From assembly GCA_001897155.1 (NCBI GenBank), contig MKSF01000023.1, positions 1-64,000 on the forward strand: 64,000 nucleotides of DNA, read 5' to 3'. Both the position numbers and the translations under genes were made by a program. A model generated the notes under the pieces. The model ran no database searches and was not told where the DNA came from. It saw only the letters and a program-made list of their open reading frames with translations. Origin of the DNA: Bacteroidetes bacterium 47-18 (GTDB taxonomy: Bacteria; Bacteroidota; Bacteroidia; Chitinophagales; Chitinophagaceae). The first letter of the stretch is position 1; each line of letters opens with the position of its first letter. This document shows positions 1-64,000 of this stretch, in pieces.

Positions 1-656
1 ATGTTGACGGCATTGCTGGAATTGTCGCGACCTTTTTTATGATATACCTGTACGTCCATCGCCACCTGGAAGTAGAAGTTCAGGTTGTCGTAGGACCCGG
101 AACGGTTAAAGTCCACCGGAACAGGAGGCTGCAGGGGATCGCTCACATCAAAGAGGGTATTGACCACCACTTCCACCTTATGGAAGCCGTAGTATTTTTT
201 CAGCTGCTTATCCTGGTATTGCGCCAGCGAATCCGGCCGGTAGGCGATGGTCAGCGTATCATAGATCACCTGGCTGATGGTATTGGGCGCCTGGGGATTG
301 CTGTAGCCGTTGACGGTATAGGCTATCTTGATAGCATAGGCCTGCTGGTGCACCGGCAGGTAGGCATGGTCTATACCCAGCTCCACGATGGTATGCAGGC
401 TTTTGAACTTATAATATTGCGCCCAAGTGCTGCCCGGAACGATCATGTCGTTCCACTTATCATGATGCAGCAGGATCGTGGTATCGATATCAGTACCCGG
501 ATTGGTATTGATATACTTCATGACCGGCGCGGCCACCCGCTCGGATAGCAGGTTCTTACCGAACCGGAAGTTCTGGGCCAGGGACGCCTGGACCAGCAAC
601 AAGGTGCACCACCCCAGGGCTATAAGAAAACGGCTGCTGAAATTCAATGACTTCAT
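1..656 (-). CDS. Exported protein of unknown function, N-terminal part (runs off the window)
   Basis: The reading frame opens at an ATG at 656 and stays open to the window edge (218 codons). The N-terminus is a signal peptide: a basic start, a hydrophobic stretch LIALGWCTLLLVQ and an Ala-Gln cleavage region (ASLAQ). The visible mature part has no domain I recognise. It contains phrases such as FKVxVNT-like beta strands and YHKKGRDNSSNAV. It starts 15 bp after the LolA-like gene, so it is probably the last visible gene of the exported-protein operon starting at 12162. Being next to a giant Rhs-like gene, it could be another large secreted protein, but this is inference. The C-terminus is not visible. 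Confidence 0.75.
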   Translation of the reverse strand, partial: MKSLNFSSRFLIALGWCTLLLVQASLAQNFRFGKNLLSERVAAPVMKYINTNPGTDIDTTILLHHDKWNDMIVPGSTWAQYYKFKSLHTIVELGIDHAYLPVHQQAYAIKIAYTVNGYSNPQAPNTISQVIYDTLTIAYRPDSLAQYQDKQLKKYYGFHKVEVVVNTLFDVSDPLQPPVPVDFNRSGSYDNLNFYFQVAMDVQVYHKKGRDNSSNAVN

Positions 657-671
657 ACTTATAAGAGTTTA

Positions 672-1409
672 CTACAATCCGGAAATAAGTTTATAATGCC
701 TGTACTTCAGTACAGTATATGTATTGTTGGTATAAGTGAAATACGCACGGGTATCAAACACGCTGTCATCAAAATCGTACACATAGTCGCTCACCTTATA
801 GGTATAGACAAACCGGTCCGACCGGCCGGCACTGCCCAGGGTCATATCCATCGACACCGGCAGCTTCCGCTGCTCATCGTAACGGAATTCCAGTTGCATC
901 TTCATGTCATCCCTGATAGTGGTCATACCAAACTGGGTATGGCCGCTCTTATCCCTGGACAACTGCACGTGCTTCGTCTTCAGGAACAGCGAGTCGATCA
1001 CCCTGTTGAAGTCATCGTCCCGGAACAAGCCCTTAATGGTATTGAACTGGCCATTGTATTTGTTCTCGTAGGCTTTCCTGTCAAAGATCTTGAACACTTT
1101 CGCGTTGTGGTCGATGTGCATGATATGCCTGGTGTTGATGATGACGATATTGGCCTTATCGGTGTAAGCCACCTGCTTCCGGTGCTTGTCCATATACATG
1201 GTCAGCTCCACCGCATCATAGCTGCCGTCGGGCATCACGCCGCTGAGGTGCACTTTGTAACCGTAGCGCTGCAGTCCTTTCAGCGACCGCATCGCCGTGT
1301 GGAAACGTTCTATGTCGGTCTGCCCTTTCATCTCCGTGGGCAGCAGGAACATGGCCGCCAGCAGCAGGGCCGGCCAGAGCATCCTTATTTTTAAAAGCGT
1401 CCGCATCAT
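672..1409 (-). CDS. Secreted LolA-like (outer-membrane lipoprotein carrier-like) protein
   Basis: The protein has 245 residues with a signal peptide (WPALLLAAMFLLP, cleavage near MKGQ). The mature part alternates beta strands with a pattern seen in the LolA/LolB-like half-barrel fold: a run resembling lipoprotein-carrier proteins that track a substrate with YxVxLSGVMPDG and later MQLEFRYDEQRKLPVSMDM. The assignment is by fold-like pattern and is tentative. The start codon overlaps the stop of the preceding Rhs-like gene by one base (TGATG), which indicates translational coupling in the operon. It may bind a lipid or lipoprotein in the periplasm or help the neighbouring exported proteins. No catalytic motif is visible. 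Confidence 0.6.
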   Translation of the reverse strand: MMRTLLKIRMLWPALLLAAMFLLPTEMKGQTDIERFHTAMRSLKGLQRYGYKVHLSGVMPDGSYDAVELTMYMDKHRKQVAYTDKANIVIINTRHIMHIDHNAKVFKIFDRKAYENKYNGQFNTIKGLFRDDDFNRVIDSLFLKTKHVQLSRDKSGHTQFGMTTIRDDMKMQLEFRYDEQRKLPVSMDMTLGSAGRSDRFVYTYKVSDYVYDFDDSVFDTRAYFTYTNNTYTVLKYRHYKLISGL

Positions 1410-4400
1410 CAGTATTTTTTAGGGTTAGCGCTCCTGGATTCATTAATGGTCATAATACCTTTTTCCGTTTCTTTCTTGGTACGCAGCAGGTTGCCTTCAT
1501 TATCGTATTCGTAAAACGTGGCGAAGTTATTCTCGTCCAGCGTGGCCATCAGCCTGCTGTTCCACATATTGTACACAAAGGATTTACCGCTGCCCTCATA
1601 AGGAATGATCCGTATATCGTCCACGTAGCAGTTCACGGGAAGGTACAGCGTATAGCTGCTACCGGAAGTGGTCACTACCGCCTCCGCCTGCTGCCAGGTA
1701 TCTATAATGGTGGATTTGTTCGAAAAGCCGGAGGAAGGCGTATAGGCCGCCGCGTTGGCTCCGGGGCTTACCGGCCTGTACCAGTAGGAAATAAGGTATT
1801 TTTTGTCCTTGAACAAGCTCACCTTATTATAACGGCCTTCATATTCCTGTACATCGCCGGGTGCCAGGAGCGGGATGCTATAGGCGCCGCTGCCCTTCAC
1901 GCGGAGGGCGTACCGGCCGGTATGTGCCGTACCTTTCACGATATCCAGCTCCGTATTGCTGAGCTGGTATTTACGGTAGCTGCTGTTGGACTGGCTCACC
2001 TGTCCCATATAGCCCGGGAATACCGAGTGATGATGATAGACAGGGTTGTTGTTCATGAAGAGCATATCATAGTCCTCAAAGCCGTCAAAGAGCACTTCGT
2101 TCTGCCTGGCATTGTTCACGATGCCCACCGGCAGGGTATTGTTATAGCCATATACAGCAGTGGCATATATATTCAGGGCATTCTTCTCCTCCGCCTCGAA
2201 GCCCCACGGGCTGCGTTTGGTCACTTCCCGTGCCACTACCCACCGGGGATCGGCAGATACATCGAAGTAGATATAGCTTTCCTGGCTGATATTGGCCGGC
2301 GTGATAATCCCTGAAATATTGTAAATATATACGGTAGGAGGAGAGAACCTGAAACATAAGACCGTTGTGTCCACTATGGCATTGTTATTAAAGCCGGTGT
2401 AGGCCCAGGGGAATTTGACCGGGAATATTCCCGCGTTCCGCAAACCGGAAGCAGTGTATTCCCTGTTGCGCATATAGGCGTATTCCTTATGCGGTGCATA
2501 GACAGGCCTGCTGCCGTTCACAAAAGGATTGAGCGTATCATAGTCCGAGGGATATTTCAGCGAGTCAAAGCGGTTCAGCACCGCTGCATTGGCATTGGTG
2601 TACTCCGTTACCTGGGCATTCAGCGCCTTGCTCAGCTCTGTTCTCAGGTTACCGCTGCCGTCAAAGGGCACATCCATACTGCTGTAGCCCATCACGACAT
2701 CCTGAAGCTGGTTCTTATAGCCTGAACGGATATTGCGGATCGCTACATTCGTGATCGTACCGGATACCGGCCATCCGGACTGGTTGCGGAAGCGCGGCTG
2801 GATAACGGCATACAGCCCGTTGCTGCCGCTCAGGGTGATATTCACCGTAACCGTATCGCCCGGAACTGCGGTATTCAGATCACCACAGTCTGCAAAGCTC
2901 CGCATCAGGCTGTCATATTGGGTAGCCGCGCTGCTGCCCCGGAAACCCATCACCCAGGCAATGGTCTGGCGGGACTGGCCGCCGTAGGTATAGTCTACCA
3001 GCAGCTCGTCTCCTACCTTATAGTTGGACACCGTACTGTCCACGCGCAGCAGGGCCTGCTCGTTCACCACTTCCGCCTGGCTGAATTTTTCGGTGTAGCC
3101 GATATTCTGGAACGCCGGCTGCATACCCAGGTAGGCCATATAGGCAGGCACGCTCACGCTGTATTCCTGGTCATTGAACTCATTATTGACGGATGTGATG
3201 AGCGCCTGCCCGGTGAAGGGATCGAACGCTTCATTGCGCACCACGGTCAGCGCACCTTCATTATAGGATTCTACAGACGCCACAATGCCATATTGCTGTA
3301 TCACCTTGGTAGCCACCAGGCTGCTGAAATTGTTATAGTAGTAGTTGGAGGTGTTGCCGCCCAGCGGGTAGCCCCAGTAGGTAGGTACCGGCCACGGTCC
3401 CACCAGGAAGACATTGGTATTGAAGACCTTGGTTTCCGACTGTGTTTCTTCCGTCTTCTCCCGGGCATCCAGTGTCAGGTCTATTTCCTGTCCCAGTACC
3501 TTCTCCCGCTTCACAAACCGGCCGGAAGGCGCATCGAATTCCAGCACCGGGATAGCGCCTCCCAGGTCGAAATAATGGTACAGCTGGTAGCTGATAAGTT
3601 CACTCTCTCCGGTACCCGGCTTCAGCACACGCTTCTCCGTTTTCCGGGGCTTGCCATGCATATCATTGAAGATGAGCTTGTAGCCCTGCGCTCCCTTGTA
3701 CACCACTTTCTGTCCCGTCCACCCGTAGGTCTTTTCGTGACCCAGGTCGTCTATGCCCGTGGCCTCCACCCGGATGGGGAAGTCCCTGGCAGTATAGTAT
3801 TCATTGATATCAATAGCCTGCGCGGACAGGGCCTTCTCCCTGTTGATGCTTTCCGTTACCACACGGCTGTAGCCTACTACCGGCGAAGGGTACAGGGATT
3901 CGCCCAGCGGCAGCTCCTGGTAGAGCCCCACCGGATCATTGGGCGGGAAGTTGGAGCCGCGCTGTGTGCGGTAATCGACAGGCATCTTAAGCGGGTTGTC
4001 ATCACCGCCGTTTAAAGGCTCATAGCTGGCCACACCGCTGCTGATGGTACGGCCGTCCTCTTCCGTTACATACAGGTACCGTTTACCGTAGGTGGCGTTA
4101 TTATTGCCAGCGGATGTCAGTTGCTGCCAGTTATCATCAAAGGTCAGCTCTTTCACACGGTGACCGCCGCCTTTCTTGCTGCGCGCCACGTTATTGAGCC
4201 GCAGGAATGAAGTCGCCAGGTTGACCCGCCGTGCTTTCTTCTCTTCCACCAGCCTGACCACCGGGTTCTTAAATGTATTCAGCAGCTCGCCGAAAGCGTA
4301 TTTCAGGTCGCTGAGCGTACTGCCGCCACCACTGTAGAGGGTCTCGTTCAGGTAATAGCGTGCAAAGTTGATCGCCTTATAGGTAGCCGGGTGCAGCGTG

Positions 4401-7333
4401 ACCCGCTTACCGCCTTTTTCAGTGGTAACCGATTTCACTTTGATATAGCCGTAGTCGGAAGTGGGATCATTGTTACAATAACCCACCTCGTCTATATCCG
4501 CATAGCCTTTGACGGTCTCAAAATCGCTGCGGGCGATAGCGATATCCAGGTTGAACAGCAGCAGGCCTTCATTACCGCCCAGGTAATTGTTACGAACCGA
4601 CAGGCCGGGATGTTCCTTATCCTTGTTCCGGCGGAAGTAAAAGTACAGGTTGGGGTTGTGCTTATCTGCGTACAGGTCGGTGCCGGCAGTGAAGTTGACA
4701 CTGCTACCCACACCTTCCAGAAAAAAGGCGTCCATTACTTTCTTATCCTGTATAAAGGCATAATCATCCGCTTCATATTTTACGTTGATCTGACCGCCGG
4801 ACGGCAGCTTAATGGTGCTGAGATTCCAGGCAGCGGCATATTTGTCCTGGTTATCATCCCACTGGTCCACGAAAGGATAGAGATGGTTGGGACGCTGCGA
4901 GCTATTGGGCTTGTATCCGCCCCACCTGTTCTTGTTGGCGATATTGTAAGGATAGTTGGTGGCCGCATCATATTCAAAGGCATAAGGACTGAGCATCCCT
5001 TTATCCGATACGCCATATCTTACAAATATATTCTTTAATGTCAGCTTACCGCCCTGGGTGCTGTTGGGCACACCCTGGCACAGCTCGTAATTGTATTTGA
5101 AAATGATGGTCTTCACCGGTATGGCGGAACCGCCGTTCTGCAGGCGGTCCTGCTTGTTGAACAGCACAATGGAGTCCAGCTTGTACGAATGATCTTCCGT
5201 GGAGTCCACACCTTTGGCATCAGCTCTTTCCGAGGTATAGAATTCCGCTATCATGTTCCTGCTTTCTATGGAGTGCAGCATCCACTGCTCCCGCGTACCT
5301 TCGAGGTAAGTAGCCTTATCGTCCTTCTTATCGCTTTTGAAGCCGGGCGAATAGTGCGCCAGGTTCTCGCCGTACGGGGCTTTCCATTTATAGGCATCAT
5401 TTTTCAGGCTGTAGTTAAAGCGGGTATAGGTGCCCAGGTCGTCATCCGTAGGTCCGTCGCCTTTGATATCCACATAATCCGTGGACAGCACGGAGGTGAG
5501 CAGGTACGAGTGCGCATAGGAAGGCGTGGTAGTCTTGCTGAAGTAGTTATCCCTGCCCTTGCCGTTGCTGACCGTATTATCACCCGATTGGAAAGTGGTG
5601 AGCCCGTCATTACCGGCAGATGCGCTTACCGCAAATACGTATTCATGCTGCACATTGTTCATAGCCGGGATGCCGTACACATACCGTCTGCCGTCGGTCT
5701 GGGTCTGAACTACCTCGCCTATCTGGTGCCCTCTCCTGCTGCCGGACAGCCTGCTGATATAGGACGGCGTGGTGCTCATACCGTCCCCGAAGCCGTTCAC
5801 AGAGGTGTAATTGGGGATATCCTTCAGGCTGGCCACCCCGCTCACCGCCGCTTCGGTATTGGTAAAGAAGGTCATCAGGTTGCCCCGTGCCACCCGCTTC
5901 TTAGGCTGGGCCTGTGTTTTAACAGGCAGGGCCGCCGAGCTCCTGGCATCCGGTACCGTCTCATCCAGGATGCTGTTGGTGGCTGTCAGCTCACCTGCGG
6001 TCTTGAAGTAGTAAGGCTCATAGTTACTGCCCGCTTCTCTTTTGGTAAATTTCCTCAGGTAGTGCTTCCAGGGACCCGACTGCATATCGGTCTCGGTAAC
6101 CGTTACATCCGTACCGATCTCGAACAGGTTGCCGCCGCCGCCTTCCGCGGATACTTCGTAAGATTCGCTGGAGCTGTTAAGCAAGGGATCGTACACGGTA
6201 CCCAGGTCGTTCCTGAACGGGCGGAAAGAGCCGCCTGTGCCCTGGCCGGACACAGAGTACACGTCATAGGTCATGGTCGCCATGGGCAGGAACTTCATCG
6301 TTTCATTGAAGTTGCCGTCCTTATCCCTGGTAAAATCGTGGATGGATTTATCATCCGCGTTATGGGCGTACAGGTAACCATAACCTTTGGCGGTACCGTT
6401 CTTATCGTATTTCAGCTTGCTGTACATACCGTTGATACCGGCATGCCCGTAGACCCCGAAGAGCTCACCGCCGATCTTGATACGGCCCTTATACATGGTC
6501 ATGGTGGAGCTGTTGGTGATCACCGGCACAAAGTTGTTCATCGCCACGGGTATGGTCCTGCTCCTGTTGTTGGCATAGGCGGTCCTTCCGCCATAGGTCA
6601 TACGCCCGGAAACAGCCACATACCTGTCTTTAGCCGCCGTCCTGGAATTGTAGCCGCCACCCCAGGATGCCCCTATGGAGCCGGCCACATCGGAATTCAC
6701 GAACTGGCTGGAGTTCATCCTCAGTCCCACATTATAATCTATATCAGCGCCGGTGGCAGAGCTGACCCCCATATTGACGCCGGCGGAAGCCATATTCATC
6801 ACATTGATATTGGCCCCTACATTAAAGTCCACGCTGAAGCCCCTGTAGTTGCTGTGATTCACGCTGGTAGAGATATCCACGCTCAGGTCGAACAGCGGAT
6901 CATCCACACCCAGCACTTCCGCTCCCAGCCCCAGGCCGCCACGGATGTTCTCTTCATCCTTGATGCTGAGCTGCTTGGTAATATCCTCGCCGTTCATATC
7001 ATCCGGCACACCCCGTACCGCCCTTCCTACCGAGCCGGGGTTGATGTTCCAGCCAAGACCAACCCAGCTGGATTCCTGTTCCATATCTATGCCGCCATGG
7101 TACGAAATATTGACCGGGTAACCCTCCACATCCAGCAGGGGGATGTTATACACAAAGTCGCCTGTAAAGAGGTCTACCATATCGGTGGTGCCCACCGGCT
7201 CGAAGCTCATCACTTCCGGCTGTGTGGGACCCGAAGTCAGGGCAAAGCTGACACATGGCGCTCCCAGCTCTATCACTAAAGTTACCAATAGCACCCTGGC
7301 AATGCATTTGACGCTGCGTGAACCTAATATCAT
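1409..7333 (-). CDS. Giant secreted Rhs/YD-repeat-like protein (1974 aa)
   Basis: The N-terminus carries a signal peptide (ARVLLVTLVIELGAPCVSFA). Around residues 45-110 comes the stretch typical of Bacteroidota Rhs-related proteins: DLFTGDFVYNIPLLDVEGYP, then SWVGLGWNINPGSVGR. A long beta-rich shell follows. Around residues 1830-1930 a galactose-binding-like beta sandwich is suggested (YALRVKGSG, YLISYWYRP, CYVDDIRIIP). The last 40 residues contain a YD-type repeat unit (YEYDNEGNLLRTKKETEKG). Unlike complete Rhs toxins, I see no Rhs core pre-toxin motif and no C-terminal toxin domain, so the chain seems to end just after the first YD unit. The next genes may supply the rest. It is probably displayed at or released from the cell surface; its function is unknown. 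Confidence 0.8.
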   Translation of the reverse strand: MILGSRSVKCIARVLLVTLVIELGAPCVSFALTSGPTQPEVMSFEPVGTTDMVDLFTGDFVYNIPLLDVEGYPVNISYHGGIDMEQESSWVGLGWNINPGSVGRAVRGVPDDMNGEDITKQLSIKDEENIRGGLGLGAEVLGVDDPLFDLSVDISTSVNHSNYRGFSVDFNVGANINVMNMASAGVNMGVSSATGADIDYNVGLRMNSSQFVNSDVAGSIGASWGGGYNSRTAAKDRYVAVSGRMTYGGRTAYANNRSRTIPVAMNNFVPVITNSSTMTMYKGRIKIGGELFGVYGHAGINGMYSKLKYDKNGTAKGYGYLYAHNADDKSIHDFTRDKDGNFNETMKFLPMATMTYDVYSVSGQGTGGSFRPFRNDLGTVYDPLLNSSSESYEVSAEGGGGNLFEIGTDVTVTETDMQSGPWKHYLRKFTKREAGSNYEPYYFKTAGELTATNSILDETVPDARSSAALPVKTQAQPKKRVARGNLMTFFTNTEAAVSGVASLKDIPNYTSVNGFGDGMSTTPSYISRLSGSRRGHQIGEVVQTQTDGRRYVYGIPAMNNVQHEYVFAVSASAGNDGLTTFQSGDNTVSNGKGRDNYFSKTTTPSYAHSYLLTSVLSTDYVDIKGDGPTDDDLGTYTRFNYSLKNDAYKWKAPYGENLAHYSPGFKSDKKDDKATYLEGTREQWMLHSIESRNMIAEFYTSERADAKGVDSTEDHSYKLDSIVLFNKQDRLQNGGSAIPVKTIIFKYNYELCQGVPNSTQGGKLTLKNIFVRYGVSDKGMLSPYAFEYDAATNYPYNIANKNRWGGYKPNSSQRPNHLYPFVDQWDDNQDKYAAAWNLSTIKLPSGGQINVKYEADDYAFIQDKKVMDAFFLEGVGSSVNFTAGTDLYADKHNPNLYFYFRRNKDKEHPGLSVRNNYLGGNEGLLLFNLDIAIARSDFETVKGYADIDEVGYCNNDPTSDYGYIKVKSVTTEKGGKRVTLHPATYKAINFARYYLNETLYSGGGSTLSDLKYAFGELLNTFKNPVVRLVEEKKARRVNLATSFLRLNNVARSKKGGGHRVKELTFDDNWQQLTSAGNNNATYGKRYLYVTEEDGRTISSGVASYEPLNGGDDNPLKMPVDYRTQRGSNFPPNDPVGLYQELPLGESLYPSPVVGYSRVVTESINREKALSAQAIDINEYYTARDFPIRVEATGIDDLGHEKTYGWTGQKVVYKGAQGYKLIFNDMHGKPRKTEKRVLKPGTGESELISYQLYHYFDLGGAIPVLEFDAPSGRFVKREKVLGQEIDLTLDAREKTEETQSETKVFNTNVFLVGPWPVPTYWGYPLGGNTSNYYYNNFSSLVATKVIQQYGIVASVESYNEGALTVVRNEAFDPFTGQALITSVNNEFNDQEYSVSVPAYMAYLGMQPAFQNIGYTEKFSQAEVVNEQALLRVDSTVSNYKVGDELLVDYTYGGQSRQTIAWVMGFRGSSAATQYDSLMRSFADCGDLNTAVPGDTVTVNITLSGSNGLYAVIQPRFRNQSGWPVSGTITNVAIRNIRSGYKNQLQDVVMGYSSMDVPFDGSGNLRTELSKALNAQVTEYTNANAAVLNRFDSLKYPSDYDTLNPFVNGSRPVYAPHKEYAYMRNREYTASGLRNAGIFPVKFPWAYTGFNNNAIVDTTVLCFRFSPPTVYIYNISGIITPANISQESYIYFDVSADPRWVVAREVTKRSPWGFEAEEKNALNIYATAVYGYNNTLPVGIVNNARQNEVLFDGFEDYDMLFMNNNPVYHHHSVFPGYMGQVSQSNSSYRKYQLSNTELDIVKGTAHTGRYALRVKGSGAYSIPLLAPGDVQEYEGRYNKVSLFKDKKYLISYWYRPVSPGANAAAYTPSSGFSNKSTIIDTWQQAEAVVTTSGSSYTLYLPVNCYVDDIRIIPYEGSGKSFVYNMWNSRLMATLDENNFATFYEYDNEGNLLRTKKETEKGIMTINESRSANPKKY

Positions 7334-7362
7334 ACGTAATTTTTTTGAGCGTTTAAGCTTGA

Positions 7363-7833
7363 TTAATAGGATAATTTTATAATACCGTTCTTAAAGTTCC
7401 TGTCGTTGAACACCACCATACCATCACCCGCACAGGAGGGATCCATACCCTCCGTATCAAACCCTACATTGATCACATCAAAGCCGACCAGGTTATAGTT
7501 GTTCTCAAACCAGTAACCTACCGGGGCGATCTTCCTGCCGCAGGCTTCCAGGTGTATATCTTCCTGCGCATGGTTCAGGTAGTAGTCCAACAGCCCGGTA
7601 TATTCCCCGTAAGCAGTATTATACCTTATAGGGGACTGGCCGCCTTCTCCCAGCAGCTTTATCCTGAGCCACAATACGCCTTTCCTGTCATACTCCTCGT
7701 TGCTGATACGGGCCGCTTCATAACGGATACCGTTCTGCGCAGAAAGGTGCGTCGCGGCCGTATCGCCGCTTTTGCAGGAAGCCAGCAGCAGGAGCGCCGA
7801 GAGGCTATTTCTTATTATAATCCTTATTGACAT
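7363..7833 (-). CDS. Small lipoprotein of the Rhs-like operon
   Basis: The protein has 156 residues and begins with a lipoprotein signal: a hydrophobic run SLSALLLLASCKSG with a lipobox (LLAS-C). The mature part has three further cysteines (ACGRK, PSCAG) and aromatic-rich strands but no domain I recognise. It overlaps the end of the OmpH-like gene by 29 bp in another frame and is followed 29 bp later by the giant Rhs-like gene. This supports co-expression. It is probably anchored in the outer membrane. It might act as a partner or immunity-like factor for the Rhs-like product, but only its position supports that. Confidence 0.65.
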   Translation of the reverse strand: MSIRIIIRNSLSALLLLASCKSGDTAATHLSAQNGIRYEAARISNEEYDRKGVLWLRIKLLGEGGQSPIRYNTAYGEYTGLLDYYLNHAQEDIHLEACGRKIAPVGYWFENNYNLVGFDVINVGFDTEGMDPSCAGDGMVVFNDRNFKNGIIKLSY

Positions 7834-8296
7834 ATTCTATAACTTTATCTGTGATATCATAGCCTTCATCATAGTACATCACACTCCCCATACCATTGGC
7901 GCCTACCAGCACTCTGATGCCATGCTCTTTGCCGTATTGCTTGATAAGCCTGTTCAGCTGCTGCCATACCGCTTCATTGATCCTGTCATTGGAAGCCATA
8001 TGCACGCGTTCATATTCCATATCCAGCTCGCGCAGGTAATGGCGGTATTCATTTTCGGGCAGGGAGGTCTTCTGCAGGTCTATCAGCGCTCTTACAGAAT
8101 CCAGCTCCCGCACCTTTCGTGTCAGCATCACGCTGTCGGCAGCTTCCATATCCATCTTCAGCCGGTAACCGTTGAAGAGCCGGATGATGTCCACCACCCT
8201 GACCGTCTTGTCCGTTCCGGCATATTGCCGGTAGCCCAGGTAAGCTATAAGCAGCAGGCTGAGTATATGCAGGTAGTTCCAGTAATTTCTTTTCAT
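7805..8296 (-). CDS. OmpH/Skp-like periplasmic chaperone
   Basis: The protein has 163 residues with an N-terminal membrane anchor or uncleaved signal (YLHILSLLLIAYLGYRQY). It then has VVDIIRLFNGYRLK and a long charged helical segment (about residues 50-115), followed by the Skp/OmpH-type C-terminal strand region IRVLVGANGMGSVMYYDEGY with ITDKVIEYVNK. Skp family proteins form trimers with helical tentacles that hold unfolded outer-membrane proteins in the periplasm. Its place between a probable outer-membrane protein and a giant secreted protein suggests a dedicated chaperone. The family call rests on the C-terminal motif and helix pattern and is fairly firm. Confidence 0.75.
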   Translation of the reverse strand: MKRNYWNYLHILSLLLIAYLGYRQYAGTDKTVRVVDIIRLFNGYRLKMDMEAADSVMLTRKVRELDSVRALIDLQKTSLPENEYRHYLRELDMEYERVHMASNDRINEAVWQQLNRLIKQYGKEHGIRVLVGANGMGSVMYYDEGYDITDKVIEYVNKDYNKK

Positions 8297-8302
8297 TGCA
8301 GT

Positions 8303-9424
8303 TTACAGATCGGGGTTATAGTAGGTAAATTCTATTCTTCTATCTTTAAAGTGCCTGCCTGATATCAGCAGGGTATATTTTTTCTTATGCTTCAGCGGCT
8401 GGTAGTTGTAAAAGTCTATAAGGAGCCTGTTGTCCCCGTACCTGACCTTGCCGTCCACCGGCACCTTTATCTTCAAAGGCTTCTGATCCTTATCCAGGAG
8501 CGCGAAGGTGAGCGAGTCCTCTGCCGATTGCTTCAGCTCATAGCTGAGCTTCAGCACCCCGGGCGCTATCACGTTGTAGGTACCCACATCTTTCATAATG
8601 TCCAGGTAGGCGCTGGCATATGCGACTGAATCCCTGGCGGTATCCGGCAGGATAATGAACTCCCAGGGCATCGCCGTTCCCATAAGATATCCTTTATAGT
8701 AGGCCTCCACATTCCAGACGTAGGGCTGGTTGTATTCCAGGGGTTTGGCGTACATAGGATATACCTGGAACATACCCGAAATATTTTTCTCATCATATTG
8801 CAGCCTGTTACGCCTGATGGCATCCTGCTTAGACTGGTTCTTATTTTTGGGCGCTACCATCAGCCTGTAGGTCAGCTCCGGGGCCAGCGGCGAGTTGACG
8901 ATCCATCCCAGCTGCGGATGGAATTCCTTCAGCTCCGCGCCATCTTCCGGCTGCTGCAGCTCTATCATAAAAATATCCTCATTGCTGATGTAGACGCACT
9001 CCTCCTTTACAGGCTGCCATCCGGCCTGCTCCCCGTTACTTTTATAGGTTTCGATAGTTACGCAATATTCCATTTTTCCCAGCGGCAGCTTGCCATGGAT
9101 ATTGTACAGCTCCCGCAGCGCAGCTCCGGAGAACTGCAGTGTAATAGCAGGCGCCAGCTCCCGGACAAGGTTCACCCCACTGCTGAAGCGTACCTCTTTC
9201 TCATACCTGATATAGTCGGAGGAGTTATAAAACCGGAGCGATCCCTTCAGGCGGGCCCGGACAGGCGTGCTGCCCTGGTATATGACGGAGTAGTTCAGCA
9301 GGTCCGTTCTGGGCTGGCCCGGCATCACCGCGCTTTCCAGATGTACCAGGAATGCCTCCTGTGCCGTGGCGCCCCCGGCGCACAGCATACAAAGTATCAG
9401 AAGAGCAGCAAATACATTTCGCAT
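8303..9424 (-). CDS. Secreted beta-rich protein with FN3-like segment
   Basis: The start at 9424 (ATG) was chosen because it opens a clear signal peptide (VFAALLILCMLCAGGATAQ). The frame is open 123 bp further upstream, but that part overlaps the preceding gene and has no signal. The 373-residue protein contains a fibronectin-III-like stretch around residues 180-265: PQLGWIVNSP, YRLMVAPK, then PYVWNVEAYYKGYLMG and PWEFIILPD. The C-terminus is also beta-rich. It starts 9 bp after the stop of the 909-aa gene. I infer a periplasmic or surface-exposed accessory protein of the operon. No enzyme motif is visible. Confidence 0.7.
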   Translation of the reverse strand: MRNVFAALLILCMLCAGGATAQEAFLVHLESAVMPGQPRTDLLNYSVIYQGSTPVRARLKGSLRFYNSSDYIRYEKEVRFSSGVNLVRELAPAITLQFSGAALRELYNIHGKLPLGKMEYCVTIETYKSNGEQAGWQPVKEECVYISNEDIFMIELQQPEDGAELKEFHPQLGWIVNSPLAPELTYRLMVAPKNKNQSKQDAIRRNRLQYDEKNISGMFQVYPMYAKPLEYNQPYVWNVEAYYKGYLMGTAMPWEFIILPDTARDSVAYASAYLDIMKDVGTYNVIAPGVLKLSYELKQSAEDSLTFALLDKDQKPLKIKVPVDGKVRYGDNRLLIDFYNYQPLKHKKKYTLLISGRHFKDRRIEFTYYNPDL

Positions 9425-9432
9425 AGTTTCAT

Positions 9433-12162
9433 TTATTTTAATGTGAACTGAAAGGGTATAATGATACCGGACGTTATATGGTATATATCCTCCCACTGAC
9501 CCGTTATATTGTAGCGCGTATAGGCACCATTGAGGTACAGGGTGCATCCCGTTTTCCTGTGTGTGGCGCTGATGCTGACCCTCCCGCCGTACCTGGTCAT
9601 CGCGCCCCTGTTCCAGCCGCCGTTCCAGCCACCGCCGACAGCGACATGAGGGAACAACTGGTAGGTGGCCTGCAGCATAGCAAAAGTGCTGTTGTTCATC
9701 AGCAGTTGCATGGGATTGATGATATTGGAGGCAATAAATGACCTCCCGGCGTTCATGCTCGCGAATACCCTGTTATGCGCCACATTATAATGAAATGACC
9801 AGATGCTGCTGCTGTATTGCACAGTATCCAGCTCACTATAGCTGCGGTTATATTGCAGGCCGGCGCTCATTACGGTCTGCTTCCGCTTGTACTGGTAGTC
9901 CGCCTGCGCCAGGAAGACATTGCCCAGCAGGGTGTATGAGAAGTTGGACACCGTATCCTGCACCGTATTGAATGCCGTGAAAGGCTTATACGATATTTTT
10001 ACCCGGGGGTAGCGCCTTGAGATGGTCTGCAGCTCAAACCCGTATTTCCGGTTGGTGCCGGTACCAAGCTCCCGCACATTCTGCAGCACATTATATTCCA
10101 CATCGGCTTTGACGGCATTCCTGAACCAAAAGGTAGAGAGCTTCAGCTGGTACCTGCCCAGACCCCTGATATTGTAATAGAGGCTGCGGTTCCTGAAATC
10201 CTTACCGGTGTATTCATAGATACCGGACAAACGTATTTTCTCCTGCCATATCCTGGCCGCAGCCTGCATATTAAAGGCTGTCCTGCCGAAGATACCCGTT
10301 GCCGGGGCAGCACCGGAAGGCTTATGGTCGCTGTACGCATATTCCGAGCTGAGCTCCAGCACAGGCAGGTTCAGCCTGTACACCATAGTGTAGATATTAT
10401 CTGCGGGCTGCTTCCCGGGGCCTTCGCCCGTACCCGCGTCTTTCTTACCGGCACTCCCGGCACTTCCTGCATAGTAATAGATAAGCCCCAGTTGCTGGTG
10501 CTTTAATTTCCTGGACAGTACCTGCACCGATCCCGCATTCAGCCTTTCTTTCTCCCCGGCAAAATCCACGAGGTCCATCCTGCCGAGCGATACTGCCACG
10601 TCCACATAGTCCAGGTCATAGCTCAGGCTGCCTCCGCGGGTCATCTGCCCGGGATTGGTATATTGTGACACCTGGTTGCTGAATCCTCCTATGTTAAAGC
10701 CGTTCAGTCGCTTCAGCCTGGACAGCATCTTATTATCCGGGAAGGTATGCTCCAGCACGGACATATAGTCCCGGCTTTCCATATTGCCTATATCTTCCTT
10801 ACGGAAACGGGAGAATACCTCCACGCTGTCTATATATTTTTTCTTTTTCAGCTGTTCCGCCAGCAGGCCCGCCTTTTCGATTTTATGATCTATATCTTCC
10901 AGGCGCTGCGCGGCGTCCCTGTATTTATTCCTGAATGCATTATACTGCTCTGTATATTCCTGCGTTGATGTATCCGGCAAGCGGTGCTGTATCTTATCCA
11001 GGTATGCCTTTTCCAGCGTATCGGTCACGGTACGCTTTAAAGTGGCTATATAATCAGCCTTCTCCTTTTGTAACTGCCGCACCAGAGTTTTGTAGTAATC
11101 GCCGTACATCATATTATCGACAGTCGTAGCGGTATAAGCGGAACGGAAGTTCCTGTTGGCCTCCTCCATCTGGCGCAGGTAGGTTTCCTTATCAAAGCTG
11201 ACATTGATATAGCTGGATTTTAAGGTACGGTATTTGTCCTGCCGGGTATAGTAGCCATCTACCGTCACGGGAATACCCATTACCGGCATATTCACCGCCC
11301 CCGCAACATCGTAATACTCATTCCTGAAATCCGAATATATCTCCTGCTGGTTACTATAGTTATATTGAACGTTCAGGTTCCCCCTGATGTCCTTATTTTC
11401 AGAAGCGCCGCTGTTGGTGCGCCTGGAGGCGGACAGCATACCTTCAAAGTTCTTTCCCGAAGAAGGGCCGGATACTGACGGAAGGGCGATCTCCGGCTTC
11501 CTGTCATCTCCTGACAGGCGGATAATACCGGCCAGCCGGTCTTCAAAGTAGATCCAGATATCCCTGTGCCCTCCCGCGCTTTGCACACGCCAGGTCTCTT
11601 TCCTTTTCCGGAAGAACTTACGGATCACCTGGTCGGGCTGTATAAACCGTTTACCTTTGGTCTGCTCCGCATAATATTTTTTGAATTGCAGGAATACGGG
11701 ATGATCTTCTTTCATGAAGCTGTCCGTTATAAGCAACTGCCTGTCGCCGGCTTTTATTTCGTAACGGCTGTCCAGCCAATGCGTTTCCTGCATGTAGGTA
11801 CCTACCGGAAGCATGCCGTAATGACTGATAAAGTTCCTGTATGTTTCCCGTATATTTTGCTTATCGGCCGGCAGCTTCAGCACGCCGGATATGGCTTTTG
11901 TTATATTGAAGGTATCCCTGTAGAGCGATTCCTGCTCCTGCGTATCATATAGGGCTATACTCAGGGTGAGATAGGTGTAGTCCTGCTGCGCGGGTGCATT
12001 GTAGCACTGGATAAGGTGATGCAGGTTATGTTGCGCCTTGCCGAACAGGTGATATGCAGCTACCGGCCCCGGCGGGATATTCCGGGACACGTCTCTCTCC
12101 TGCCCCTTGATATGGCAAGGCACCAGCAAAACGACCGTAAAATATAATAGCTTTGTACACAT
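9433..12162 (-). CDS. Probable outer-membrane beta-barrel protein with central coiled coil (909 aa)
   Basis: The first gene of the exported operon. A signal peptide (LLYFTVVLLVPCHIKGQ) leads into about 280 residues of mixed sequence, then a long charged helical region (about residues 320-460, with QRLEDIDHKIEKAGLLAEQL) likely to form a coiled coil. The C-terminal 370 residues alternate short amphipathic strands and turns (YRLNLPVLELSSEYAYSD, QADYQYKRKQTVMSAGLQYN) and end in HITSGIIIPFQFTLK, which looks like an outer-membrane barrel. No named family is recognised. It could be the outer-membrane channel or platform for the proteins encoded downstream; that role is inferred from order only. Confidence 0.65.
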   Translation of the reverse strand: MCTKLLYFTVVLLVPCHIKGQERDVSRNIPPGPVAAYHLFGKAQHNLHHLIQCYNAPAQQDYTYLTLSIALYDTQEQESLYRDTFNITKAISGVLKLPADKQNIRETYRNFISHYGMLPVGTYMQETHWLDSRYEIKAGDRQLLITDSFMKEDHPVFLQFKKYYAEQTKGKRFIQPDQVIRKFFRKRKETWRVQSAGGHRDIWIYFEDRLAGIIRLSGDDRKPEIALPSVSGPSSGKNFEGMLSASRRTNSGASENKDIRGNLNVQYNYSNQQEIYSDFRNEYYDVAGAVNMPVMGIPVTVDGYYTRQDKYRTLKSSYINVSFDKETYLRQMEEANRNFRSAYTATTVDNMMYGDYYKTLVRQLQKEKADYIATLKRTVTDTLEKAYLDKIQHRLPDTSTQEYTEQYNAFRNKYRDAAQRLEDIDHKIEKAGLLAEQLKKKKYIDSVEVFSRFRKEDIGNMESRDYMSVLEHTFPDNKMLSRLKRLNGFNIGGFSNQVSQYTNPGQMTRGGSLSYDLDYVDVAVSLGRMDLVDFAGEKERLNAGSVQVLSRKLKHQQLGLIYYYAGSAGSAGKKDAGTGEGPGKQPADNIYTMVYRLNLPVLELSSEYAYSDHKPSGAAPATGIFGRTAFNMQAAARIWQEKIRLSGIYEYTGKDFRNRSLYYNIRGLGRYQLKLSTFWFRNAVKADVEYNVLQNVRELGTGTNRKYGFELQTISRRYPRVKISYKPFTAFNTVQDTVSNFSYTLLGNVFLAQADYQYKRKQTVMSAGLQYNRSYSELDTVQYSSSIWSFHYNVAHNRVFASMNAGRSFIASNIINPMQLLMNNSTFAMLQATYQLFPHVAVGGGWNGGWNRGAMTRYGGRVSISATHRKTGCTLYLNGAYTRYNITGQWEDIYHITSGIIIPFQFTLK

Positions 12163-12514
12163 ACCCCTATGTTACGGCACAAAATTAAATTAACTTTTTG
12201 ATAAGTTAAAAAGTTTTAAATTATTTTTTTGTAATATTTTTAAATAAGTATATTAAAATAAGACAGCGTCTGCCGCAAAGAGGGGGGTAAATACCAGGGA
12301 GAGAAGACGGCAGGCCGGTACCGGACGATGAAGACAAATCTGGCTGCTTTTATTTCTGCACATTTTTATAAGTGCTTTGCGTCAAAGCGGATTTGGATAT
12401 CCTTTCAGAGCTTTCCAGGGAGCTACAGTGCCCCTTATTGCCATATCCTTTTGAACAGGGAAACGGGGATATGATCCGGCGCTTTCAGCAGCCAATGATA
12501 GCAGGAAAACCAGA
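12163..12514. other. Non-coding interval between two minus-strand operons
   Basis: The part next to 12162 is strongly AT-rich and holds the promoter of the exported-protein operon, listed separately. The rest (about 12260-12514) shows no convincing gene, RNA or terminator. Confidence 0.5.
12180..12215 (-). promoter_or_regulatory. Promoter with palindrome upstream of the exported-protein operon
   Basis: On the minus strand a Bacteroidota -7 element TAATTTTG (plus-strand 12180-12187) lies 18 bp before the start codon at 12162. Immediately upstream, at 12192-12215, is an inverted repeat AACTTTTT-N8-AAAAAGTT. It overlaps the place where the -33 element would be, so it could be an operator, but the AT-richness makes chance symmetry possible. 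Confidence 0.45.
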
Positions 12515-13753
12515 TTACCTGCTTTTCAGGCGTTCGATTTCTTTCTTCAAGGTTTTCTTTTCTGATCCGGACCTGGTTAGCTTAACGGCCTGCCCGTAAT
12601 GCCTGATAGCTTTTGCAATGTCCGTACCGGAATACAAATAACCTAACAACCCGTGGTAGTAGCTGCTGTCAATCAAATCCAGCTTTTCCGCTTCTTCAAT
12701 GGCTTTTGCATTTCCATAAACCTTTGCAAAAGCAAAGAGCCTGTTCAATGCCGTTACTGGTGAATACTCAATCAAAATAAGCTGGTTGTAAAGCTGTAAG
12801 ATGTGCAACCATTTGTCCTGGTCTGTCGGTGTGGTGTGCCAGTAAGCAATGGCCGCTTCGAGGTGATATTTTGAAACTTCATTCCCGTTACAGGCATTTA
12901 CCAGGTAGAAATTCCCCTTTTCGATCAGCGTGTGGTCCCATAAGCTTCTGTCCTGCTCATCAAATAAAACGGCTTCACCTTTATCATTCGTTCTTGCTTC
13001 CAAGCGTGAGCTCTGAAAGCACATTAAGGCGAGCAGAGCATTGGTTCTCCCCTGGTTGGTCAACGGGTTTTCGGTCAATAAAAATGTGAGCCGTACAGCT
13101 TCTGAACATAGGTCTTTCCGGATTAGCCGGTTGTTCGTCCCGGAAAAATAACCTTCGTTAAATAATAAATATAAGGTCCTTAAAACGGTATCTAATCTTG
13201 ATGTTATCTCTGCTTCGCCTAAGGTTGTAATCTGAAAATTATCGTTCCTGAGATTGGTTCTCGCTCTGTGCAGTCTTTTTTTAATGGTTTCCGATCTTGC
13301 CAGAAAGGCATTGGCTATTTCTTCAACACTAAAGCCGCAAAGTACCTGTAACGCCAGGCAGACCTGTGCCTCGTCTGAATTGGCAGGGTTACAAACGGCA
13401 AAGATCATTGCCAACTGGCTGTCTGGAATGATGCGGGTATCCAACTCAAAATCATTTTCGCCTGAAATATCCGTTATCAGCCCGGTTTTGATTTTCGTTT
13501 CAAAGACCGATAGGTTTTTAAAATAATCCCTGGCTTTGTTCTTCGCAACCGTATAAAGCCACGCTACCGGGTTTTCAGGCACGCCGTTAATTGCCCAATG
13601 CTCGGACGCCTTCAGAAAAGTATCGCTCGCAATATCTTCGGCGGTTTCAATATGCTTCAAACCAAAATGACGGCATAAAACAGCCGTCATCTTAGCATAT
13701 TCCTGCCGGAATAAATGCGGTAACAGTTCGTTATGTGATGTTGTTTTGGACAA
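12515..13753 (-). CDS. ECF42-type RNA polymerase sigma factor with C-terminal extension
   Basis: At 412 residues it is twice the length of an ordinary ECF sigma factor. Region 2 is visible near residues 10-75 (DIASDTFLKA, NPVAWLYTVAKNKARDYF) and region 4 near 130-170 (GFSVEEIANAFLARSETIKKR). The remaining 240 residues match the long helical, TPR-like extension of the ECF42 group (LNEGYFSGTNNRLIRKDLC, HLEAAIAYWH, LLGYLYSG). ECF42 factors lack an anti-sigma factor and typically sit beside YCII/DGPF proteins. That is seen here: an ABM-like gene (12 bp upstream) and a YCII-like gene precede it. It probably transcribes this small operon itself. Confidence 0.88.
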   Translation of the reverse strand: MSKTTSHNELLPHLFRQEYAKMTAVLCRHFGLKHIETAEDIASDTFLKASEHWAINGVPENPVAWLYTVAKNKARDYFKNLSVFETKIKTGLITDISGENDFELDTRIIPDSQLAMIFAVCNPANSDEAQVCLALQVLCGFSVEEIANAFLARSETIKKRLHRARTNLRNDNFQITTLGEAEITSRLDTVLRTLYLLFNEGYFSGTNNRLIRKDLCSEAVRLTFLLTENPLTNQGRTNALLALMCFQSSRLEARTNDKGEAVLFDEQDRSLWDHTLIEKGNFYLVNACNGNEVSKYHLEAAIAYWHTTPTDQDKWLHILQLYNQLILIEYSPVTALNRLFAFAKVYGNAKAIEEAEKLDLIDSSYYHGLLGYLYSGTDIAKAIRHYGQAVKLTRSGSEKKTLKKEIERLKSR

Positions 13754-13764
13754 TATTCAATATC

Positions 13765-14070
13765 TTATAATATTTCTTTTGAACTCCCGATAAAATTTAA
13801 AACCTCAATCTTGGGTTCGGAAGCAAGATTTTTATCCCGCTGTTCCTGGAAATGAAGAAAACTGGATGTGTTCAACAATATCTGCTGTATATCACTATTT
13901 GCGTATTGTGAAATATGAGTAAAGGTTTTATTGTCTTCGGATTGAAAAACAGAATACAAAAATTGTGTGTTGTCTAACCTTTTAAAATCTGTCAGAAACT
14001 TTCGTATCATTTCTTTATTCATATCTGCATACCCGTCATTGACAGCATATGTTACTTTAACTACAATCAT
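13765..14070 (-). CDS. Antibiotic-biosynthesis-monooxygenase-like (ABM-fold) protein
   Basis: A 101-residue protein with the dimeric alpha/beta-barrel pattern: first strand MIVVKVTYAVND, helix MNKEMIRKFLTDFKRL, strand TQFLYSVFQSED, then FTHISQYANSD and a helix with FLHFQEQRDK. It ends in EPKIEVLNFIGSS. Such proteins act on small aromatic or quinone substrates or degrade haem, but no catalytic residues specific to a subgroup can be named. It lies between the YCII-like gene and the ECF42 sigma gene, so it is probably part of the same regulon. Confidence 0.65.
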   Translation of the reverse strand: MIVVKVTYAVNDGYADMNKEMIRKFLTDFKRLDNTQFLYSVFQSEDNKTFTHISQYANSDIQQILLNTSSFLHFQEQRDKNLASEPKIEVLNFIGSSKEIL

Positions 14071-14095
14071 TTTTTCAGTGGTTTGCTGTTAGGTA

Positions 14096-14437
14096 TTAAT
14101 CACGCTTTAAAATTTCACGTACTTCAATGCTCCCCCCAATTTTAAAAACAGGATTTGCTTTTGCAATTTCCACCGCTTCGTCAATGGTTTCCGTTCTTAC
14201 AACAATATAACCGCTGATAAATTCCTTGATCTCGGTGTACGCTCCGTCTGTTACCATATTATCAGGCCTTACCGTTTTTGCACTGCCTGCAAACGGTAAA
14301 AGCGTATTGCCTTTATCCACTAATTTGTTTTGAGAGGCAATGCCTGCCAGCCAGTTCATTCTTTCCTGCATTTGTTCAGGCGTCGGCTTAAAGTCGGCAA
14401 GGTCTTTTAATCTGAAGATTAATGCGAATTCTTTCAT
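14096..14437 (-). CDS. YCII/DGPF-family protein, ECF42 partner
   Basis: A 113-residue protein of the YCII-related fold: MKEFALIFRLKD, then PEQMQERMNWLAGIASQNKL, FISGYIVVRTETIDEAVEIA, and the C-terminal GGSIEVREILKRD. The last part is the characteristic strand of ECF42-linked DGPF proteins (usually ...G.vEVRpl). It is the first gene of a three-gene minus-strand operon with the ABM-like gene and the sigma factor. In ECF42 systems these proteins are the typical target genes; their biochemical reaction is not established. Confidence 0.82.
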   Translation of the reverse strand: MKEFALIFRLKDLADFKPTPEQMQERMNWLAGIASQNKLVDKGNTLLPFAGSAKTVRPDNMVTDGAYTEIKEFISGYIVVRTETIDEAVEIAKANPVFKIGGSIEVREILKRD

Positions 14438-14761
14438 CTTTTTAAAATTTTATTGTTCGCTCTCATGACGATCGGGATTGCGGAACAGGGACAAAGTTCG
14501 CGATTTTTTTTGTTGCACTCATTTTGCCCGGGGAGCAGAAGCGGCATTTTCCTGTAGCGTGCAGCGGGACAAAAGACATAGCAGATAGCCCGGTCTGCCT
14601 GTCTGTATTGACTTACGCGCCCGGAAAGCCCAACAGCATATATATTTTATATATTTAGGAATAAAAAGCTCACCTTTATAACTTAACAGCCGTCCTGACC
14701 GCTTTGCATTAGCGGGCATTCCAGACGCACCAATAAGCTATTAAAAACTTTTTCAAAAAAG
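14438..14761. other. Divergent intergenic region with promoter for the ECF42 operon
   Basis: On the minus strand GAACTTTG (plus-strand 14492-14499), about 55 bp upstream of the YCII-like gene, fits the TTTG half of a Bacteroidota -7 element. The right part leads into the acetyltransferase gene. No RNA gene or terminator is evident. Confidence 0.35.
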
Positions 14762-15313
14762 ATGGCAAAGATGAATCCGAAAGAGGTTACATTAAAAAAC
14801 GGAAAGACTGTTTTGATAAGGCAAGCTGAAGTTGCTGACGCTCAGCGCCTGCTTGACTGTGTTAAAAAATATATCCCGCAAAGCGAATATATTCCCAAGC
14901 TGGAGCGGGAAATCGTCATAACGGTTGAGCAGGAACGAGAATGGATCAAGTCGTTTTTAATACATAATAATTCTTTACTGTTGGTGGCTGAATACGACAA
15001 CCAGGTCATCGGCAATATAGACCTGACGGGCAATCGCAGGAAAGTGATGGAACATACTGCCGTAATCGGGATGGGAATGCTAAAAGAGTGGAGAAATTCC
15101 GGGCTTGGAACGGCCCTATTAGACACAGCTATTGAATGGGCCAGGCAAAATCCGGTCTTAGAGCTGATATGGCTGCAAGTATATACAGCAAATAAAGCAG
15201 CGCTGCACCTGTATCGGAAAATGGGGTTTGAAGAAAACGGCATTATGAAAAGCTTTTTCAAACACAACAACGATTATTTTGACAACTTAACAATGACGAT
15301 GATCGTAAAATAA
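14762..15313 (+). CDS. GNAT-family N-acetyltransferase
   Basis: A 183-residue GNAT protein. After the first strand (KTVLIRQAEVADAQRLLD) the acetyl-CoA-binding region is clear: AVIGMGMLKEWRNSGLGTAL around residues 99-118 (the R-x-x-G-x-G/A equivalent is RNSGLG). It is followed by LIWLQVYTANKAALHLYRKM, the usual strand-helix 'N..A..LY.K.GF' signature, then GFEENG. A second ATG nine bases downstream is also possible as start. The acceptor is unknown; ribosomal-protein alanine or small amines are both plausible. It is transcribed away from the ECF42 operon and stands alone. Confidence 0.85.
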   Translation: MAKMNPKEVTLKNGKTVLIRQAEVADAQRLLDCVKKYIPQSEYIPKLEREIVITVEQEREWIKSFLIHNNSLLLVAEYDNQVIGNIDLTGNRRKVMEHTAVIGMGMLKEWRNSGLGTALLDTAIEWARQNPVLELIWLQVYTANKAALHLYRKMGFEENGIMKSFFKHNNDYFDNLTMTMIVK

Positions 15314-15432
15314 ACAATACTGCTGATTGCAATGCCCGCAGCCGAAAAGCAGTTACGGGTATTCAAAATGGTAAAATCCGTACCCCTTCTGAAGGGTTGG
15401 CAGATGGTATAAATATCGTATAATTAAGACCG

Positions 15433-16236
15433 ATGACAGCGAACAAAAGAAAAGGAGCCCGTACAACAAAGGATATCCCGGCAGAGATCTTACAGCAACT
15501 GAATTCAGGCCAGATTGAAACTGCGAACCTTGTGGAGTGGCTGGCCGTTGACCAAAGGCTTTTACTGGAGCATCTGCTCAAGCAACATGAACGAACCGCT
15601 TACCTCAAACCCATCCTGGCAAAAATAGATCAACTGAAAAAGCAGACCGTAAATACGATAAATGAAGCTATCGGGACAGGCCTCTTTGAGCAGGCTACAC
15701 TGAATGATGATAAAGAATTGCCGGCGATCATTTCCCAACATAACGCCGACCTGGTTCGTTGCTGGGCAACTTATGCCATCGGAAAAAACGAGACCCTGGA
15801 CATCGCAGCAACACTTCAGCAAATCCGGCCTTTTTCGGCAGACAAACATTTTGGCGTAAGGGAGATCTGCTGGATGGCCGTAAGACCTAAAATCGCTAAA
15901 GACCTGGCAACAGGCATCGGGATACTTTCCGGCTGGACAACAAGCCCTGATGAAAATATCCGTAGGTTTACAACAGAATCCACAAGGCCGCGGGGCGTCT
16001 GGTGCGGGCATATCGAAGCGCTGAAGCAGGAACCCGGCCTGGCATTGTCCATCTTAGAGCCTTTGAGGTCCGATAAAGCCAGATATGTGCAGGACAGCGT
16101 CGGTAACTGGCTGAATGACGCGAGTAAAACCCGGCCGGGATTTGTAAGCGAACTTTGCAAACGCTGGGCGGCTGAAAGCGACACGAAAGAAACGGAATAT
16201 ATTATTAAAAGAGCATTGCGAACGATTGCCAAATAG
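15433..16236 (+). CDS. AlkD/AlkC-like DNA alkylation repair (HEAT-like) protein
   Basis: A 267-residue mostly helical protein. The segment from about residue 140 to 260 matches the DNA alkylation repair glycosylase pattern: FGVREICWMAVRP, then FTTESTRPRGVWCGHIEAL, ILEPLRSDKARYVQDSVGNW and LNDASKTRP. The Trp, Arg and Asp positions of that stretch are those that line the DNA groove in the AlkD family. These enzymes remove N3- and N7-alkylated purines without flipping the base. The N-terminal 100 residues are less conserved. The start follows a 119-bp gap after the acetyltransferase; no operon partner is evident. Confidence 0.75.
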   Translation: MTANKRKGARTTKDIPAEILQQLNSGQIETANLVEWLAVDQRLLLEHLLKQHERTAYLKPILAKIDQLKKQTVNTINEAIGTGLFEQATLNDDKELPAIISQHNADLVRCWATYAIGKNETLDIAATLQQIRPFSADKHFGVREICWMAVRPKIAKDLATGIGILSGWTTSPDENIRRFTTESTRPRGVWCGHIEALKQEPGLALSILEPLRSDKARYVQDSVGNWLNDASKTRPGFVSELCKRWAAESDTKETEYIIKRALRTIAK

Positions 16237-16351
16237 CAGCCGGCCATTAAGCGGTTGTGGCTGAACATTCCGTATTGCCATCAGGATGTGGTGATCCCTG
16301 TCATTCCGAACAGATGTTATACCGGCTCGCAGCTTAGCCATAGCATCCTGC

Positions 16352-16876
16352 TTACTTAAAATAATTCCCGAGCATTTGTTCGATTTGTTGCTGATGATGT
16401 AGCGGATGGTAAGACATCAGGTAGAACATTTCCCTTATCGTCAGCTTCCCAAGCAAAGGATGGGGCAATGTCAGCGTATCAAGCTCTTCTTCCGGGTACT
16501 TGTCCAACAAATCTTTTATACTGTCAATATTTTTCTGAATACCGGAAATAATTTCAGCTTTTTGATGGCTATGGACATCATTCCGGGGCACAAATTGTTC
16601 AGGCGCCTTTAAGCTGGTCTTTGAATAGTTCTCCAGGACGGTCTTATAATCCCAGGTTGCACGATTGATCGTCCCGAACTTTTCCAGGATGAACTCTTTT
16701 GAAGCCAGCACCCCTGGGAAAGGAGCTATGGTAAGCAAAAGATGCTCTAATTGCTGCCCCGCGGTCCATTTGTCAGGATAGCGATAGCTGAATTCCGCGT
16801 CATCCAGACCATCAATATATTGAACAGCCTGCTGATGATTCGCAATAAAAGCCGCGATTAATTCCTGTTTCGTCAT
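16352..16876 (-). CDS. DinB-family protein (DinB/YfiT-like four-helix bundle)
   Basis: A 174-residue protein with the DinB pattern: an early helix IAAFIANHQQAVQYIDGL, then KWTAGQQLEHLLLTIAPF holding the first His (the usual W...h...HL), and a C-terminal REMFYLMSYHPLHHQQQIEQ with further His residues. These three sites form the metal site in the family. DinB-like proteins often act as thiol-dependent transferases, for example with bacillithiol, which would suit a redox or sulfur context, but the substrate is unknown. It is transcribed on its own, in the same direction as the Crp/Fnr gene 56 bp upstream. Confidence 0.8.
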   Translation of the reverse strand: MTKQELIAAFIANHQQAVQYIDGLDDAEFSYRYPDKWTAGQQLEHLLLTIAPFPGVLASKEFILEKFGTINRATWDYKTVLENYSKTSLKAPEQFVPRNDVHSHQKAEIISGIQKNIDSIKDLLDKYPEEELDTLTLPHPLLGKLTIREMFYLMSYHPLHHQQQIEQMLGNYFK

Positions 16877-16932
16877 AGCATTATTTTTCTACGAAGAACG
16901 GCAATCGTCCTTAACAAAACAATGAACTCCGG

Positions 16933-17511
16933 TTAATTAATTTGCCTCCGGATCCGGCTCAGCGCCTGTGGCGTTATCCCGATATAGGAAGCTAAATATT
17001 TAAGCGGGACGCGCTGTATAAAAAGAGGTTTGTTTTCTAAAAGGAACAGATACATTTCCTTCGGGGATGCTTTTAAGAGCCGGACCTCGCGAAGCGTTTT
17101 CTCCCGGAGCTGCTCTTCCAGGAATACTTTCTGGGTGGTGCTGCAAAGCCTGGATTCCAAAAAGAGCCTGCGTACTTCGCTCATCTCAACATACCACAAA
17201 ACGCCGTTGCTGACAGGTTCATAGACAAATTGCCTGTCTGCTTCATTATCGGCTTTTGCCGTGAAAATATCTCCTTCAAAATAAAAGTCAACTGAGATGG
17301 TGGGCATTGCATCATCTTCGTTACCGGCAATGTATTTCCGTATCGTACCTTTCTGCAGGAAACAAAGGATATCTCTGGGCAATACGGTTTTCCTGGTGAA
17401 GTTCACAAGACTAAGCCTGTCCCATATCTCACCATAGTCATCTATCGGGTATTTCGAGAAAATATGTTTATCTATCGTGTTCAAAAAGCGCTTTTTGCTG
17501 ACTGGCTTCAC
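16933..17511 (-). CDS. Crp/Fnr-family transcriptional regulator (first of two)
   Basis: A 192-residue regulator: a cyclic-nucleotide-binding-like beta roll (VLPRDILCFLQKGTIRKYI, ISVDFYFEGDIFTA) and a C-terminal winged helix ending YLASYIGITPQALSRIRRQ. It has no FNR-type cysteine cluster and not all cNMP-contact residues, like most Bacteroidota paralogues of this type. It sits just upstream of the DinB gene and is separated from the sulfur island by about 620 bp that include a MITE-like element. Whether it acts on the island is unknown; the second regulator at 21789 is the better candidate. Confidence 0.82.
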   Translation of the reverse strand: MKPVSKKRFLNTIDKHIFSKYPIDDYGEIWDRLSLVNFTRKTVLPRDILCFLQKGTIRKYIAGNEDDAMPTISVDFYFEGDIFTAKADNEADRQFVYEPVSNGVLWYVEMSEVRRLFLESRLCSTTQKVFLEEQLREKTLREVRLLKASPKEMYLFLLENKPLFIQRVPLKYLASYIGITPQALSRIRRQIN

Positions 17512-17639
17512 ACCTATGAGCTAAATTACAAAAAATACCAATGCTGCCCGCACAGGCGGATACCGTGTAAAAGGTGCAAGGGATCAGCAGCCCCGCAATG
17601 GAAAAGATGGAAATGGTTATGGAAAATGATTACATTGAG

Positions 17640-18030
17640 TGACTATCTGCTTATAGACAACAACCTTTTATTAAGGATACCTTCCGCCGGGTAAGGTTCT
17701 CTCTGCGGGTCAGAGATCGCTTTTATTATAAAGGTTTAGGGTGTGGTCATTTCGAACGGATGTGAGGCATCTCTTATACTTGTAGCCTGTCTTGCGTATG
17801 CGCACTTTTGGTTTTGTTGATCATATAGACACAGTCAGCTTATTTTATTTCGTAAAGACGGTGGAGTGGAGCTCCCTGATAAAGCCTTATAGGGTTGTTG
17901 GGGAAGAACACCAACAACGGAGTGAAAAGGTTTAGGGCGTGGTCATTTCGAACGGAGGTGAGGCATCTCTTATACGGCTTAGTAGCATCCTGGGCATATA
18001 ATGGCTTTGTTTCCTATATATAGATAGTCA
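17640..18030. mobile_element. MITE-like inverted-repeat element, copy 1 (391 bp)
   Basis: The left end reads TGACTATCTGCTTATAG and the reverse complement of the right end reads TGACTATCTATATATAGG, giving imperfect terminal inverted repeats of about 25 bp. Inside are two copies of a 34-bp block (17745-17778 and 17941-17974) with core TCATTTCGAACGGA and GAGGCATCTCTTATA. Between them lies a segment ending in a hairpin (17894-17918, GTTGTTGG/CCAACAAC). No gene is inside. The same architecture returns at 23728-23890 and 32515-32921. No clean target-site duplication is evident. Confidence 0.75.
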
Positions 18031-18060
18031 GTTTACATTTTTTTATACCTGTCCTCGCTG

Positions 18061-18105
18061 CGTAACATTTGTTACAGTCCGGGCAGTCTCCGAAAAATAT
18101 CTTTA
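18061..18105 (+). promoter_or_regulatory. Crp/Fnr-type operator and -7 element, SQR promoter
   Basis: A palindrome CGTAACATTTGTTACA (18061-18076, perfect arms GTAAC-N4-GTTAC) is followed by a -7-like TATCTTTA at 18098-18105. The distance from operator start to -7 start is 37 nt, exactly as at five other promoters of the island. The start codon is at 18132. Confidence 0.75.
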
Positions 18106-18131
18106 CATCTAATCACTAATAGCCTAAAGAT

Positions 18132-19343
18132 ATGCAAACTCATCATCAAATAGTAATTATCGGCGCCGGTACAGCAGGCATCATGGTAGCGGCACAGCTT
18201 ATGAGAAAAAACAGCAATCTGGATATTGCCATCATTGACCCTTCTGAAAAGCATTACTATCAACCCGCCTGGACCTTGGTAGGCGCGGGAACGTATGATC
18301 TTCAAAAAACCATTCGTTCCACAGAAAGCCTTATTCCCGCTGGGGTCAAATGGATAAAAGACCCGGTAACGGGCTTACAGCCTGATGACAATACGGTCTC
18401 CACACAGCATTCCGGGACAATATCCTATGATTATCTTGTCGTTGCTCCCGGGCTGGTGAATGACCTCTCGCTGATAGAAGGTTTGCAGGAAGCTGTCGAC
18501 CAAGGTGTGGTATGCAGCAATTATATAGACCCTGAATATACCTGGAAATGCCTGCAGGAATTTAAGGGAGGCACCGCTTTGTTTACCCAGCCGGCCACCC
18601 CTATCAAGTGCGGCGGCGCTCCGCAGAAGATCATGTACCTCGCTGCCGATTATCTGCGCAAACAGGGATTGGATAGCAGATCAAAAATAATCTTTGCCAC
18701 GCCCGGAGCGGTTATTTTCGGGGTGAAACCAATTGCAGCGACGCTGACGCAGGTTTTAAACAGGTACCATATAGATTTCAAACCTGCACATACGCCTGTT
18801 AAGATCGATGCGGCTAACAGGATCGCATATTTCAGGAACAATATACAGGGAGTAGAAGGCACCGAAGCCATCCGCTTCGATCTTTTACACCTGGCGCCTC
18901 CTCAAACCGCTCCGAAGTTCGTGAAAGAGTCCATCCTGGTAAATGAGGCGGGATGGTTAGATGTGGACATCAACAGCTTACAGCACAAAAGATACGGCAA
19001 TATTTTTGGTATCGGGGATGTGGCCGCCTTACCTACTGCCAAAACAGGCGCCGCCATCCGCAAGCAGGCTCCCGTGGTTGTAGACAATTTACTGAAGCTG
19101 ATAAAAGGACTGGCCGCTGACAATAAAAGCTATGAAGGATATTCGTCCTGTCCCCTGGTTACCGGGTATGGTAAAATGGTACTGGCAGAATTTAATTACA
19201 AAAACGAATTCACACCGGACCCTAAAATGAAAATGATGCTGATTGCAGACAGCTCTAAAGAGCATTGGCGGTTATGGATCTTAAAAAAATATATTCTTCC
19301 TTATTTGTATTGGAACAAAATGATGAAAGGCGAGGATGTTTAA
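18132..19343 (+). CDS. sqr: Sulfide:quinone oxidoreductase-like flavoprotein
   Basis: A 403-residue FAD protein. The Rossmann motif GAGTAG is at residues 11-16, the second FAD contact GIGDVAALP at 293-301. Two cysteines in the positions expected for the active-site polysulfide pair are visible: C160 (TPIKCGGAP) and C340 (YSSCPLV); C128 is a possible third. The C-terminus has the amphipathic helix that attaches SQR to the membrane (WILKKYILPYLYW). SQR oxidises H2S to persulfide and passes electrons to quinone. It opens the sulfur island and has its own operator-promoter. The next gene has a second promoter 90 bp downstream. Confidence 0.88.
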   Translation: MQTHHQIVIIGAGTAGIMVAAQLMRKNSNLDIAIIDPSEKHYYQPAWTLVGAGTYDLQKTIRSTESLIPAGVKWIKDPVTGLQPDDNTVSTQHSGTISYDYLVVAPGLVNDLSLIEGLQEAVDQGVVCSNYIDPEYTWKCLQEFKGGTALFTQPATPIKCGGAPQKIMYLAADYLRKQGLDSRSKIIFATPGAVIFGVKPIAATLTQVLNRYHIDFKPAHTPVKIDAANRIAYFRNNIQGVEGTEAIRFDLLHLAPPQTAPKFVKESILVNEAGWLDVDINSLQHKRYGNIFGIGDVAALPTAKTGAAIRKQAPVVVDNLLKLIKGLAADNKSYEGYSSCPLVTGYGKMVLAEFNYKNEFTPDPKMKMMLIADSSKEHWRLWILKKYILPYLYWNKMMKGEDV

Positions 19344-19351
19344 TGCTGCAA

Positions 19352-19396
19352 TGTAACTCTTGTAACAATTAAAGCGAAACGGATTGCAGAAGTTTG
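19352..19396 (+). promoter_or_regulatory. Crp/Fnr-type operator and -7-like element before the transporter-porin operon
   Basis: TGTAACTCTTGTAACA at 19352-19367 matches the operator with one arm altered (GTAAC instead of GTTAC). A TTTG element (GAAGTTTG) starts at 19389, 37 nt from the operator start. The start codon is at 19435. Confidence 0.6.
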
Positions 19397-19434
19397 CACT
19401 CAATTTTAATTTTTAAAACAACAACAATCAACGA

Positions 19435-19992
19435 ATGGAATGGATCTTAGACCCCTGGCCGTGGTATGTATCGGGCCCGCTGATCGCGCTCACTATGTTT
19501 ATCCTGCTGTATGTAGGCAAAAACTTCGGAATGTCTTCCAACCTCAGGACCTTATGTACTATCTGCGGAGCAGACAAGACCTGCGATTTTTTCTGCTTTG
19601 ACTGGAAAGCCCAGCGGTGGAATCTTCTGGTAATGGCGGGAGCCATCATCGGCGGATTTATAGCGGCAAATTATTTATCGGCAGATCAGGTACCGGACCT
19701 GAACCCTCACACCGTAAGCCAGCTACAAAGCTTAGGCTTTGAAAGTGCCGGCAAAAGCTATGTACCCACAGAATTATTTGGCAGTGAAGCCTTTTCCGAT
19801 CCTGCCACCATTGGCTTGTTATTAGCCGGGGGGCTGCTGGTAGGCTTCGGCGCCCGCTATGCAGGCGGATGTACTTCCGGCCACGCTATCTCAGGCCTGA
19901 GCAATTTACAGTTACCTTCCCTTATAGCCACCATAGGCTTTTTTACCGGGGGACTTATCATGGTACATTTAATTTTCCCTTTGATCTTCTAA
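19435..19992 (+). CDS. YeeE/YedE-family transporter, first half
   Basis: A 185-residue membrane protein with about four or five transmembrane segments. The diagnostic motif ARYAGGCTSGHAISGLSNL (near residues 141-159) is the cysteine-containing signature of YeeE/YedE proteins, which pass thiosulfate or related sulfur species by handing them along cysteines. Extra cysteines occur near the N-terminus (LCTICGADKTCDFFCF), an unusual cluster for this family. Full-length family members contain two repeats; here the second repeat is a separate gene at 21356, so the two probably form one transporter. They are separated by a porin gene. Confidence 0.85.
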   Translation: MEWILDPWPWYVSGPLIALTMFILLYVGKNFGMSSNLRTLCTICGADKTCDFFCFDWKAQRWNLLVMAGAIIGGFIAANYLSADQVPDLNPHTVSQLQSLGFESAGKSYVPTELFGSEAFSDPATIGLLLAGGLLVGFGARYAGGCTSGHAISGLSNLQLPSLIATIGFFTGGLIMVHLIFPLIF

Positions 19993-19999
19993 CGCGATT

Positions 20000-21328
20000 A
20001 TGAAACGTTTGATAAGTGTATGGCTATTGCTTTCGGTAGCCTTATCTGCAGCAGCGCAGCACAAAACACTATTCGAGTATATAAGAGAAGGCGAGGTCAG
20101 CGGTCATATCAGGAACTACTTTATGGCCACGGACAATCATAAGGGGCAGGACTATTATGCAGATGCCATCGGCGGGCTGCTGAGCTATGAGTCCAAGACC
20201 TATAAAGGTTTCCGGTTAGGCGTTTCCGGCATTTTCAGCTACCGTATGTTTTCCAATGACCTGAATAAAAAAGATGCGCTTACCGGGAAAAGCAATAAAT
20301 GGGAACGGGAGTTGTTTGACGTCAATCACCAGGAGAATTATAACGACCTGGACAGGCTGGAAGAATTGTTCATAAAGTATCACTGGAAGCAGTCCTACAT
20401 TACCTATGGCAAAATACCGGTGCCCTACACGCCCCTTATCAATAAAAGCGACGGCAGGATGAAGCCTTTTGCATTTCAGGGAGGATGGGCCCAGCACAAG
20501 CGGGACAGCACCACAATAGAAGGAGGCTGGCTACACAAGGTCTCTCCCCGTGCAATGACGGAATGGTTTGCTTCCAATGAACTGTTCGGGTTGACCGACA
20601 ATGGCTTACAGCCCGATGGCAATAAAGCATCGTACCTGCATCATACACCCTCTTCAGGCATTGGAATTGTTCACGCAGGGCAGGCTTACAGGCACTGGAA
20701 AGCTGATGTCTGGAATGTTTACACCGACAAGCTCATCAATACGGCGTGGGCGCAACTGGAATATCACAATAAGCATTGGCGATCCGGGGTAATTTACGCT
20801 TACCAGACACCACACAGCTACCAGGAAAAGCTGGAATACAACAACCGGTATGTACAGCCCGGCGAGAACGGACAAGCACTGAGCGCTATGGTCCAATATG
20901 AAACAAATGGCTGGAAGCTCAAAACAGCCTATACACACGCTTTTGCATCAGGCCGCTTTCTGACACCCAGAGAGCTGGGACGGGACCAGTTTTACACCTC
21001 TATGCCCAGGAGCAGGCTGGATGGTCTGGGTAATGCAGACCTGTATGCAGTAGGCATTAATTACCATACCGGACATTTCGGGGTTGATGTTGACGGATTG
21101 ACTTCAAACGGCATAATGGCGGGTAATGCCCGGTATAACAAATACAACCTGGATGACTTTTACCAGGTCAACATCAGAATGCATTACGGGTTTGACAGAT
21201 TTATGGAAGGATTAAATATTGACCTCCTATGCGTCTGGAAAGTTAATAAGAATGATCATGGTACGGACCTGGCCTACCAGAAGAGCGATTTTAATCAGGT
21301 GAATTTAATAGTAAACTATAATTTTTAA
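20000..21328 (+). CDS. OprD-like outer-membrane porin
   Basis: A 442-residue protein with signal peptide (LLLSVALSAAAQ). The mature chain begins with the OprD-like HIRNYFMATDNHKGQDYYAD and then alternates strand-turn segments with GGLLSYESKTYKGFRLGVSG and YITYGKIPVPYTPLINKSD. It ends FNQVNLIVNYNF, whose terminal Phe is the outer-membrane barrel signal. OprD-type porins are specific channels for small solutes. Its position between two half-transporters for sulfur species suggests it lets the same substrate (thiosulfate or similar) cross the outer membrane. That substrate is inference from context. Confidence 0.82.
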   Translation: MKRLISVWLLLSVALSAAAQHKTLFEYIREGEVSGHIRNYFMATDNHKGQDYYADAIGGLLSYESKTYKGFRLGVSGIFSYRMFSNDLNKKDALTGKSNKWERELFDVNHQENYNDLDRLEELFIKYHWKQSYITYGKIPVPYTPLINKSDGRMKPFAFQGGWAQHKRDSTTIEGGWLHKVSPRAMTEWFASNELFGLTDNGLQPDGNKASYLHHTPSSGIGIVHAGQAYRHWKADVWNVYTDKLINTAWAQLEYHNKHWRSGVIYAYQTPHSYQEKLEYNNRYVQPGENGQALSAMVQYETNGWKLKTAYTHAFASGRFLTPRELGRDQFYTSMPRSRLDGLGNADLYAVGINYHTGHFGVDVDGLTSNGIMAGNARYNKYNLDDFYQVNIRMHYGFDRFMEGLNIDLLCVWKVNKNDHGTDLAYQKSDFNQVNLIVNYNF

Positions 21329-21355
21329 AAAACAAATCATAAACAGGAAATAATA

Positions 21356-21772
21356 ATGAAGAAAAACATCATTTATCTGGCAATAGGTATATTTTTCGGT
21401 ATCGTCATGTATAAGTCAGAAGCGGCATCGTGGTTCAGGATATATGAAATGTTCAACTTCCAGTCCGTGCATATGTACGGGGTTATAGGCACAGCCCTGC
21501 TAACCGGGATACTGGTTGTTCAGTACATAAAGAGAAAACGGCTGAAAGATATCAATGGAAAAGAGATAAAGATCGCCGATAAGGAAAAAAGCATTGCAAG
21601 GTACCTGATCGGCGGCATCCTGTTCGGGCTGGGCTGGGCATTGGCAGGAGCCTGTCCGGGTCCGATGTTCGTATTGGCCGGGGCCGGCTATTTTCCAATA
21701 CTTATTGTTATCTTAGGAGCGGTTTTAGGCACCTGGTTCTATGGGCTCCTGAAAGACAGATTACCTCACTAA
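21356..21772 (+). CDS. YeeE/YedE-family transporter, second half (DUF6691-like)
   Basis: A 138-residue membrane protein with about four transmembrane segments. The motif GWALAGACPGPMFVLAGAGY holds the conserved family cysteine (GACPGP), the counterpart of GGCTSGH in the first half. An N-terminal segment (IYLAIGIFFGIVMYKSEAASW) and a charged loop (KRKRLKDINGKEIKI) match the DUF6691 layout. It starts 27 bp after the porin gene and 16 bp before the Crp/Fnr gene. Together with 19435-19992 it probably makes one thiosulfate/sulfur transporter. Confidence 0.85.
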   Translation: MKKNIIYLAIGIFFGIVMYKSEAASWFRIYEMFNFQSVHMYGVIGTALLTGILVVQYIKRKRLKDINGKEIKIADKEKSIARYLIGGILFGLGWALAGACPGPMFVLAGAGYFPILIVILGAVLGTWFYGLLKDRLPH

Positions 21773-21788
21773 TCACAAATATAGCATT

Positions 21789-22427
21789 ATGGAAGACCTG
21801 ATACATGAAGCCTACGGTGGCATATTTGAGCCGGCGCTGCTGGATGAAATTTCCACCGTTGCCAAACTGGTACCTTTTAAGGAAGGTGACGTACTGATTG
21901 ATATAGGCAAATACATCAAAACCATGCCCCTGCTCATCAGCGGCGCCATCAAGATCATGCGGGAAGATTTTGATACCGGGGAGCTGCTGCTGTACTTTAT
22001 TGAAAAAGGAGATACCTGCTCTATGACACTGACCTGCTGTATGGGTGACAAGAAAAGCGAAATACGGGCAGTAGCCGAAAACAATGGCCTCGTGGCCATG
22101 ATCCCTGTCGGTAAAATGGAAGAATGGATGGGCAAATACAAAAGCTGGCGGGCTTATGTGTTTGAAAGCTATAACAACCGCTTCAATGAATTGCTGAATG
22201 CGATCGACAATATCGCCTTCATGCATATGGACGAAAGGCTGCTGAATTATCTTTCGGAAACCAGCAAGGTCAACAGCAGCACTATTATCAATAAAACACA
22301 CCAGGAAATAGCCAATGAGCTGAACAGCTCAAGGGTCGTTATATCGCGTTTGCTGAAAGCACTGGAGAACGAAGGCAAGATAAAGCTGAACCGGAATAAT
22401 ATAGAATTGTTACACCTGACAAGATAA
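21789..22427 (+). CDS. Crp/Fnr-family regulator with Cys-rich sensor domain
   Basis: A 212-residue regulator. The N-terminal beta roll (about residues 25-115) contains C77, C83 and C84 in the segment KGDTCSMTLTCCMGDKKSE. This is not an FNR iron-sulfur motif but is suited to thiol or persulfide chemistry. The HTH is at about 170-193 (THQEIANELNSSRVVISRLL). It is cotranscribed with the transporter-porin genes and is the only regulator inside the sulfur island. Six island promoters share a palindrome placed where a Crp/Fnr activator binds, so this protein is the likely regulator. The inducer (sulfide, persulfide, or NO) cannot be told from the sequence. Confidence 0.85.
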   Translation: MEDLIHEAYGGIFEPALLDEISTVAKLVPFKEGDVLIDIGKYIKTMPLLISGAIKIMREDFDTGELLLYFIEKGDTCSMTLTCCMGDKKSEIRAVAENNGLVAMIPVGKMEEWMGKYKSWRAYVFESYNNRFNELLNAIDNIAFMHMDERLLNYLSETSKVNSSTIINKTHQEIANELNSSRVVISRLLKALENEGKIKLNRNNIELLHLTR

Positions 22428-22431
22428 GCAT

Positions 22432-23673
22432 TTGAAAGCAGATATTCAACCCGGGCTAAAGGAGAACTGGCAGCAGTTTACCCTGCTCGTCCTCGTCAAT
22501 ATGATGGTAGGCGGCATGGTGGGCCTGGAAAGAACCGTTGTGCCATTGGTGGGAACGGAAGAATTTAAAATCCGGTCGGACATAGTCGTTTTTTCGTTCA
22601 TCATTGCGTTTGGCGTAGTCAAAGCCTTTACCAACCTGATCTCAGGCGTATTGGCAGACCGGTACACCCGGAAAAAAGTATTGATCTGGGGATGGCTGGC
22701 GGGTTTGCCGGTTCCTTTTTTGCTGGCTTTCGCCCCTTCCTGGAACTGGATACTGTTTGCAAACGTCTTGCTCGGTGTCAGTCAGGGATTGGCCTGGTCA
22801 ATGACCGTCAATATGAAGATTGACCTGGCAGGCAGGAAAAACAGGGGCCTCGCAATGGGACTGAACGAAGCTGCAGGTTACGGGGCAGTAGGATTGACGG
22901 CTTTACTGACAGGCTACCTGGCTTCACATTACGGCTTACGGCCACAACCTTTTTATATCGGCATAGCTTATACCGTTGCAGGTTTATTGCTTTCTGTTTT
23001 TGTGGTTCGGGATACCCGGAAATTTGCACAGATGGAAGCCGTACAAACACCGTCCGCCGAGATCGCTCATAAGCCGGACCTGTGGTGGGTATTCAAAGAA
23101 ACCTCCTTCAAAAACAAAAACCTGTTTTCGATTTCACAGGCAGGATTGATTAACAACCTGAATGACGGGATGTCCTGGGGCGTATTCCCCTTGCTCTTTA
23201 TGTCCATGGGGGTCAGGTTAGAAGGCGTTGGCTGGATCAAAGCCGTTTATCCCGTGGTTTGGGGCGTAGGGCAAATCGTTACGGGACCTTTAGCGGATAA
23301 GGTCGGAAGAAAGCCCCTGATCGTCTGGGGAATGTTCGTGCAGGTTTCAGGTCATATAGTGATCGGTTTTGAATGGTTTGAGCCCTTAACATCGGGGTTG
23401 ACAGGCTCGGTGTTGTTAGGGATCGGAACAGCAATGGTTTACCCGGCGTTATTAGCAGCAGTAAGCGACACGGCTCATCCAGCCTGGCGGGCATCATCGT
23501 TAGGCGTTTACAGGTTCTGGCGGGATATGGGCTACGCTGTCGGAGCATTAATGGCCGGAATAGCCGGGAGCTTCCTCGGTCTGGAATGGGCAGTACATAT
23601 TGCAGGCATTATCACGCTTATCTCGGGCATCATCGTATGGATAAAAATGAAAGAAACAACAACGCATTCTTAA
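22432..23673 (+). CDS. Major facilitator superfamily transporter
   Basis: A 413-residue protein with about twelve hydrophobic segments and MFS loop motifs: GVLADRYTRKKVLIWG after helix 2 (the G-x-L-a-D-r-x-G/T-r-k-x motif) and GPLADKVGRKPLIVWG in the second half. The substrate is not evident. The reading frame starts at a TTG at 22432, four bases after the stop of the regulator gene. No ATG occurs before the first helix, so TTG is the probable start. The last gene of the transporter-regulator operon; its partners suggest an inorganic sulfur or nitrogen anion, which is inference. Confidence 0.82.
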   Translation: MKADIQPGLKENWQQFTLLVLVNMMVGGMVGLERTVVPLVGTEEFKIRSDIVVFSFIIAFGVVKAFTNLISGVLADRYTRKKVLIWGWLAGLPVPFLLAFAPSWNWILFANVLLGVSQGLAWSMTVNMKIDLAGRKNRGLAMGLNEAAGYGAVGLTALLTGYLASHYGLRPQPFYIGIAYTVAGLLLSVFVVRDTRKFAQMEAVQTPSAEIAHKPDLWWVFKETSFKNKNLFSISQAGLINNLNDGMSWGVFPLLFMSMGVRLEGVGWIKAVYPVVWGVGQIVTGPLADKVGRKPLIVWGMFVQVSGHIVIGFEWFEPLTSGLTGSVLLGIGTAMVYPALLAAVSDTAHPAWRASSLGVYRFWRDMGYAVGALMAGIAGSFLGLEWAVHIAGIITLISGIIVWIKMKETTTHS

Positions 23674-23727
23674 ATTACACCCTTTGACAAGGCAACCATT
23701 TACATTTTGATAAAATTTAAAATTAAG

Positions 23728-23890
23728 TGACTATCTGCTTACAGGCAACAACCTTTTATTACGGATACGTTTCGCTGAGCAGTGTCCCCATAAGGGAACT
23801 GAGGGTGTCGGTCATTCCGAACGGATGTGAGGAATCTCTTATAATAATTTGTAGCTTATAATGGCTTTGTTGCCTATATATAGATAGTCA
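23728..23890. mobile_element. MITE-like inverted-repeat element, copy 2 (163 bp, short form)
   Basis: Ends match copies 1 and 3: TGACTATCTGCTTACAGGC on the left, and TGACTATCTATATATAGGC for the reverse complement of the right end. It holds a single 34-bp internal block (23810-23843). The segment that lies between the two blocks in copies 1 and 3 is missing, as recombination between blocks would produce. It ends 22 bp before the start of the Cys-rich secreted gene, so it may supply part of that gene's promoter region. Confidence 0.75.
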
Positions 23891-23912
23891 GTAAATTATA
23901 AAATTATTTACA

Positions 23913-24215
23913 ATGAAGAATATCCTTTCAGCCGTAACACTATTGTTATGCCTGACCTTTAGCGTCAACGCGCAGGAAAAACATACTACGGTTAACGAAC
24001 AGGAAAAGCCCACCTGCCAGATGCACAAAAAAGGGCGCTCTAAAGGGAATAAAAAAGATAACTCCAAAGATGGGAAAGACGGTCATGCACAGCAAACAAA
24101 GAATTGTAAGCCAGGTAATAAAACCGGCTCCCAGGAACATAAAATGTGTTGTGATGAGCCCCAAGAAGCAGCGAAAAGATGTTGCTCTCCAAACAAACCT
24201 GGCAGCCAATCCTGA
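23913..24215 (+). CDS. Small secreted Lys/Cys-rich protein
   Basis: A 100-residue protein with a clear signal peptide (ILSAVTLLLCLTFSVNAQ). The mature part is lysine- and glycine-rich with six cysteines, including a CC pair in KMCCDEPQEAAKRCCSPN and single Cys near TCQMHK and KNCKPG. No family is recognised. The Cys pairs and His suggest metal or persulfide binding in the periplasm, which would suit the sulfur island. Codon use gives no sign that it is spurious: the signal peptide and even Cys spacing support a real gene. Its promoter region abuts MITE copy 2. Confidence 0.65.
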   Translation: MKNILSAVTLLLCLTFSVNAQEKHTTVNEQEKPTCQMHKKGRSKGNKKDNSKDGKDGHAQQTKNCKPGNKTGSQEHKMCCDEPQEAAKRCCSPNKPGSQS

Positions 24216-24277
24216 TTTCTGAATTTATCCGCCGGCTGCAGGGCCCACGGATCTTAATTCATCTAAATCTATTCAGA

Positions 24278-25000
24278 ATGATCAATTACAAATCTATTGC
24301 AATAGGCTTATTCAGCACATTGCTTTTCAATACCGGCTCAACCGCTCAGACCAGCACCGGTGAGGTAAAAGTGAGCGGAGCCATGAAGAATGTCATGCGT
24401 AAGGGAGAACTTTCCGGTACAATACATTTAGACACGATCCAGAACAAAAAGCACTTATACGGTTTAGGACCCGTGGAATATTTAAAAGGGGAAATCCTGA
24501 TCCTGGATGGAAGATCCTATGTCTCCGCAGTAAAGCGGGACGGAAGCATCCAGGTAGCGGAAACATACGATGTAAAAGCTCCGTTTCTTGTGTACAGCAA
24601 CACTGAAAACTGGAAAGCATATAAATTACCGGAACGAATCAAAACGGCCAAGCAACTGGAGGCCTACATTGACGAAATACGCAAAAACCACCAGCGCCCT
24701 TTTGCGTTTAAACTGGAAGGCACTTTTGCACAGGTAAATTTTCATATTCAAAACCTGCCTGACGGCGCTGTAGTCAAAGAGCCTAACGATGCACATAAAG
24801 GACAGGGAAAATATGAACGAACAAATGTTAGCGGGACAATCGTCGGATTTTTCTCAACCGAACATCAGAGCATCTTTACACATCACGACAGCTATATCCA
24901 TATGCATTTCATCAACTCAGACCGAACCGAGATGGGACACATTGACGATCTCATTCTTGACGGTAAGTCAAAAGTAAAAATTTATATGCCGGGAAAATAA
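24278..25000 (+). CDS. Exported acetolactate-decarboxylase-like protein
   Basis: Start at 24278 was chosen because it opens a signal peptide (AIGLFSTLLFNTGSTAQ); the frame is open upstream but overlaps the previous gene. The mature 215 residues match alpha-acetolactate decarboxylase: LYGLGPVEYLKGEILILDG, PFAFKLEGTFAQVNFHIQ, GTIVGFFS and the metal site IHMHFINSDRTEMGHIDDL, where three His (HxH and GH) would bind zinc. AlsD normally converts acetolactate to acetoin in the cytoplasm. An exported form is less usual. Its link to the sulfur island is unclear and may be chance. No valine/acetolactate synthase gene is near. Confidence 0.78.
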   Translation: MINYKSIAIGLFSTLLFNTGSTAQTSTGEVKVSGAMKNVMRKGELSGTIHLDTIQNKKHLYGLGPVEYLKGEILILDGRSYVSAVKRDGSIQVAETYDVKAPFLVYSNTENWKAYKLPERIKTAKQLEAYIDEIRKNHQRPFAFKLEGTFAQVNFHIQNLPDGAVVKEPNDAHKGQGKYERTNVSGTIVGFFSTEHQSIFTHHDSYIHMHFINSDRTEMGHIDDLILDGKSKVKIYMPGK

Positions 25001-25012
25001 GTCGCCCGCGCC

Positions 25013-25034
25013 TGACAATTACGTCTGGCAAAAG
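25013..25034 (+). repeat. Direct repeat flanking gene 25214-26821, left copy
   Basis: TGACAATTACGTCTGGCAAAAG lies 12 bp after the stop of the acetolactate-decarboxylase-like gene. A close match is at 26829-26852, 7 bp after the stop of the next gene. The pair brackets a distinctive AT-rich gene, as if it were an inserted unit. Confidence 0.4.
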
Positions 25035-25075
25035 AAGAGAGTTGATGCTAAGCTCAACGCCAGGAATGCTATACT

Positions 25076-25103
25076 GCCAATGCTTAGAGCATTGGCTTTT
25101 TTT
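25076..25103 (+). terminator. Rho-independent terminator after the acetolactate-decarboxylase-like gene
   Basis: A perfect 9-bp stem GCCAATGCT / AGCATTGGC with a TAG loop is followed by seven T residues (25097-25103). Confidence 0.85.
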
Positions 25104-25213
25104 CACTAATTTAGCCAACGGCTCACAGCATTGGCTACGTTCGCGCCAAACCCTGCCTGTCGGCTTCGGTTTTCCGTCCTTCGCCAAGCTGCCGAACCTT
25201 TCTGTGCAATTAT

Positions 25214-26821
25214 ATGAGAGCTTTACTATTTTTAATCACTATTCTGTTTTGCCTTGAAGCAATGGGACAATCTAACGCTGACAAGCTTAACAAACTTGTC
25301 GAACTGAACTATATAAAAAAAGCTGGGACAAAGGATCTATTTGAAAAGTTAGAATATGATGCCGGCCACAATTCTTATTCATATATTTTATTTCTAAATG
25401 AATATAAAAAAGAATTCAACCATTTTCCTTCTCCCTGGAACAATGTTTTCTGGGACAATTCTAAAATAACACCACAAGAGCAGACAGAATACAATAATAA
25501 GCTGGTTGAATATTTAGAAAAATTATTTTCCAATGAACTCATTTCAGAAAATCAGTATCGCAACCAAATAGTTCAAATTAATAACAAAAGATATTTTCAT
25601 AAAATTCAGCTATTGGAAGACTTAGCCAGCCAGCAGAATTATGAGGAATGGATAAACCCGGAAAAAGTACTGCAATACGCTGAACAGCTTTTAAAGAACG
25701 GCCTTATTGCTGACACATCATACCAAAGCATAAGATCAGAGATTGAGACAGGCAGGTTTAAAGATCATTCGGACTTATATAAGTATCTTAAAAATGCAAA
25801 GTATTTTGACCTTGCTCAATATTCCGACAACCCTGAAATCTATTTAGAGCAAATTCACAAAGCAGTTGCCAGCATATTACCGGAACTTGAATTTTCCGAT
25901 TTCAATTATGAAATTGTGACAGACAGTAATTGGAGCGATGAAGATTATGTTTCAAGAAATGTCATTGTAACTATAAAAGCGAACGGAAAGATCTACAAAC
26001 AGAAAAGCTTCATAGCTTTAGACAACTTTATCGAAAAAGGTACATATTTGGGAAAAATTGACGACCAAGAATTTTATAAAATTTTCAATAAAATACTAGC
26101 CGACAATCAGTCTCCATTGCGCTTACATCGCTTTGGCAGTGGCTGGCCGGCATACGGAGACAATATTCCAAACCGGTATTTTGGAATTATTGCTTTATTG
26201 AAAAGCCAAGCTGATATGTTCAGATACGCAAACAGCTATATTGCAGTGAGCTATGAAAATTTTAAAAATCGCCTTACAACATCAACAACGGATAAGGCTA
26301 TACAGGAATTTGAGAATTTAGGACTGTTTGCTCATTTATCAGAAGAACAAATATCACAGGCTAAGGAAAAAGTCAAAGAGCAAGACAATCAAAACCGGAA
26401 CGATGTACTTGCTGCATTTCCGGAAGTCATTTATTATTTCGACACTGAACTAACAAACATTGATAATCCTTATGAAGAGCTTATCCGGGAGTATGGCATC
26501 ATTACTCATGGGGACTTCCGGCCCGAAGATATATCCGATGATTTTAACATTGAAAAGGGGGAAATTGCAACGTTAACCTTCAAATTCAACAATAAGAACT
26601 ATTCAAAACAGTTCAAAATTAAAGGAGATTGGATAGATTCGGATTTTTTTAAATTTACAAAATCAATTTCGGCTGAGAATAATTTAAAAGGGCAGTTTTA
26701 TGAGCTTTACACAGACGGACAGGGCATAGGGATCATTTACCTTACGCCTAAACAATATGAATACATCCGGGCAAACAAATTGCTGATCTTTGGAGACGAA
26801 TGGCAAACCGAAGAAGAATAA
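25214..26821 (+). CDS. Exported protein of unknown function (535 aa)
   Basis: The N-terminus is a signal peptide (ALLFLITILFCLEAMGQ). The mature protein is acidic and Asn/Tyr-rich, mixed alpha/beta, with repeated EEL/EFLN-like helical stretches and no recognised domain. Two phrases resemble each other (KSFIALDNFIEKG and KQFKIKGDWIDSD), which may be a duplicated structural unit. The gene is visibly more AT-rich than its neighbours and is bracketed by a short direct repeat (25013-25034 and 26829-26852). It has terminators on both sides, so it is transcribed alone. It looks like a later insertion into the sulfur island; function unknown. Confidence 0.7.
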   Translation: MRALLFLITILFCLEAMGQSNADKLNKLVELNYIKKAGTKDLFEKLEYDAGHNSYSYILFLNEYKKEFNHFPSPWNNVFWDNSKITPQEQTEYNNKLVEYLEKLFSNELISENQYRNQIVQINNKRYFHKIQLLEDLASQQNYEEWINPEKVLQYAEQLLKNGLIADTSYQSIRSEIETGRFKDHSDLYKYLKNAKYFDLAQYSDNPEIYLEQIHKAVASILPELEFSDFNYEIVTDSNWSDEDYVSRNVIVTIKANGKIYKQKSFIALDNFIEKGTYLGKIDDQEFYKIFNKILADNQSPLRLHRFGSGWPAYGDNIPNRYFGIIALLKSQADMFRYANSYIAVSYENFKNRLTTSTTDKAIQEFENLGLFAHLSEEQISQAKEKVKEQDNQNRNDVLAAFPEVIYYFDTELTNIDNPYEELIREYGIITHGDFRPEDISDDFNIEKGEIATLTFKFNNKNYSKQFKIKGDWIDSDFFKFTKSISAENNLKGQFYELYTDGQGIGIIYLTPKQYEYIRANKLLIFGDEWQTEEE

Positions 26822-26828
26822 CTGCAAA

Positions 26829-26852
26829 TAACAATTACGTTCTACGCAAAAG
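26829..26852 (+). repeat. Direct repeat flanking gene 25214-26821, right copy
   Basis: TAACAATTACGTTCTACGCA followed by AAAG; compare 25013-25034. The two share ACAATTACGT and a downstream GCAAAAG. Both start shortly after a stop codon. Confidence 0.4.
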
Positions 26853-26928
26853 CTTATGATCCCTTATAAATAAAGAAGGATTCCTTCAAAGCACAATATC
26901 TTTCTACAATCCGGAAACAACATTGAAA

Positions 26929-26967
26929 AGAGAGCATCCTGGTTACAGAGCGCTCTCTTTTATTTCC
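26929..26967 (+). terminator. Probable terminator after gene 25214-26821
   Basis: A stem AGAGAGC / GCTCTCT (26929-26935 with 26952-26958) and a loop of 16 nt are followed by TTTATTT. Confidence 0.65.
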
Positions 26968-27139
26968 CCGACTTGAGATTTTCAGCCTTTCCTGCTGCCT
27001 TGCTGACTGATCCCCGGCCCGGAGGCTGAGCCATTGCAGCAGGTCTGCCACCTGATGTCTCGTCACAGATCAGAGAAGCGCATTATACATTCCACGTAAG
27101 CCCCGCTTATTACGCTTATAAAAACACAAAAGATTCCCC

Positions 27140-27184
27140 TGTAACTATTGTTACCATTTCCCGTAAATACCGGTGCTACTTTTG
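27140..27184 (+). promoter_or_regulatory. Crp/Fnr-type operator and -7 element before TauE-YeiH operon
   Basis: TGTAACTATTGTTACC at 27140-27155 has perfect arms GTAAC-N4-GTTAC. A consensus TACTTTTG -7 element starts at 27177, 37 nt from the operator start. A phrase AAATACCGG just upstream of the -7 recurs as AAATACAGG in the next promoter at 29040. Confidence 0.8.
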
Positions 27185-27227
27185 CTCTCTCAATAGCATT
27201 TCAAAAAGTTAACATAAAAAACTGGTT

Positions 27228-28037
27228 ATGGAAATAACAATTATCATTGGTTATATATTAGCGATACTCGTAGGCACATCACTGGGCCTGATAGGTAGCG
27301 GCGGCTCTATCCTCACCGTTCCTATCTTAGTGTATGTAATGGGTGTGGACCCTGTCATTGCAACGGCATATTCATTGTTTATTGTTGGCGCTACCTCTTT
27401 GGTGGGCGGCATTCAAAATGCAATGCAGAAAAAAGTAGATTTCAAAACCGTACTGATATTCGGTATTCCTTCCATTGCGGCGGTGTATCTCACAAGAGCT
27501 TACCTGATGCCGCTGATCCCTGATACACTTTTCAGCATAGGCAGCTTTGAGTTTACCAAGCCCATAGCCTTAATGGTGCTTTTCGCCATCGTAATGATAG
27601 CCGCCTCTATCTCTATGATCAAACCCGGCAGGAAAAACAAAGAAGCATCCGGGGACGGCGAAATGAGATACAATTATCCAATGATCCTTCTGGAGGGTTC
27701 CCTGGTAGGAGTAGTAACAGGATTAGTCGGCGCAGGAGGTGGTTTCCTGATCATCCCGGCATTGGTATTGCTGGCGAAAATGCCGATGAAATTAGCAGTG
27801 GGAACCTCCCTGTTTATCATCGCAGCCAAATCGCTTTTGGGCTTTACAGGAGACCTGCAAGGAAGCGAGCATATAGACTGGGTATTGCTTTCCGTATTCA
27901 CATTGCTTTCCATTGCAGGTATATTTATCGGTATTTTATTATCCAGGAAAATAGAAGGCAATAAGCTCAAGACCGCTTTTGGCTGGTTTGTACTGGTAAT
28001 GGGCATTTATATTTTTATCAAAGAATTATTCCTGTAA
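27228..28037 (+). CDS. TauE/SafE-family sulfite/organosulfur exporter
   Basis: A 269-residue membrane protein with about eight transmembrane segments in two repeats. Each repeat begins with the glycine-rich family motif: [20 protein letters not shown] near residues 16-35 and [20 protein letters not shown] near 167-186. TauE/SafE proteins export sulfite, sulfoacetate or related anions. It lies directly before the YeiH gene, with only the stop codon between, so the two are coupled. It is controlled by the shared operator. In the island it would remove sulfite made by persulfide oxidation (inference). Confidence 0.88.
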
Positions 28038-28997
28038 ATGATTGCTAAAACACATTCCGCGGGTGCCCGGGCCTTTGCTTTATTGCCCGGGCTGGCAGCT
28101 TTCGGTCTTGCCATGGCGCTGCCCGCATTGAACGCGCTGCTATCAGGCCTGATAGCAGGCGTACTTATCGGAAATGTGTTTCGGTTACCCGCTTCCTTCC
28201 GGTCGGCATCCGGGGCTACAGGAACCAGATTGCTGGAATACTCCGTTATCTTCCTTGCTTTTGGGGTGCAATATGAGCACCTCATGGGTCTGGGCTGGAA
28301 AAGCTTACTCATGGTAACGGTAATAGTGCTTGCTGTTATTCTGGCAAGCTACCGCCTGAGCAAGCGCCCGGTCAACTGGCTGATCGGTTTCGGGACAGCT
28401 ATCTGCGGCTCTTCGGCTATAGCAGCAGTAGCCCCATCGGTAGCGAAGGACAAAAGTGACGCCGGCATTGCCATTGCGGTGGTTAATCTTTACGGAACGC
28501 TGGGTATGCTGGCATTGCCATTGGCATTCAAATACGTGGACGCCACGCCGGCCGTCCAAGCTATGTTTATAGGAGGTTCGCTGCACGCAGTAGGCAATGT
28601 AGCCGGAGCGGGCTATATGATGAGCAACGAAGTCGGCGAGCTGGCCGTAATGATCAAGCTCGCACGGGTCTCAATGCTGTCATTCGGGGTGATCCTGCTC
28701 AACTTATTAAGCAATAGTCATGGCAGCAAAAGCTGGTGGTCCTATTTAAAGCTACCCTGGTATATAACAGGATTTATACTTATCAGCGTTGTTGTCTCCT
28801 TTACGGATATCCCGGCAGGATGGCTGAAAAACATTGACTTCGCAGGCAAGCTGATATTGACTATCGCTATGACCAATATAGGGATACAGATCCGGTTCAG
28901 GGACCTGTGGCAGTCAGGTAAGAGCGGACTGCTGTTTGGATTGTCCGTATTTGCATTCCAACTGATGATTATCGGCCTGTTTGTTTTGTGGATGTGA
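28038..28997 (+). CDS. YeiH/UPF0324-family putative sulfate exporter
   Basis: A 319-residue membrane protein with about ten hydrophobic segments. Motifs of the YeiH family are visible: SGLIAGVLIGNVFRLP, ATGTRLLEYSVIFLAFGV, and LIGFGTAICGSSAIAAVAPS near residues 115-134, where the GTAICGSSA run is the family hallmark. The C-terminal part shows GLLFGLSVFAFQLMIIGLFV. Its ATG follows the stop of the TauE-like gene without a gap. Members are listed as putative sulfate exporters, but transport has not been shown for most. With TauE it would clear oxidised sulfur. Confidence 0.85.
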   Translation: MIAKTHSAGARAFALLPGLAAFGLAMALPALNALLSGLIAGVLIGNVFRLPASFRSASGATGTRLLEYSVIFLAFGVQYEHLMGLGWKSLLMVTVIVLAVILASYRLSKRPVNWLIGFGTAICGSSAIAAVAPSVAKDKSDAGIAIAVVNLYGTLGMLALPLAFKYVDATPAVQAMFIGGSLHAVGNVAGAGYMMSNEVGELAVMIKLARVSMLSFGVILLNLLSNSHGSKSWWSYLKLPWYITGFILISVVVSFTDIPAGWLKNIDFAGKLILTIAMTNIGIQIRFRDLWQSGKSGLLFGLSVFAFQLMIIGLFVLWM

Positions 28998-29039
28998 TGG
29001 CTCAAAGCTTGCAGGAAAAATTCCAAAAAAGATCACAAG

Positions 29040-29084
29040 TGTAATGGTTGTTACCAACCGGGGGAAATACAGGCAATACTTTTG
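29040..29084 (+). promoter_or_regulatory. Crp/Fnr-type operator and -7 element before the MBL-rhodanese gene
   Basis: TGTAATGGTTGTTACC at 29040-29055, then TACTTTTG at 29077-29084, again 37 nt from operator start to -7 start. The start codon is at 29124. Confidence 0.75.
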
Positions 29085-29123
29085 TACAAGCAATTTTTAA
29101 AAACGTAAAAACAATTATTCGTT

Positions 29124-30542
29124 ATGAGAGTAGAACAAATTTATACCGGATGTCTGGCACAAGGTGCCTATTATATCGAAAGCAATGGTGAGGCTGTAGT
29201 AATAGACCCACTGAGGGAGGTGCAGCCCTACATCAGCAAAGCGGAAAAAGACGGGGCGAAAATCAAGTATGTCCTGGAAACACACTTTCACGCAGACTTT
29301 GTAAGCGGGCACCTGGACTTAGCACAAAAAACCGGCGCGATCATCGTTTTCGGTCCGACAGCCAAACCCGGGTTCGATGCACACGTAGCAGCAGACGGTG
29401 AAGTATTAAAGGTGGGCGATGTAAGCATCAGGGTCATTCATACACCCGGTCATACTATGGAGAGCGCCTGCTTTCTTCTGACAGATAAGGACGGTAAGGA
29501 CGTAGGATTATTTACGGGAGATACCCTGTTTATCGGGGATGTGGGCCGTCCGGACCTGGCGCAGAAAGTAGTGGCAGATCTGACCCAGGATAAATTAGCC
29601 GCGCATCTTTACGATTCCCTGCATAACAAGATCATACCTTTGGCTGATGACATTATTGTATATCCCGCGCACGGCGCCGGTTCGGCCTGTGGTAAAAATA
29701 TGAGCAAGGAAACTACCGATACTTTGGGACATCAGAAAGCGACCAACTATGCCTTACAGCCTATGACGAAAGAAGAATTCGTAGAGAAGGTATTGGATGG
29801 ATTGATGCCGCCTCCGGGCTATTTCCCCGCAAATGTGCTGATGAATATTAAAGGCTATGAAAGCATAGATAAGGTGCTGGATAAAGGTTTACAGGCTTTA
29901 ACGCCGGAGGCTTTTGAAGCGGCAGCCAACGAAACAGACGCCCTGATCCTGGATACCAGGAACGCGCAAACTTTCGCCCAAGGCTTTATCCCGAATGCAA
30001 TCAACATCGGTATTGATGGCAGCTTTGCTCCCTGGGTCGGCGCCCTGATCCCGGATATCAGGCAAGCTATTTTACTGGTAGCAAATGAAGGTACAGCGGA
30101 AGAAGTGGTAACAAGGCTGGCGCGTGTAGGATATGATAATGCTATCGGTTACCTGAAAGGCGGTATGCAGGCCTGGGCGGCTGCCGGCAAAGAAACAGAT
30201 ACTATTGAGTCCGTTTCTGCAGATGAGCTGGCGGATCGCTTGGCGCAAGACCCGGATTTGAACATCCTGGATGTCAGAAAGAAAAGCGAGCATTTTTCAG
30301 AGCACATCATCGGTTCAGAAAACATAGCACTGGATTATATCAATGAGCATATTGCCGAAGTAAGCAAGGACAAAACATACTACGTGCACTGTGCCGGTGG
30401 CTACCGCTCTATGATCTTCAACTCGATCTTAAGAGCCAGGGGCTACGATAACCTGATTGATGTGCAAGGTGGCTTTAAAGCCATCAAGGAATCCGGTAAA
30501 TTCCAAGTAAGCGATTACGTTTGCCCTACAACAATGCTGTAA
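29124..30542 (+). CDS. MBL-fold persulfide dioxygenase-like protein fused to two rhodanese domains
   Basis: A 472-residue fusion. Residues 1-250 are a metallo-beta-lactamase fold with metal ligands ETHFHADFVSGH (52-63), HTPGHTMES and GDTLFIGDVGRPDL, as in ETHE1-type persulfide dioxygenases. A first rhodanese domain follows (about 265-365); its active-site loop lacks the Cys (LLVANEGTAEE). The second domain (about 375-472) has it: YYVHCAGGYRS. Such enzymes oxidise glutathione or other low-molecular-weight persulfide to sulfite; the active rhodanese can pass a sulfane sulfur to thiol. It has its own operator. A 463-aa paralogue lies at 34662. Confidence 0.88.
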   Translation: MRVEQIYTGCLAQGAYYIESNGEAVVIDPLREVQPYISKAEKDGAKIKYVLETHFHADFVSGHLDLAQKTGAIIVFGPTAKPGFDAHVAADGEVLKVGDVSIRVIHTPGHTMESACFLLTDKDGKDVGLFTGDTLFIGDVGRPDLAQKVVADLTQDKLAAHLYDSLHNKIIPLADDIIVYPAHGAGSACGKNMSKETTDTLGHQKATNYALQPMTKEEFVEKVLDGLMPPPGYFPANVLMNIKGYESIDKVLDKGLQALTPEAFEAAANETDALILDTRNAQTFAQGFIPNAINIGIDGSFAPWVGALIPDIRQAILLVANEGTAEEVVTRLARVGYDNAIGYLKGGMQAWAAAGKETDTIESVSADELADRLAQDPDLNILDVRKKSEHFSEHIIGSENIALDYINEHIAEVSKDKTYYVHCAGGYRSMIFNSILRARGYDNLIDVQGGFKAIKESGKFQVSDYVCPTTML

Positions 30543-30568
30543 AGCATAGCCCGGTTTACAGAAAAGAG

Positions 30569-30600
30569 CCCCGGATAATTCATATCCGGGGTTCTTGTTT
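30569..30600 (+). terminator. Terminator after the MBL-rhodanese gene
   Basis: A perfect 9-bp stem CCCCGGATA / TATCCGGGG with an ATTCA loop (30569-30591) is followed by TTCTTGTTT. Confidence 0.8.
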
Positions 30601-30616
30601 TCGGGGTTAAATAATT

Positions 30617-30660
30617 AAGTTACGATCTGCTTACAGCAAGCAAGCTTTTAGGACAGATAC
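30617..30660. repeat. Decayed remnant of the MITE-like left end
   Basis: AAGTTACGATCTGCTTACAG resembles the left end of the element (AAGTGACTATCTGCTTACAG), with a similar downstream pattern of AGCTTTTA and GGACAGATAC. No right end is visible. Confidence 0.4.
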
Positions 30661-30772
30661 ACTTTGCCAGGTATGAAACATCCCTTATAATAAGGGATAG
30701 ATATCAGACCGGTAACGATTCCAAAAACCTATAATTCAAATCTATATGCACATTGGGTTTACATATTTTATG

Positions 30773-30817
30773 TGTAACATTAGTAGCAATACACCCCGCT
30801 TCAAAGACGGAACTTTG
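30773..30817 (+). promoter_or_regulatory. Crp/Fnr-type operator and -7-like element before the peroxiredoxin gene
   Basis: TGTAACATTAGTAGCA at 30773-30788 keeps the left arm; the right arm is degenerate (GTAGC). GAACTTTG starts at 30810, 37 nt from the operator start. The site closely resembles the one at 34575 (TGTAACATNAGTNGCA). Confidence 0.65.
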
Positions 30818-30850
30818 CTATAACAAATCAACCATTAAAACATTCAAGCA

Positions 30851-31498
30851 ATGGAAAATCAAATAAATACTATGCCAAGAATCGGCGATATGGCACCGGA
30901 TTTTGATGCCATAACCACAACGGGGCAGTTGAAATTTTCGGAATATAATAAGGGCAACTGGGTGATCCTGTTTTCTCACCCTGCAGATTTCACACCTGTC
31001 TGTACTACAGAAATGACGGGCTTCGCGCAAGAAAGCGATTTCTTTGAAAAACATCATACGAAGCTAATGGGACTGAGCATAGACAGTATCCACAGCCACA
31101 TAGCCTGGGTAAATGCCGTAGATGAAAAAACCGGTGTATTATTCAACTTCCCGATCATCGCTGACCTGGATATGAAAGTAGCGAAGCTGTATGGGATGCT
31201 GCAGCCGGGAGAAAGTGAAACTGCCGCGGTCCGTGCCGTATTTATCATCGACCCCTCCGGTAAGATCCGCCTGATCATGTATTACCCGCTGAATGTAGGC
31301 AGGAATATGGACGAGATCAAACGCGCCTTATTAGCGCTGCAAACTTCAGATGAGCATAAAGTGGCTATGCCTCTTAACTGGCAGCCCGGAGATAAGGTGA
31401 TCGTAGGAGCCCCTAAAACGCTGGAAGGCTTAAAAGAACGTAAGGCAGATACCAGCCTGGAACAGACAGACTGGTACCTGGCTAAAAAATCAATCTAA
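30851..31498 (+). CDS. 1-Cys peroxiredoxin (Prx6 type)
   Basis: A 215-residue peroxiredoxin. The peroxidatic motif SHPADFTPVCTTEMTGF places the catalytic Cys at residue 51, with the conserved Thr and Pro before it. The protein has a long C-terminal part with PLNVGRNMDEIKRALLALQ, ATP-like Prx6 spacing, and a conserved Arg in the RLIMYYPLN region. No resolving Cys is visible, so it probably uses an external thiol. It removes peroxides and may also act on persulfide. It is under the shared operator, which ties it to the sulfur stress response. Confidence 0.88.
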   Translation: MENQINTMPRIGDMAPDFDAITTTGQLKFSEYNKGNWVILFSHPADFTPVCTTEMTGFAQESDFFEKHHTKLMGLSIDSIHSHIAWVNAVDEKTGVLFNFPIIADLDMKVAKLYGMLQPGESETAAVRAVFIIDPSGKIRLIMYYPLNVGRNMDEIKRALLALQTSDEHKVAMPLNWQPGDKVIVGAPKTLEGLKERKADTSLEQTDWYLAKKSI

Positions 31499-31560
31499 TA
31501 TTTTACAGCAATTGATAGCTGTGGCAATGCTTACAGCTATCAATTACAATACATACAACT

Positions 31561-31875
31561 ATGCTATCCGTATTCAAAAAATTCTTCGGGACCACCGACG
31601 ATACCCCTGTAAAAAATGCCATCGCCAACGGCGCATTCCTGGTAGATGTGCGTACACCGTCCGAATTTTCTGGAGGCAGCGCCAAAGGCGCGGTCAATAT
31701 TCCTTTAGATAAGATACAGGCGCAATTGGCCAAATTCAAGGGCAGGAAAAATATCGTGGTCTTTTGCCGGAGCGGTAACCGCAGCAGCCAGGCCAAGCGT
31801 ATCCTGGAACAGAACGGTATCCAGAACGTCATCAATGGTGGTACCTGGCAAAATGTTGCGAATCTTGTTATGTAA
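31561..31875 (+). CDS. Single-domain rhodanese-like sulfurtransferase
   Basis: A 104-residue protein that is one rhodanese domain: [16 protein letters not shown] at about residues 23-38 and the active-site loop [14 protein letters not shown] with Cys at about 63 and basic residues around it. The ending [12 protein letters not shown] is the usual final helix. It transfers a sulfane sulfur between thiol carriers. It starts 62 bp after the peroxiredoxin gene and precedes the broken methyltransferase gene, so the three form one transcript. Confidence 0.85.
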
Positions 31876-31888
31876 TAAACCAATCAGA

Positions 31889-32512
31889 ATGAGCAAGTAT
31901 CATAAAGATTTCTGGAACGACCGGTACAGCCCGGAGGAGTTCGTGTATGGTGAAGTGCCTAATGAATACCTGAAAGATAAATTATCGGCCCTGTCACCCG
32001 GGACAATAGTATTACCGGCAGAAGGGGAAGGCCGGAATGCAGTATATGCCGCAAAAAATGGCTGGACAATATAAGCATTTGACCAGAGCGAAGCCGGTCA
32101 AAAGAAAGCAATGCTATTGGCTGAAAGGAACTCCGTAAGCATTGATTACCGGGTATCTGATATGGATACGATTGATTATCCCGGGCAATCTTTTGACGCG
32201 CTGGCTTTGATTTATGCGCATTTTCCTGCTGATGTACGCAGGGAGTACCATCAAAAGCTGAGCAGCTATCTTAAAAAAGGCGGTGCCCTTATTCTGGAAG
32301 CCTTTGCAAAAGAGCATACAAAAAATCAGCAGGTCAACCCCGATGCCGGGGGACCCCGCGACATTAATGCGCTTTATGACCTGGCAGAGACCCAGGCAGA
32401 TTTTGAAGGCTATGAATATAAAGAGGCCTTAACAGCAGTTATTGAGCTGAGTGAAGGCAGTCATCACCTGGGCAAGGCGGATGTGATCAGGATTTTCGCG
32501 ATAAAAAAATAA
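31889..32512 (+). pseudogene. SAM-dependent methyltransferase interrupted by an in-frame stop codon
   Basis: Two parts in the same frame make one 207-codon class I methyltransferase. The first part (31889-32071) holds [20 protein letters not shown] and [19 protein letters not shown], the SAM-binding motif I. A TAA at 32072-32074 follows at codon 62. Translation downstream continues sensibly (AFDQSEAGQKKAMLLAERN, ALIYAHFPADVRREYHQKL, SEGSHHLGKADVIRIFAIKK). The stop stands where an aromatic residue such as Tyr is expected (one base from TAT). The rest looks intact, so decay is recent or the base is a sequencing error. Intact relatives are TehB-like methyltransferases. Confidence 0.85.
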
Positions 32513-32979
32513 AGTGACTATCTGCTTACAGGTAACAACCTTTTTTACGGATACGCCTCGCTGAGCAGTGTCCTTTATGACGCTCGGATCCCCTTTAGCT
32601 TATAAAGGAACTGAGGGTACTGGTCATTCCGAACGGATGTGAGGAATCTCTTATACTTGTAGCCAATCTTGCGTATGTGCACTTTGGGTTTTGTTGATTA
32701 TATAGACACAGTCAGTTTATTTTATTTCGTAAAGACGGCGGAATGGAGTCCCCTGATAAAGCCTTATAGGGTTGTTGGTGAAGAACACCAACAACGGAGT
32801 GGAATGAAATGAGATGTACTGTATCGTATGTAGTCATTCCGAACGGATGTGAGGAATCTCTTATACAGCTTAGTAGCATCCTAGACATATAATGGCTTTG
32901 TTTCCTACATATAGATAGTCAGTTATCAAGAAAAAATAATTACCGGGTTACTTTCACGAATACATAAAAGACACAACAT
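32513..32979. other. Intergenic region made almost wholly of MITE-like copy 3
   Basis: The element begins 3 bp after the pseudogene stop and ends 59 bp before the next gene. The rest is a short AT-rich leader. No other gene is supported. Confidence 0.6.
32515..32921. mobile_element. MITE-like inverted-repeat element, copy 3 (407 bp)
   Basis: Ends TGACTATCTGCTTACAGG (left) and TGACTATCTATATGTAGG (reverse complement of the right end). Two internal 34-bp blocks are at 32622-32655 and 32833-32865 (TCATTCCGAACGGA, GAGGAATCTCTTATA). Between them lies the same approximately 180-bp segment as in copy 1, with a 10-bp perfect hairpin GTTGTTGGTG / CACCAACAAC at 32771-32795. No gene is inside. Confidence 0.75.
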
Positions 32980-33189
32980 ATGAAAAGCAATATAGGAACT
33001 ACCGATAAAATAGTGCGCATCGTTGCCGCGCTGCTGATCGGCGTTTTATACTTCTCCGGCATCATATCCGGTACCCTGGCCCTGGTGTCAGCAGGAGTGG
33101 CTGTCATCTTTCTCCTGACCGCATTCATCAGCTTCTGCCCGCTTTATATGCCATTCGGCATCAACACTTCTAAAAAGAAAAAGAAATGA
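32980..33189 (+). CDS. DUF2892 (YgaP-membrane-like) protein
   Basis: A 69-residue protein with two transmembrane helices (IVRIVAALLIGVLYFSGII and LALVSAGVAVIFLLTAFISF) preceded by MKSNIGTTDK and followed by CPLYMPFGINTS and a lysine tail. This is the DUF2892 pattern, the membrane part of the rhodanese YgaP. In YgaP it is fused to a rhodanese domain; here it is separate but lies in an island with several rhodaneses. It may help pass or export sulfane sulfur at the membrane, though this is not shown. Confidence 0.8.
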   Translation: MKSNIGTTDKIVRIVAALLIGVLYFSGIISGTLALVSAGVAVIFLLTAFISFCPLYMPFGINTSKKKKK

Positions 33190-33271
33190 TACGGAGCATA
33201 GCAGCAGCAAATATCTAAGCTGTTAGGGAGCAACGTAATCCCGTTTTTTGAAACTTCAAATTTGTAATACA

Positions 33272-33508
33272 ATGAAAAACTATTTGAGCAACTGGAATTT
33301 TATGCGCATTGTGCGCCTGGCATTGGGTATAATGATCATTGTACAAGGTATCCAGGTGCAGGAGTGGCTGTTCGTAGTCCTGGGAGGATTATTTTCCTTA
33401 ATGCCTGTGCTGAACATAGGCTGTTGCAGCGCTTCGGGCTGCAGCACGCAAATCCCTAAGAACAATAAGAATGTCACGGAAGAAATAGCTTACGAGGAGG
33501 TAAAATAA
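33272..33508 (+). CDS. Small membrane protein with Cys cluster, YgaP-like
   Basis: Start at 33272 (ATG) preferred over an in-frame upstream TTG. The 78-residue protein opens MKNYLSNWNFMRIVRLALGI, continues with a hydrophobic helix pair (VQEWLFVVLGGLFSLMPVL) and has a cysteine cluster GCCSASGCS at the end of the second helix. The pattern resembles the DUF2892 relatives found next to rhodaneses. The Cys cluster may take part in sulfur transfer across or at the membrane (inference). It sits 7 bp before the next gene. Confidence 0.7.
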   Translation: MKNYLSNWNFMRIVRLALGIMIIVQGIQVQEWLFVVLGGLFSLMPVLNIGCCSASGCSTQIPKNNKNVTEEIAYEEVK

Positions 33509-33515
33509 CAATCTT

Positions 33516-34079
33516 ATGTGGCGAAGTATTGTATTCATACCGGCGGCAATGATATTGTTTTCCTGTACCGGTAATGTGGGGGCATCTTTTACCGCCAGGG
33601 AGAAAGAGCAGCTTTTAGCCTTAGGGGACAGCATTACTATGGAGGCACAAAACATCCTGTTACAGAATGTTTCGTCAGCCATTCAAAAAGGCGGAACAGC
33701 ATATGCCGTTGGCTTTTGCAATACCCAGGCAATGCCCCTGACCCACGCTGTTGCAGCCATTCACCAGGTGACCATCCAAAGAGTGACCGATAAAAGCAGG
33801 AACCCGGCAAATGCGCTGCAGACGGCAACAGACAGCCTGGTCTGGGAACAGCTAAAAGCTGAACAGGAGCACCGGATTGTACGGGAAAAAGATGGCAGTA
33901 TCTATTATTACAAACCTATCATACTGGCTATGCCGGCCTGTATGAAATGTCACGGCGGTAAGGATGACATACAGGAAAGCACGCTCAAAATCATTACCCG
34001 GAGATACCCGGAAGATAAGGCTACAGGATATAAGCCGGGAGATATAAGAGGTATGTGGAAAGTAAAAATAAAAGAATAA
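33516..34079 (+). CDS. DUF3365/Tll0287-like haem-binding lipoprotein
   Basis: A 187-residue protein with a lipoprotein signal (FIPAAMILFSCTGN). The mature part has a long four-helix-like domain and a c-type haem motif in MPACMKCHGGKDD (C-M-K-C-H). This is the DUF3365 (Tll0287-like) family of haem sensor or redox domains. In the periplasm it could sense gases or accept electrons. The stop codon overlaps the next start by one base (TAATG). The link to sulfide, which binds haem well, is suggestive only. Confidence 0.82.
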   Translation: MWRSIVFIPAAMILFSCTGNVGASFTAREKEQLLALGDSITMEAQNILLQNVSSAIQKGGTAYAVGFCNTQAMPLTHAVAAIHQVTIQRVTDKSRNPANALQTATDSLVWEQLKAEQEHRIVREKDGSIYYYKPIILAMPACMKCHGGKDDIQESTLKIITRRYPEDKATGYKPGDIRGMWKVKIKE

Positions 34080-34279
34080 TGAAATTTATAAAGAAAAATA
34101 TGCTCACTGTCGCAGGTATTGCCCTGGGCGCAGTGGCAGGGTTGCTCTACTGGAAATTTGTAGGCTGCGAATCCGGCGCCTGCGCAATCACCTCCAAACC
34201 CGCCAACAGCACTGTCTATGGCGCAGTAATGGGCGGATTGCTGTTTTCTATGTTTAAGAAAAAGGAACCCTCCAGGTAA
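34079..34279 (+). CDS. DUF6132 small membrane protein
   Basis: Start at 34079, overlapping the previous stop in TAATG. The 66-residue product has an N-terminal basic stretch, a first helix (MLTVAGIALGAVAGLLYW), the motif KFVGCESGACAITSKPANS with two cysteines, and a second helix ending LLFSMFKKKEP. This matches DUF6132 proteins, which are common beside rhodaneses in Bacteroidota. The Cys pair (CESGAC) resembles a carrier of sulfane sulfur. Its role is not established. Confidence 0.78.
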   Translation: MKFIKKNMLTVAGIALGAVAGLLYWKFVGCESGACAITSKPANSTVYGAVMGGLLFSMFKKKEPSR

Positions 34280-34661
34280 TTACCGGGAAACCCCGTTCAG
34301 AGAAAAGCAGGATGCACCACATTCCCATACAGGATTACAGCAAGAGCGCTGAACCGGGAAACAGCGCATTAAAGCAATGCCTCACATCGCGCTCCGTTCA
34401 CCGGGCTCAAACTATGCGCCCACCCACGGCCAGATAGTCCGTTCGCAGTGAGCTGCAAGCTCATCATTACCGGTTGTTCCGTCACCGGCGGAAAGCAACC
34501 TGTAATTAAAAATTACAATTTATAGATATAACCAATACGGTTATTGTTTATCCTTTTCCAATTCTTATCCCTAATGTAACATAAGTGGCAGTACAGGCCG
34601 CCTACAGGATGGAACTTTGCAATATCAATCAATTCCTAAACAATAAAAAAAATAATAGTTT
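34280..34661. other. Intergenic region with decayed repeat and MBL-rhodanese promoter
   Basis: It contains, on the opposite strand, a fragment like the MITE internal block (34376-34399: CGCTCCGTTC preceded by GCCTCACAT) and a stretch CAGATAGTCC at 34431 that resembles a MITE end. The operator-promoter is at 34575-34619. No gene is supported. Confidence 0.45.
34575..34619 (+). promoter_or_regulatory. Crp/Fnr-type operator and -7-like element before the second MBL-rhodanese gene
   Basis: TGTAACATAAGTGGCA at 34575-34590, then GAACTTTG at 34612-34619; the operator-to--7 distance is again 37 nt. The right arm is degenerate as at 30773. The start codon is at 34662. Confidence 0.65.
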
Positions 34662-36053
34662 ATGTTTTTCCAGCACGTATATGACAAGAGTTTAGCGCAG
34701 GCAAGCTATTTTATCGGTTGCCAGGCAAAGGGCGAAGCCATTGTAATAGACCCGCAGCGGGATATTGATGTGTACCTGAATATTGCCAGACAAAACAATA
34801 TGAAGATTACGCATATCACCGAAACGCACATTCACGCCGATTTTCTTTCCGGTTCCCGTGAGCTGGCCGCTGTTACCGGTGCTGCCTTATATCTTTCCGA
34901 TGAAGGCGGTGAGGACTGGCAATACCAGTTTGCACATACCGGCTTAAAGCACGGAGATAAAATCACGGTGGGCAACCTTATCCTGGAAGTACTGCACACT
35001 CCCGGTCACACGCCCGAAAGCATCAGCTTCCTGCTGACAGATACACCCGCTACTGATAAGCCGGTAATGGTGTTTACCGGGGACTTTGTATTTGTAGGGG
35101 ATATCGGCCGCCCGGACCTGCTGGAAAAAGCGGCCGGTCTTGTGGGTACACAGGAAAAAGGCGCTCAGCAGATGTATGCATCCATTCAGCGTTTTGCACA
35201 ATTACCGGAGTATGTGCAGGTATGGCCGGCACACGGTGCGGGTTCGGCCTGTGGTAAGGCGCTGGGAGCAGTTCCAAGCTCTACGGTAGGATATGAGAAG
35301 ATCAGGAACTGGGCTTTCCAGTACTCAGATGATGAGCCGGGATTTATCAACTACCTGCTCGAAGGGCAACCGGAACCTCCCAAGTATTTTGCTATGATGA
35401 AGCACCTGAATAAAGTGAACCGCCCGCTTCTGGTGGAAGTGCCTAAATATCCCAAACTTACGAAAGAGCAGTTTCTTGCCGCGGCGCAAAACGGGCTGAA
35501 AGTCATTGATGCCAGGAACAAAGCAGATTTCGCGCAGGCATTCATCCCGGGAAGCATCAACATACAGGGCAATAACAGCTTCTCTACCTGGGCAGGCTGG
35601 ATATTGAATTACCAGGAGCAGTTCATAATCGTAGCGGACGACAACCAGATAGAGGATCTGACGCGTAAGCTGATGCGTATCGGGCTGGATAATGTGTATG
35701 GTTACATTCCGGATGTGCATAGCCTGGATATTCCATTGGAGCAGGCGGATGTGATAGGCTTGGATACCTTTAAAGGCTTTGTGGGCAAAGAAGATGTACA
35801 AATCGTGGATGTACGGGGTGTAAGCGAGTATAATGCCGGCCATATCCGGGGAGCGGAAAACATCTTTGTAGGTACGCTTCAGGACAACCTGGATAAGCTG
35901 GACAAAAACAGGCCGATTGTGATCCATTGCCAGGCCGGTGACCGTTCTGCCGTAGCTTACTCCTTATTGCGCAGGAATGGGTTTGACAAGCTGAAAAATT
36001 ACTCCGGGGGCTATAAGGAATGGTCGGAATCCGGTAATGAAACTGTAAGGTAA
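34662..36053 (+). CDS. MBL-fold protein fused to two rhodanese domains (second copy)
   Basis: A 463-residue paralogue of the protein at 29124. The MBL metal site is ETHIHADFLSGSRELA (about 51-66), HTPGHTPES and FTGDFVFVGDIGRPDL, where the third His of the first motif has become Ser, as also occurs in family members. The first rhodanese domain lacks its Cys (FIIVADDNQIED). The second has IVIHCQAGDRSAVAYSLL. It is probably an enzyme of persulfide processing like its paralogue, with a different substrate preference. It has its own operator and ends at a terminator. Confidence 0.86.
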   Translation: MFFQHVYDKSLAQASYFIGCQAKGEAIVIDPQRDIDVYLNIARQNNMKITHITETHIHADFLSGSRELAAVTGAALYLSDEGGEDWQYQFAHTGLKHGDKITVGNLILEVLHTPGHTPESISFLLTDTPATDKPVMVFTGDFVFVGDIGRPDLLEKAAGLVGTQEKGAQQMYASIQRFAQLPEYVQVWPAHGAGSACGKALGAVPSSTVGYEKIRNWAFQYSDDEPGFINYLLEGQPEPPKYFAMMKHLNKVNRPLLVEVPKYPKLTKEQFLAAAQNGLKVIDARNKADFAQAFIPGSINIQGNNSFSTWAGWILNYQEQFIIVADDNQIEDLTRKLMRIGLDNVYGYIPDVHSLDIPLEQADVIGLDTFKGFVGKEDVQIVDVRGVSEYNAGHIRGAENIFVGTLQDNLDKLDKNRPIVIHCQAGDRSAVAYSLLRRNGFDKLKNYSGGYKEWSESGNETVR

Positions 36054-36073
36054 ATTAAAAAAATACAGAACGC

Positions 36074-36117
36074 TTACCGGGGACGGGATAGTGATATGCT
36101 ACGCCCCGGTAAATTTT
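36074..36117 (+). terminator. Terminator after the second MBL-rhodanese gene
   Basis: A stem TTACCGGGG / CCCCGGTAA (36074-36082 with 36104-36112) and a loop of 21 nt are followed by ATTTT. It may only reduce read-through into the downstream rhodanese gene. Confidence 0.6.
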
Positions 36118-36133
36118 CCAAACAACATAAAAA

Positions 36134-36442
36134 ATGAAGAACATATCCCAGGCCGAATGGCAGGAACTGACAGCTAACAATCCTGACGCCATCATCATTG
36201 ATGTGCGCACAGAGGGGGAATTTGTAAGCGGCAAACTTGAAAATGCCATTAACATAGACATCTTTGAAACCGGGTCCTTTATTCATAAGATAGAGGCCAT
36301 GGATAAATCGAAGGAGTACTTCCTCTATTGCAGAAGCGGACAGCGCAGCGCTAACGCCTGCCGCCTTTTGGAATCATCAGGCATCAGCAAGGTTTACAAT
36401 CTTTCCGGGGGGATCATGTCCTGGACCGGGACGGTAGTGTAA
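36134..36442 (+). CDS. Rhodanese-like sulfurtransferase
   Basis: A 102-residue single rhodanese domain. It opens MKNISQAEWQELTANNPD, then AIIIDVRTEGEFVSGKLENA, and has the active loop YFLYCRSGQRSANACRLL. It ends KVYNLSGGIMSWTG, the standard terminal helix. The second of three stand-alone rhodaneses in the island. It is followed within 50 bp by thioredoxin and then by a lipoprotein rhodanese, so the three are probably cotranscribed and may pass persulfide sulfur on to thioredoxin. Confidence 0.87.
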   Translation: MKNISQAEWQELTANNPDAIIIDVRTEGEFVSGKLENAINIDIFETGSFIHKIEAMDKSKEYFLYCRSGQRSANACRLLESSGISKVYNLSGGIMSWTGTVV

Positions 36443-36490
36443 GCGAAGTGCTTCAGTTGTCAATCATAATCATCAAATACAAATAAACAT

Positions 36491-36784
36491 ATGACATTTC
36501 AGGAAATCATCAACCAGGACAAGCCTGTGCTGGTTGACTTCTTTGCAGAATGGTGCGGTCCCTGCAAAATGCAGGCCCCCATCCTGCAGGATGTAAAACA
36601 AAAGGTAGGCGACATTGCCGATATTATTAAAGTGGATGTGGACAAATATCCCCAGGTGGCAGCGCAATACCAGGTGCAGGGTGTGCCTACGCTTATCCTT
36701 TTCAAAAACAGCAAAGCCATATGGCGTCAGTCGGGCGTAGCGCCTGCCGGGCTTTTGGAAAAATTAATCAATGAAAACAGGTAA
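36491..36784 (+). CDS. trxA: Thioredoxin
   Basis: A 97-residue thioredoxin with the catalytic motif EWCGPCK (residues 21-27), preceded by VLVDFFAEW, and the conserved cis-Pro region VQGVPTLILF near 67-76. No signal peptide, so it is cytoplasmic. In the neighbourhood of rhodaneses it would reduce persulfide on their Cys and release H2S, as thioredoxin is known to do. It is distinct from a general housekeeping thioredoxin only by its place here. Confidence 0.9.
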   Translation: MTFQEIINQDKPVLVDFFAEWCGPCKMQAPILQDVKQKVGDIADIIKVDVDKYPQVAAQYQVQGVPTLILFKNSKAIWRQSGVAPAGLLEKLINENR

Positions 36785-36790
36785 AACAAG

Positions 36791-37153
36791 ATGAAAAAAC
36801 TATTGATAATCTTATTGCTGCCTTTGCTGGCGCTAAGCTGCACCGCGCAGCATCCCGGCATCCACCCGATTTCGGCAGCAGAGCTGCAGACAGCGCTAAA
36901 TGAGAAGATACAGTTAGTCGATGTGAGAACAGCCGCTGAATTTAACGGCGGTCACCTGTATAATGCTTTGAATATTGATGTGAACAGCGCGGATTTTGAT
37001 GCGAAAATTCAGCAACTGGACAAAACCAAACCTGTGTATATCTATTGCCAGAGTGGCAAACGCAGCAGCAATGCGGCGAAAAAAATGGAATCTTTAGGGT
37101 TCAGGACAATATATGACCTTAAAGGCGGGATCCTTTCCTGGAATAATAAATAA
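36791..37153 (+). CDS. Lipoprotein rhodanese
   Basis: A 120-residue protein with a lipoprotein signal peptide (KKLLIILLLPLLALSCTAQ; lipobox ALS-C). The rhodanese domain follows: IQLVDVRTAAEFNGGHLYNA and the active loop VYIYCQSGKRSSNAAKKM. It is therefore in the periplasm or at the outer membrane, while its neighbours are cytoplasmic. It may receive sulfane sulfur from the outside of the inner membrane. It starts 6 bp after the thioredoxin gene. Confidence 0.87.
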   Translation: MKKLLIILLLPLLALSCTAQHPGIHPISAAELQTALNEKIQLVDVRTAAEFNGGHLYNALNIDVNSADFDAKIQQLDKTKPVYIYCQSGKRSSNAAKKMESLGFRTIYDLKGGILSWNNK

Positions 37154-37206
37154 AGACAGGAACAACCATTTTGGTTCAGGATCGGCAAAGGCTTACAGAA
37201 GACAAC

Positions 37207-37248
37207 AAGGGGACAAACTGATGACTTTTCATCGTTTGTCCCCTTTCG
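37207..37248 (+). terminator. Terminator at the end of the sulfur island
   Basis: A long stem AAGGGGACAAAC / GTTTGTCCCCTT (37207-37218 with 37234-37245) is extended by partial pairing in the loop, with a short T run after it. It closes the rhodanese operon. Confidence 0.75.
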
Positions 37249-37350
37249 CAAAGAGCAGGTGTCCAAATCCGGGCCTTTTAAACGGTGACCTGGTTAAAAT
37301 CCTGAAATCCCGGTAAGCCTTAAAGCAGGCTCAATATTTGCAGCAGCCAA

Positions 37351-37391
37351 AACGGATTTTCATTATCCTCCAACGAATTTTCATATTTTTC
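37351..37391 (+). promoter_or_regulatory. Probable LytTR binding repeats before the kinase gene
   Basis: AACGGATTTTCAT at 37351 and AACGAATTTTCAT at 37372 are direct repeats 21 bp apart, two helical turns, the layout typical of LytTR regulators. The same pair recurs at 40234 and 40255. Confidence 0.6.
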
Positions 37392-37510
37392 TATCAAATA
37401 TTAATGCCCGCCTTAATATCATTATATTATGGCTTGTTATTTTATGATTAATAAATAAAACGGACCGCTTTCAAGGCAATTAATATTTTTCATATGGCTG
37501 CTTAGTTCGA

Positions 37511-37518
37511 TATATTTG
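37511..37518 (+). promoter_or_regulatory. -7 element of the kinase-regulator operon
   Basis: TATATTTG fits the TAnnTTTG consensus, 41 bp before the start codon of the kinase gene at 37559. Confidence 0.6.
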
Positions 37519-37558
37519 CAGTTCAACAAATTATTGCCACTGCGCTCTAAGTCTATTT

Positions 37559-39457
37559 ATGTTCCGATATCAATTGAGAAAGGCTATTGCCTTATTTTTT
37601 ATGCTAAGCTGCTGTTTTGGCAAGGCATCCGCCCAGGGAGCTCCCGATACAAATGCGATCAAAGCCAATATTAAAACTGTCTCGGACAGTATTACCATCA
37701 ACCCCGCTTTTGCCAAAGACCTTGCAACCCGTACATTGAAGGCGTCACAACAGATCAATTACCCCTGGGGTATTTTTATGAATACGCTTGCATTAGGGTC
37801 CATAGCCTATAATGACGGGGAACGGGAACAGGCTATCAGGCTGCACGAAACAGCGTTGACCTATGGCCGGGCACATGGCTTCAGGCACAAAGAGTCAACG
37901 GTGCTGAGCAATCTTGCGAAAGATTACGGCGGTACAGGCAATACCCAGAAAGCAATTACCCTTTACCACGAAGCGGTAAAGGTAGCGCAGGAATTAAATG
38001 ACAGCTTGCAGTTGGGAGGCGCATTACAAGGGCTGGGGCAGACATACAGCAGGATCGGCTATCCCGAAGAAGCCATTAAATATTGCAGCCAGGCGGCCGA
38101 GATATTCAAAAAAAAGAAAAAGTATTCTACATTAAGATGGTCGTATAATAATATTGCAGCCTCTTATATGGAACTCTCCAAATTTGACAGCGCCTATCGT
38201 TATGTATGGCTGACAAGGATGGCTTACGACAGCGCCACGGGAGGCGCTCCGCCGTCAGCGGAATTTTATATTAATATGGCTTTGGTTTCTGATTCTCTGT
38301 CAAGAAAGGACTCTGCCGCCTACTATTATAAAAAAGCGGTGGAAGTAGCCCTCCGTTCAGATGATCATACGGCACTGGCATCCGCCTATTCTTATCTCGC
38401 CACCAAAGAGGCCGCGGCCGGCAATACCGGCAAGGCCATACAGTATTATAAGGAAGTATTAGCGATTACTGAAAAATATCACAATCTTGAAGGCAACATC
38501 AGCACTTCCGGCAGCCTTGCCAGATTATATGCGCAAAACAAGGATTATTACAATGCTTATAACTATGCCTTAAAGGAGGCCGCATTCAGGGATGATTATA
38601 TCAACCAGGAGAAAATAAATGCCGTTACCGCATTAAATGCAAAATTTGAAAAACAGCAACTGCAATATGAATTTGACAAGCAAACGGCTGCTACAGAACT
38701 GGCTAATCAGAAGAAAATCGCCAAAAGAAATATGCTGTTGTACGGTTTTATCGCACTCGCCCTGCTGTTGGGAGCTGTCATAATCTTCGTGGTCAAATAT
38801 TTCAGGCAGAAAGCGATCATTACAGCTAACAGGAATGAGCAGCTAAAGCAACGGTTACTGCTTACGCAAATGAATCCCCATTTCATATTCAATTCGGTCG
38901 ATAACATCCAGAGCCTGATCCAAAGCAATAAAGCCGAAGAAGCCATCAATTACCTGACAAAGTTCTCCAAGCTCACAAGACAAATCCTGGAAAACTCAAG
39001 GGAGAACTATATCAGCCTGGATGAAGAGCTCAATATGCTGGATAACTACCTGAATATTCAAAAGCTGCTGTACAATAATAATTTTACGCACCAGGTAACA
39101 GTAGAAGGAATAGATCCCGAAACGGTTCTGCTGCCGCCGATGCTCACCCAGCCTTTTATTGAAAATGCCATCAGGCACGGTTTAAAAAATAAAAATCAGG
39201 GCGGCATCATCCATGTCCGCTTTTACATGCAGGATGACCAGTTGTTCTTTGAGGTCACGGATAACGGGACCGGGCTTGTAGCCAAGGAAAAAGAAGAGGG
39301 ACAACGATCTTTATCCACACAAATTACCAGAGAACGGCTGGAGAGCATTACTTCCAAAAAGGATATCCATATTTATACGCTGAACATCACAGGTGATAAT
39401 AATACCGTACAGGGTGTAAAGACCTTCTTTGAAATTCCATACATTTATAATCTTTAA
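37559..39457 (+). CDS. TPR-containing sensor histidine kinase (LytS/YehU type)
   Basis: A 632-residue kinase. Signal peptide (IALFFMLSCCFGKASAQ), then about 350 residues of TPR-like helical repeats (for example AITLYHEAVKVAQEL, AIQYYKEVLAITEKYHN), a transmembrane helix at about 391-415 (LLYGFIALALLLGAVIIFVV), and the His_kinase (PF06580) domain with the phosphoacceptor in LTQMNPHFIFNSVDN near residue 441. The ATPase N-box is PFIENAIRHGL near 535. TPRs would be periplasmic and bind a peptide or protein signal. It is followed four bases later by its LytTR partner. Confidence 0.9.
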   Translation: MFRYQLRKAIALFFMLSCCFGKASAQGAPDTNAIKANIKTVSDSITINPAFAKDLATRTLKASQQINYPWGIFMNTLALGSIAYNDGEREQAIRLHETALTYGRAHGFRHKESTVLSNLAKDYGGTGNTQKAITLYHEAVKVAQELNDSLQLGGALQGLGQTYSRIGYPEEAIKYCSQAAEIFKKKKKYSTLRWSYNNIAASYMELSKFDSAYRYVWLTRMAYDSATGGAPPSAEFYINMALVSDSLSRKDSAAYYYKKAVEVALRSDDHTALASAYSYLATKEAAAGNTGKAIQYYKEVLAITEKYHNLEGNISTSGSLARLYAQNKDYYNAYNYALKEAAFRDDYINQEKINAVTALNAKFEKQQLQYEFDKQTAATELANQKKIAKRNMLLYGFIALALLLGAVIIFVVKYFRQKAIITANRNEQLKQRLLLTQMNPHFIFNSVDNIQSLIQSNKAEEAINYLTKFSKLTRQILENSRENYISLDEELNMLDNYLNIQKLLYNNNFTHQVTVEGIDPETVLLPPMLTQPFIENAIRHGLKNKNQGGIIHVRFYMQDDQLFFEVTDNGTGLVAKEKEEGQRSLSTQITRERLESITSKKDIHIYTLNITGDNNTVQGVKTFFEIPYIYNL

Positions 39458-39461
39458 GAAC

Positions 39462-40208
39462 ATGCTCAGAGCAATCATTATAGATGACATTCATAATATC
39501 CGCCAGAAGAACATGGCGGTCATAAAACAGCATTGCCCCGATGTTGCCATTATTGCTGAAGCGGACAGTGTAGCATCCGGGGTGGCTGCTATCAGGAAAT
39601 ACCTGCCAGACCTTGTTTTCCTGGATGTTGAAATGAGCGACGGTACAGGCTTTGACCTGCTGCAGCAATTAAAGCCCATTGACTTTAAAGTAATATTCAT
39701 AACGGCCTTCCAGGAGTTTGCCATCAAGGCTTTCCGCTTCAGCGCCATAGATTTCCTGTTGAAGCCCATAGATCCCGCCGACCTTATTGAAGCCGTTAAA
39801 AAAGCCCGGGAGACATTAAGCAAAGAAATGCTGGAGCTGCAGTTCAGTACGCTGTTTTCAAATATTGAACGCCCGAGGAACCTGCAAAAGATCATTCTGA
39901 AAACAGCGGAAAAGGTTTATTCTATTAATGTGCAGGATATTATCCGCTGCGAGTCCACAAAAAATTATACCACTTTTTATATGCTGAATGGCCAGAAGCT
40001 GCTTGTTTCCACTACCCTGAAAGAGTACGAAACCATGTTGCTGCCCCTGGGCTTTTTCCGTACACACCAGTCTCACCTCATCAATATGCTCTACTTTGAC
40101 CATTATGTAAAAACAGATTCAGGAAGTATCATTATGAAGGATAAAACGGTCATTCCCCTGTCCGTCAGGAAAAAGGAAGAGTTCCTCAACGCCCTCAGCT
40201 CCCTGTAA
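39462..40208 (+). CDS. LytTR-family response regulator
   Basis: Start at the ATG at 39462, which begins MLRAIIIDDIHNIRQ; the frame is open upstream into the kinase end but adds nothing. The 248-residue protein has a receiver domain with phosphoacceptor D55 (LVFLDVEMSDGTGFDLL) and a conserved Lys in DFLLKPIDP. The LytTR DNA-binding domain runs from about 145 to 240 (DIIRCESTKNYTTFYMLNGQ, GFFRTHQSHLINMLYFDHY). It pairs with the TPR kinase. Candidate sites are the direct repeats at 37351 and 40234, suggesting autoregulation and control of the membrane protein next to it. Confidence 0.9.
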   Translation: MLRAIIIDDIHNIRQKNMAVIKQHCPDVAIIAEADSVASGVAAIRKYLPDLVFLDVEMSDGTGFDLLQQLKPIDFKVIFITAFQEFAIKAFRFSAIDFLLKPIDPADLIEAVKKARETLSKEMLELQFSTLFSNIERPRNLQKIILKTAEKVYSINVQDIIRCESTKNYTTFYMLNGQKLLVSTTLKEYETMLLPLGFFRTHQSHLINMLYFDHYVKTDSGSIIMKDKTVIPLSVRKKEEFLNALSSL

Positions 40209-40233
40209 GCATTACATACATTCCCGTACGGTC

Positions 40234-40267
40234 AACGAATTTTCAAAAAGCATTGACGAATGTTCAT
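40234..40267 (+). promoter_or_regulatory. Probable LytTR binding repeats before gene 40339
   Basis: AACGAATTTTCA at 40234 and GACGAATGTTCAT at 40255 are direct repeats 21 bp apart, as at 37351/37372. A -7-like TATTTTG lies at 40296, about 41 bp from the second repeat. Confidence 0.65.
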
Positions 40268-40338
40268 TTGCCTGAAATAATATAGCCGGGCAGACTATTT
40301 TGCAGCTTTAATTTATTTCAAATCAAAATTCAATTGAC

Positions 40339-40770
40339 ATGTATTCAAGATTAACAATGATCGGGGCCGGTGTACTTTCAATCATCTCTGCCTGGCTGCC
40401 ATGGGTCACTTTACTGGGCGTTTCGGAAAATGGTTTCCTGGGAGAGTACAGGGGTAATCCCGGATTATTCTTTGTTGTAATAGGCGCTATAATCGCAATT
40501 ATGGGACTGCTGAATAAGAAATGGAGCGCCATCATTGCCATTATTTTTTCCCTGCTCGTTTGTATGCTCGGCTTAAAATATTATAATGACGCTACCACCG
40601 GAGATGCCTTAACCGTAGGGGCTTCCGCGGGCTTTGGCGTGTATTGCATGATCATTGCAGGACTCGCCGGGACCATCGGCGGCATTATGCGCTTTTTTGT
40701 AAAGAAAAAAGCTGGACCAAAGTTACCGGACCAGTTCCTTGGGAAGCACCTTTCGGATGAAAGGTGGTAA
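40339..40770 (+). CDS. Four-helix membrane protein, probable LytTR target
   Basis: A 143-residue membrane protein with four hydrophobic segments: LTMIGAGVLSIISAWLPWVT, LFFVVIGAIIAIMGLL, SAIIAIIFSLLVCMLGLKYY and FGVYCMIIAGLAGTIGGIMR. It ends in a charged tail. No family is recognised. Its promoter carries the same 21-bp-phased direct repeats as the kinase operon, so it is the best candidate for the regulated output of the LytTR system. In other LytTR systems the target is often a small membrane protein, which fits, but the function is unknown. Confidence 0.75.
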   Translation: MYSRLTMIGAGVLSIISAWLPWVTLLGVSENGFLGEYRGNPGLFFVVIGAIIAIMGLLNKKWSAIIAIIFSLLVCMLGLKYYNDATTGDALTVGASAGFGVYCMIIAGLAGTIGGIMRFFVKKKAGPKLPDQFLGKHLSDERW

Positions 40771-40817
40771 GACCAGGCTGCTTATCTATTATACAATTAA
40801 AAGCTAATTACAATTAT

Positions 40818-41846
40818 ATGAAATCTATCCGTTTTGTGCTGCTGCTGGCACTGGGCTGCTACTGCAATTTTTCGCAGGCGCAGGATCCCCAGAAAATTGA
40901 AAAAGAAAAAGCCAAGCTGCAGCTCTTTGAAGAAGAAAAATTCAGCACTGAATTATCGAAGAAGTATACCGGGCAGGTGGTGTTTGCCAACGACGAATTG
41001 GTCCGTGATCTGCCGGAATCTAAATATATCACATCCTATACGCTTGGCGATAAATTGAGCATCAGGGCTTATTTCGCGAACTCCGTTGCCAATAGTATGC
41101 TGATCCAGTTAGTGGAAAGCGGTAAAAAAGCTAAAGAAGTAAATCAGAATATTAGCTGGTTCAGCACTAAAAGCAAGTACCTCATTCTAATGTACCTCGA
41201 CGGGAATAAAATTACGAGCACAAGCTATGCTGAAGATTTCAGTGAAGAAAGCATGACAACATTCCTGTCCGTCAGGGCGGATCTGAATGATGGTACTGCA
41301 AAGAATTATTTTGGAGAATCATTGTATAAAGAGCTGTTGTCACGGCAGGAGCTGTTAACGCCCGGCAAGCACAAATTAAGGTTTGAATTCGTACCGATAA
41401 AAACCTGGAGCTACGGTTCGGACTTTGACTATAAGCCCATAGCCGTAGGAGAAATTGATATGATCGTCCCGAAAGAGATCAAATTGAATGACAATGATTG
41501 TTTTCCCCAAAAAGCCTTAGATGACCCCAAGCTTGAACAGGAAGCGCTCAATGCGGCTAAAAGCCTCTTTAAGGAAAATGCGCCCAATGCTATTAAGGCA
41601 ATACTGCCTTTTAAGGATGTTTTCATCATCAGGAATGAATACGGCGTAATTATTAAAAAATCGTTTATGGCCGCAATAGCCTGTAAGAATGGTAAAGAAG
41701 TATGGTATGACTATTACATTTTTGACAAGATGTATGACGGCAGTAAATACCTGGATGCCGTAGTCAGCAGGGATATAACCTTAAATGGCTATACCACCCC
41801 TTCAGGAAAAAACGTGAATAAGGACTGTCTGAAATTTTTAAAATAA
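40818..41846 (+). CDS. Exported protein of unknown function (342 aa)
   Basis: Start at 40818 (ATG), which opens the signal peptide (IRFVLLLALGCYCNFSQAQ). The mature protein begins with a charged helix (EKEKAKLQLFEEEKFSTEL) and continues mixed alpha/beta, with motifs YLILMYLDGNKI, VWYDYYIFDKMYDG and NGYTTPSGKNVNKDCLKFL. The C-terminal third may be NTF2-like or SnoaL-like, but no family is certain. It follows the membrane protein gene and precedes two exported lipoproteins, as if part of one stress-linked set downstream of the LytTR gene. Confidence 0.65.
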   Translation: MKSIRFVLLLALGCYCNFSQAQDPQKIEKEKAKLQLFEEEKFSTELSKKYTGQVVFANDELVRDLPESKYITSYTLGDKLSIRAYFANSVANSMLIQLVESGKKAKEVNQNISWFSTKSKYLILMYLDGNKITSTSYAEDFSEESMTTFLSVRADLNDGTAKNYFGESLYKELLSRQELLTPGKHKLRFEFVPIKTWSYGSDFDYKPIAVGEIDMIVPKEIKLNDNDCFPQKALDDPKLEQEALNAAKSLFKENAPNAIKAILPFKDVFIIRNEYGVIIKKSFMAAIACKNGKEVWYDYYIFDKMYDGSKYLDAVVSRDITLNGYTTPSGKNVNKDCLKFLK

Positions 41847-41957
41847 CGGAACGCTTTTGCCCACCCGGATCAGACAGATGATATGTCTTCAATAGAATGA
41901 AGCTCACCAGAAGTAAAAAAACCAATTAATATATTTTCACCTCCACAAGATCAGAAC

Positions 41958-42452
41958 ATGAAGAAGATCATTTTACAGCTCACCATTATTGTCAGCCTGT
42001 TTGCCCAGGCCTGCAGCCAACCTTTAGAGGAAACCAGGCTTGAAAAGTATGATATCACGATCACTGCGCCTAAGCTCAAAAGCGCACCGGAATTTACAGA
42101 CTTAAAAGTTTCCGAGACCGATACGGAGTTATCCAGTTATGATTTCTACATTGGTAACCGCGCCCGGGTGGATGTTAAAGAAATAACCGCATCCGTTTAT
42201 CCTGCGGATACCAGCATGCTGAAAGAAGCGGTAACCGGAAGCGAAGATTTTGTAGAGCTGATAGAAACAAAGCAGCTCAGCAATGGCGCCTTCGGCATTA
42301 TCTTTAAAATGAAAGGCTCCAGCGGCACTACGATCAAACATTATATATTCTACTTTAAAAAAGGCAACCGCTTCTTTAAAATGGAACCTGTGTTTAACAG
42401 CGAGCTGGGAGACCTGGATAAGCAGCTTGCTGCATTCGGGAGTATGAAATAA
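41958..42452 (+). CDS. Small lipoprotein (164 aa)
   Basis: A lipoprotein signal (LQLTIIVSLFAQACSQP; lipobox AQA-C) and a mature part with short beta strands: ARVDVKEITASVYPADTSML, FGIIFKMKGSSGTTIKHYIF, and GNRFFKMEPVFNSELGDLDK. No known domain. One of several small exported proteins in this block. Its gene follows an intergenic interval of 111 bp and has no visible operator of its own. Confidence 0.7.
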   Translation: MKKIILQLTIIVSLFAQACSQPLEETRLEKYDITITAPKLKSAPEFTDLKVSETDTELSSYDFYIGNRARVDVKEITASVYPADTSMLKEAVTGSEDFVELIETKQLSNGAFGIIFKMKGSSGTTIKHYIFYFKKGNRFFKMEPVFNSELGDLDKQLAAFGSMK

Positions 42453-42703
42453 TTTTTTCCGCTTACTGCCTATACCCCTCCGGTGCCGGAAACCGCCTGC
42501 AGGATGCAACGAGAAGGCAGGATATGAGGAATACGGCCCGGCAATTTCTTTACCGGGCGGGAGTTCCAAACGAAACTAATATTGGTAGCTGCAACCTCTG
42601 TACATAATGACGCTAAAGGATCTTTTTTACAGCATACCGAAGCCTTCAAAATATGAATGAGGGAGCAGGCTACTTATTTTCAATCACCCTTTATTAAAAA
42701 AAT

Positions 42704-43099
42704 ATGAAAAAAGTATTTACGGCAGCATTATCGGCTGTCATCTTTATCACATCCTGCAGCAGCACAGACAAGCCAGCAGGAGATGTAGCGACAGACAAGC
42801 AAACAAAAACAGCGGTAGCCAACCCGGGCAAAATGGATGCTTTCATGCTGATGCTTGACGGGACCGAAGGAAGCGCACAAAAAGCAGCCGACGCTTATTT
42901 TACCGACAGCCTGAAAAACAGCCTGGAAGAGTCAAACAGCCTCACTTTTGTCAATTACAATATGATGGACGCAAAGGTCGTGGCCGTAGATGGTCCATGC
43001 TGTACCATGGAAGCAAAAGCAGGGGTCACTACCCGCAGCTTCAAGCTTTGCTGGCAGGGAGATAAGGTAATAAGCGTTGAAGACCTGGGAATAAAGTAA
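42704..43099 (+). CDS. Small lipoprotein (131 aa)
   Basis: A lipoprotein signal (AALSAVIFITSCSSTDK; lipobox ITS-C) with a mature chain of about 110 residues: KMDAFMLMLDGTEGSAQKAA, ALKNSLEE-like helix KNSLEESNSLTFVNYNMMDA and DGPCCTMEAKAGVTTRSFKL with a CC pair. The second half resembles an NTF2-like domain; this is tentative. It ends before a perfect 12-bp inverted repeat at 43136-43163. Confidence 0.65.
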   Translation: MKKVFTAALSAVIFITSCSSTDKPAGDVATDKQTKTAVANPGKMDAFMLMLDGTEGSAQKAADAYFTDSLKNSLEESNSLTFVNYNMMDAKVVAVDGPCCTMEAKAGVTTRSFKLCWQGDKVISVEDLGIK

Positions 43100-43135
43100 G
43101 CAATAGCTACCGGGCCAGGTAAAACAAAGATCACC

Positions 43136-43163
43136 GGCAGGCGGCATAGTAATGCCGCCTGCC
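43136..43163 (+). terminator. Strong hairpin between two small exported genes
   Basis: GGCAGGCGGCAT and ATGCCGCCTGCC with an AGTA loop form a perfect 12-bp stem (43136-43147 with 43152-43163). There is no T run after it, so it may be an attenuator or mRNA-stabilising hairpin rather than a simple terminator. Confidence 0.55.
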
Positions 43164-43192
43164 CATAACGGGCAACCATTTAAAATAATACA

Positions 43193-43741
43193 ATGAAATA
43201 TTTACTGAAAGCCATATTTACACTCATTGCCGCAGTCCTGGTTACAGCAGCCTCTGCACAAAATACCGGCGCATATTTAAAGTTTGACCTGAACGGAAGA
43301 ACAATATCCTATAAGAACGGCGCCGTGAACAATTACAATAAGTTCGAACCGGGCGATGAAAACTCAAAATCGGGCAACAGGCATGTGCTCTATATATCTT
43401 ATGAGGTAAAAGAGCCTTATAAGCTGGATATCATGATATACACACCACCGCACAGCATTCCCGTTGTGGGCAAGATACCTTATGTACCAATAGTGAACCC
43501 TCCGGGCGGCCCTTGTCCCGCAGCGCATTTATCGGTGACCAAGAATGTGGGAGATGAATACGAATTCTATGCTTCCGAGGCTGATAATGCCGGGCATTTT
43601 GAAATTACAAAAGTAGCTGCAGGCTGGGTAGAAGGGAAATTTGAAATAGACCTACCTAAAGAATACTCTGATAGCGGAGAGGTGCTTCACATTACCAACG
43701 GTTCCTTTCGCTTTAAGATAGAAAAGGAAATGAAGGATTAG
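43193..43741 (+). CDS. Exported protein of unknown function (182 aa)
   Basis: A signal peptide (AIFTLIAAVLVTAASAQN) is followed by a beta-sheet-rich chain: AYLKFDLNGRTISYKNGAVN, YISYEVKEPYKLDIMIYTPP, a Pro-rich loop (IVNPPGGPCPAAHLSV) and GHFEITKVAAGWVEGKFEID ending RFKIEKEMKD. The architecture recalls small secreted lipocalin- or beta-sandwich-like proteins, but no family can be named. A strong terminator follows at 43757. Last gene of the block between the LytTR pair and the defence island. Confidence 0.65.
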   Translation: MKYLLKAIFTLIAAVLVTAASAQNTGAYLKFDLNGRTISYKNGAVNNYNKFEPGDENSKSGNRHVLYISYEVKEPYKLDIMIYTPPHSIPVVGKIPYVPIVNPPGGPCPAAHLSVTKNVGDEYEFYASEADNAGHFEITKVAAGWVEGKFEIDLPKEYSDSGEVLHITNGSFRFKIEKEMKD

Positions 43742-43756
43742 TATCGGTTTAAAGCT

Positions 43757-43790
43757 AAAAACCGGGGAATGTACATTCCCCGGTTTTTTT
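43757..43790 (+). terminator. Terminator after gene 43193-43741
   Basis: A perfect 15-bp stem (AAAACCGGGGAATGT with its complement, 43757-43786) with no separate loop is followed by a T run. It can act on both strands. Confidence 0.85.
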
Positions 43791-43893
43791 CGCCCCGGCA
43801 TTTCTAAAAAGACCGCAGATCAATTATCTGACCCATAAAAGTGTACCTGTCTTTTACACTACTCTCCAATTCGGGTACGAACGTGCCTGGAAC

Positions 43894-43927
43894 AAAAATG
43901 TCCCGTCTGGAAGACAGGACATTTTTT
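43894..43927 (+). terminator. Second, nearly perfect hairpin terminator
   Basis: AAAAATGTCC-C-GTCT-GGA-AGAC-A-GGACATTTTT (43894 onward), with a T run. Two strong terminators within 170 bp suggest a border between separately transcribed regions. Confidence 0.75.
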
Positions 43928-44152
43928 CCTCAGCGGGGAAAATGTGTCAATGTTCGAACCAATTTAAGGACGACTTATTTGAAATTCAACACTTTAGGAA
44001 TTGAGATTTAAGAATTAAATCCATGCCATTGTCGGTTGAATTCCGAAACAAACTAACCAATCTTTTTCCTCGTTATGTTTGGTGTTTTCCTTCTATCATT
44101 AATAGCGATCAACAGGACCTGGTAAATATACGAGTAATAAAAAAGTCGTCTC

Positions 44153-44178
44153 TTGTAATTTTTTAAATTATATATTTG
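44153..44178 (+). promoter_or_regulatory. Promoter of the ABC-three-component operon
   Basis: A -33-like TTG at 44153 and a consensus -7 TATATTTG at 44171-44178 are 18 nt apart. The leader to the start codon at 44245 is about 60 nt. Confidence 0.65.
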
Positions 44179-44244
44179 CTAATTCACTTTGATATAAGTG
44201 CAGATAAATAAGCACTATATCTTATAATTGACAAAATATTACCG

Positions 44245-45189
44245 ATGTTCACAACTAATTATGGAAGTTTTGACGGCACATCTTGGGAAAATATGTTCCA
44301 AGTGATTTTGAAGAGAAAGTACATGAAAGAAGGTTACCAGAGAGTAATGGCGTCACCTGGCGATTTTGGAATAGAAGGTTATACAAAAGATGGACAGACC
44401 TTCCAATGTTATTGTCCAGAGATGAATGAAGAGAATAAAAAATTGTATGAGAGACAGAGAAACAAAATCACAACAGATATAAATAAGCTATCGATAAACC
44501 AAAAAGAACTTTCTGATATATTAGGCGGGACAAAACTAAAGAGTTGGGTTCTTATTACACCAGCGATGGGTCATCATGACTTGTTAAGCCATTGCAATGA
44601 CAAAAGAGATTTAGTAAAATCTTGGAACTTACCATTTATCGATAATGATTCATTTCAGGTTTTAGTGCATGAAGGAGATGATTATGCCCTCGAAATAGGA
44701 GAATACTTTAACCAAACGGGAAAAAAATTATCGATCTCACCTGACGCAGAAGAAACCAGCGCTGAAAAGCAAATCGAATGGCGGGATACCCAAATTGATT
44801 TAGTCAATAACGCACTAACAAAAAATGAGATAAGGGTCAAATCTCTCCAAAGGAAAATCGACCTGAAACATGGAACCAACTCGCTCACTAATGAAACGAT
44901 AAAGCATTATCTTAATGGTGAATCAATTTTAAGGATTTGGCAGAGTACACAGCCAGATAATCATCAAAGATTTATTGAATTGCGTGCGAGTGTTGAGGAT
45001 GAACTCAAAGAACGTTGTTTATTGACGGAAGTAGAACCAAATTTATTTGTAGATGAAATTAAAGGTTACATCAACGAGAGGATTAAGGCTGCGTTTCCAC
45101 ACTTAGATGAGTCAACGCTGGTACGACTAAAAAATTACTGCATATCATTTTGGATTATTTCGTGTCCTTTATATTTTGAAACTGCTTAA
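44245..45189 (+). CDS. ABC-three-component-like effector with nuclease-like N-terminus
   Basis: A 314-residue protein. In residues 15-60 a PD-(D/E)xK-like core is visible: SWENMFQV (E15), GDFGIEGYTKDG (D40, E44) and QTFQCYCPE (Q54). The charged D...E..Q pattern with the QCYxPE ending is as in DNA-cleaving defence proteins, though the catalytic Lys is not obvious. The middle is a helical linker (ERQRNKITTDINKLSINQ), and the C-terminal 120 residues form the ABC-3C effector-like domain. It stops directly before the middle component (ATG adjacent) and ABC ATPase. The role is an abortive or DNA-degrading anti-phage effector, inferred from context. Confidence 0.72.
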   Translation: MFTTNYGSFDGTSWENMFQVILKRKYMKEGYQRVMASPGDFGIEGYTKDGQTFQCYCPEMNEENKKLYERQRNKITTDINKLSINQKELSDILGGTKLKSWVLITPAMGHHDLLSHCNDKRDLVKSWNLPFIDNDSFQVLVHEGDDYALEIGEYFNQTGKKLSISPDAEETSAEKQIEWRDTQIDLVNNALTKNEIRVKSLQRKIDLKHGTNSLTNETIKHYLNGESILRIWQSTQPDNHQRFIELRASVEDELKERCLLTEVEPNLFVDEIKGYINERIKAAFPHLDESTLVRLKNYCISFWIISCPLYFETA

Positions 45190-45654
45190 ATGGATAACAA
45201 GATTATTAAAGGCGGTTTTAGGCAACGCAATGTGCCTTTGAGCCCAGACTATAGACCACTATATAAAATAGGCTTAATCACACTTATACTTCAATATGTT
45301 TGCAGAGGTAATAAGTCATCGCTAAACAAGCTTCATTTTTTTATCTGGGCAATGAAATCAGAAAAAAATATGGCTTTTATTCGCATGGTTTTTATGACTG
45401 AGGATCTAAGTAAAGTTGTGTCATGGGGAGTAGAGCCTGCTCTTAATAAGGCTTTGAACTATGCAATCGCAGAAGGAATAATTCTATTAGATAACAATAG
45501 ATATACTCTAACATCCAAAGGGCAGCTCATAAATAAGCTTATTAGAGCAGACAAATCTTTGCTGGTTAGGGAAAAAATTTTCCTTAGCTACATAGGGAAA
45601 CAAAAAGTAACGGAAGATTTTATAACCACTCTTACTGAAAGAATTTCAAATTAA
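45190..45654 (+). CDS. ABC-three-component middle component
   Basis: A 154-residue helical protein with a winged-helix pattern in residues 90-115: LNKALNYAIAEGIILLDNNR and YTLTSKGQLINKLI. Opening YRPLYKIGLITLILQYVCRG is a typical start of these middle components. The start follows the effector stop with no gap, and its stop overlaps the ATPase start in TAATG. The protein is the small kleisin-like or adaptor partner that links an SMC/Rad50-like ATPase to the effector. Assignment rests on position plus the winged-helix pattern. Confidence 0.75.
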   Translation: MDNKIIKGGFRQRNVPLSPDYRPLYKIGLITLILQYVCRGNKSSLNKLHFFIWAMKSEKNMAFIRMVFMTEDLSKVVSWGVEPALNKALNYAIAEGIILLDNNRYTLTSKGQLINKLIRADKSLLVREKIFLSYIGKQKVTEDFITTLTERISN

Positions 45655-47735
45655 TGTTACAAATCGAAGCAATCAGAGCAGTCATTCATACAAACGATGG
45701 AGCGTTTGGCAGGACCATTATGCTCGGTAAAGGGTTGAATATAATAAGAGCAAATAACACCTCAGGGAAAAGTTCATTTTTCGGAGCTATTTTATATGGA
45801 TTGGGATTTGAAGAACTACTAGGAGGCAGAAATGAGAAGGCCTTGCAATCTGTTTTCAAATCTGTAGTAAAAGAGATTGTTTCCGACGGCACCAATACGG
45901 AAAGTGAACATCGAGTTATCCAGTCTGAAATCTACCTTCAATTTAGTAATGGAAAAGATGTGGTAACCACTAGAAGATTTGCTCTCCACGAAAAAATAAA
46001 AGCTCAAGCTATCGAAGTCTTCTTTGGCCCGCTTATAACTTCGGCAAATGAAGAGCTTCGACGCCAGGGAATGTATCTGCATGATAAAGGCAGTGCTTCG
46101 AATGAAGATATCGGCTTTCACAGATTCCTAGAAGAGTTTTCAGGTGCAGTATTACCCGAAGTGGTTAATCAAGACGGAAGAAAAGTAAAGCTATATTTGC
46201 CGCTAATTGCAGCAGCACATTTTATAGAACAAAAGGCTGGCTGGTCTGATTTTTTTGCCAACCTGCCTTACTATGGTATTAGAGATGCTAATTCAAAAGT
46301 ATTTGAATATATCCTTGACCTTGATGTATTTTCAAAAGCACTTAAAAGACAAGAAATACAAAACCATCTAAAACAAATTTCAGACAGATGGTCTGTTATT
46401 TTGAATAAAATTGAGATTTTATCTAAACGCGGGGGTGCTGAAGCTGTTGGCATTCCGTTGTCTCCCGAAATATTAACAAAAGAAAATAAGCCCTATCTCC
46501 GATTTTTAAGAGCAGACAAATCACTTCTACTTTCTGAACTAATCAATAGCATTAATAGAGATTTGCAGGAAGTAATGAGTCAAATAAATGTTCCATTAAG
46601 TCAAAATTTAGACAAAATTGAGGATGACCTCTCTACTGTTAAAGGACATATTGAACGTTACGAACTCTTATATGAGAATCTAGGATCGCAAGTAAGTCAG
46701 GATAGAGAAAGGCTAAGACAGTACCTAACACAGTTAAAAAATGTGGATGAAGATTTGCGAAAAAATAAGGATGCAGAAAAATTGCAAAAAATTGGCTTAG
46801 AAGCTAATTTGAGCATCGATAGAGGCATTTGCCCTACTTGTGGACAAGCAATTAATGACACACTCCTAAATGAGCACCTCCATATAAAACCTATGAGAAT
46901 TGATGAAAATATTTCTTTCTTACAGGCACAACGCAAAATGATTGAAGCTTTCATTCAAAATCTACGGGAGCAAATTAGAGAAAAAGACATTAAAATCTCT
47001 TCTTTAGAAACATCAATTCAAAGAAATAGAAGTATAGCTAGATCATTGAAAAAGAGTCTTATCGCTGATGACCGATTACCTTCAGAGGAAATCATTGAAA
47101 GGAAACTAAACTTAGAAAAGGAGCAAAACTTTATATATAGGCTTCGTGAAGAGTTTGAACAATTAGTGTCAGAACTTTATAAAATTTCAACTGAGTACAA
47201 TTCTGTTAGATCCTCTGGCGCTGCATTAGGAGGTGACTATCTTTCGTCAAACGACTTATCAAAAATAGAATCTTTTGAATCTTACTTTAAATCATTGTTG
47301 GAAAGGTTTGGCTTCACTTCTAAGCCAGTGAACACGATAAAAATTTCTCCGGAAAAATATCTTCCTGTATACGAGTTAAGTTTAAATAATGGGATAAAAA
47401 GACAAGTCGACATTCGTTTTGAATCGTCGGCAAGCGATTTCATAAGGGCCCAATGGGCCTACTATACTTCGTTAATGAAGATTTCTACCGAATATGCAGG
47501 TAACCATTTCCGACTATTAGTATTTGATGAACCTCAACAGCAATCAGCTGCAAACCAAAATTTCAAAGTATTCTTGAAAGAGTTGGAGAACTTTCAAAAT
47601 GAACAGACAATTGTCTTTGCATCCTTTCAAAACTCTAACGACGATTTCAGAGAAGCTACCAATGGTCTTTTAAAAGCCCATATAATTGATTTAGCAAGTA
47701 ATTCTGAACTCTTCATTACGAGAATTAATAGCTAG
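45654..47735 (+). CDS. SMC/Rad50-like ABC ATPase of a three-component defence system
   Basis: A 693-residue ATPase. Walker A: IRANNTSGKSSFFGAI (about residues 31-46; A replaces the first Gly of the usual G-x4-GK[ST]). A long coiled coil with a zinc-hook-like CPTCGQAI at about 392 (a CxxC motif) separates the two ATPase halves. Walker B/D-loop is LLVFDEPQQQSAANQ near residue 622, and the signature region SASDFIRAQWAYYTS near 597. The DEPQQQ phrase fits three-component defence ATPases. It is the putative DNA-sensing motor of the cassette and is clearly AT-rich compared with its host. Confidence 0.85.
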   Translation: MLQIEAIRAVIHTNDGAFGRTIMLGKGLNIIRANNTSGKSSFFGAILYGLGFEELLGGRNEKALQSVFKSVVKEIVSDGTNTESEHRVIQSEIYLQFSNGKDVVTTRRFALHEKIKAQAIEVFFGPLITSANEELRRQGMYLHDKGSASNEDIGFHRFLEEFSGAVLPEVVNQDGRKVKLYLPLIAAAHFIEQKAGWSDFFANLPYYGIRDANSKVFEYILDLDVFSKALKRQEIQNHLKQISDRWSVILNKIEILSKRGGAEAVGIPLSPEILTKENKPYLRFLRADKSLLLSELINSINRDLQEVMSQINVPLSQNLDKIEDDLSTVKGHIERYELLYENLGSQVSQDRERLRQYLTQLKNVDEDLRKNKDAEKLQKIGLEANLSIDRGICPTCGQAINDTLLNEHLHIKPMRIDENISFLQAQRKMIEAFIQNLREQIREKDIKISSLETSIQRNRSIARSLKKSLIADDRLPSEEIIERKLNLEKEQNFIYRLREEFEQLVSELYKISTEYNSVRSSGAALGGDYLSSNDLSKIESFESYFKSLLERFGFTSKPVNTIKISPEKYLPVYELSLNNGIKRQVDIRFESSASDFIRAQWAYYTSLMKISTEYAGNHFRLLVFDEPQQQSAANQNFKVFLKELENFQNEQTIVFASFQNSNDDFREATNGLLKAHIIDLASNSELFITRINS

Positions 47736-47835
47736 ATGTTTATCATATAGTTTGATAGCACCTATTTGGAGGTGAACCACAAGAGATAAATATTTAGCAA
47801 TTCTCTTGATTAATAATCAATTTTACTTAAATACT

Positions 47836-48606
47836 ATGAACACTTTTATAGCCTTTTTTGATGTTATGAGGTTCAAAGAATTCATATACAATAATGATCC
47901 CCAAGAAACCAAGCGCTTATTTGATCATCTTCTTCGAGATTCTCAAATTGCACTTGCAAAGGAAAACTACGTTAATGGAAAGTCAGGAGGAGTTTATCCG
48001 GATTTAAGTTATCAAACTGTCAACTGTCTTCACGTGTCCGATAGTATTGTATTTTGGACCGATACTGATGGCGAAAATGACTTTAATGAATTAGTAGATG
48101 TCTGCTATAGGTTCTATTGGCTGAGTCTACAAGCAACGTTTCCTCTTAGAGGTTGCCTTACTTACGGAGAAGTAAACTTCACACCTACAAGTATTAAGAA
48201 TAATAATAACAGAACTTTTTTCAATTACTCTTTATTTGGCAAGGGACGTGTCGAAGCGTATACGAAAGCAGATTCTATTGAATATGCAGGGTGTCTTCTT
48301 GATCAACAAGCCATTGCCAAAATAAGTGATGCATTAATTAATAAGCTCATAGGTGATCAAAAGATTTGTTTGTACAAAGTTCCATTTAAAAAGGGAAATA
48401 GTTATGAACATGTATTCAGACCAATAAAGGGCTTTCATAATGATGTTTCTTTTAGGAATAGTGATTTAGGAATCAAAAGGCTTTTTACATTCCATACGAA
48501 ACAGGATATAGAAAAACTTCCTGAGTCAGTAAATCAAAAGCTCAATAACACTATTGACTTCCTTAACTATTTTAGGATGGCTAATAGTAATGAGAAGACT
48601 AGCTGA
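47836..48606 (+). CDS. Divergent nucleotide-cyclase-fold-like protein
   Basis: Start at 47836 (ATG), ahead of MNTFIAFFDVMRFKEFI. The frame is open upstream from a TTG at 47806. The 256-residue protein shows a class III cyclase-like layout: a first metal-binding Asp after strand 1 (FIAFFDV, D9), a second Asp in CLHVSDSIVFWTD (D69), a strand and turn FPLRGCLTYGEVNF at 103-116, and SLFGKGRVEAYTKADSIEY at about 132-150. No substrate-defining residues can be assigned. A real enzyme, a degenerate sensor and a non-enzymatic relative are all possible. It follows the defence cassette, which suggests a signalling or modulator role, inferred only. Confidence 0.6.
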   Translation: MNTFIAFFDVMRFKEFIYNNDPQETKRLFDHLLRDSQIALAKENYVNGKSGGVYPDLSYQTVNCLHVSDSIVFWTDTDGENDFNELVDVCYRFYWLSLQATFPLRGCLTYGEVNFTPTSIKNNNNRTFFNYSLFGKGRVEAYTKADSIEYAGCLLDQQAIAKISDALINKLIGDQKICLYKVPFKKGNSYEHVFRPIKGFHNDVSFRNSDLGIKRLFTFHTKQDIEKLPESVNQKLNNTIDFLNYFRMANSNEKTS

Positions 48607-48631
48607 CATTATAAAAGTAAAGAAGTAGCAA

Positions 48632-48644
48632 ACGGGATTCGAAC
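48632..48644 (-). repeat. tRNA-Asp T-arm-like fragment
   Basis: ACGGGATTCGAAC matches the T-arm segment ACGGGACTCGAAC of the tRNA-Asp genes with one difference. No other part of a tRNA is present. It may be chance or the trace of an integration near a tRNA end. Confidence 0.3.
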
Positions 48645-48700
48645 ACTAAAGGCCTTATAATGAATGCAATAAGAAAATACCGTAAAATGGTTTAAACGAC

Positions 48701-48725
48701 AAAACCCGCTACTAGAGCGGGTTTT
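48701..48725 (-). terminator. Terminator downstream of the tRNA-Asp genes
   Basis: AAAACCCGCT / AGCGGGTTTT (48701-48710 with 48716-48725) with a 5-nt loop; on the minus strand it follows the 3' end of the first tRNA and is trailed by TTTTGTCG. It may act on both strands. Confidence 0.7.
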
Positions 48726-48736
48726 ATTCATTTCTG

Positions 48737-48810
48737 CGGACCGGACGGGACTCGAACCCGCGACCTCCGCCGTGACAGGGCGGCATTCTAACCAACTGAA
48801 CTACCGATCC
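48737..48810 (-). tRNA. tRNA-Asp (GTC), copy 1
   Basis: 74 nt from GGATCGG at 48810 to the discriminator G at 48737. The acceptor stem GGATCGG / CCGGTCC pairs with one G-T. The anticodon stem and loop read CCGCC-CTGTCAC-GGCGG with anticodon GTC. The T arm contains GGTTCGAGTCC. The 3' CCA is not encoded. Confidence 0.97.
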
Positions 48811-48872
48811 AAAGTATGGATGAAATCAGAAAAAAAATGTTCACCCTCAGGTAAACTATTTAATTTTTTTTG

Positions 48873-48946
48873 CGGACCGGACGGGACTCGAACCCGCGAC
48901 CTCCGCCGTGACAGGGCGGCATTCTAACCAACTGAACTACCGATCC
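48873..48946 (-). tRNA. tRNA-Asp (GTC), copy 2
   Basis: Identical in the tRNA body to copy 1; the 62-bp spacer is not conserved. On the minus strand this copy is upstream. A tandem pair of identical tRNA-Asp genes. Confidence 0.97.
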
Positions 48947-49160
48947 AAAAAAACTTCTGATTTACACCGGACAAGCAAGACGCTTGCTCCAAATGCGTTG
49001 CAAAAGTAAATACCAATATTTACATTGCCAAATTATTTTTCTGTTTTTTAAAAAATAAACGCATAGCCGATTACCGGCTTCCCCGGCCGGCAGGTTAAGC
49101 ATATACCAAAGTTGAAAAGCGGATTTGTGAAGTTTTAAGTTTGCCGTAATTTTGAAAGAC

Positions 49161-50186
49161 ATGAGCTATATAAAATATTCCGTACTGGACCTGGTAACGG
49201 TCAGCAAAGGCGAATCCGTACAGCAGGCCATCGCCAGGAGCACAGATACCGCCATGCTTACAGACAAGCTGGGTTACGAGCGCTACTGGTTTTCCGAGCA
49301 TCATAATATGCCCAATGTAGCCAGCGCCGCCACCTCCATACTGATAGGCCACATCGCACAGGCCACCCGGCACATCAGGGTAGGGTCCGGCGGCATTATG
49401 CTGCCCAACCATTCTACCCTGCTGATCGCAGAGCAGTTCGGAACCCTTGGTAGTATCTATCCCGGAAGAATAGACCTCGGGCTGGGCCGCGCACCGGGAA
49501 CGGACAGCCTTACCGCTATGACGATCAGGAAGCAGTCCCTGCATCAGCCTTACGATTTCAGGCATCACATCCGGGAGCTGCAGCAGTATTTCAGCCCCGA
49601 CAACCATACCGCGAAAGTGCGGGCGCTGCCGGGCGAAGGTGTGGATATCCCGCTGTATATCCTGGGCTCCAGCACTGACAGCGCTTACCTGGCGGCACAG
49701 ATGGGACTGCCGTACGCGTTTGCAGCGCATTTTGCACCAACACATTTTGCAGAGGCACTGTATATTTATCATCATAATTTCCAGCCCTCGGCCGTATTGA
49801 AGGAACCCTATGCCATTGCCTGCATACAGGTGCTGATAGGTAAAGACAGCGCTCATGCCGAAGGGCTGGCGACCTCCGTTTACAGGAATTTCCTGAATAT
49901 CGTTACCGACAACCGTACACCAATGGAAGCGCCCGTTACACCGGAAACCATGCGGCAGCTCTGGACACCCGAGCAGGAAGCGTATGTAAAGAATATGCTG
50001 CAATATGCCGTGATAGGCGATACGCAGACCGCTGCCGGGAAGCTGTATAATTTCCTGGAAGCCTATCCCGTACAGGAGCTGATGGCGCTCACCCAGACCT
50101 TTTACCAGGAAGACCGGCGCTATTCCTATATCCAGCTCCAGTCGATCATGAACAACTATAATGCACAGGCCCCTGCCTCCAACTGA
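49161..50186 (+). CDS. Luciferase-like (LLM class) flavin-dependent oxidoreductase
   Basis: Start at the ATG at 49161 (MSYIKYSVLDLVTVSKGESV); an in-frame TTG lies nine bases upstream. The 341-residue chain has the bacterial luciferase TIM-barrel pattern: YWFSEHHNMPNVASAATSIL, HIRVGSGGIMLPNHSTLLIA, FGTLGSIYPGRIDLGLGRAP and YILGSSTDSAYLAAQMGLPY. These are the flavin-binding strands of the FMN/F420 family. The substrate is unknown. It stands alone, with a tRNA pair upstream on the other strand and a glycosyltransferase gene 23 bp downstream. Confidence 0.88.
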   Translation: MSYIKYSVLDLVTVSKGESVQQAIARSTDTAMLTDKLGYERYWFSEHHNMPNVASAATSILIGHIAQATRHIRVGSGGIMLPNHSTLLIAEQFGTLGSIYPGRIDLGLGRAPGTDSLTAMTIRKQSLHQPYDFRHHIRELQQYFSPDNHTAKVRALPGEGVDIPLYILGSSTDSAYLAAQMGLPYAFAAHFAPTHFAEALYIYHHNFQPSAVLKEPYAIACIQVLIGKDSAHAEGLATSVYRNFLNIVTDNRTPMEAPVTPETMRQLWTPEQEAYVKNMLQYAVIGDTQTAAGKLYNFLEAYPVQELMALTQTFYQEDRRYSYIQLQSIMNNYNAQAPASN

Positions 50187-50209
50187 CATTCTTATACGAT
50201 TATAACCGC

Positions 50210-51400
50210 ATGAAGCTATTATTCCACGCCAACAGGTTTCCCTATCCTCCTTTCAGGGGCGATAAGCTCAAGATCTACAATCTTGCCAGGCAACTCTGTA
50301 AAAACCATGAGCTGCATTTACTGACCTTCCTGGAAGATGAGCAGGATAAGCAATATATAGATAAGCTCGGGGAGATCTTCACAGCTATCTACCTGGTTCC
50401 CCTTCCTAAATCAAAAGTGTATACGAACAGCCTCAGGACGCTTTTCAGCAATAAGCCCGTACAGGTGGGCTACTTTGAAAGCCAAGCCATGCAGGAGAAG
50501 ATACAGCAGCTGGTCAGCGTCCAGCAGTACGATGCCGTGCATATACAGCATATCAGGCTGGCACAGTTCTGGATGTCTTATACCGGCCTGCCGCGCATCC
50601 TCGATCTGCCGGACGCGTTCTCCCTTTACTGGAAACGCAGGATAGACAATACATCAGGCTTCAGCAGGATGTTTGCAGCGATGGAGTATAAGCGCCTTAA
50701 AGCCTATGAGCAGCATATCAGCAGGTTCCCGCTGGCGCTGGTCTGTTCGCGGGAAGATAAGGAATACCTGGAGCAGGAGCAGGGTCTTGATAATATAGCA
50801 CTGCTGCCCAACGGTGTGGATACCGCCACTTTCCATAATGATCCCGACAGCTATCCTGACAACCGGACGATCCTGTTCACCGGTAATATGGACTATGCGC
50901 CCAACGTGGACGGCGTCTGCTATTTTACAGAGGAGATCTTTCCGCTCATTAAGCAGCAGCTGCCGGATGCGCGTTTTATCATAGCCGGCCAGAGACCGGT
51001 GGATAAGGTAAAGGCCCTCGCCGGGAAGGATATCACCGTTACCGGCTTTATACCGAACCTCGCCGATATTTACAAGGAAGCTGCGCTGGTCGTATCTCCG
51101 CTGCGCTTTGGCGCAGGTACCCAGAACAAAGTGCTTGAGGCGATGAGCATGGGCATCGCCGTGGTCAGCATGGATGTCGGCTTCGGAGGACTGGATATCC
51201 GGCAGGGCCAGGGAGTCTTCCGCGCCACCTCCGCCCGGGAGTTCGCGGAGCAGTGCGTGCACCTGCTGCTGCATCCCGGAGAGCGCATTGCCTGCGGTAA
51301 GGCGGGACAGGAGGTCATCAGGGAACGGTACGCCTGGGAGCAGGTAGCAGCCCGGCTGGAAGGTTATTTTGAACAGGTGATCCGTCACGGCAAAGGATAA
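50210..51400 (+). CDS. GT4-family glycosyltransferase (TIGR03087-like)
   Basis: A 396-residue glycosyltransferase. It starts MKLLFHANRFPYPPFRGDKL, the entry typical of the sugar transferases linked to exopolysaccharide loci (TIGR03087). The GT-B donor half has LLPNGVDTATF, ILFTGNMDYAPNVDG, ARFIIAGQRP and VVSPLRFGAGTQNKVLEAMS, where the E-x7-E-like motif (EAMSMG) marks the nucleotide-sugar site. The acceptor is unknown. It ends 20 bp before a strong bidirectional terminator. Confidence 0.85.
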   Translation: MKLLFHANRFPYPPFRGDKLKIYNLARQLCKNHELHLLTFLEDEQDKQYIDKLGEIFTAIYLVPLPKSKVYTNSLRTLFSNKPVQVGYFESQAMQEKIQQLVSVQQYDAVHIQHIRLAQFWMSYTGLPRILDLPDAFSLYWKRRIDNTSGFSRMFAAMEYKRLKAYEQHISRFPLALVCSREDKEYLEQEQGLDNIALLPNGVDTATFHNDPDSYPDNRTILFTGNMDYAPNVDGVCYFTEEIFPLIKQQLPDARFIIAGQRPVDKVKALAGKDITVTGFIPNLADIYKEAALVVSPLRFGAGTQNKVLEAMSMGIAVVSMDVGFGGLDIRQGQGVFRATSAREFAEQCVHLLLHPGERIACGKAGQEVIRERYAWEQVAARLEGYFEQVIRHGKG

Positions 51401-51420
51401 GCCACAGCATATATAAACGG

Positions 51421-51470
51421 TATCATAATAAGAGCAGCCACCTCGTGAGGTGGCTGCTCTTATTATGATA
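51421..51470. terminator. Bidirectional terminator between convergent genes (24-bp perfect arms)
   Basis: A perfect inverted repeat with 24-bp arms and a GT centre (51421-51444 with 51447-51470). It separates the plus-strand glycosyltransferase from the minus-strand ftsZ gene and can terminate both. The core arm is GAGCAGCCACCTC. Confidence 0.9.
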
Positions 51471-51528
51471 CATTATTGCTAATCGGGTTGATCTCCTTCT
51501 AAAAACCTGTTGATGGTGCTAAACGTCA

Positions 51529-53100
51529 TTACTTTTTTTTTTCACCATTATCCTCTATGGACAATCCGGAAATGCTGGAAGAATTGTTACTGTTACCTGA
51601 TTCATTCAGATCGATATTCCTTCTCTGGTAGGCAGGAACATTCTCCACTTCGTTCATATCCGCATTCATATTAAAGCTCATTCTGCGTAACTGGGCAGCC
51701 CTGTCTTCCAGCGCCTTCTTCTGCTCTTCGAATCTTCTCTGCTCTTCCTGGTCTCTCTCAGACATCTGGTAACCACTGTAAGCAGGCTTGGAAGGCTCAT
51801 TATTAACAGCAGGACCTGAAGGCTGCTGCTTTACGAACATATCCATTCCCGGCTGTTCCGGAACAGGAGGTTGGGCGGCCGGCGCAGCAGGTTCGATATT
51901 CAGCTCAAATACATTGTTGCTGCCTGCAGGAGGCGGGGTTGTTGTATTGTCTGTTCTGAACAGGTCGTTCTTCACCTCGCTGTCATTCACCACCGTTTCA
52001 TTCAATACCAGCTTGGGAGCCATGACATCATCCGCCTTGGGTGCCACCGGCTTGGTCGTATTTCCCAGGTCAAGCGGGAAAACCACTTTCTCCGGGGCCG
52101 CTTCTTCTTTTTTCAATGGTTCGGGATTGATCTCATTATGCTGGAAGCCGGTAGCGATCACGGTTACCGCGATCTTATCGCCCAGGTTAGGATCGTGTCC
52201 CATACCCAGGATGATATCACAGTTATTGCCCGCTTCTTTCTGCACATATCCCTGTATGATCTCCAGCTCATCCAGCGTATGCTCGAATTCACCGGATGCG
52301 GAAGTGATATTCAGCAATATCCACTTAGCGCCTTTGATCTCGTTATCATTCAGCAGCGGGGAGCTCAATGCTTCTTCCACAGCCTGTATGGCCCTGTTCT
52401 CGCCGCTCACCTGCGCGCTACCCAGGATAGCGACGCCGCCGTTCTTCATGACCGTCTGCACGTCGTTGAAGTCAAGGTTTACGCTGCCGTTGCCTGTGAT
52501 CAGGTCCGTAATGCACCTGGCCGCAGTGGAGAGCACGTTATCAGCTTTGGCAAAAGCCTGGGAGAACGGGAGGTCACCGTACTGCTGCCTTAATTTATCA
52601 TTGGAGATAATAAGGATGGTATCTACATGCTTTTTCATTTCAGAGATGCCGGCATGTGCCTGTCTCATCCTCCTGGAACCCTCATAGGTAAAAGGAGTCG
52701 TAACGATCCCTACAGTGAGTATGCCCAGCGAACGGCATACGGACGCGATGATAGGAGCCGCACCTGTACCGGTACCGCCACCCATGCCTGCCGTCACGAA
52801 AGCCATCTTGGTATTGACTTCCAGGATGCGGGAGATCTCCTCAATGGATTCTTCACCCGCCTGCCTACCGACATCAGGATTCGCACCGGCTCCCAAACCC
52901 TGGGTAAGGTGGGGGCCCAACTGGATCTTATTGGGAACTGCACTTTGCTGTAACGCCTGGGAGTCGGTATTGCAGACAATGAAGTCCACATCATCAATGC
53001 CTAAATTATACATGTAATTTACAGCATTGCCACCGCCCCCTCCGACACCTATCACTTTGATAATAGATGACTGGTTTTTGGGGATTTCAAAATGTATCAT
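51529..53100 (-). CDS. ftsZ: Cell division GTPase FtsZ
   Basis: A 523-residue FtsZ, the tubulin-like protein that forms the Z ring. The signature GGGTGTGAAP is at residues 107-116 and the GTP/T7-loop region NLDFNDVQTVMKNGG is intact. After the GTPase core (about residue 330) comes an unusually long linker rich in Pro, Glu and Asn, with a charged helical part (SERDQEEQRRFEEQKKALED). A conserved C-terminal peptide of the Bacteroidota kind follows (VPAYQRRNIDL) and an Asn/Ser-rich tail with a Lys end. It closes the dcw cluster, 117 bp after ftsA. Confidence 0.97.
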   Translation of the reverse strand: MIHFEIPKNQSSIIKVIGVGGGGGNAVNYMYNLGIDDVDFIVCNTDSQALQQSAVPNKIQLGPHLTQGLGAGANPDVGRQAGEESIEEISRILEVNTKMAFVTAGMGGGTGTGAAPIIASVCRSLGILTVGIVTTPFTYEGSRRMRQAHAGISEMKKHVDTILIISNDKLRQQYGDLPFSQAFAKADNVLSTAARCITDLITGNGSVNLDFNDVQTVMKNGGVAILGSAQVSGENRAIQAVEEALSSPLLNDNEIKGAKWILLNITSASGEFEHTLDELEIIQGYVQKEAGNNCDIILGMGHDPNLGDKIAVTVIATGFQHNEINPEPLKKEEAAPEKVVFPLDLGNTTKPVAPKADDVMAPKLVLNETVVNDSEVKNDLFRTDNTTTPPPAGSNNVFELNIEPAAPAAQPPVPEQPGMDMFVKQQPSGPAVNNEPSKPAYSGYQMSERDQEEQRRFEEQKKALEDRAAQLRRMSFNMNADMNEVENVPAYQRRNIDLNESGNSNNSSSISGLSIEDNGEKKK

Positions 53101-53217
53101 AATTGTTGCTTTTTTGGGGCTCTAAAGTTGAATTTTAAAAGGTTTTTGTGCTATTTAAAGAGGGTCCTACAAAAATATAAAACGTTTATATATCCTGATT
53201 AAATAAGCTATGTTTTT

Positions 53218-54696
53218 TTATAATTTTTTATCGTTGCCGCCTTCAAAAAAATCCTTGAAAGAGTTCCTTAAATTGTCGAAGACCCTGTTGAACCTGTTAA
53301 GGATCGGATGCTCTTTTTTACTATCTTCTGAAGCGTCTTCCTCTTCTTCCATAAAGGAATCATCTTCCTGCTCTTCCGGCGCCTGCTGCATCGTTGTTTC
53401 CGCTGCCGGCCTTACCGCAGGTTTTACTTTTTTTACAGGTGCGGGCGCTTCCGTTTCCGGAGCGCTGATCGTTTCTTCCTCCATCAGCATATTCCCCCTT
53501 GTATGCGCAAAAGCCTTGCCTGCTTCATAATCCGCATAGCCTCTTAATATAAGGCCTATAGCTGTGGCATACATCGGGTGGCTCAGCTCTTCCGACTGCC
53601 CGCCCGCAAGATTGATATTAGGCTTACCGATACGCGCGTTCAGGCCCGTTTTCAGCTCCGTAAGCTGCATGATGTGCTGCAGCATACTGCCGCCTCCGGT
53701 AAGGATGATACCGCCATGCAGCCTGTGATGCAGGTTGTTCTGCTTCAGCTGGAACTGCACGAACTCTATGATCTCCGATACGCGGGCCTCAATGATAGCG
53801 GCCAGGTTCTGTACCTTGATCTCCTTGGCCGGTAATCCTCTTACGCCCGGTATGGTGATATAGGCATCGGGATTGGCCTCCGAAGGTATGACGGTACCGA
53901 AACGCACTTTCATAGCTTCGGCCTGGTTCTTCAGCACGCCCAGTCCTTTCTTGATGTCATCCGTTACATTGCAGCCGGCAAAAGGTATGACCGCCGTATG
54001 CATCAGGATACCGTCGTGGAATACGGCGATATCCGTAGTACCGCCGCCGATGTCCACAATGGCCACACCGGCCTCCAGGTCTTCATCTGTTATAACCGCC
54101 GCAGCAGAAGCAATAGGCTGCAGCACCAGGTCAACAGTATTCAGCTGGGCGCCTTCCACACAGCGCCTGATGTTACGGATCGCATTCACGTTACCCGTTA
54201 CCACGTGGAAGTTGGCGCCGATCTTGACACCCGGCATACCTACCGGGTTGATGATGTTCGGTATATTGTCAATAGTATATTCCTGCGGAATGATATCGAT
54301 GATCTGGTCACCGGCCGCCACACAGGTCTTGTGCTGGTCTTTGATGAGCAGCTCTATATCTTTATGCGTAATGATCACATCATCCTCGTTGGAAGAAGAC
54401 AGGATACGGTCACCGCGCGTCTGCAGGCTTTTGATATGATGACCGGCAATGCCCACGTACACATCACTGATGTCCAGGTTAGGATTTTTCTGCATCAGGT
54501 CTTCCATAGCCAGCTCTATGGATTTCACACATTGCTGTATATTCAGTACAACACCGTGCTGTACGCCATTGGACACGGATTTGCCATATCCCAATATTTC
54601 TAGTTTCCCGAATTCATTCTTCCTGCCCGCGATGGCCACTACCTTGGTAGTACCAATATCCAAACCTACAATAACGGGTTGTTGCTTCTTACTCAT
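53218..54696 (-). CDS. ftsA: Cell division protein FtsA
   Basis: A 492-residue actin-like ATPase that anchors FtsZ to the membrane. The nucleotide motifs are visible: IVGLDIGTTKVVAIAGRKNE, VDIGGGTTDIAVFHDG and ILTGGGSMLQHI. The SHS2/1C region includes DVYVGIAGHHIKSLQTRGDR. After residue 395 a Glu/Pro-rich linker (EEQEDDSFMEEEEDASEDS) leads to an amphipathic C-terminal helix (RVFDNLRNSFKDFFEGG) that would bind the membrane. It precedes ftsZ and follows ftsQ in the usual order. Confidence 0.96.
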   Translation of the reverse strand: MSKKQQPVIVGLDIGTTKVVAIAGRKNEFGKLEILGYGKSVSNGVQHGVVLNIQQCVKSIELAMEDLMQKNPNLDISDVYVGIAGHHIKSLQTRGDRILSSSNEDDVIITHKDIELLIKDQHKTCVAAGDQIIDIIPQEYTIDNIPNIINPVGMPGVKIGANFHVVTGNVNAIRNIRRCVEGAQLNTVDLVLQPIASAAAVITDEDLEAGVAIVDIGGGTTDIAVFHDGILMHTAVIPFAGCNVTDDIKKGLGVLKNQAEAMKVRFGTVIPSEANPDAYITIPGVRGLPAKEIKVQNLAAIIEARVSEIIEFVQFQLKQNNLHHRLHGGIILTGGGSMLQHIMQLTELKTGLNARIGKPNINLAGGQSEELSHPMYATAIGLILRGYADYEAGKAFAHTRGNMLMEEETISAPETEAPAPVKKVKPAVRPAAETTMQQAPEEQEDDSFMEEEEDASEDSKKEHPILNRFNRVFDNLRNSFKDFFEGGNDKKL

Positions 54697-54776
54697 ATCA
54701 CTGTTATTTAAAAAGTATTATACTGTATTTTATGTTTGCCCGGCAATAGATGCCGGTAGGTTAATGTTTATTATCT

Positions 54777-55640
54777 CTACTGTGCGCTTATAGGCGTTGC
54801 GGGCAATGTCTGCAGCAATTCCTTTTCATCCAGCACATCCGGCACCTTCACCACAGTATCCGTAGTACGGGGCGCCACCCATCCCAGCGAAGGGCGGGCT
54901 ACCACCTGGTTGACAAAGCTCAGGTCCAGCTCCTCATATTTATCCCAGCCCAGCGTATTGCTCACCTGCCTGTAAAAGGCAAACAGGTTGGCAAACTTAG
55001 TATCCAGGTCGGTCGTATCGCCTATCATCACTTTCTGGTTGCCCAGCAGGGTAGCCATTATAAATTTCCTGCTGTCCGTCACACCTACCTGCACTACCTG
55101 CCTTGACCAGAAGGTATCGTTGTTAATGAACTTCGCTATGCCTATGATCCTGGATTGCAGATCGCCGCCCTTCTCCCTGCTCTTTTCCACGGGCACATCC
55201 GTAAAGACCACTGCCGGGTAAGAATAGCCCACCACTATCGGCATTACATTTCCCGTGCTGTCCAGGTAGTAGCTGTTGCCGGACCTGTCAAATATACGGG
55301 CCACCGGTATGCGCTGCCGGACGTCCACATTCAGGTAACGGCCGTTATCTATGTACAGCTCCGCTTTCTCTATCCAGGGATTGGTCATCACCACTGCTTC
55401 CAGCTGCTTCAGATCCGCTGTTTTGATAGACAGCTTTTCTATGTCAATGTTCTTCTCCTCCACAAACAGGCGTTCTATATCTTCCTTTTCCAGGAAAGAG
55501 TACACCTCATCATCATTCAGGTGTATCCTGAAGCCTTTCAATGGCGCATGGATATGATACTGATAGGTAAAATAGATCAGCACCCCTATCGTCACCGCTA
55601 TCAAAGAGCCTATAATTATCCTGGTGTTTATCTTGCGCAT
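54777..55640 (-). CDS. ftsQ: Cell division protein FtsQ
   Basis: A 287-residue protein with a single N-terminal transmembrane helix (IIIGSLIAVTIGVLIYFTY) and a periplasmic part: the POTRA-like EKLSIKTADLKQLEAVVMTN segment, then PWIEKAELYIDNGRYLNVDV and the beta domain LDLSFVNQVVARPSLG-like region (ELDLSFVNQVVARP). FtsQ links early and late division proteins. Sequence similarity is low, as usual, so the call also rests on gene order between murC and ftsA. Confidence 0.9.
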   Translation of the reverse strand: MRKINTRIIIGSLIAVTIGVLIYFTYQYHIHAPLKGFRIHLNDDEVYSFLEKEDIERLFVEEKNIDIEKLSIKTADLKQLEAVVMTNPWIEKAELYIDNGRYLNVDVRQRIPVARIFDRSGNSYYLDSTGNVMPIVVGYSYPAVVFTDVPVEKSREKGGDLQSRIIGIAKFINNDTFWSRQVVQVGVTDSRKFIMATLLGNQKVMIGDTTDLDTKFANLFAFYRQVSNTLGWDKYEELDLSFVNQVVARPSLGWVAPRTTDTVVKVPDVLDEKELLQTLPATPISAQ

Positions 55641-55664
55641 GTCTTATATCTTCTTCAATAACTA

Positions 55665-57053
55665 TTAATCTTCCGATGAAGGACCATATCTTTTTATGAT
55701 CTCCTCCGCTATAGGCTGCACCAGCTTATCTATATCGCCCGCTCCGCAGGTAATAAAGAGATCCAGGGGCGCAGATGCCGCGTATTGCACCAGTCCTTCC
55801 TTCGTCACGATCGTCCTGTTAGGATTGCCCATCAGGTCTGCTATCATCCGGGAGGACACGCCTTCCATCGGCTGCTCGCGGGCCGGGTAGATATCCAGCA
55901 GCAGCACCTCATCCGCCAGGTCCAGGCTGCGTGCAAATCCCGCAGCAAAATCCTTTGTCCGGGAGTACAGGTGCGGCTGGAAAGCCACTACACATTTCCG
56001 CTTAGGGAACAGTGTTTTAGCACTTTTAATAAGCGATGCCAGCTCTTCCGGGTGATGCGCATAGTCATCAATATAAACAACCTGCTTATTTTTTACTACG
56101 TATTCAAAACGTCTTTTAACTCCTTTGAAGGTCCCCATAGCGCTTATCACGGCAGCATCGTCAATATCCAGGGATTTGGCTACCGCTATGGCTGCCACGG
56201 CATTTTCCACATTGTGCATACCGCCCACGTGCAGCCGCACGCCTTTCAGGAACCAGCCGTTGCCTTTTACATCGAAGACATAGCCGCCGTTACGCATCGT
56301 GATATTGGAAGCATATGCCGTGGCGCTGCTGTTCTGAGCACTATAGGTGAACCTGGAGGCACCTTTCAGCTCCAGGCCTTTCTTCAGGCCATGCTTATAC
56401 CAGAGCATCCCATCCGGCTTGATATTCGCCGTGTATTGTATATAGGCCTCCTCTACTGCCGCTTCGGTCCCGTAAATATCCAAGTGATCCGGGTCCATAG
56501 CCGTCAGCACCGCAATATCGGGTCTCAACTTTAAAAAGCTCCGGTCATATTCATCAGCCTCTATCACAGCCACATTGGTATCGCTGCTCCAGTAATTGCT
56601 GTTATAGTTAACGGCAATGCCTCCCAGGAAGGCATTGCAGCCATACTGACTGTCTCTCAGGATATGTGCCACCATGGAAGTGACCGTTGTTTTCCCATGC
56701 GTACCGGCTATTGTTATAGAGAACATATCATTGGATATGATCTCCAGCACATCCGAACGTTTCAGGACAGGCTTACCCTGGGCCCTGAACCAGTTCAGCT
56801 CCGAATGATCCTGCGGGATGGCTGGCGTATATACCACCAGGTCCGCGTTCTTATCCGCCAGTGCAATATTATCCTCGAAATGAACGGCTATACCTTCACG
56901 CTCCAGGGCATCTGTAAGCGCCGTGGGCGTCTTATCGTAGCCCGACACTTTCCGTCCCGATTCATTGAAGTAACGGGCAAGCGCGCTCATCCCTATACCT
57001 CCTATACCGATGAAGTATACATTTTTTACGTTATTCAGGTCAATATTGTGCAT
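55665..57053 (-). CDS. murC: UDP-N-acetylmuramate-L-alanine ligase MurC
   Basis: A 462-residue Mur ligase. The N-terminal UDP-binding motif FIGIGGIGMSALARYF is clear, then the ATP loop TIAGTHGKTTVTSMVAHIL, EADEYDRSFLKLRPDIAVLT and DPDHLDIYG. The DDYAHHPEEL stretch is the MurC-specific motif. It attaches L-Ala to UDP-MurNAc, the first amino acid of the peptidoglycan stem. It is located between murG and ftsQ, as in other Bacteroidota dcw clusters; no ddl gene follows it. Confidence 0.96.
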   Translation of the reverse strand: MHNIDLNNVKNVYFIGIGGIGMSALARYFNESGRKVSGYDKTPTALTDALEREGIAVHFEDNIALADKNADLVVYTPAIPQDHSELNWFRAQGKPVLKRSDVLEIISNDMFSITIAGTHGKTTVTSMVAHILRDSQYGCNAFLGGIAVNYNSNYWSSDTNVAVIEADEYDRSFLKLRPDIAVLTAMDPDHLDIYGTEAAVEEAYIQYTANIKPDGMLWYKHGLKKGLELKGASRFTYSAQNSSATAYASNITMRNGGYVFDVKGNGWFLKGVRLHVGGMHNVENAVAAIAVAKSLDIDDAAVISAMGTFKGVKRRFEYVVKNKQVVYIDDYAHHPEELASLIKSAKTLFPKRKCVVAFQPHLYSRTKDFAAGFARSLDLADEVLLLDIYPAREQPMEGVSSRMIADLMGNPNRTIVTKEGLVQYAASAPLDLFITCGAGDIDKLVQPIAEEIIKRYGPSSED

Positions 57054-57061
57054 ATATCAAA

Positions 57062-58162
57062 TTACTTTCTTTCTGATTGAATAATATTTCTGATCTGCGC
57101 GGCGATCCTTACATCCGCATCTTTTATAGCCAGGCCAAGCAGGTTGTCATGCATCTGCTGCAGTTGCTTTTCATCATGGATCAGTGCCTGTACCTTATCC
57201 TGCAGCAATTCTCTTACACGATCATCAGGTATCATCCAGGCCGCCTGCTTATCCACCAGCGCCTGCGCATTGCTGGTCTGGTGATCTTCGGCAGCAAAGG
57301 GGTACGGTATGAATATAGCAGGTCTGGCAACGATGCAGATCTCCGCTATAGCCAGTGCGCCGGCCCGGGAAATGATCATATCACATACCGCATACGCCTG
57401 ATCCATTTCATAAATAAATTCCATAGCCTTCACGTGCTGCGGGTACTGTGCGGCAATCGCGGCGGCTTCACTGATAAATGTCTTACCGGTCTGCCATACC
57501 ACCTGTATATCCTGCGCCACCAGCGCGGGAATGCACCCGGCCATAGCCTGGTTGATGCTCTTGGCACCCAGGCTCCCGCCTACTACCAGTATCGTTTTCC
57601 TGGCTGCATCCAGTCCGAAAGATCGTGCAGCGTCCTCACGGCTTACCTTAGATTGCGATATCGCTTTCCGTACCGGGTTGCCTGTCATCACGATCTTTTC
57701 TGCAGGAAAGAAGCGTTGCATATTGTCATAGGCTACGCAAACGGCCGCCGCTTTTTTTCCCAGTATCTTATTCGTCTTGCCGGCAAAGGAATTCTGCTCC
57801 TGTATCAGCGTCGGGATACCTTTTTTCTGCGCGGCGTTCAGCACCGGGAAGCTGGCAAAACCGCCGACCCCTACCACTGCATCAGGTTTGAATTCCCTGA
57901 TGATATTCATCGCAGCCTTATTGCTTTTCCAGAGCTTGAACGGCAGGGACAGGTTCTTCAGCAGGTTACTCCTGTTAAAGCCTGCAATATCGAGGCCTAT
58001 GATGCGGTAACCTTCCTTCGGCACCTTTTCCATTTCCATCTTGCCATTGGCCCCCACGAACAGGATATTAACAGCAGGGTCGGCCGCTTTCAGCGCATGG
58101 GCAATCGCCACCGCCGGGAATATATGTCCTCCTGTACCGCCTCCTGCTATAATAATGTTCAT
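57062..58162 (-). CDS. murG: UDP-GlcNAc:undecaprenyl-P-P-MurNAc-pentapeptide transferase MurG
   Basis: A 366-residue GT-B enzyme with the MurG opening IIAGGGTGGHIFPAVAIAHA and the donor-site run VVGGSLGAKSINQ, then the C-half IISRAGALAIAEICIVARPA and FIPYPFAAEDHQTSNAQAL. It adds GlcNAc to lipid I at the inner face of the membrane. The start codon overlaps the ftsW stop by four bases (ATGA), so the two are translationally coupled. Confidence 0.96.
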   Translation of the reverse strand: MNIIIAGGGTGGHIFPAVAIAHALKAADPAVNILFVGANGKMEMEKVPKEGYRIIGLDIAGFNRSNLLKNLSLPFKLWKSNKAAMNIIREFKPDAVVGVGGFASFPVLNAAQKKGIPTLIQEQNSFAGKTNKILGKKAAAVCVAYDNMQRFFPAEKIVMTGNPVRKAISQSKVSREDAARSFGLDAARKTILVVGGSLGAKSINQAMAGCIPALVAQDIQVVWQTGKTFISEAAAIAAQYPQHVKAMEFIYEMDQAYAVCDMIISRAGALAIAEICIVARPAIFIPYPFAAEDHQTSNAQALVDKQAAWMIPDDRVRELLQDKVQALIHDEKQLQQMHDNLLGLAIKDADVRIAAQIRNIIQSERK

Positions 58163-59361
58163 GACCTGATAATTTCTAATTCCTGTATCTGCTTTTCCAC
58201 AGATGCCTTTGTTATTTTATCTTTTTCATTCTGTTCCATCTCTTCCACATACCTGCTGACGCTCAGGATAATGCCTATCGCAATACAGTTAAACCATATG
58301 GACGATCCTCCCATGCTCATCAGCGGCAAGGTCAGCCCCGTGACTGGAAGCAGGTTGACCGCGACTCCCATATTCACAAAAGCCTGGAAGACCATGGTCA
58401 CGCTGAGGGCTATGACCAGGAAGGAACCGAATGCGTAAGGAATACGCCTGAATATCTGTATGCTTCTCCACAGCAGGGTAAGATAGATGAGCATCAGTCC
58501 TACCGCACCGATCACACCGTATTCCTCGATAAGCATGGCAAATATCATATCGGAATAAGGATGCGGCAGGTAATCCCTGGCCCAGCTGTTGCCCGGGCCT
58601 TTCCCTATGAAGCTGCCGTTGGCGATCGCTATCTTGGCCTGGTTCACCTGGAAGTTATCGTCAGCATCTCCTTTTCCCATATAGGTCTCTATCCGCTTTT
58701 CCCAGGTTTCCGCCCTGCCTATACCGGTAGCTTTGGAGAAGCCGTACAGGCCCGCTACCGCTATGATGCCTACCAGTCCCAGCAGGAGTATGTGCTTCAT
58801 ACTGACCCTGCCTATAAAGAACATGATACAGCACGTGAGCAATAACAATAATGCCGTTGATAAGTTGGCAACCCCGATCAGCAGCACGATCAGCAGCACC
58901 GGGCACAGAATGGGGATCACAAATCCTTTCCAGAGATCTTTGATATTGTCCTGGCGCAGGCTCAGCATTTTGGCCAGGTACATAAAGATGGCCAGCTTGG
59001 CCAGGTCTGAGGTCTGGAAGGAGATATTGATCACCGGGATGGTGAGCCAGCGGGCTCCGTCATTCAGTGTGGTACCTACACCCGATAAGGTCAGGATCAG
59101 CAAAGGAATACTTGCCAGGAACAAATAAGACGCCCATTTCTTGAACTTCACGTAATTGATCCTGTGAAATATAAAAATGATAACGAAGCCCAGCACATAC
59201 TTGAATGCATGGCTCAGAAAGAAATGGTTCTCTCCCATTCCCTTACGCCAGGCTAAAGACCCGGTGGCACTGTAGATCACTACCGAGCTCCAGAAGAAGA
59301 GCAGCAGTACCACGGCCCAGATGCCCTTGTCACCTTTAATATATTTCCTTATTACTTCCAT
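58159..59361 (-). CDS. ftsW: Peptidoglycan polymerase FtsW
   Basis: A 400-residue SEDS protein with about ten transmembrane helices. The typical loop NDGARWLTIPVINISFQTSD and the end motif LLPVTGLTLPLMSMGGSSIW are visible, with ARDYLPHPYSDMIFAMLIEE as the family core. FtsW polymerises glycan chains at the septum with FtsI. It lies between murD and murG, and overlaps murG by four bases. Confidence 0.96.
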   Translation of the reverse strand: MEVIRKYIKGDKGIWAVVLLLFFWSSVVIYSATGSLAWRKGMGENHFFLSHAFKYVLGFVIIFIFHRINYVKFKKWASYLFLASIPLLILTLSGVGTTLNDGARWLTIPVINISFQTSDLAKLAIFMYLAKMLSLRQDNIKDLWKGFVIPILCPVLLIVLLIGVANLSTALLLLLTCCIMFFIGRVSMKHILLLGLVGIIAVAGLYGFSKATGIGRAETWEKRIETYMGKGDADDNFQVNQAKIAIANGSFIGKGPGNSWARDYLPHPYSDMIFAMLIEEYGVIGAVGLMLIYLTLLWRSIQIFRRIPYAFGSFLVIALSVTMVFQAFVNMGVAVNLLPVTGLTLPLMSMGGSSIWFNCIAIGIILSVSRYVEEMEQNEKDKITKASVEKQIQELEIIRS

Positions 59362-59382
59362 TGCACTTTATTTCTTTTTACT

Positions 59383-60732
59383 TTAAAGTTCCCTTACCGC
59401 GATCTTGAACTGCTCACCCCTGTCCTCGAAATTCTTGAACAGGTCAAAGCTGGCACAACCGGGAGAGAGCAGCACCACATCGCCTTCCCTGGCCAGGAAG
59501 TAAGCGGTCTTTACGGCATCTTTTGCCGAACGTGTGTCCACGATATCCGTAACCACATTATCAAAGGCCTGGTGTATAAGGTCGTTATTGATACCTAAAC
59601 ATACGATAGCCTTTACCTTCTCCTTTACCAGGTCCATGATCTCATTATAATCGTTCCCCTTATCCTGTCCTCCGAGTATCAATACCACATCCTTCGTCAT
59701 GCTTTCCAGGGCATACCAGACAGAGTTGAGATTGGTGCCTTTACTGTCATTGATGAATTCCACTCCGCCCACTGTCGCAACATATTCCAGCCTGTGATCC
59801 AATCCGTTGAATGTTGAAAAACTTTCTCTTAAAAATTCATTCCTGATGCCTGCAGCCTTAGCTGATATACCCGCCGCCATAGTGTTGTAATAATTATGTT
59901 TGCCTTTGATCATCAAATCATTGATGGATTGCTGGAAGTTCTCATCGTTTACATTGATCTGAATGTTGTCGTTCTTAAAGAGTGCGCCGTTTTTCTGGTT
60001 AAATAGTTTCTCGTTCATCGTAATGGTCAATAATTGTGAATGTATTTTGGTTTCGGTTAGTTTCGCTTGTATAACAGGGTCATCCACATTGATCACTGCA
60101 TAATCTGCAGCCTCCTGGTTTTTGAAAATGTTGAACTTGGCCTGTATGTATTCATCATAATTGTAATTATACCTGTCCAGGTGATCCGGTGTGATATTCA
60201 GCAGTACCGCTATATCCGGCCGGAAGGTTTCAATATCATCCAGTTGAAAGCTGCTCACTTCTATGATATACCAGTCTGCAGGCTGCAAAGCGACCCGCTT
60301 CGCAAAGCTGATACCGATATTGCCCACCAGCGCCGCATCCAGACCGGCTTTCACAAATACATTGTGCGTCAGGGTAGTCGTGGTGCTTTTACCATTACTG
60401 CCGGTGATGGCTACGATCTTACTGTTATTAATAAACCTGTAAGCCCATTCGATCTCACTGATGACCCTTATGCCCTTTTCCCTGATCTTTCTGACCACCG
60501 GCGCCTTTTCAGGTATGCCGGGACTTTTTACGACCAGTCCGGCCTGCAATATCTTCGCTTCATCATGCCCCTGCTCTTCAAAAGGTATCTCCCAGGACAA
60601 CAGCTCCTTCTTATAGGTATCCTTTATATTGCCGTAATCGGAGACCCATACATCGTATCCCTGCTTTTTGGCCAGGATAGCAGCCCCGTTACCACTCTCG
60701 CCCGCACCCAATATAACAACCAGTTCCGCCAT
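59383..60732 (-). CDS. murD: UDP-MurNAc-L-Ala:D-glutamate ligase MurD
   Basis: A 449-residue Mur ligase. UDP-binding start VILGAGESGNGAAILAKKQG, ATP loop AITGSNGKSTTTTLTHNVF, then EVSSFQLDDIETFRPDIAVL and NITPDHLDRY. The late motif FINDSKGTNLNSVWYALESM is the MurD signature. It adds D-Glu to UDP-MurNAc-L-Ala. Followed 21 bp later by ftsW. Confidence 0.96.
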   Translation of the reverse strand: MAELVVILGAGESGNGAAILAKKQGYDVWVSDYGNIKDTYKKELLSWEIPFEEQGHDEAKILQAGLVVKSPGIPEKAPVVRKIREKGIRVISEIEWAYRFINNSKIVAITGSNGKSTTTTLTHNVFVKAGLDAALVGNIGISFAKRVALQPADWYIIEVSSFQLDDIETFRPDIAVLLNITPDHLDRYNYNYDEYIQAKFNIFKNQEAADYAVINVDDPVIQAKLTETKIHSQLLTITMNEKLFNQKNGALFKNDNIQINVNDENFQQSINDLMIKGKHNYYNTMAAGISAKAAGIRNEFLRESFSTFNGLDHRLEYVATVGGVEFINDSKGTNLNSVWYALESMTKDVVLILGGQDKGNDYNEIMDLVKEKVKAIVCLGINNDLIHQAFDNVVTDIVDTRSAKDAVKTAYFLAREGDVVLLSPGCASFDLFKNFEDRGEQFKIAVREL

Positions 60733-60734
60733 CC

Positions 60735-62006
60735 TTACTGAATTTTTAAAGTCACAACACTTAATACGGCCAGCACGATACCGATGATCCAGAAACGCGT
60801 CACGATCTTGCTTTCATGGTAACCCAGCTTCTGGTAATGATGGTGCAGCGGCGACATCAGGAAGATGCGGCGGCCCTCACCGTATTTCCGCTTCGTATAT
60901 TTAAAGTAAGCCACCTGCAGCACCACCGACAGGTTCTCCACGAGGAAGATACCGCAGATAATGGGTATGAGCAGCTCCTTTCTTACTATGATAGCCAGCG
61001 AGGCGATGATACCGCCAAGCGCCAGGCTGCCCGTATCTCCCATGAATACCTGTGCAGGGTGGGCATTATACCACAGGAAACCGATACACGCGCCGACAAA
61101 CGCGCCGACAAATATGGACAGCTCGCCCAGGTTGGGAATGTGCATGATATTAAGGTATTCCGCGAATATATAGTTACCGGACAGGTAGGCAAATATGCCG
61201 AACGTCAGCCCGCTGATGGCAGAGACACCTGTTGCCAGACCATCTATCCCGTCCGTAATATTGGCGCCGTTGGATACTGCCGTGATAATGAATATCACGA
61301 ACAGGATATATAACGTTGGCGTCAGCCATTTCTCCGCTTGCTCTCCCGCAAATGAAGATATCTTGCTATAGCTCAGCTCATGATTCTTGGTGAACGGCAC
61401 GGTAGTGACCGGGGCCTTTACCTGTACATAGGTATGTGACTGCCCCTTATCATCCAGCCGGGTATAAGGATCGGATACGATCTTTTCCGTGGCGCTGTAC
61501 AGTATAGGCGTGTTCTCCTTGACCTCTCTCGTGATCACAATATCATTATGGTAATACATCGTATAGCCTATAATGATGCCCAGACCGATCTGTCCTATGA
61601 TCTTGAACCTGCCCTGCAGGCCTTCCTTATTCTTTTTGAATACCTTGATGTAATCATCTATGAACCCTATCAGCCCCAGCCATACCGCGGAAAGCAGCAT
61701 CATCAGGATATAGATATTTTTAAGGTTGGCAAAAAGCAATGTAGGGATCACCATGCCTGCAATGATCATGATACCGCCCATGGTAGGTGTGCCCCTCTTG
61801 GTCTTCTCGCCTTCAAGTCCCAGGTCACGGATCGTTTCTCCTATCTGCCTGCGCTGCAGCAGGAGGATCATCCGCTTACCGAATACCAGGGTGATGACCA
61901 GTGACAGTATAACGGCCATGGCAGCCCTGAAAGTGATGAAGTGAAACAACCCCGCACCTGTAAGTGTAAAATGCTCTCTTAAATAGCTGAATAAATGATA
62001 CAACAT
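60735..62006 (-). CDS. mraY: Phospho-MurNAc-pentapeptide transferase MraY, with central insert
   Basis: A 423-residue membrane enzyme that makes lipid I. Family motifs: [19 protein letters not shown], then [16 protein letters not shown] and [19 protein letters not shown] with the catalytic Asp pair region, and [19 protein letters not shown]. The usual length is about 360; about 60 extra residues (from about 165, including [20 protein letters not shown] and [16 protein letters not shown]) form a hydrophilic insert, presumably outside the membrane, also found in Bacteroidota relatives. Stop and murD start are three bases apart. Confidence 0.95.
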
Positions 62007-62013
62007 ACTTCGG

Positions 62014-63477
62014 TTATCTTTCTAATAATGTAAACATATGAATGAGCTGTTCCTTATCATCAAAATGATGCTTTACGCCGTTGATCTCCTGGTACGTCTC
62101 ATGTCCTTTTCCTGCAAGCAGTATGATGCTTTCCGGCGATGCCATGCTTACCGCCACGCGTATGGCTTCCTGCCTGTCGGTAATCCTCAGGTACTTCCGT
62201 TTCATAGAGACAGGCACGCCCTGTTCCATATCATCCAGGATCACTTCCGGGTTTTCGCTTCTCGGGTTATCCGAGGTAAATATTACTTTAGTGCTATGCG
62301 TGACGGCCACCTCGGCCATTTCGGGCCTTTTGGAAGTGTCCCTGTCACCGCCGCAGCCTACTACCGTTATCACTTCCTTATCCTGGCTGAACTGCCGGAT
62401 GGTGCTCAGCACGTTCAGCAACGCATCCGGCGTATGGGCATAGTCCACGATGCCCAGGATATGATCCGCAGCGGAACGTATGGTCTCAAACCTGCCCGCA
62501 GCGCCTTTTAGCTCACTTAATATTTCCAGTACCCGCCGCGCAGGCATACCCAGGTTCAGGGCTGCGCCGTACACGGCCAGGATATTATAGGCATTGAATA
62601 ATCCGTTCAGCCTGAAGTGCACCTCCTGCTGACCGATCAGCATCAGTAAGCCGTCCAGCTCATTCTCCAGCACTTTGCCTTTGTAATCCGCAGGCACCCT
62701 CAGCGCATAGGTCTTACGGGCGGCCTTTGTATTCTGCAGCATCACCAGCCCTCTCTTATCATCCGCATTGACAATAGCAAAAGCCTCTTTTTTCAGGCCA
62801 TCGAAAAAGGCTTTCTTGGCCTGGAGGTAAGCGTCAAATGTTTTATGATAATCCAGGTGGTCGTGCGTAAGGTTGGTAAATAAGGCACCGTCAAAATCCA
62901 CGCCCGCTATGCGTTGCTGGGATACTGCGTGAGAGCTTACTTCCATAAAGACATACTCACATCCCGCTTCGTACATAGTATTCATAAGCTGCTGCAGCGA
63001 TATCGCATCCGGCGTCGTATGCGTGGCAGGCACTACCTTATGGCCGATATAATTGGCAACCGTAGAGATCAGCCCGCAAGTATAGCCCAGCTTCTGAAAC
63101 AGCTGGAACAGCAGGGTCGCTACTGTCGTCTTGCCATTCGTACCGGTCACACCTACGACTTTCATCTCCCTGGACGGGTGATCGTAAAAGACCGCAGCTA
63201 TGCCACCCATTACAGCCGTCACATCCGGCACCTTAATATAACAAACGTCCGCAGCGATTACTTCCGGCAATGTATCACACACCACAGCCACTGCACCGGC
63301 CTCCACCGCCCTGGCAATAAATCCATGACCATCTGCATGAGCGCCGCGCACTGCGAAGAACAGTGTACCCTGACGCACCTTTCTTGAATCGAGCGCCAGG
63401 TCCTGCACCATATGCTGCCGGTCTCCCCTGGTCTCTGCATCCTGCAGATGTTGAATTAATGCTGCTACCGTTTTCAA
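62014..63477 (-). CDS. murE: UDP-MurNAc-tripeptide ligase MurE
   Basis: A 487-residue Mur ligase. The ATP loop is [19 protein letters not shown], followed by [20 protein letters not shown] and [20 protein letters not shown]. The substrate motif [11 protein letters not shown] is of the meso-diaminopimelate type (DNPR) rather than the lysine type (DNPA), so this organism probably makes meso-DAP peptidoglycan. It lies between mraY (7 bp) and the ftsI-like gene. Confidence 0.96.
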
Positions 63478-63491
63478 TGGTTATATGGTTT

Positions 63492-64000
63492 TTAACTTAA
63501 AGTAATAATGATCTGCTGCCCTTTCCTTATGCTCGTCTTTGGCGCTAACGACTGGCTGGTTACCCGTCCCATTCCCTGCACCTGCACGATCATACCTGCT
63601 CTTTCCAGCATATATACCGCGTCCTTAACGCCCATGCCCACCACATCGGGCACTTTACCTTTTTCCACTATCTGCTGCTCGGTATTGAATATATTCCCGT
63701 TCAGCCTGGCCGTTACGAAGCCCTCGGCATTGCTTACCCCTGCGGGAGCCTGCAGACCCAGGACACTGAACACCTGCCTCATATCATCGCTGTTGCCGCT
63801 TTTCACCACCAGCGACCTGTTCCTGCCATACTCCTGTACCGGCGGATTCCAGCCCCCGATATGCAGGGCATACAGCTTATCCGCGATCACCTTGAACACC
63901 GGGGCAGCTACCACAGCACCATAGTAGGCACCGTGAGGAACGGAACGTACAAGCACCATAACCGTATATTTGGGGTTATCTGCCGGGAAGTAGCCCACAA
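63492..64000 (-). CDS. ftsI: Penicillin-binding protein FtsI, C-terminal part (continues off the window)
   Basis: Only the end of the gene is inside the window. The visible residues begin in the transpeptidase domain (YTVMVLVRSVPHGAYYGAVV, APVFKVIADKLYALHI) and continue to one PASTA-like domain (KVPDVVGMGVKDAVYMLERA, MIVQVQGMGRV). The reading frame runs past 64000, so the start is unseen. FtsI cross-links septal peptidoglycan with FtsW. It precedes murE as expected in a dcw cluster. Confidence 0.92.
   Translation of the reverse strand, partial: VGYFPADNPKYTVMVLVRSVPHGAYYGAVVAAPVFKVIADKLYALHIGGWNPPVQEYGRNRSLVVKSGNSDDMRQVFSVLGLQAPAGVSNAEGFVTARLNGNIFNTEQQIVEKGKVPDVVGMGVKDAVYMLERAGMIVQVQGMGRVTSQSLAPKTSIRKGQQIIITLS

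Follow-up and report, generated by a model that had tools for sequence, protein, structure and literature searches.

Among the Crp/Fnr proteins, FNR, Flp and CprK are thiol or iron-sulfur sensors, and FNR carries an N-terminal cysteine cluster plus a distal cysteine; to our knowledge, none of the three is known for sulfide. Sulfur operons are controlled, among others, by CstR. In Acinetobacter, as far as the available part of PMC7315123 goes, BigR controls yeeE-yedE-pdo2 and FisR activates a sulfide oxidation operon. The same text describes a persulfidated Crp-like protein; since its near relatives are Vfr and, at 50% identity, E. coli Crp, it is not of the family of the regulator considered here (PMC7315123, available part). 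The accessible passages on sensing in a 2025 review name SqrR, BigR and FisR, with the control of sqr included (PMC12170894), those of a 2022 review name SqrR and BigR, with CstR among the references (PMC9774590), and in the accessible part of PMC8014003 Crp/Fnr proteins are linked with denitrification only. The open-access literature searched, a body of text in which subscription journals are mostly uncovered, yielded no persulfide sensor of the Crp/Fnr type. Sulfur detoxification genes are common in Bacteroidota, yet the sulfide sensors named in these passages come from other families.

Here we consider a Crp/Fnr regulator from Bacteroidetes bacterium 47-18. "The window" is the whole stretch of DNA analysed, 64,000 nucleotides of contig MKSF01000023.1; its relevant features are collected in Table 1.

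Table 1. Features of the window around the regulator gene (a composite is an operator followed by its promoter box; positions of the box alone are in brackets)
Feature	Position	Strand	Basis or target
SQR-like flavoprotein	18132..19343	+	Pfam/NCBIfam
YeeE/YedE sulfur permease half	19435..19992	+	Pfam
Porin-like protein	20000..21328	+	weak Opr-family match; Pfam: none
Second YeeE half, DUF6691	21356..21772	+	Pfam
Codons 77-84 of the regulator (C77 ... C83 C84)	22017..22040	+	ORF translation
MFS transporter, closing the apparent operon of the regulator	22432..23673	+	Pfam
TauE/SafE exporter	27228..28037	+	Pfam
YeiH-family putative sulfate exporter	28038..28997	+	family matches
Persulfide dioxygenase-like metallo-beta-lactamase with rhodanese domains	29124..30542	+	Pfam
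Peroxiredoxin with 1-Cys-type C-terminal domain	30851..31498	+	family matches
Single-domain rhodanese	31561..31875	+	Pfam
Second dioxygenase-rhodanese (34662), then rhodanese, thioredoxin, rhodanese	34662..37153	+	
Operator GTAACATTTGTTAC with -7-like box TATCTTTA (18098-18105)	18062..18105	+	before SQR 18132
Operator GTAACTCTTGTAAC with box GAAGTTTG (19389-19396)	19353..19396	+	before YeeE 19435, regulator's own operon
Operator GTAACTATTGTTAC with box TACTTTTG (27177-27184)	27141..27184	+	before TauE-YeiH 27228
Operator GTAATGGTTGTTAC with box TACTTTTG (29077-29084)	29041..29084	+	before persulfide dioxygenase 29124
Weaker operator GTAACATTAGTAGC with box GAACTTTG (30810-30817)	30774..30817	+	before peroxiredoxin 30851
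Weaker operator GTAACATAAGTGGC with box GAACTTTG (34612-34619)	34576..34619	+	before second dioxygenase 34662

The regulator, its island and its cysteines

The gene (21789..22427, + strand) encodes 212 residues of the Crp/Fnr type. The sensor domain matches Pfam cNMP_binding marginally (27.7 bits against a cut-off of 27.5) and the helix-turn-helix matches HTH_Crp_2 clearly (39.3 against 27). An AlphaFold2 model built from a 54-sequence alignment (mean pLDDT 92.8) is matched by Crp-family structures at Z about 16-17; the full-length rmsd is large in many rows of this comparison because, we presume, the two domains are placed differently. By Pfam and structure matches, the protein combines the cNMP-binding-like beta roll and the Crp-type helix-turn-helix that define the Crp/Fnr superfamily. 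Its scores are below the NCBIfam cut-offs for CRP (48 bits against 266) and for the NtcA equivalog (27.7 against 244.95), and its Pfam matches are of the Crp type only, with none to the folds of SqrR/BigR (ArsR), CstR (CsoR) or FisR (sigma-54 activator). The statement of the first-pass annotation that known sulfide sensors belong to other families is correct for those named in the accessible sources (SqrR, BigR, FisR).

The gene does lie within a sulfide island, as annotated: SQR, YeeE, TauE, YeiH, dioxygenases, rhodaneses and a peroxiredoxin surround it. That it is the only regulator there is true of 18.1-37.2 kb among the Pfam-scanned ORFs (some of them matchless), but not of the flank, where a second Crp-like protein (16933-17511, - strand) is encoded divergently from SQR and 0.6 kb upstream of it. 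This second protein has no Pfam match at 0.01 and shares 25% identity with a protein of its genome that Pfam does recognise as Crp-type. The porin-like gene stands between both YeeE halves and seems to share their operon with the regulator; a Pontibacter plasmid island likewise includes a porin. An alpha-acetolactate decarboxylase-like gene (24179-25000) lies inside the island and has no composite operator upstream. A pair of a TPR histidine kinase and a LytTR response regulator (37559-40208) follows the island, with no composite site upstream.

The sole cysteines of the protein are C77, C83 and C84, all inside eight residues. Their location between the beta roll strands, proposed earlier from the letters, agrees with both the translation and the model: the strands are 64-71 and 92-96, the helix 78-85 contains C83 and C84, and C77 immediately precedes it. 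The FNR iron-sulfur pattern is indeed missing, with three cysteines only and no N-terminal ones in the whole 212-aa frame; FNR-type iron-sulfur sensing is ruled out by this count.

Homologues were detected by six-frame search in 117 of 296 Bacteroidota genomes, that of the window included. The alignment has 101 rows, namely the window and 100 of the 136 non-window places (about 9 kb fetched on either side); one row (L087) yields no usable protein, which leaves 100 readable rows (99 homologues and the window). C77, Y69, G52, H171, R182 and R187 are invariant in all 100; C83 is present in 56 rows, C84 in 40. In a cross-phylum set that includes the window, C77 is present in 17/17 sequences, and C83 is also kept in the nine Alphaproteobacteria of the set and in the Thiothrix protein; homologues on Pseudomonadota plasmids have both C77 and C83 (10/10). 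Judged by these sequences (100/100 and 17/17), C77 would qualify as the conserved sensor-domain cysteine characteristic of persulfide-responsive regulators.

When the regulator is aligned with E. coli CRP, its helix 78-85 corresponds to the phosphate-binding segment. We take the cyclic-nucleotide-binding residues to be E72 and R82 in CRP numbering and to match positions 79 and 89 of the regulator. Position 79 is Glu in 0/100 readable rows; position 89 is K in the window protein and Arg in only 5/100. The alignment thus presents a Crp cyclic-nucleotide pocket that is without its phosphate- and ribose-binding residues, and cAMP sensing is ruled out by their loss.

In the tree, clade A (53 rows including the window) mostly has C77-C83-C84, with one subclade lacking C84, clade B (29 rows) has C77 alone, and one of the outer groups carries C77 and C83. 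Most simply, C77 would be the core, C77 with C83 an old state and C84 an addition of clade A; with the tree unrooted, gains and losses are tentative. Three cysteines are found in 80/80 named Bacteroidota loci, which are the top 80 among 585 candidates, close relatives only, and were picked by the helix pattern, not by the cysteine pattern.

Beside SQR genes (E < 1e-40, window included), where conservation of the cysteines was expected from the original proposal, C77 and C83 are kept in 9/9 loci and C84 in 8/9; at L092, a weaker SQR-like match (3e-29) lies 7.6 kb away from the regulator, which of the three cysteines has only C77. Within clade A, sulfur neighbours accompany regulators with all three cysteines in 30/36 loci, with C77 and C83 in 9/12, with a single cysteine in 1/2 and with C77 and C84 in 0/2; the single-cysteine regulators of clade B have them in 14/29. 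A link of C83 or C84 with sulfur neighbours is weakly supported by these counts and confounded by kinship. The three cysteines did not survive as a general feature: the one universal cysteine is C77, and single-cysteine relatives occur in islands of this kind too (L104, L106, L108, L110, L113, L116). A requirement for three cysteines is ruled out by the clades with one or two. We believe that the first-pass annotation was right in direction and is partly supported, the emphasis shifting from three cysteines to C77.

Operator, promoter box and recognition helix

The candidate operator is a gapped palindrome of 14 bases, GTAAC-N4-GTTAC, with a promoter box, TANNTTTG, 22 bases downstream; the box is presumably the Bacteroidota -7 element. 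If the first T of the box is placed at about -12, the centre of the operator comes to about -41, which is the class-II activator position. In silico, GTAAC-N4-GTTAC with TANNTTTG has the Crp-register dyad and the activator placement of a Crp/Fnr site.

In each of the six window composites, the operator centre lies 63-80 bases upstream of the point where translation of a sulfur gene starts. The window contains 7 matches against 0.48 expected (maximum 3 in 100 shuffles); the seventh is the 27141 palindrome read in reverse. In the 3.87-Mb genome the three best composites (0-1 mismatch) are all in the island, the one at 27141 being the best match, and 4/6 composites with at most two mismatches are there as well (binomial about 9e-9, the bounds of the island being set post hoc). 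With at most three mismatches there are 36 composites genome-wide against 47 for the reversed control, and the operator alone with at most one mismatch, at 96 places against 279 for the reversed control, is not diagnostic. Exact operator copies number three in the genome, two in the island and the third on contig 37 at 21657. The sites at 30774 and 34576 are weak on their own and were accepted because of their spacing and target. A two-mismatch composite outside the island (contig 33, 48609) was kept out of the regulon. Another one in the same genome (G000; L245 on contig 26, 30091-30134, - strand), lying between another Crp-like gene and a DoxX-like gene (named by eye), was also kept out. Positive autoregulation is predicted because the 19353 site precedes the operon holding the regulator.

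In relatives, the operator was searched for in 202 regions upstream of clade-A sulfur or regulator genes, from 95 of 111 loci; it is the one gapped palindrome to stand out there. Exact copies precede such genes in 55/95 clade-A loci, with 0 in three shuffles. With at most one mismatch the operator is present in 108/202 regions; by target, these are SQR 7/7, TauE 24/31, YeeE 18/23, dioxygenase 39/66, rhodanese 7/13 and the regulator gene itself 13/62. The whole loci contain 159 distinct exact operators, many from close kin, so that the copies are not independent. The box is at a gap of exactly 22 in 80/159 of them and of 21-23 in 83/159, against 0.4% of random positions; if one mismatch in the box is allowed, 150/159 have it, against about 6%.

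Residue 183, next after the invariant R182 of the recognition helix, is V in the window regulator. Loci with V183 have GTAAC in 95/127 cases and GTGAC in 6. Loci with E183 have GTGA-N6-TCAC in 33/66 (18 sites with a box) and GTAAC in 3; the looser GTAA-N6-TTAC is found in 21/66, with a box at just 3 sites. In clade B, V-helix loci have GTAAC composites in 8/20 and GTGAC in 0, E-helix loci have GTGAC in 4/9 and GTAAC in 1 (a hybrid site, counted in both), and two control palindromes give 0. With the helix columns left out of the tree, there are at least seven changes of residue 183; helix and operator agree in 48/54 scorable loci, and independent pairs on well-supported branches number 3 (p 0.25, too few to reach significance). 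The operator is tied to this regulator family because the site tends to GTGA-N6-TCAC when V183 is E. The Pseudomonadota plasmid regulators have E183 in 10/10, and in 9/10 of their loci GTGA[CT]-N3-[AG]T[CT]AC stands between the regulator and the next gene, as the sole copy within the locus of 10-12 kb for 8/9 and with a spacer one base shorter than in Bacteroidota. An FNR-like operator, TTGA-N6-TCAA, was rejected as background-like: it occurs in 66/127 V-helix loci and has a rightly spaced box at 1/107 sites.

Some loci deserve separate mention. The genome G269 has two sulfur islands (L032 and L104), each with its own regulator, one of them three-cysteine and the other single-cysteine; the L104 regulator has a V helix, L032 has GTAAC sites, and cross-talk between the islands is possible. 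At L056 and L065, a GTGA-N6-TCAC composite lies just upstream of the regulator gene and faces the opposite strand; at L056 the next gene on its strand is cytochrome-bd oxidase subunit-like (by eye). E-helix composites precede OsmC-like or DUF2892-like genes (by eye) at L050, L112, L078, L118 and L127. The E-helix composites suggest a wider regulon in the outer groups.

Gene context was scored by similarity to the window proteins, so distant forms and other kinds of genes are missed in the following counts. SQR, dioxygenase, YeeE, TauE or rhodanese genes are nearby in 40/52 clade-A loci other than the window, and in 2/11 and 1/7 loci of the outer groups, where C77 is still kept. SQR, YeeE, dioxygenase or TauE is found in 63 of the 80 named loci, some of which are truncated at contig ends. 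YeeE is present in 123/296 genomes; in the regulator-bearing ones, 33/98 YeeE genes are within 12 kb of a homologue against about 0.7 expected with an even spread.

Plasmid records matching the regulator number 31, and 14 were examined. The sulfur context is as in the window in 8/10 Pseudomonadota loci: in Paracoccus (2), Ruegeria (2), Thioclava (2), Pseudosulfitobacter and Chelativorans, the regulator is followed by varying subsets of DUF2892, YeeE, DUF6691, metallo-beta-lactamase, sulfurtransferase and SulP (YeeE is absent from the gene tables of both Thioclava records and one Paracoccus record). The Spirosoma and Pontibacter plasmids have the Bacteroidota form of the context. In the Azospirillum and Thiothrix loci DUF2892 adjoins the regulator, but there is no sulfur operon; the Persicobacter and Pusillibacter records have no sulfur operon at the regulator.

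On these genomic grounds, the operators at six sulfur promoters together with the context indicate control of SQR/PDO/YeeE genes. The repeated operator with its fixed spacing, the helix-operator covariation and the cross-phylum context make it very probable that the regulator controls the sulfide island.

The proposed signal and its alternatives

We propose that the regulator is an autoregulated local class-II activator of sulfide and persulfide detoxification with a persulfide signal at C77; from sequence evidence, we consider this reading rather probable. A dimer would bind GTAAC-N4-GTTAC about 41 bases before the inferred start of six promoters between 18.1 and 34.6 kb, with C77 at the head of the helix that lines the former pocket and C83 and C84 further along. 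When sulfane sulfur accumulates, persulfidation or a polysulfide link would form at C77, with C83/C84 as partners, and the modification would shift the dimer to its DNA-binding form.

We infer activation rather than repression, the persulfide signal and the chemistry at C77; sensing through C77 (with C83/C84) seems likely. A persulfide or polysulfide would be the economical signal, since the targets are of kinds that produce, use up or export persulfide, sulfite or thiosulfate. Clade B has C77 alone yet sulfur neighbours in 14/29 loci, so that no dithiol switch can be general, and this single-cysteine clade favours a C77-centred step. In the model, C83 follows C77 at a distance of six residues along the helix, and a simple disulfide would presumably need local unfolding; a sulfur-chain bridge, a C77-only adduct or a cross-dimer link might form without it. 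C83 or C84 may take part. C77 could also serve another signal or the structure, as it is kept where sulfur neighbours are few (2/11; 1/7).

The same activator and regulon could be combined with a different chemistry, C77 being a general thiol switch for redox or electrophile stress (peroxide, disulfide stress, hypochlorite). Flp and CprK are thiol-switched Crp/Fnr proteins, a single-cysteine clade exists, a peroxiredoxin is within the predicted regulon of the window, and thioredoxin-, OsmC- and peroxiredoxin-like neighbours (names partly by eye) occur in other clades. However, SQR, YeeE, TauE or dioxygenase genes lie downstream of 5/6 window sites, and we think a general switch unlikely; the relatives argue weakly here, as their targets are labelled by similarity to window proteins only and 20/31 E-type sites are unlabelled.

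A metal ion, an iron-sulfur cluster or haem could be bound by C77 (together with C83 or an unseen ligand), sulfide acting through a change in this cofactor; in our opinion, this is quite improbable. Cofactors are common among Crp/Fnr proteins, and the invariant cysteine is accompanied by the invariant Y69 and H171; but H171 belongs to the DNA-binding domain, and the three cysteines available lie within eight residues, of which clade B has one. Non-covalent binding of sulfite, thiosulfate, tetrathionate or a low-molecular-weight persulfide in the pocket, with C77 mainly structural, would suit the position of the cysteines in the cyclic-nucleotide pocket, the putative sulfur-anion exporters among the targets and the glutathione response of PrfA and Vfr (PMC7315123, available part). 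We would nonetheless give it only a slight chance, considering that a potentially reactive residue is invariant and that position 89 has no conserved anion-binding Arg. Finally, ownership of the operator by another of the Crp-like proteins of the genome, or a repressor role for the regulator there, is hardly credible given that operator base 3 tracks helix residue 183 of this family and that the fixed class-II spacing points to activation.

A broader scheme may be considered, in which a Crp fold became a reactive-sulfur sensor with C77 in the phosphate segment, an activator counterpart of SqrR/BigR in Bacteroidota and Pseudomonadota with residue-set GTAAC or GTGAC sites; to our mind, the chances of this scheme are even. 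C77 and C83 would have replaced the segment that binds the cyclic-nucleotide phosphate, C84 being added in Bacteroidota. Such a family would serve SQR-dioxygenase-YeeE islands, and a single recognition-helix residue would set GTAAC versus GTGAC. The regulator, the 14-base operator, the predicted regulon of six promoters and the invariant cysteine make sulfide sensing directly testable; if the proposal is true, reactive sulfur joins the signals read by the Crp fold.

Comparison with known systems

FisR (a sigma-54 type activator) and CstR (CsoR family) have folds unrelated to the regulator and are without a Crp-type operator. The consensus of NtcA, a sensor of 2-oxoglutarate, is GTA-N8-TAC; it is contained in GTAAC-N4-GTTAC, although by NCBIfam the regulator is not of the NtcA family. 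The closest solved sequence is 3DV8, a Crp/Fnr regulator (E 6e-15, over residues 47-209), which has cysteines aligned with C77 and C83. FNR, Flp and CprK share with our proposal cysteine-based sensing in a Crp/Fnr protein, but their cysteines sit elsewhere. With CRP and Vfr the fold is common, and the CRP site register, GTGA-N6-TCAC, matches that of the E-helix relatives; the equivalents of the cAMP-binding E72 and R82 are, however, lost in the regulator. BigR and SqrR, of the ArsR family, are like the regulator in being cysteine-based and tied to sulfur detoxification operons. They differ in fold and are repressors that release on persulfide, whereas the regulator has a Crp fold and class-II activator-type sites.
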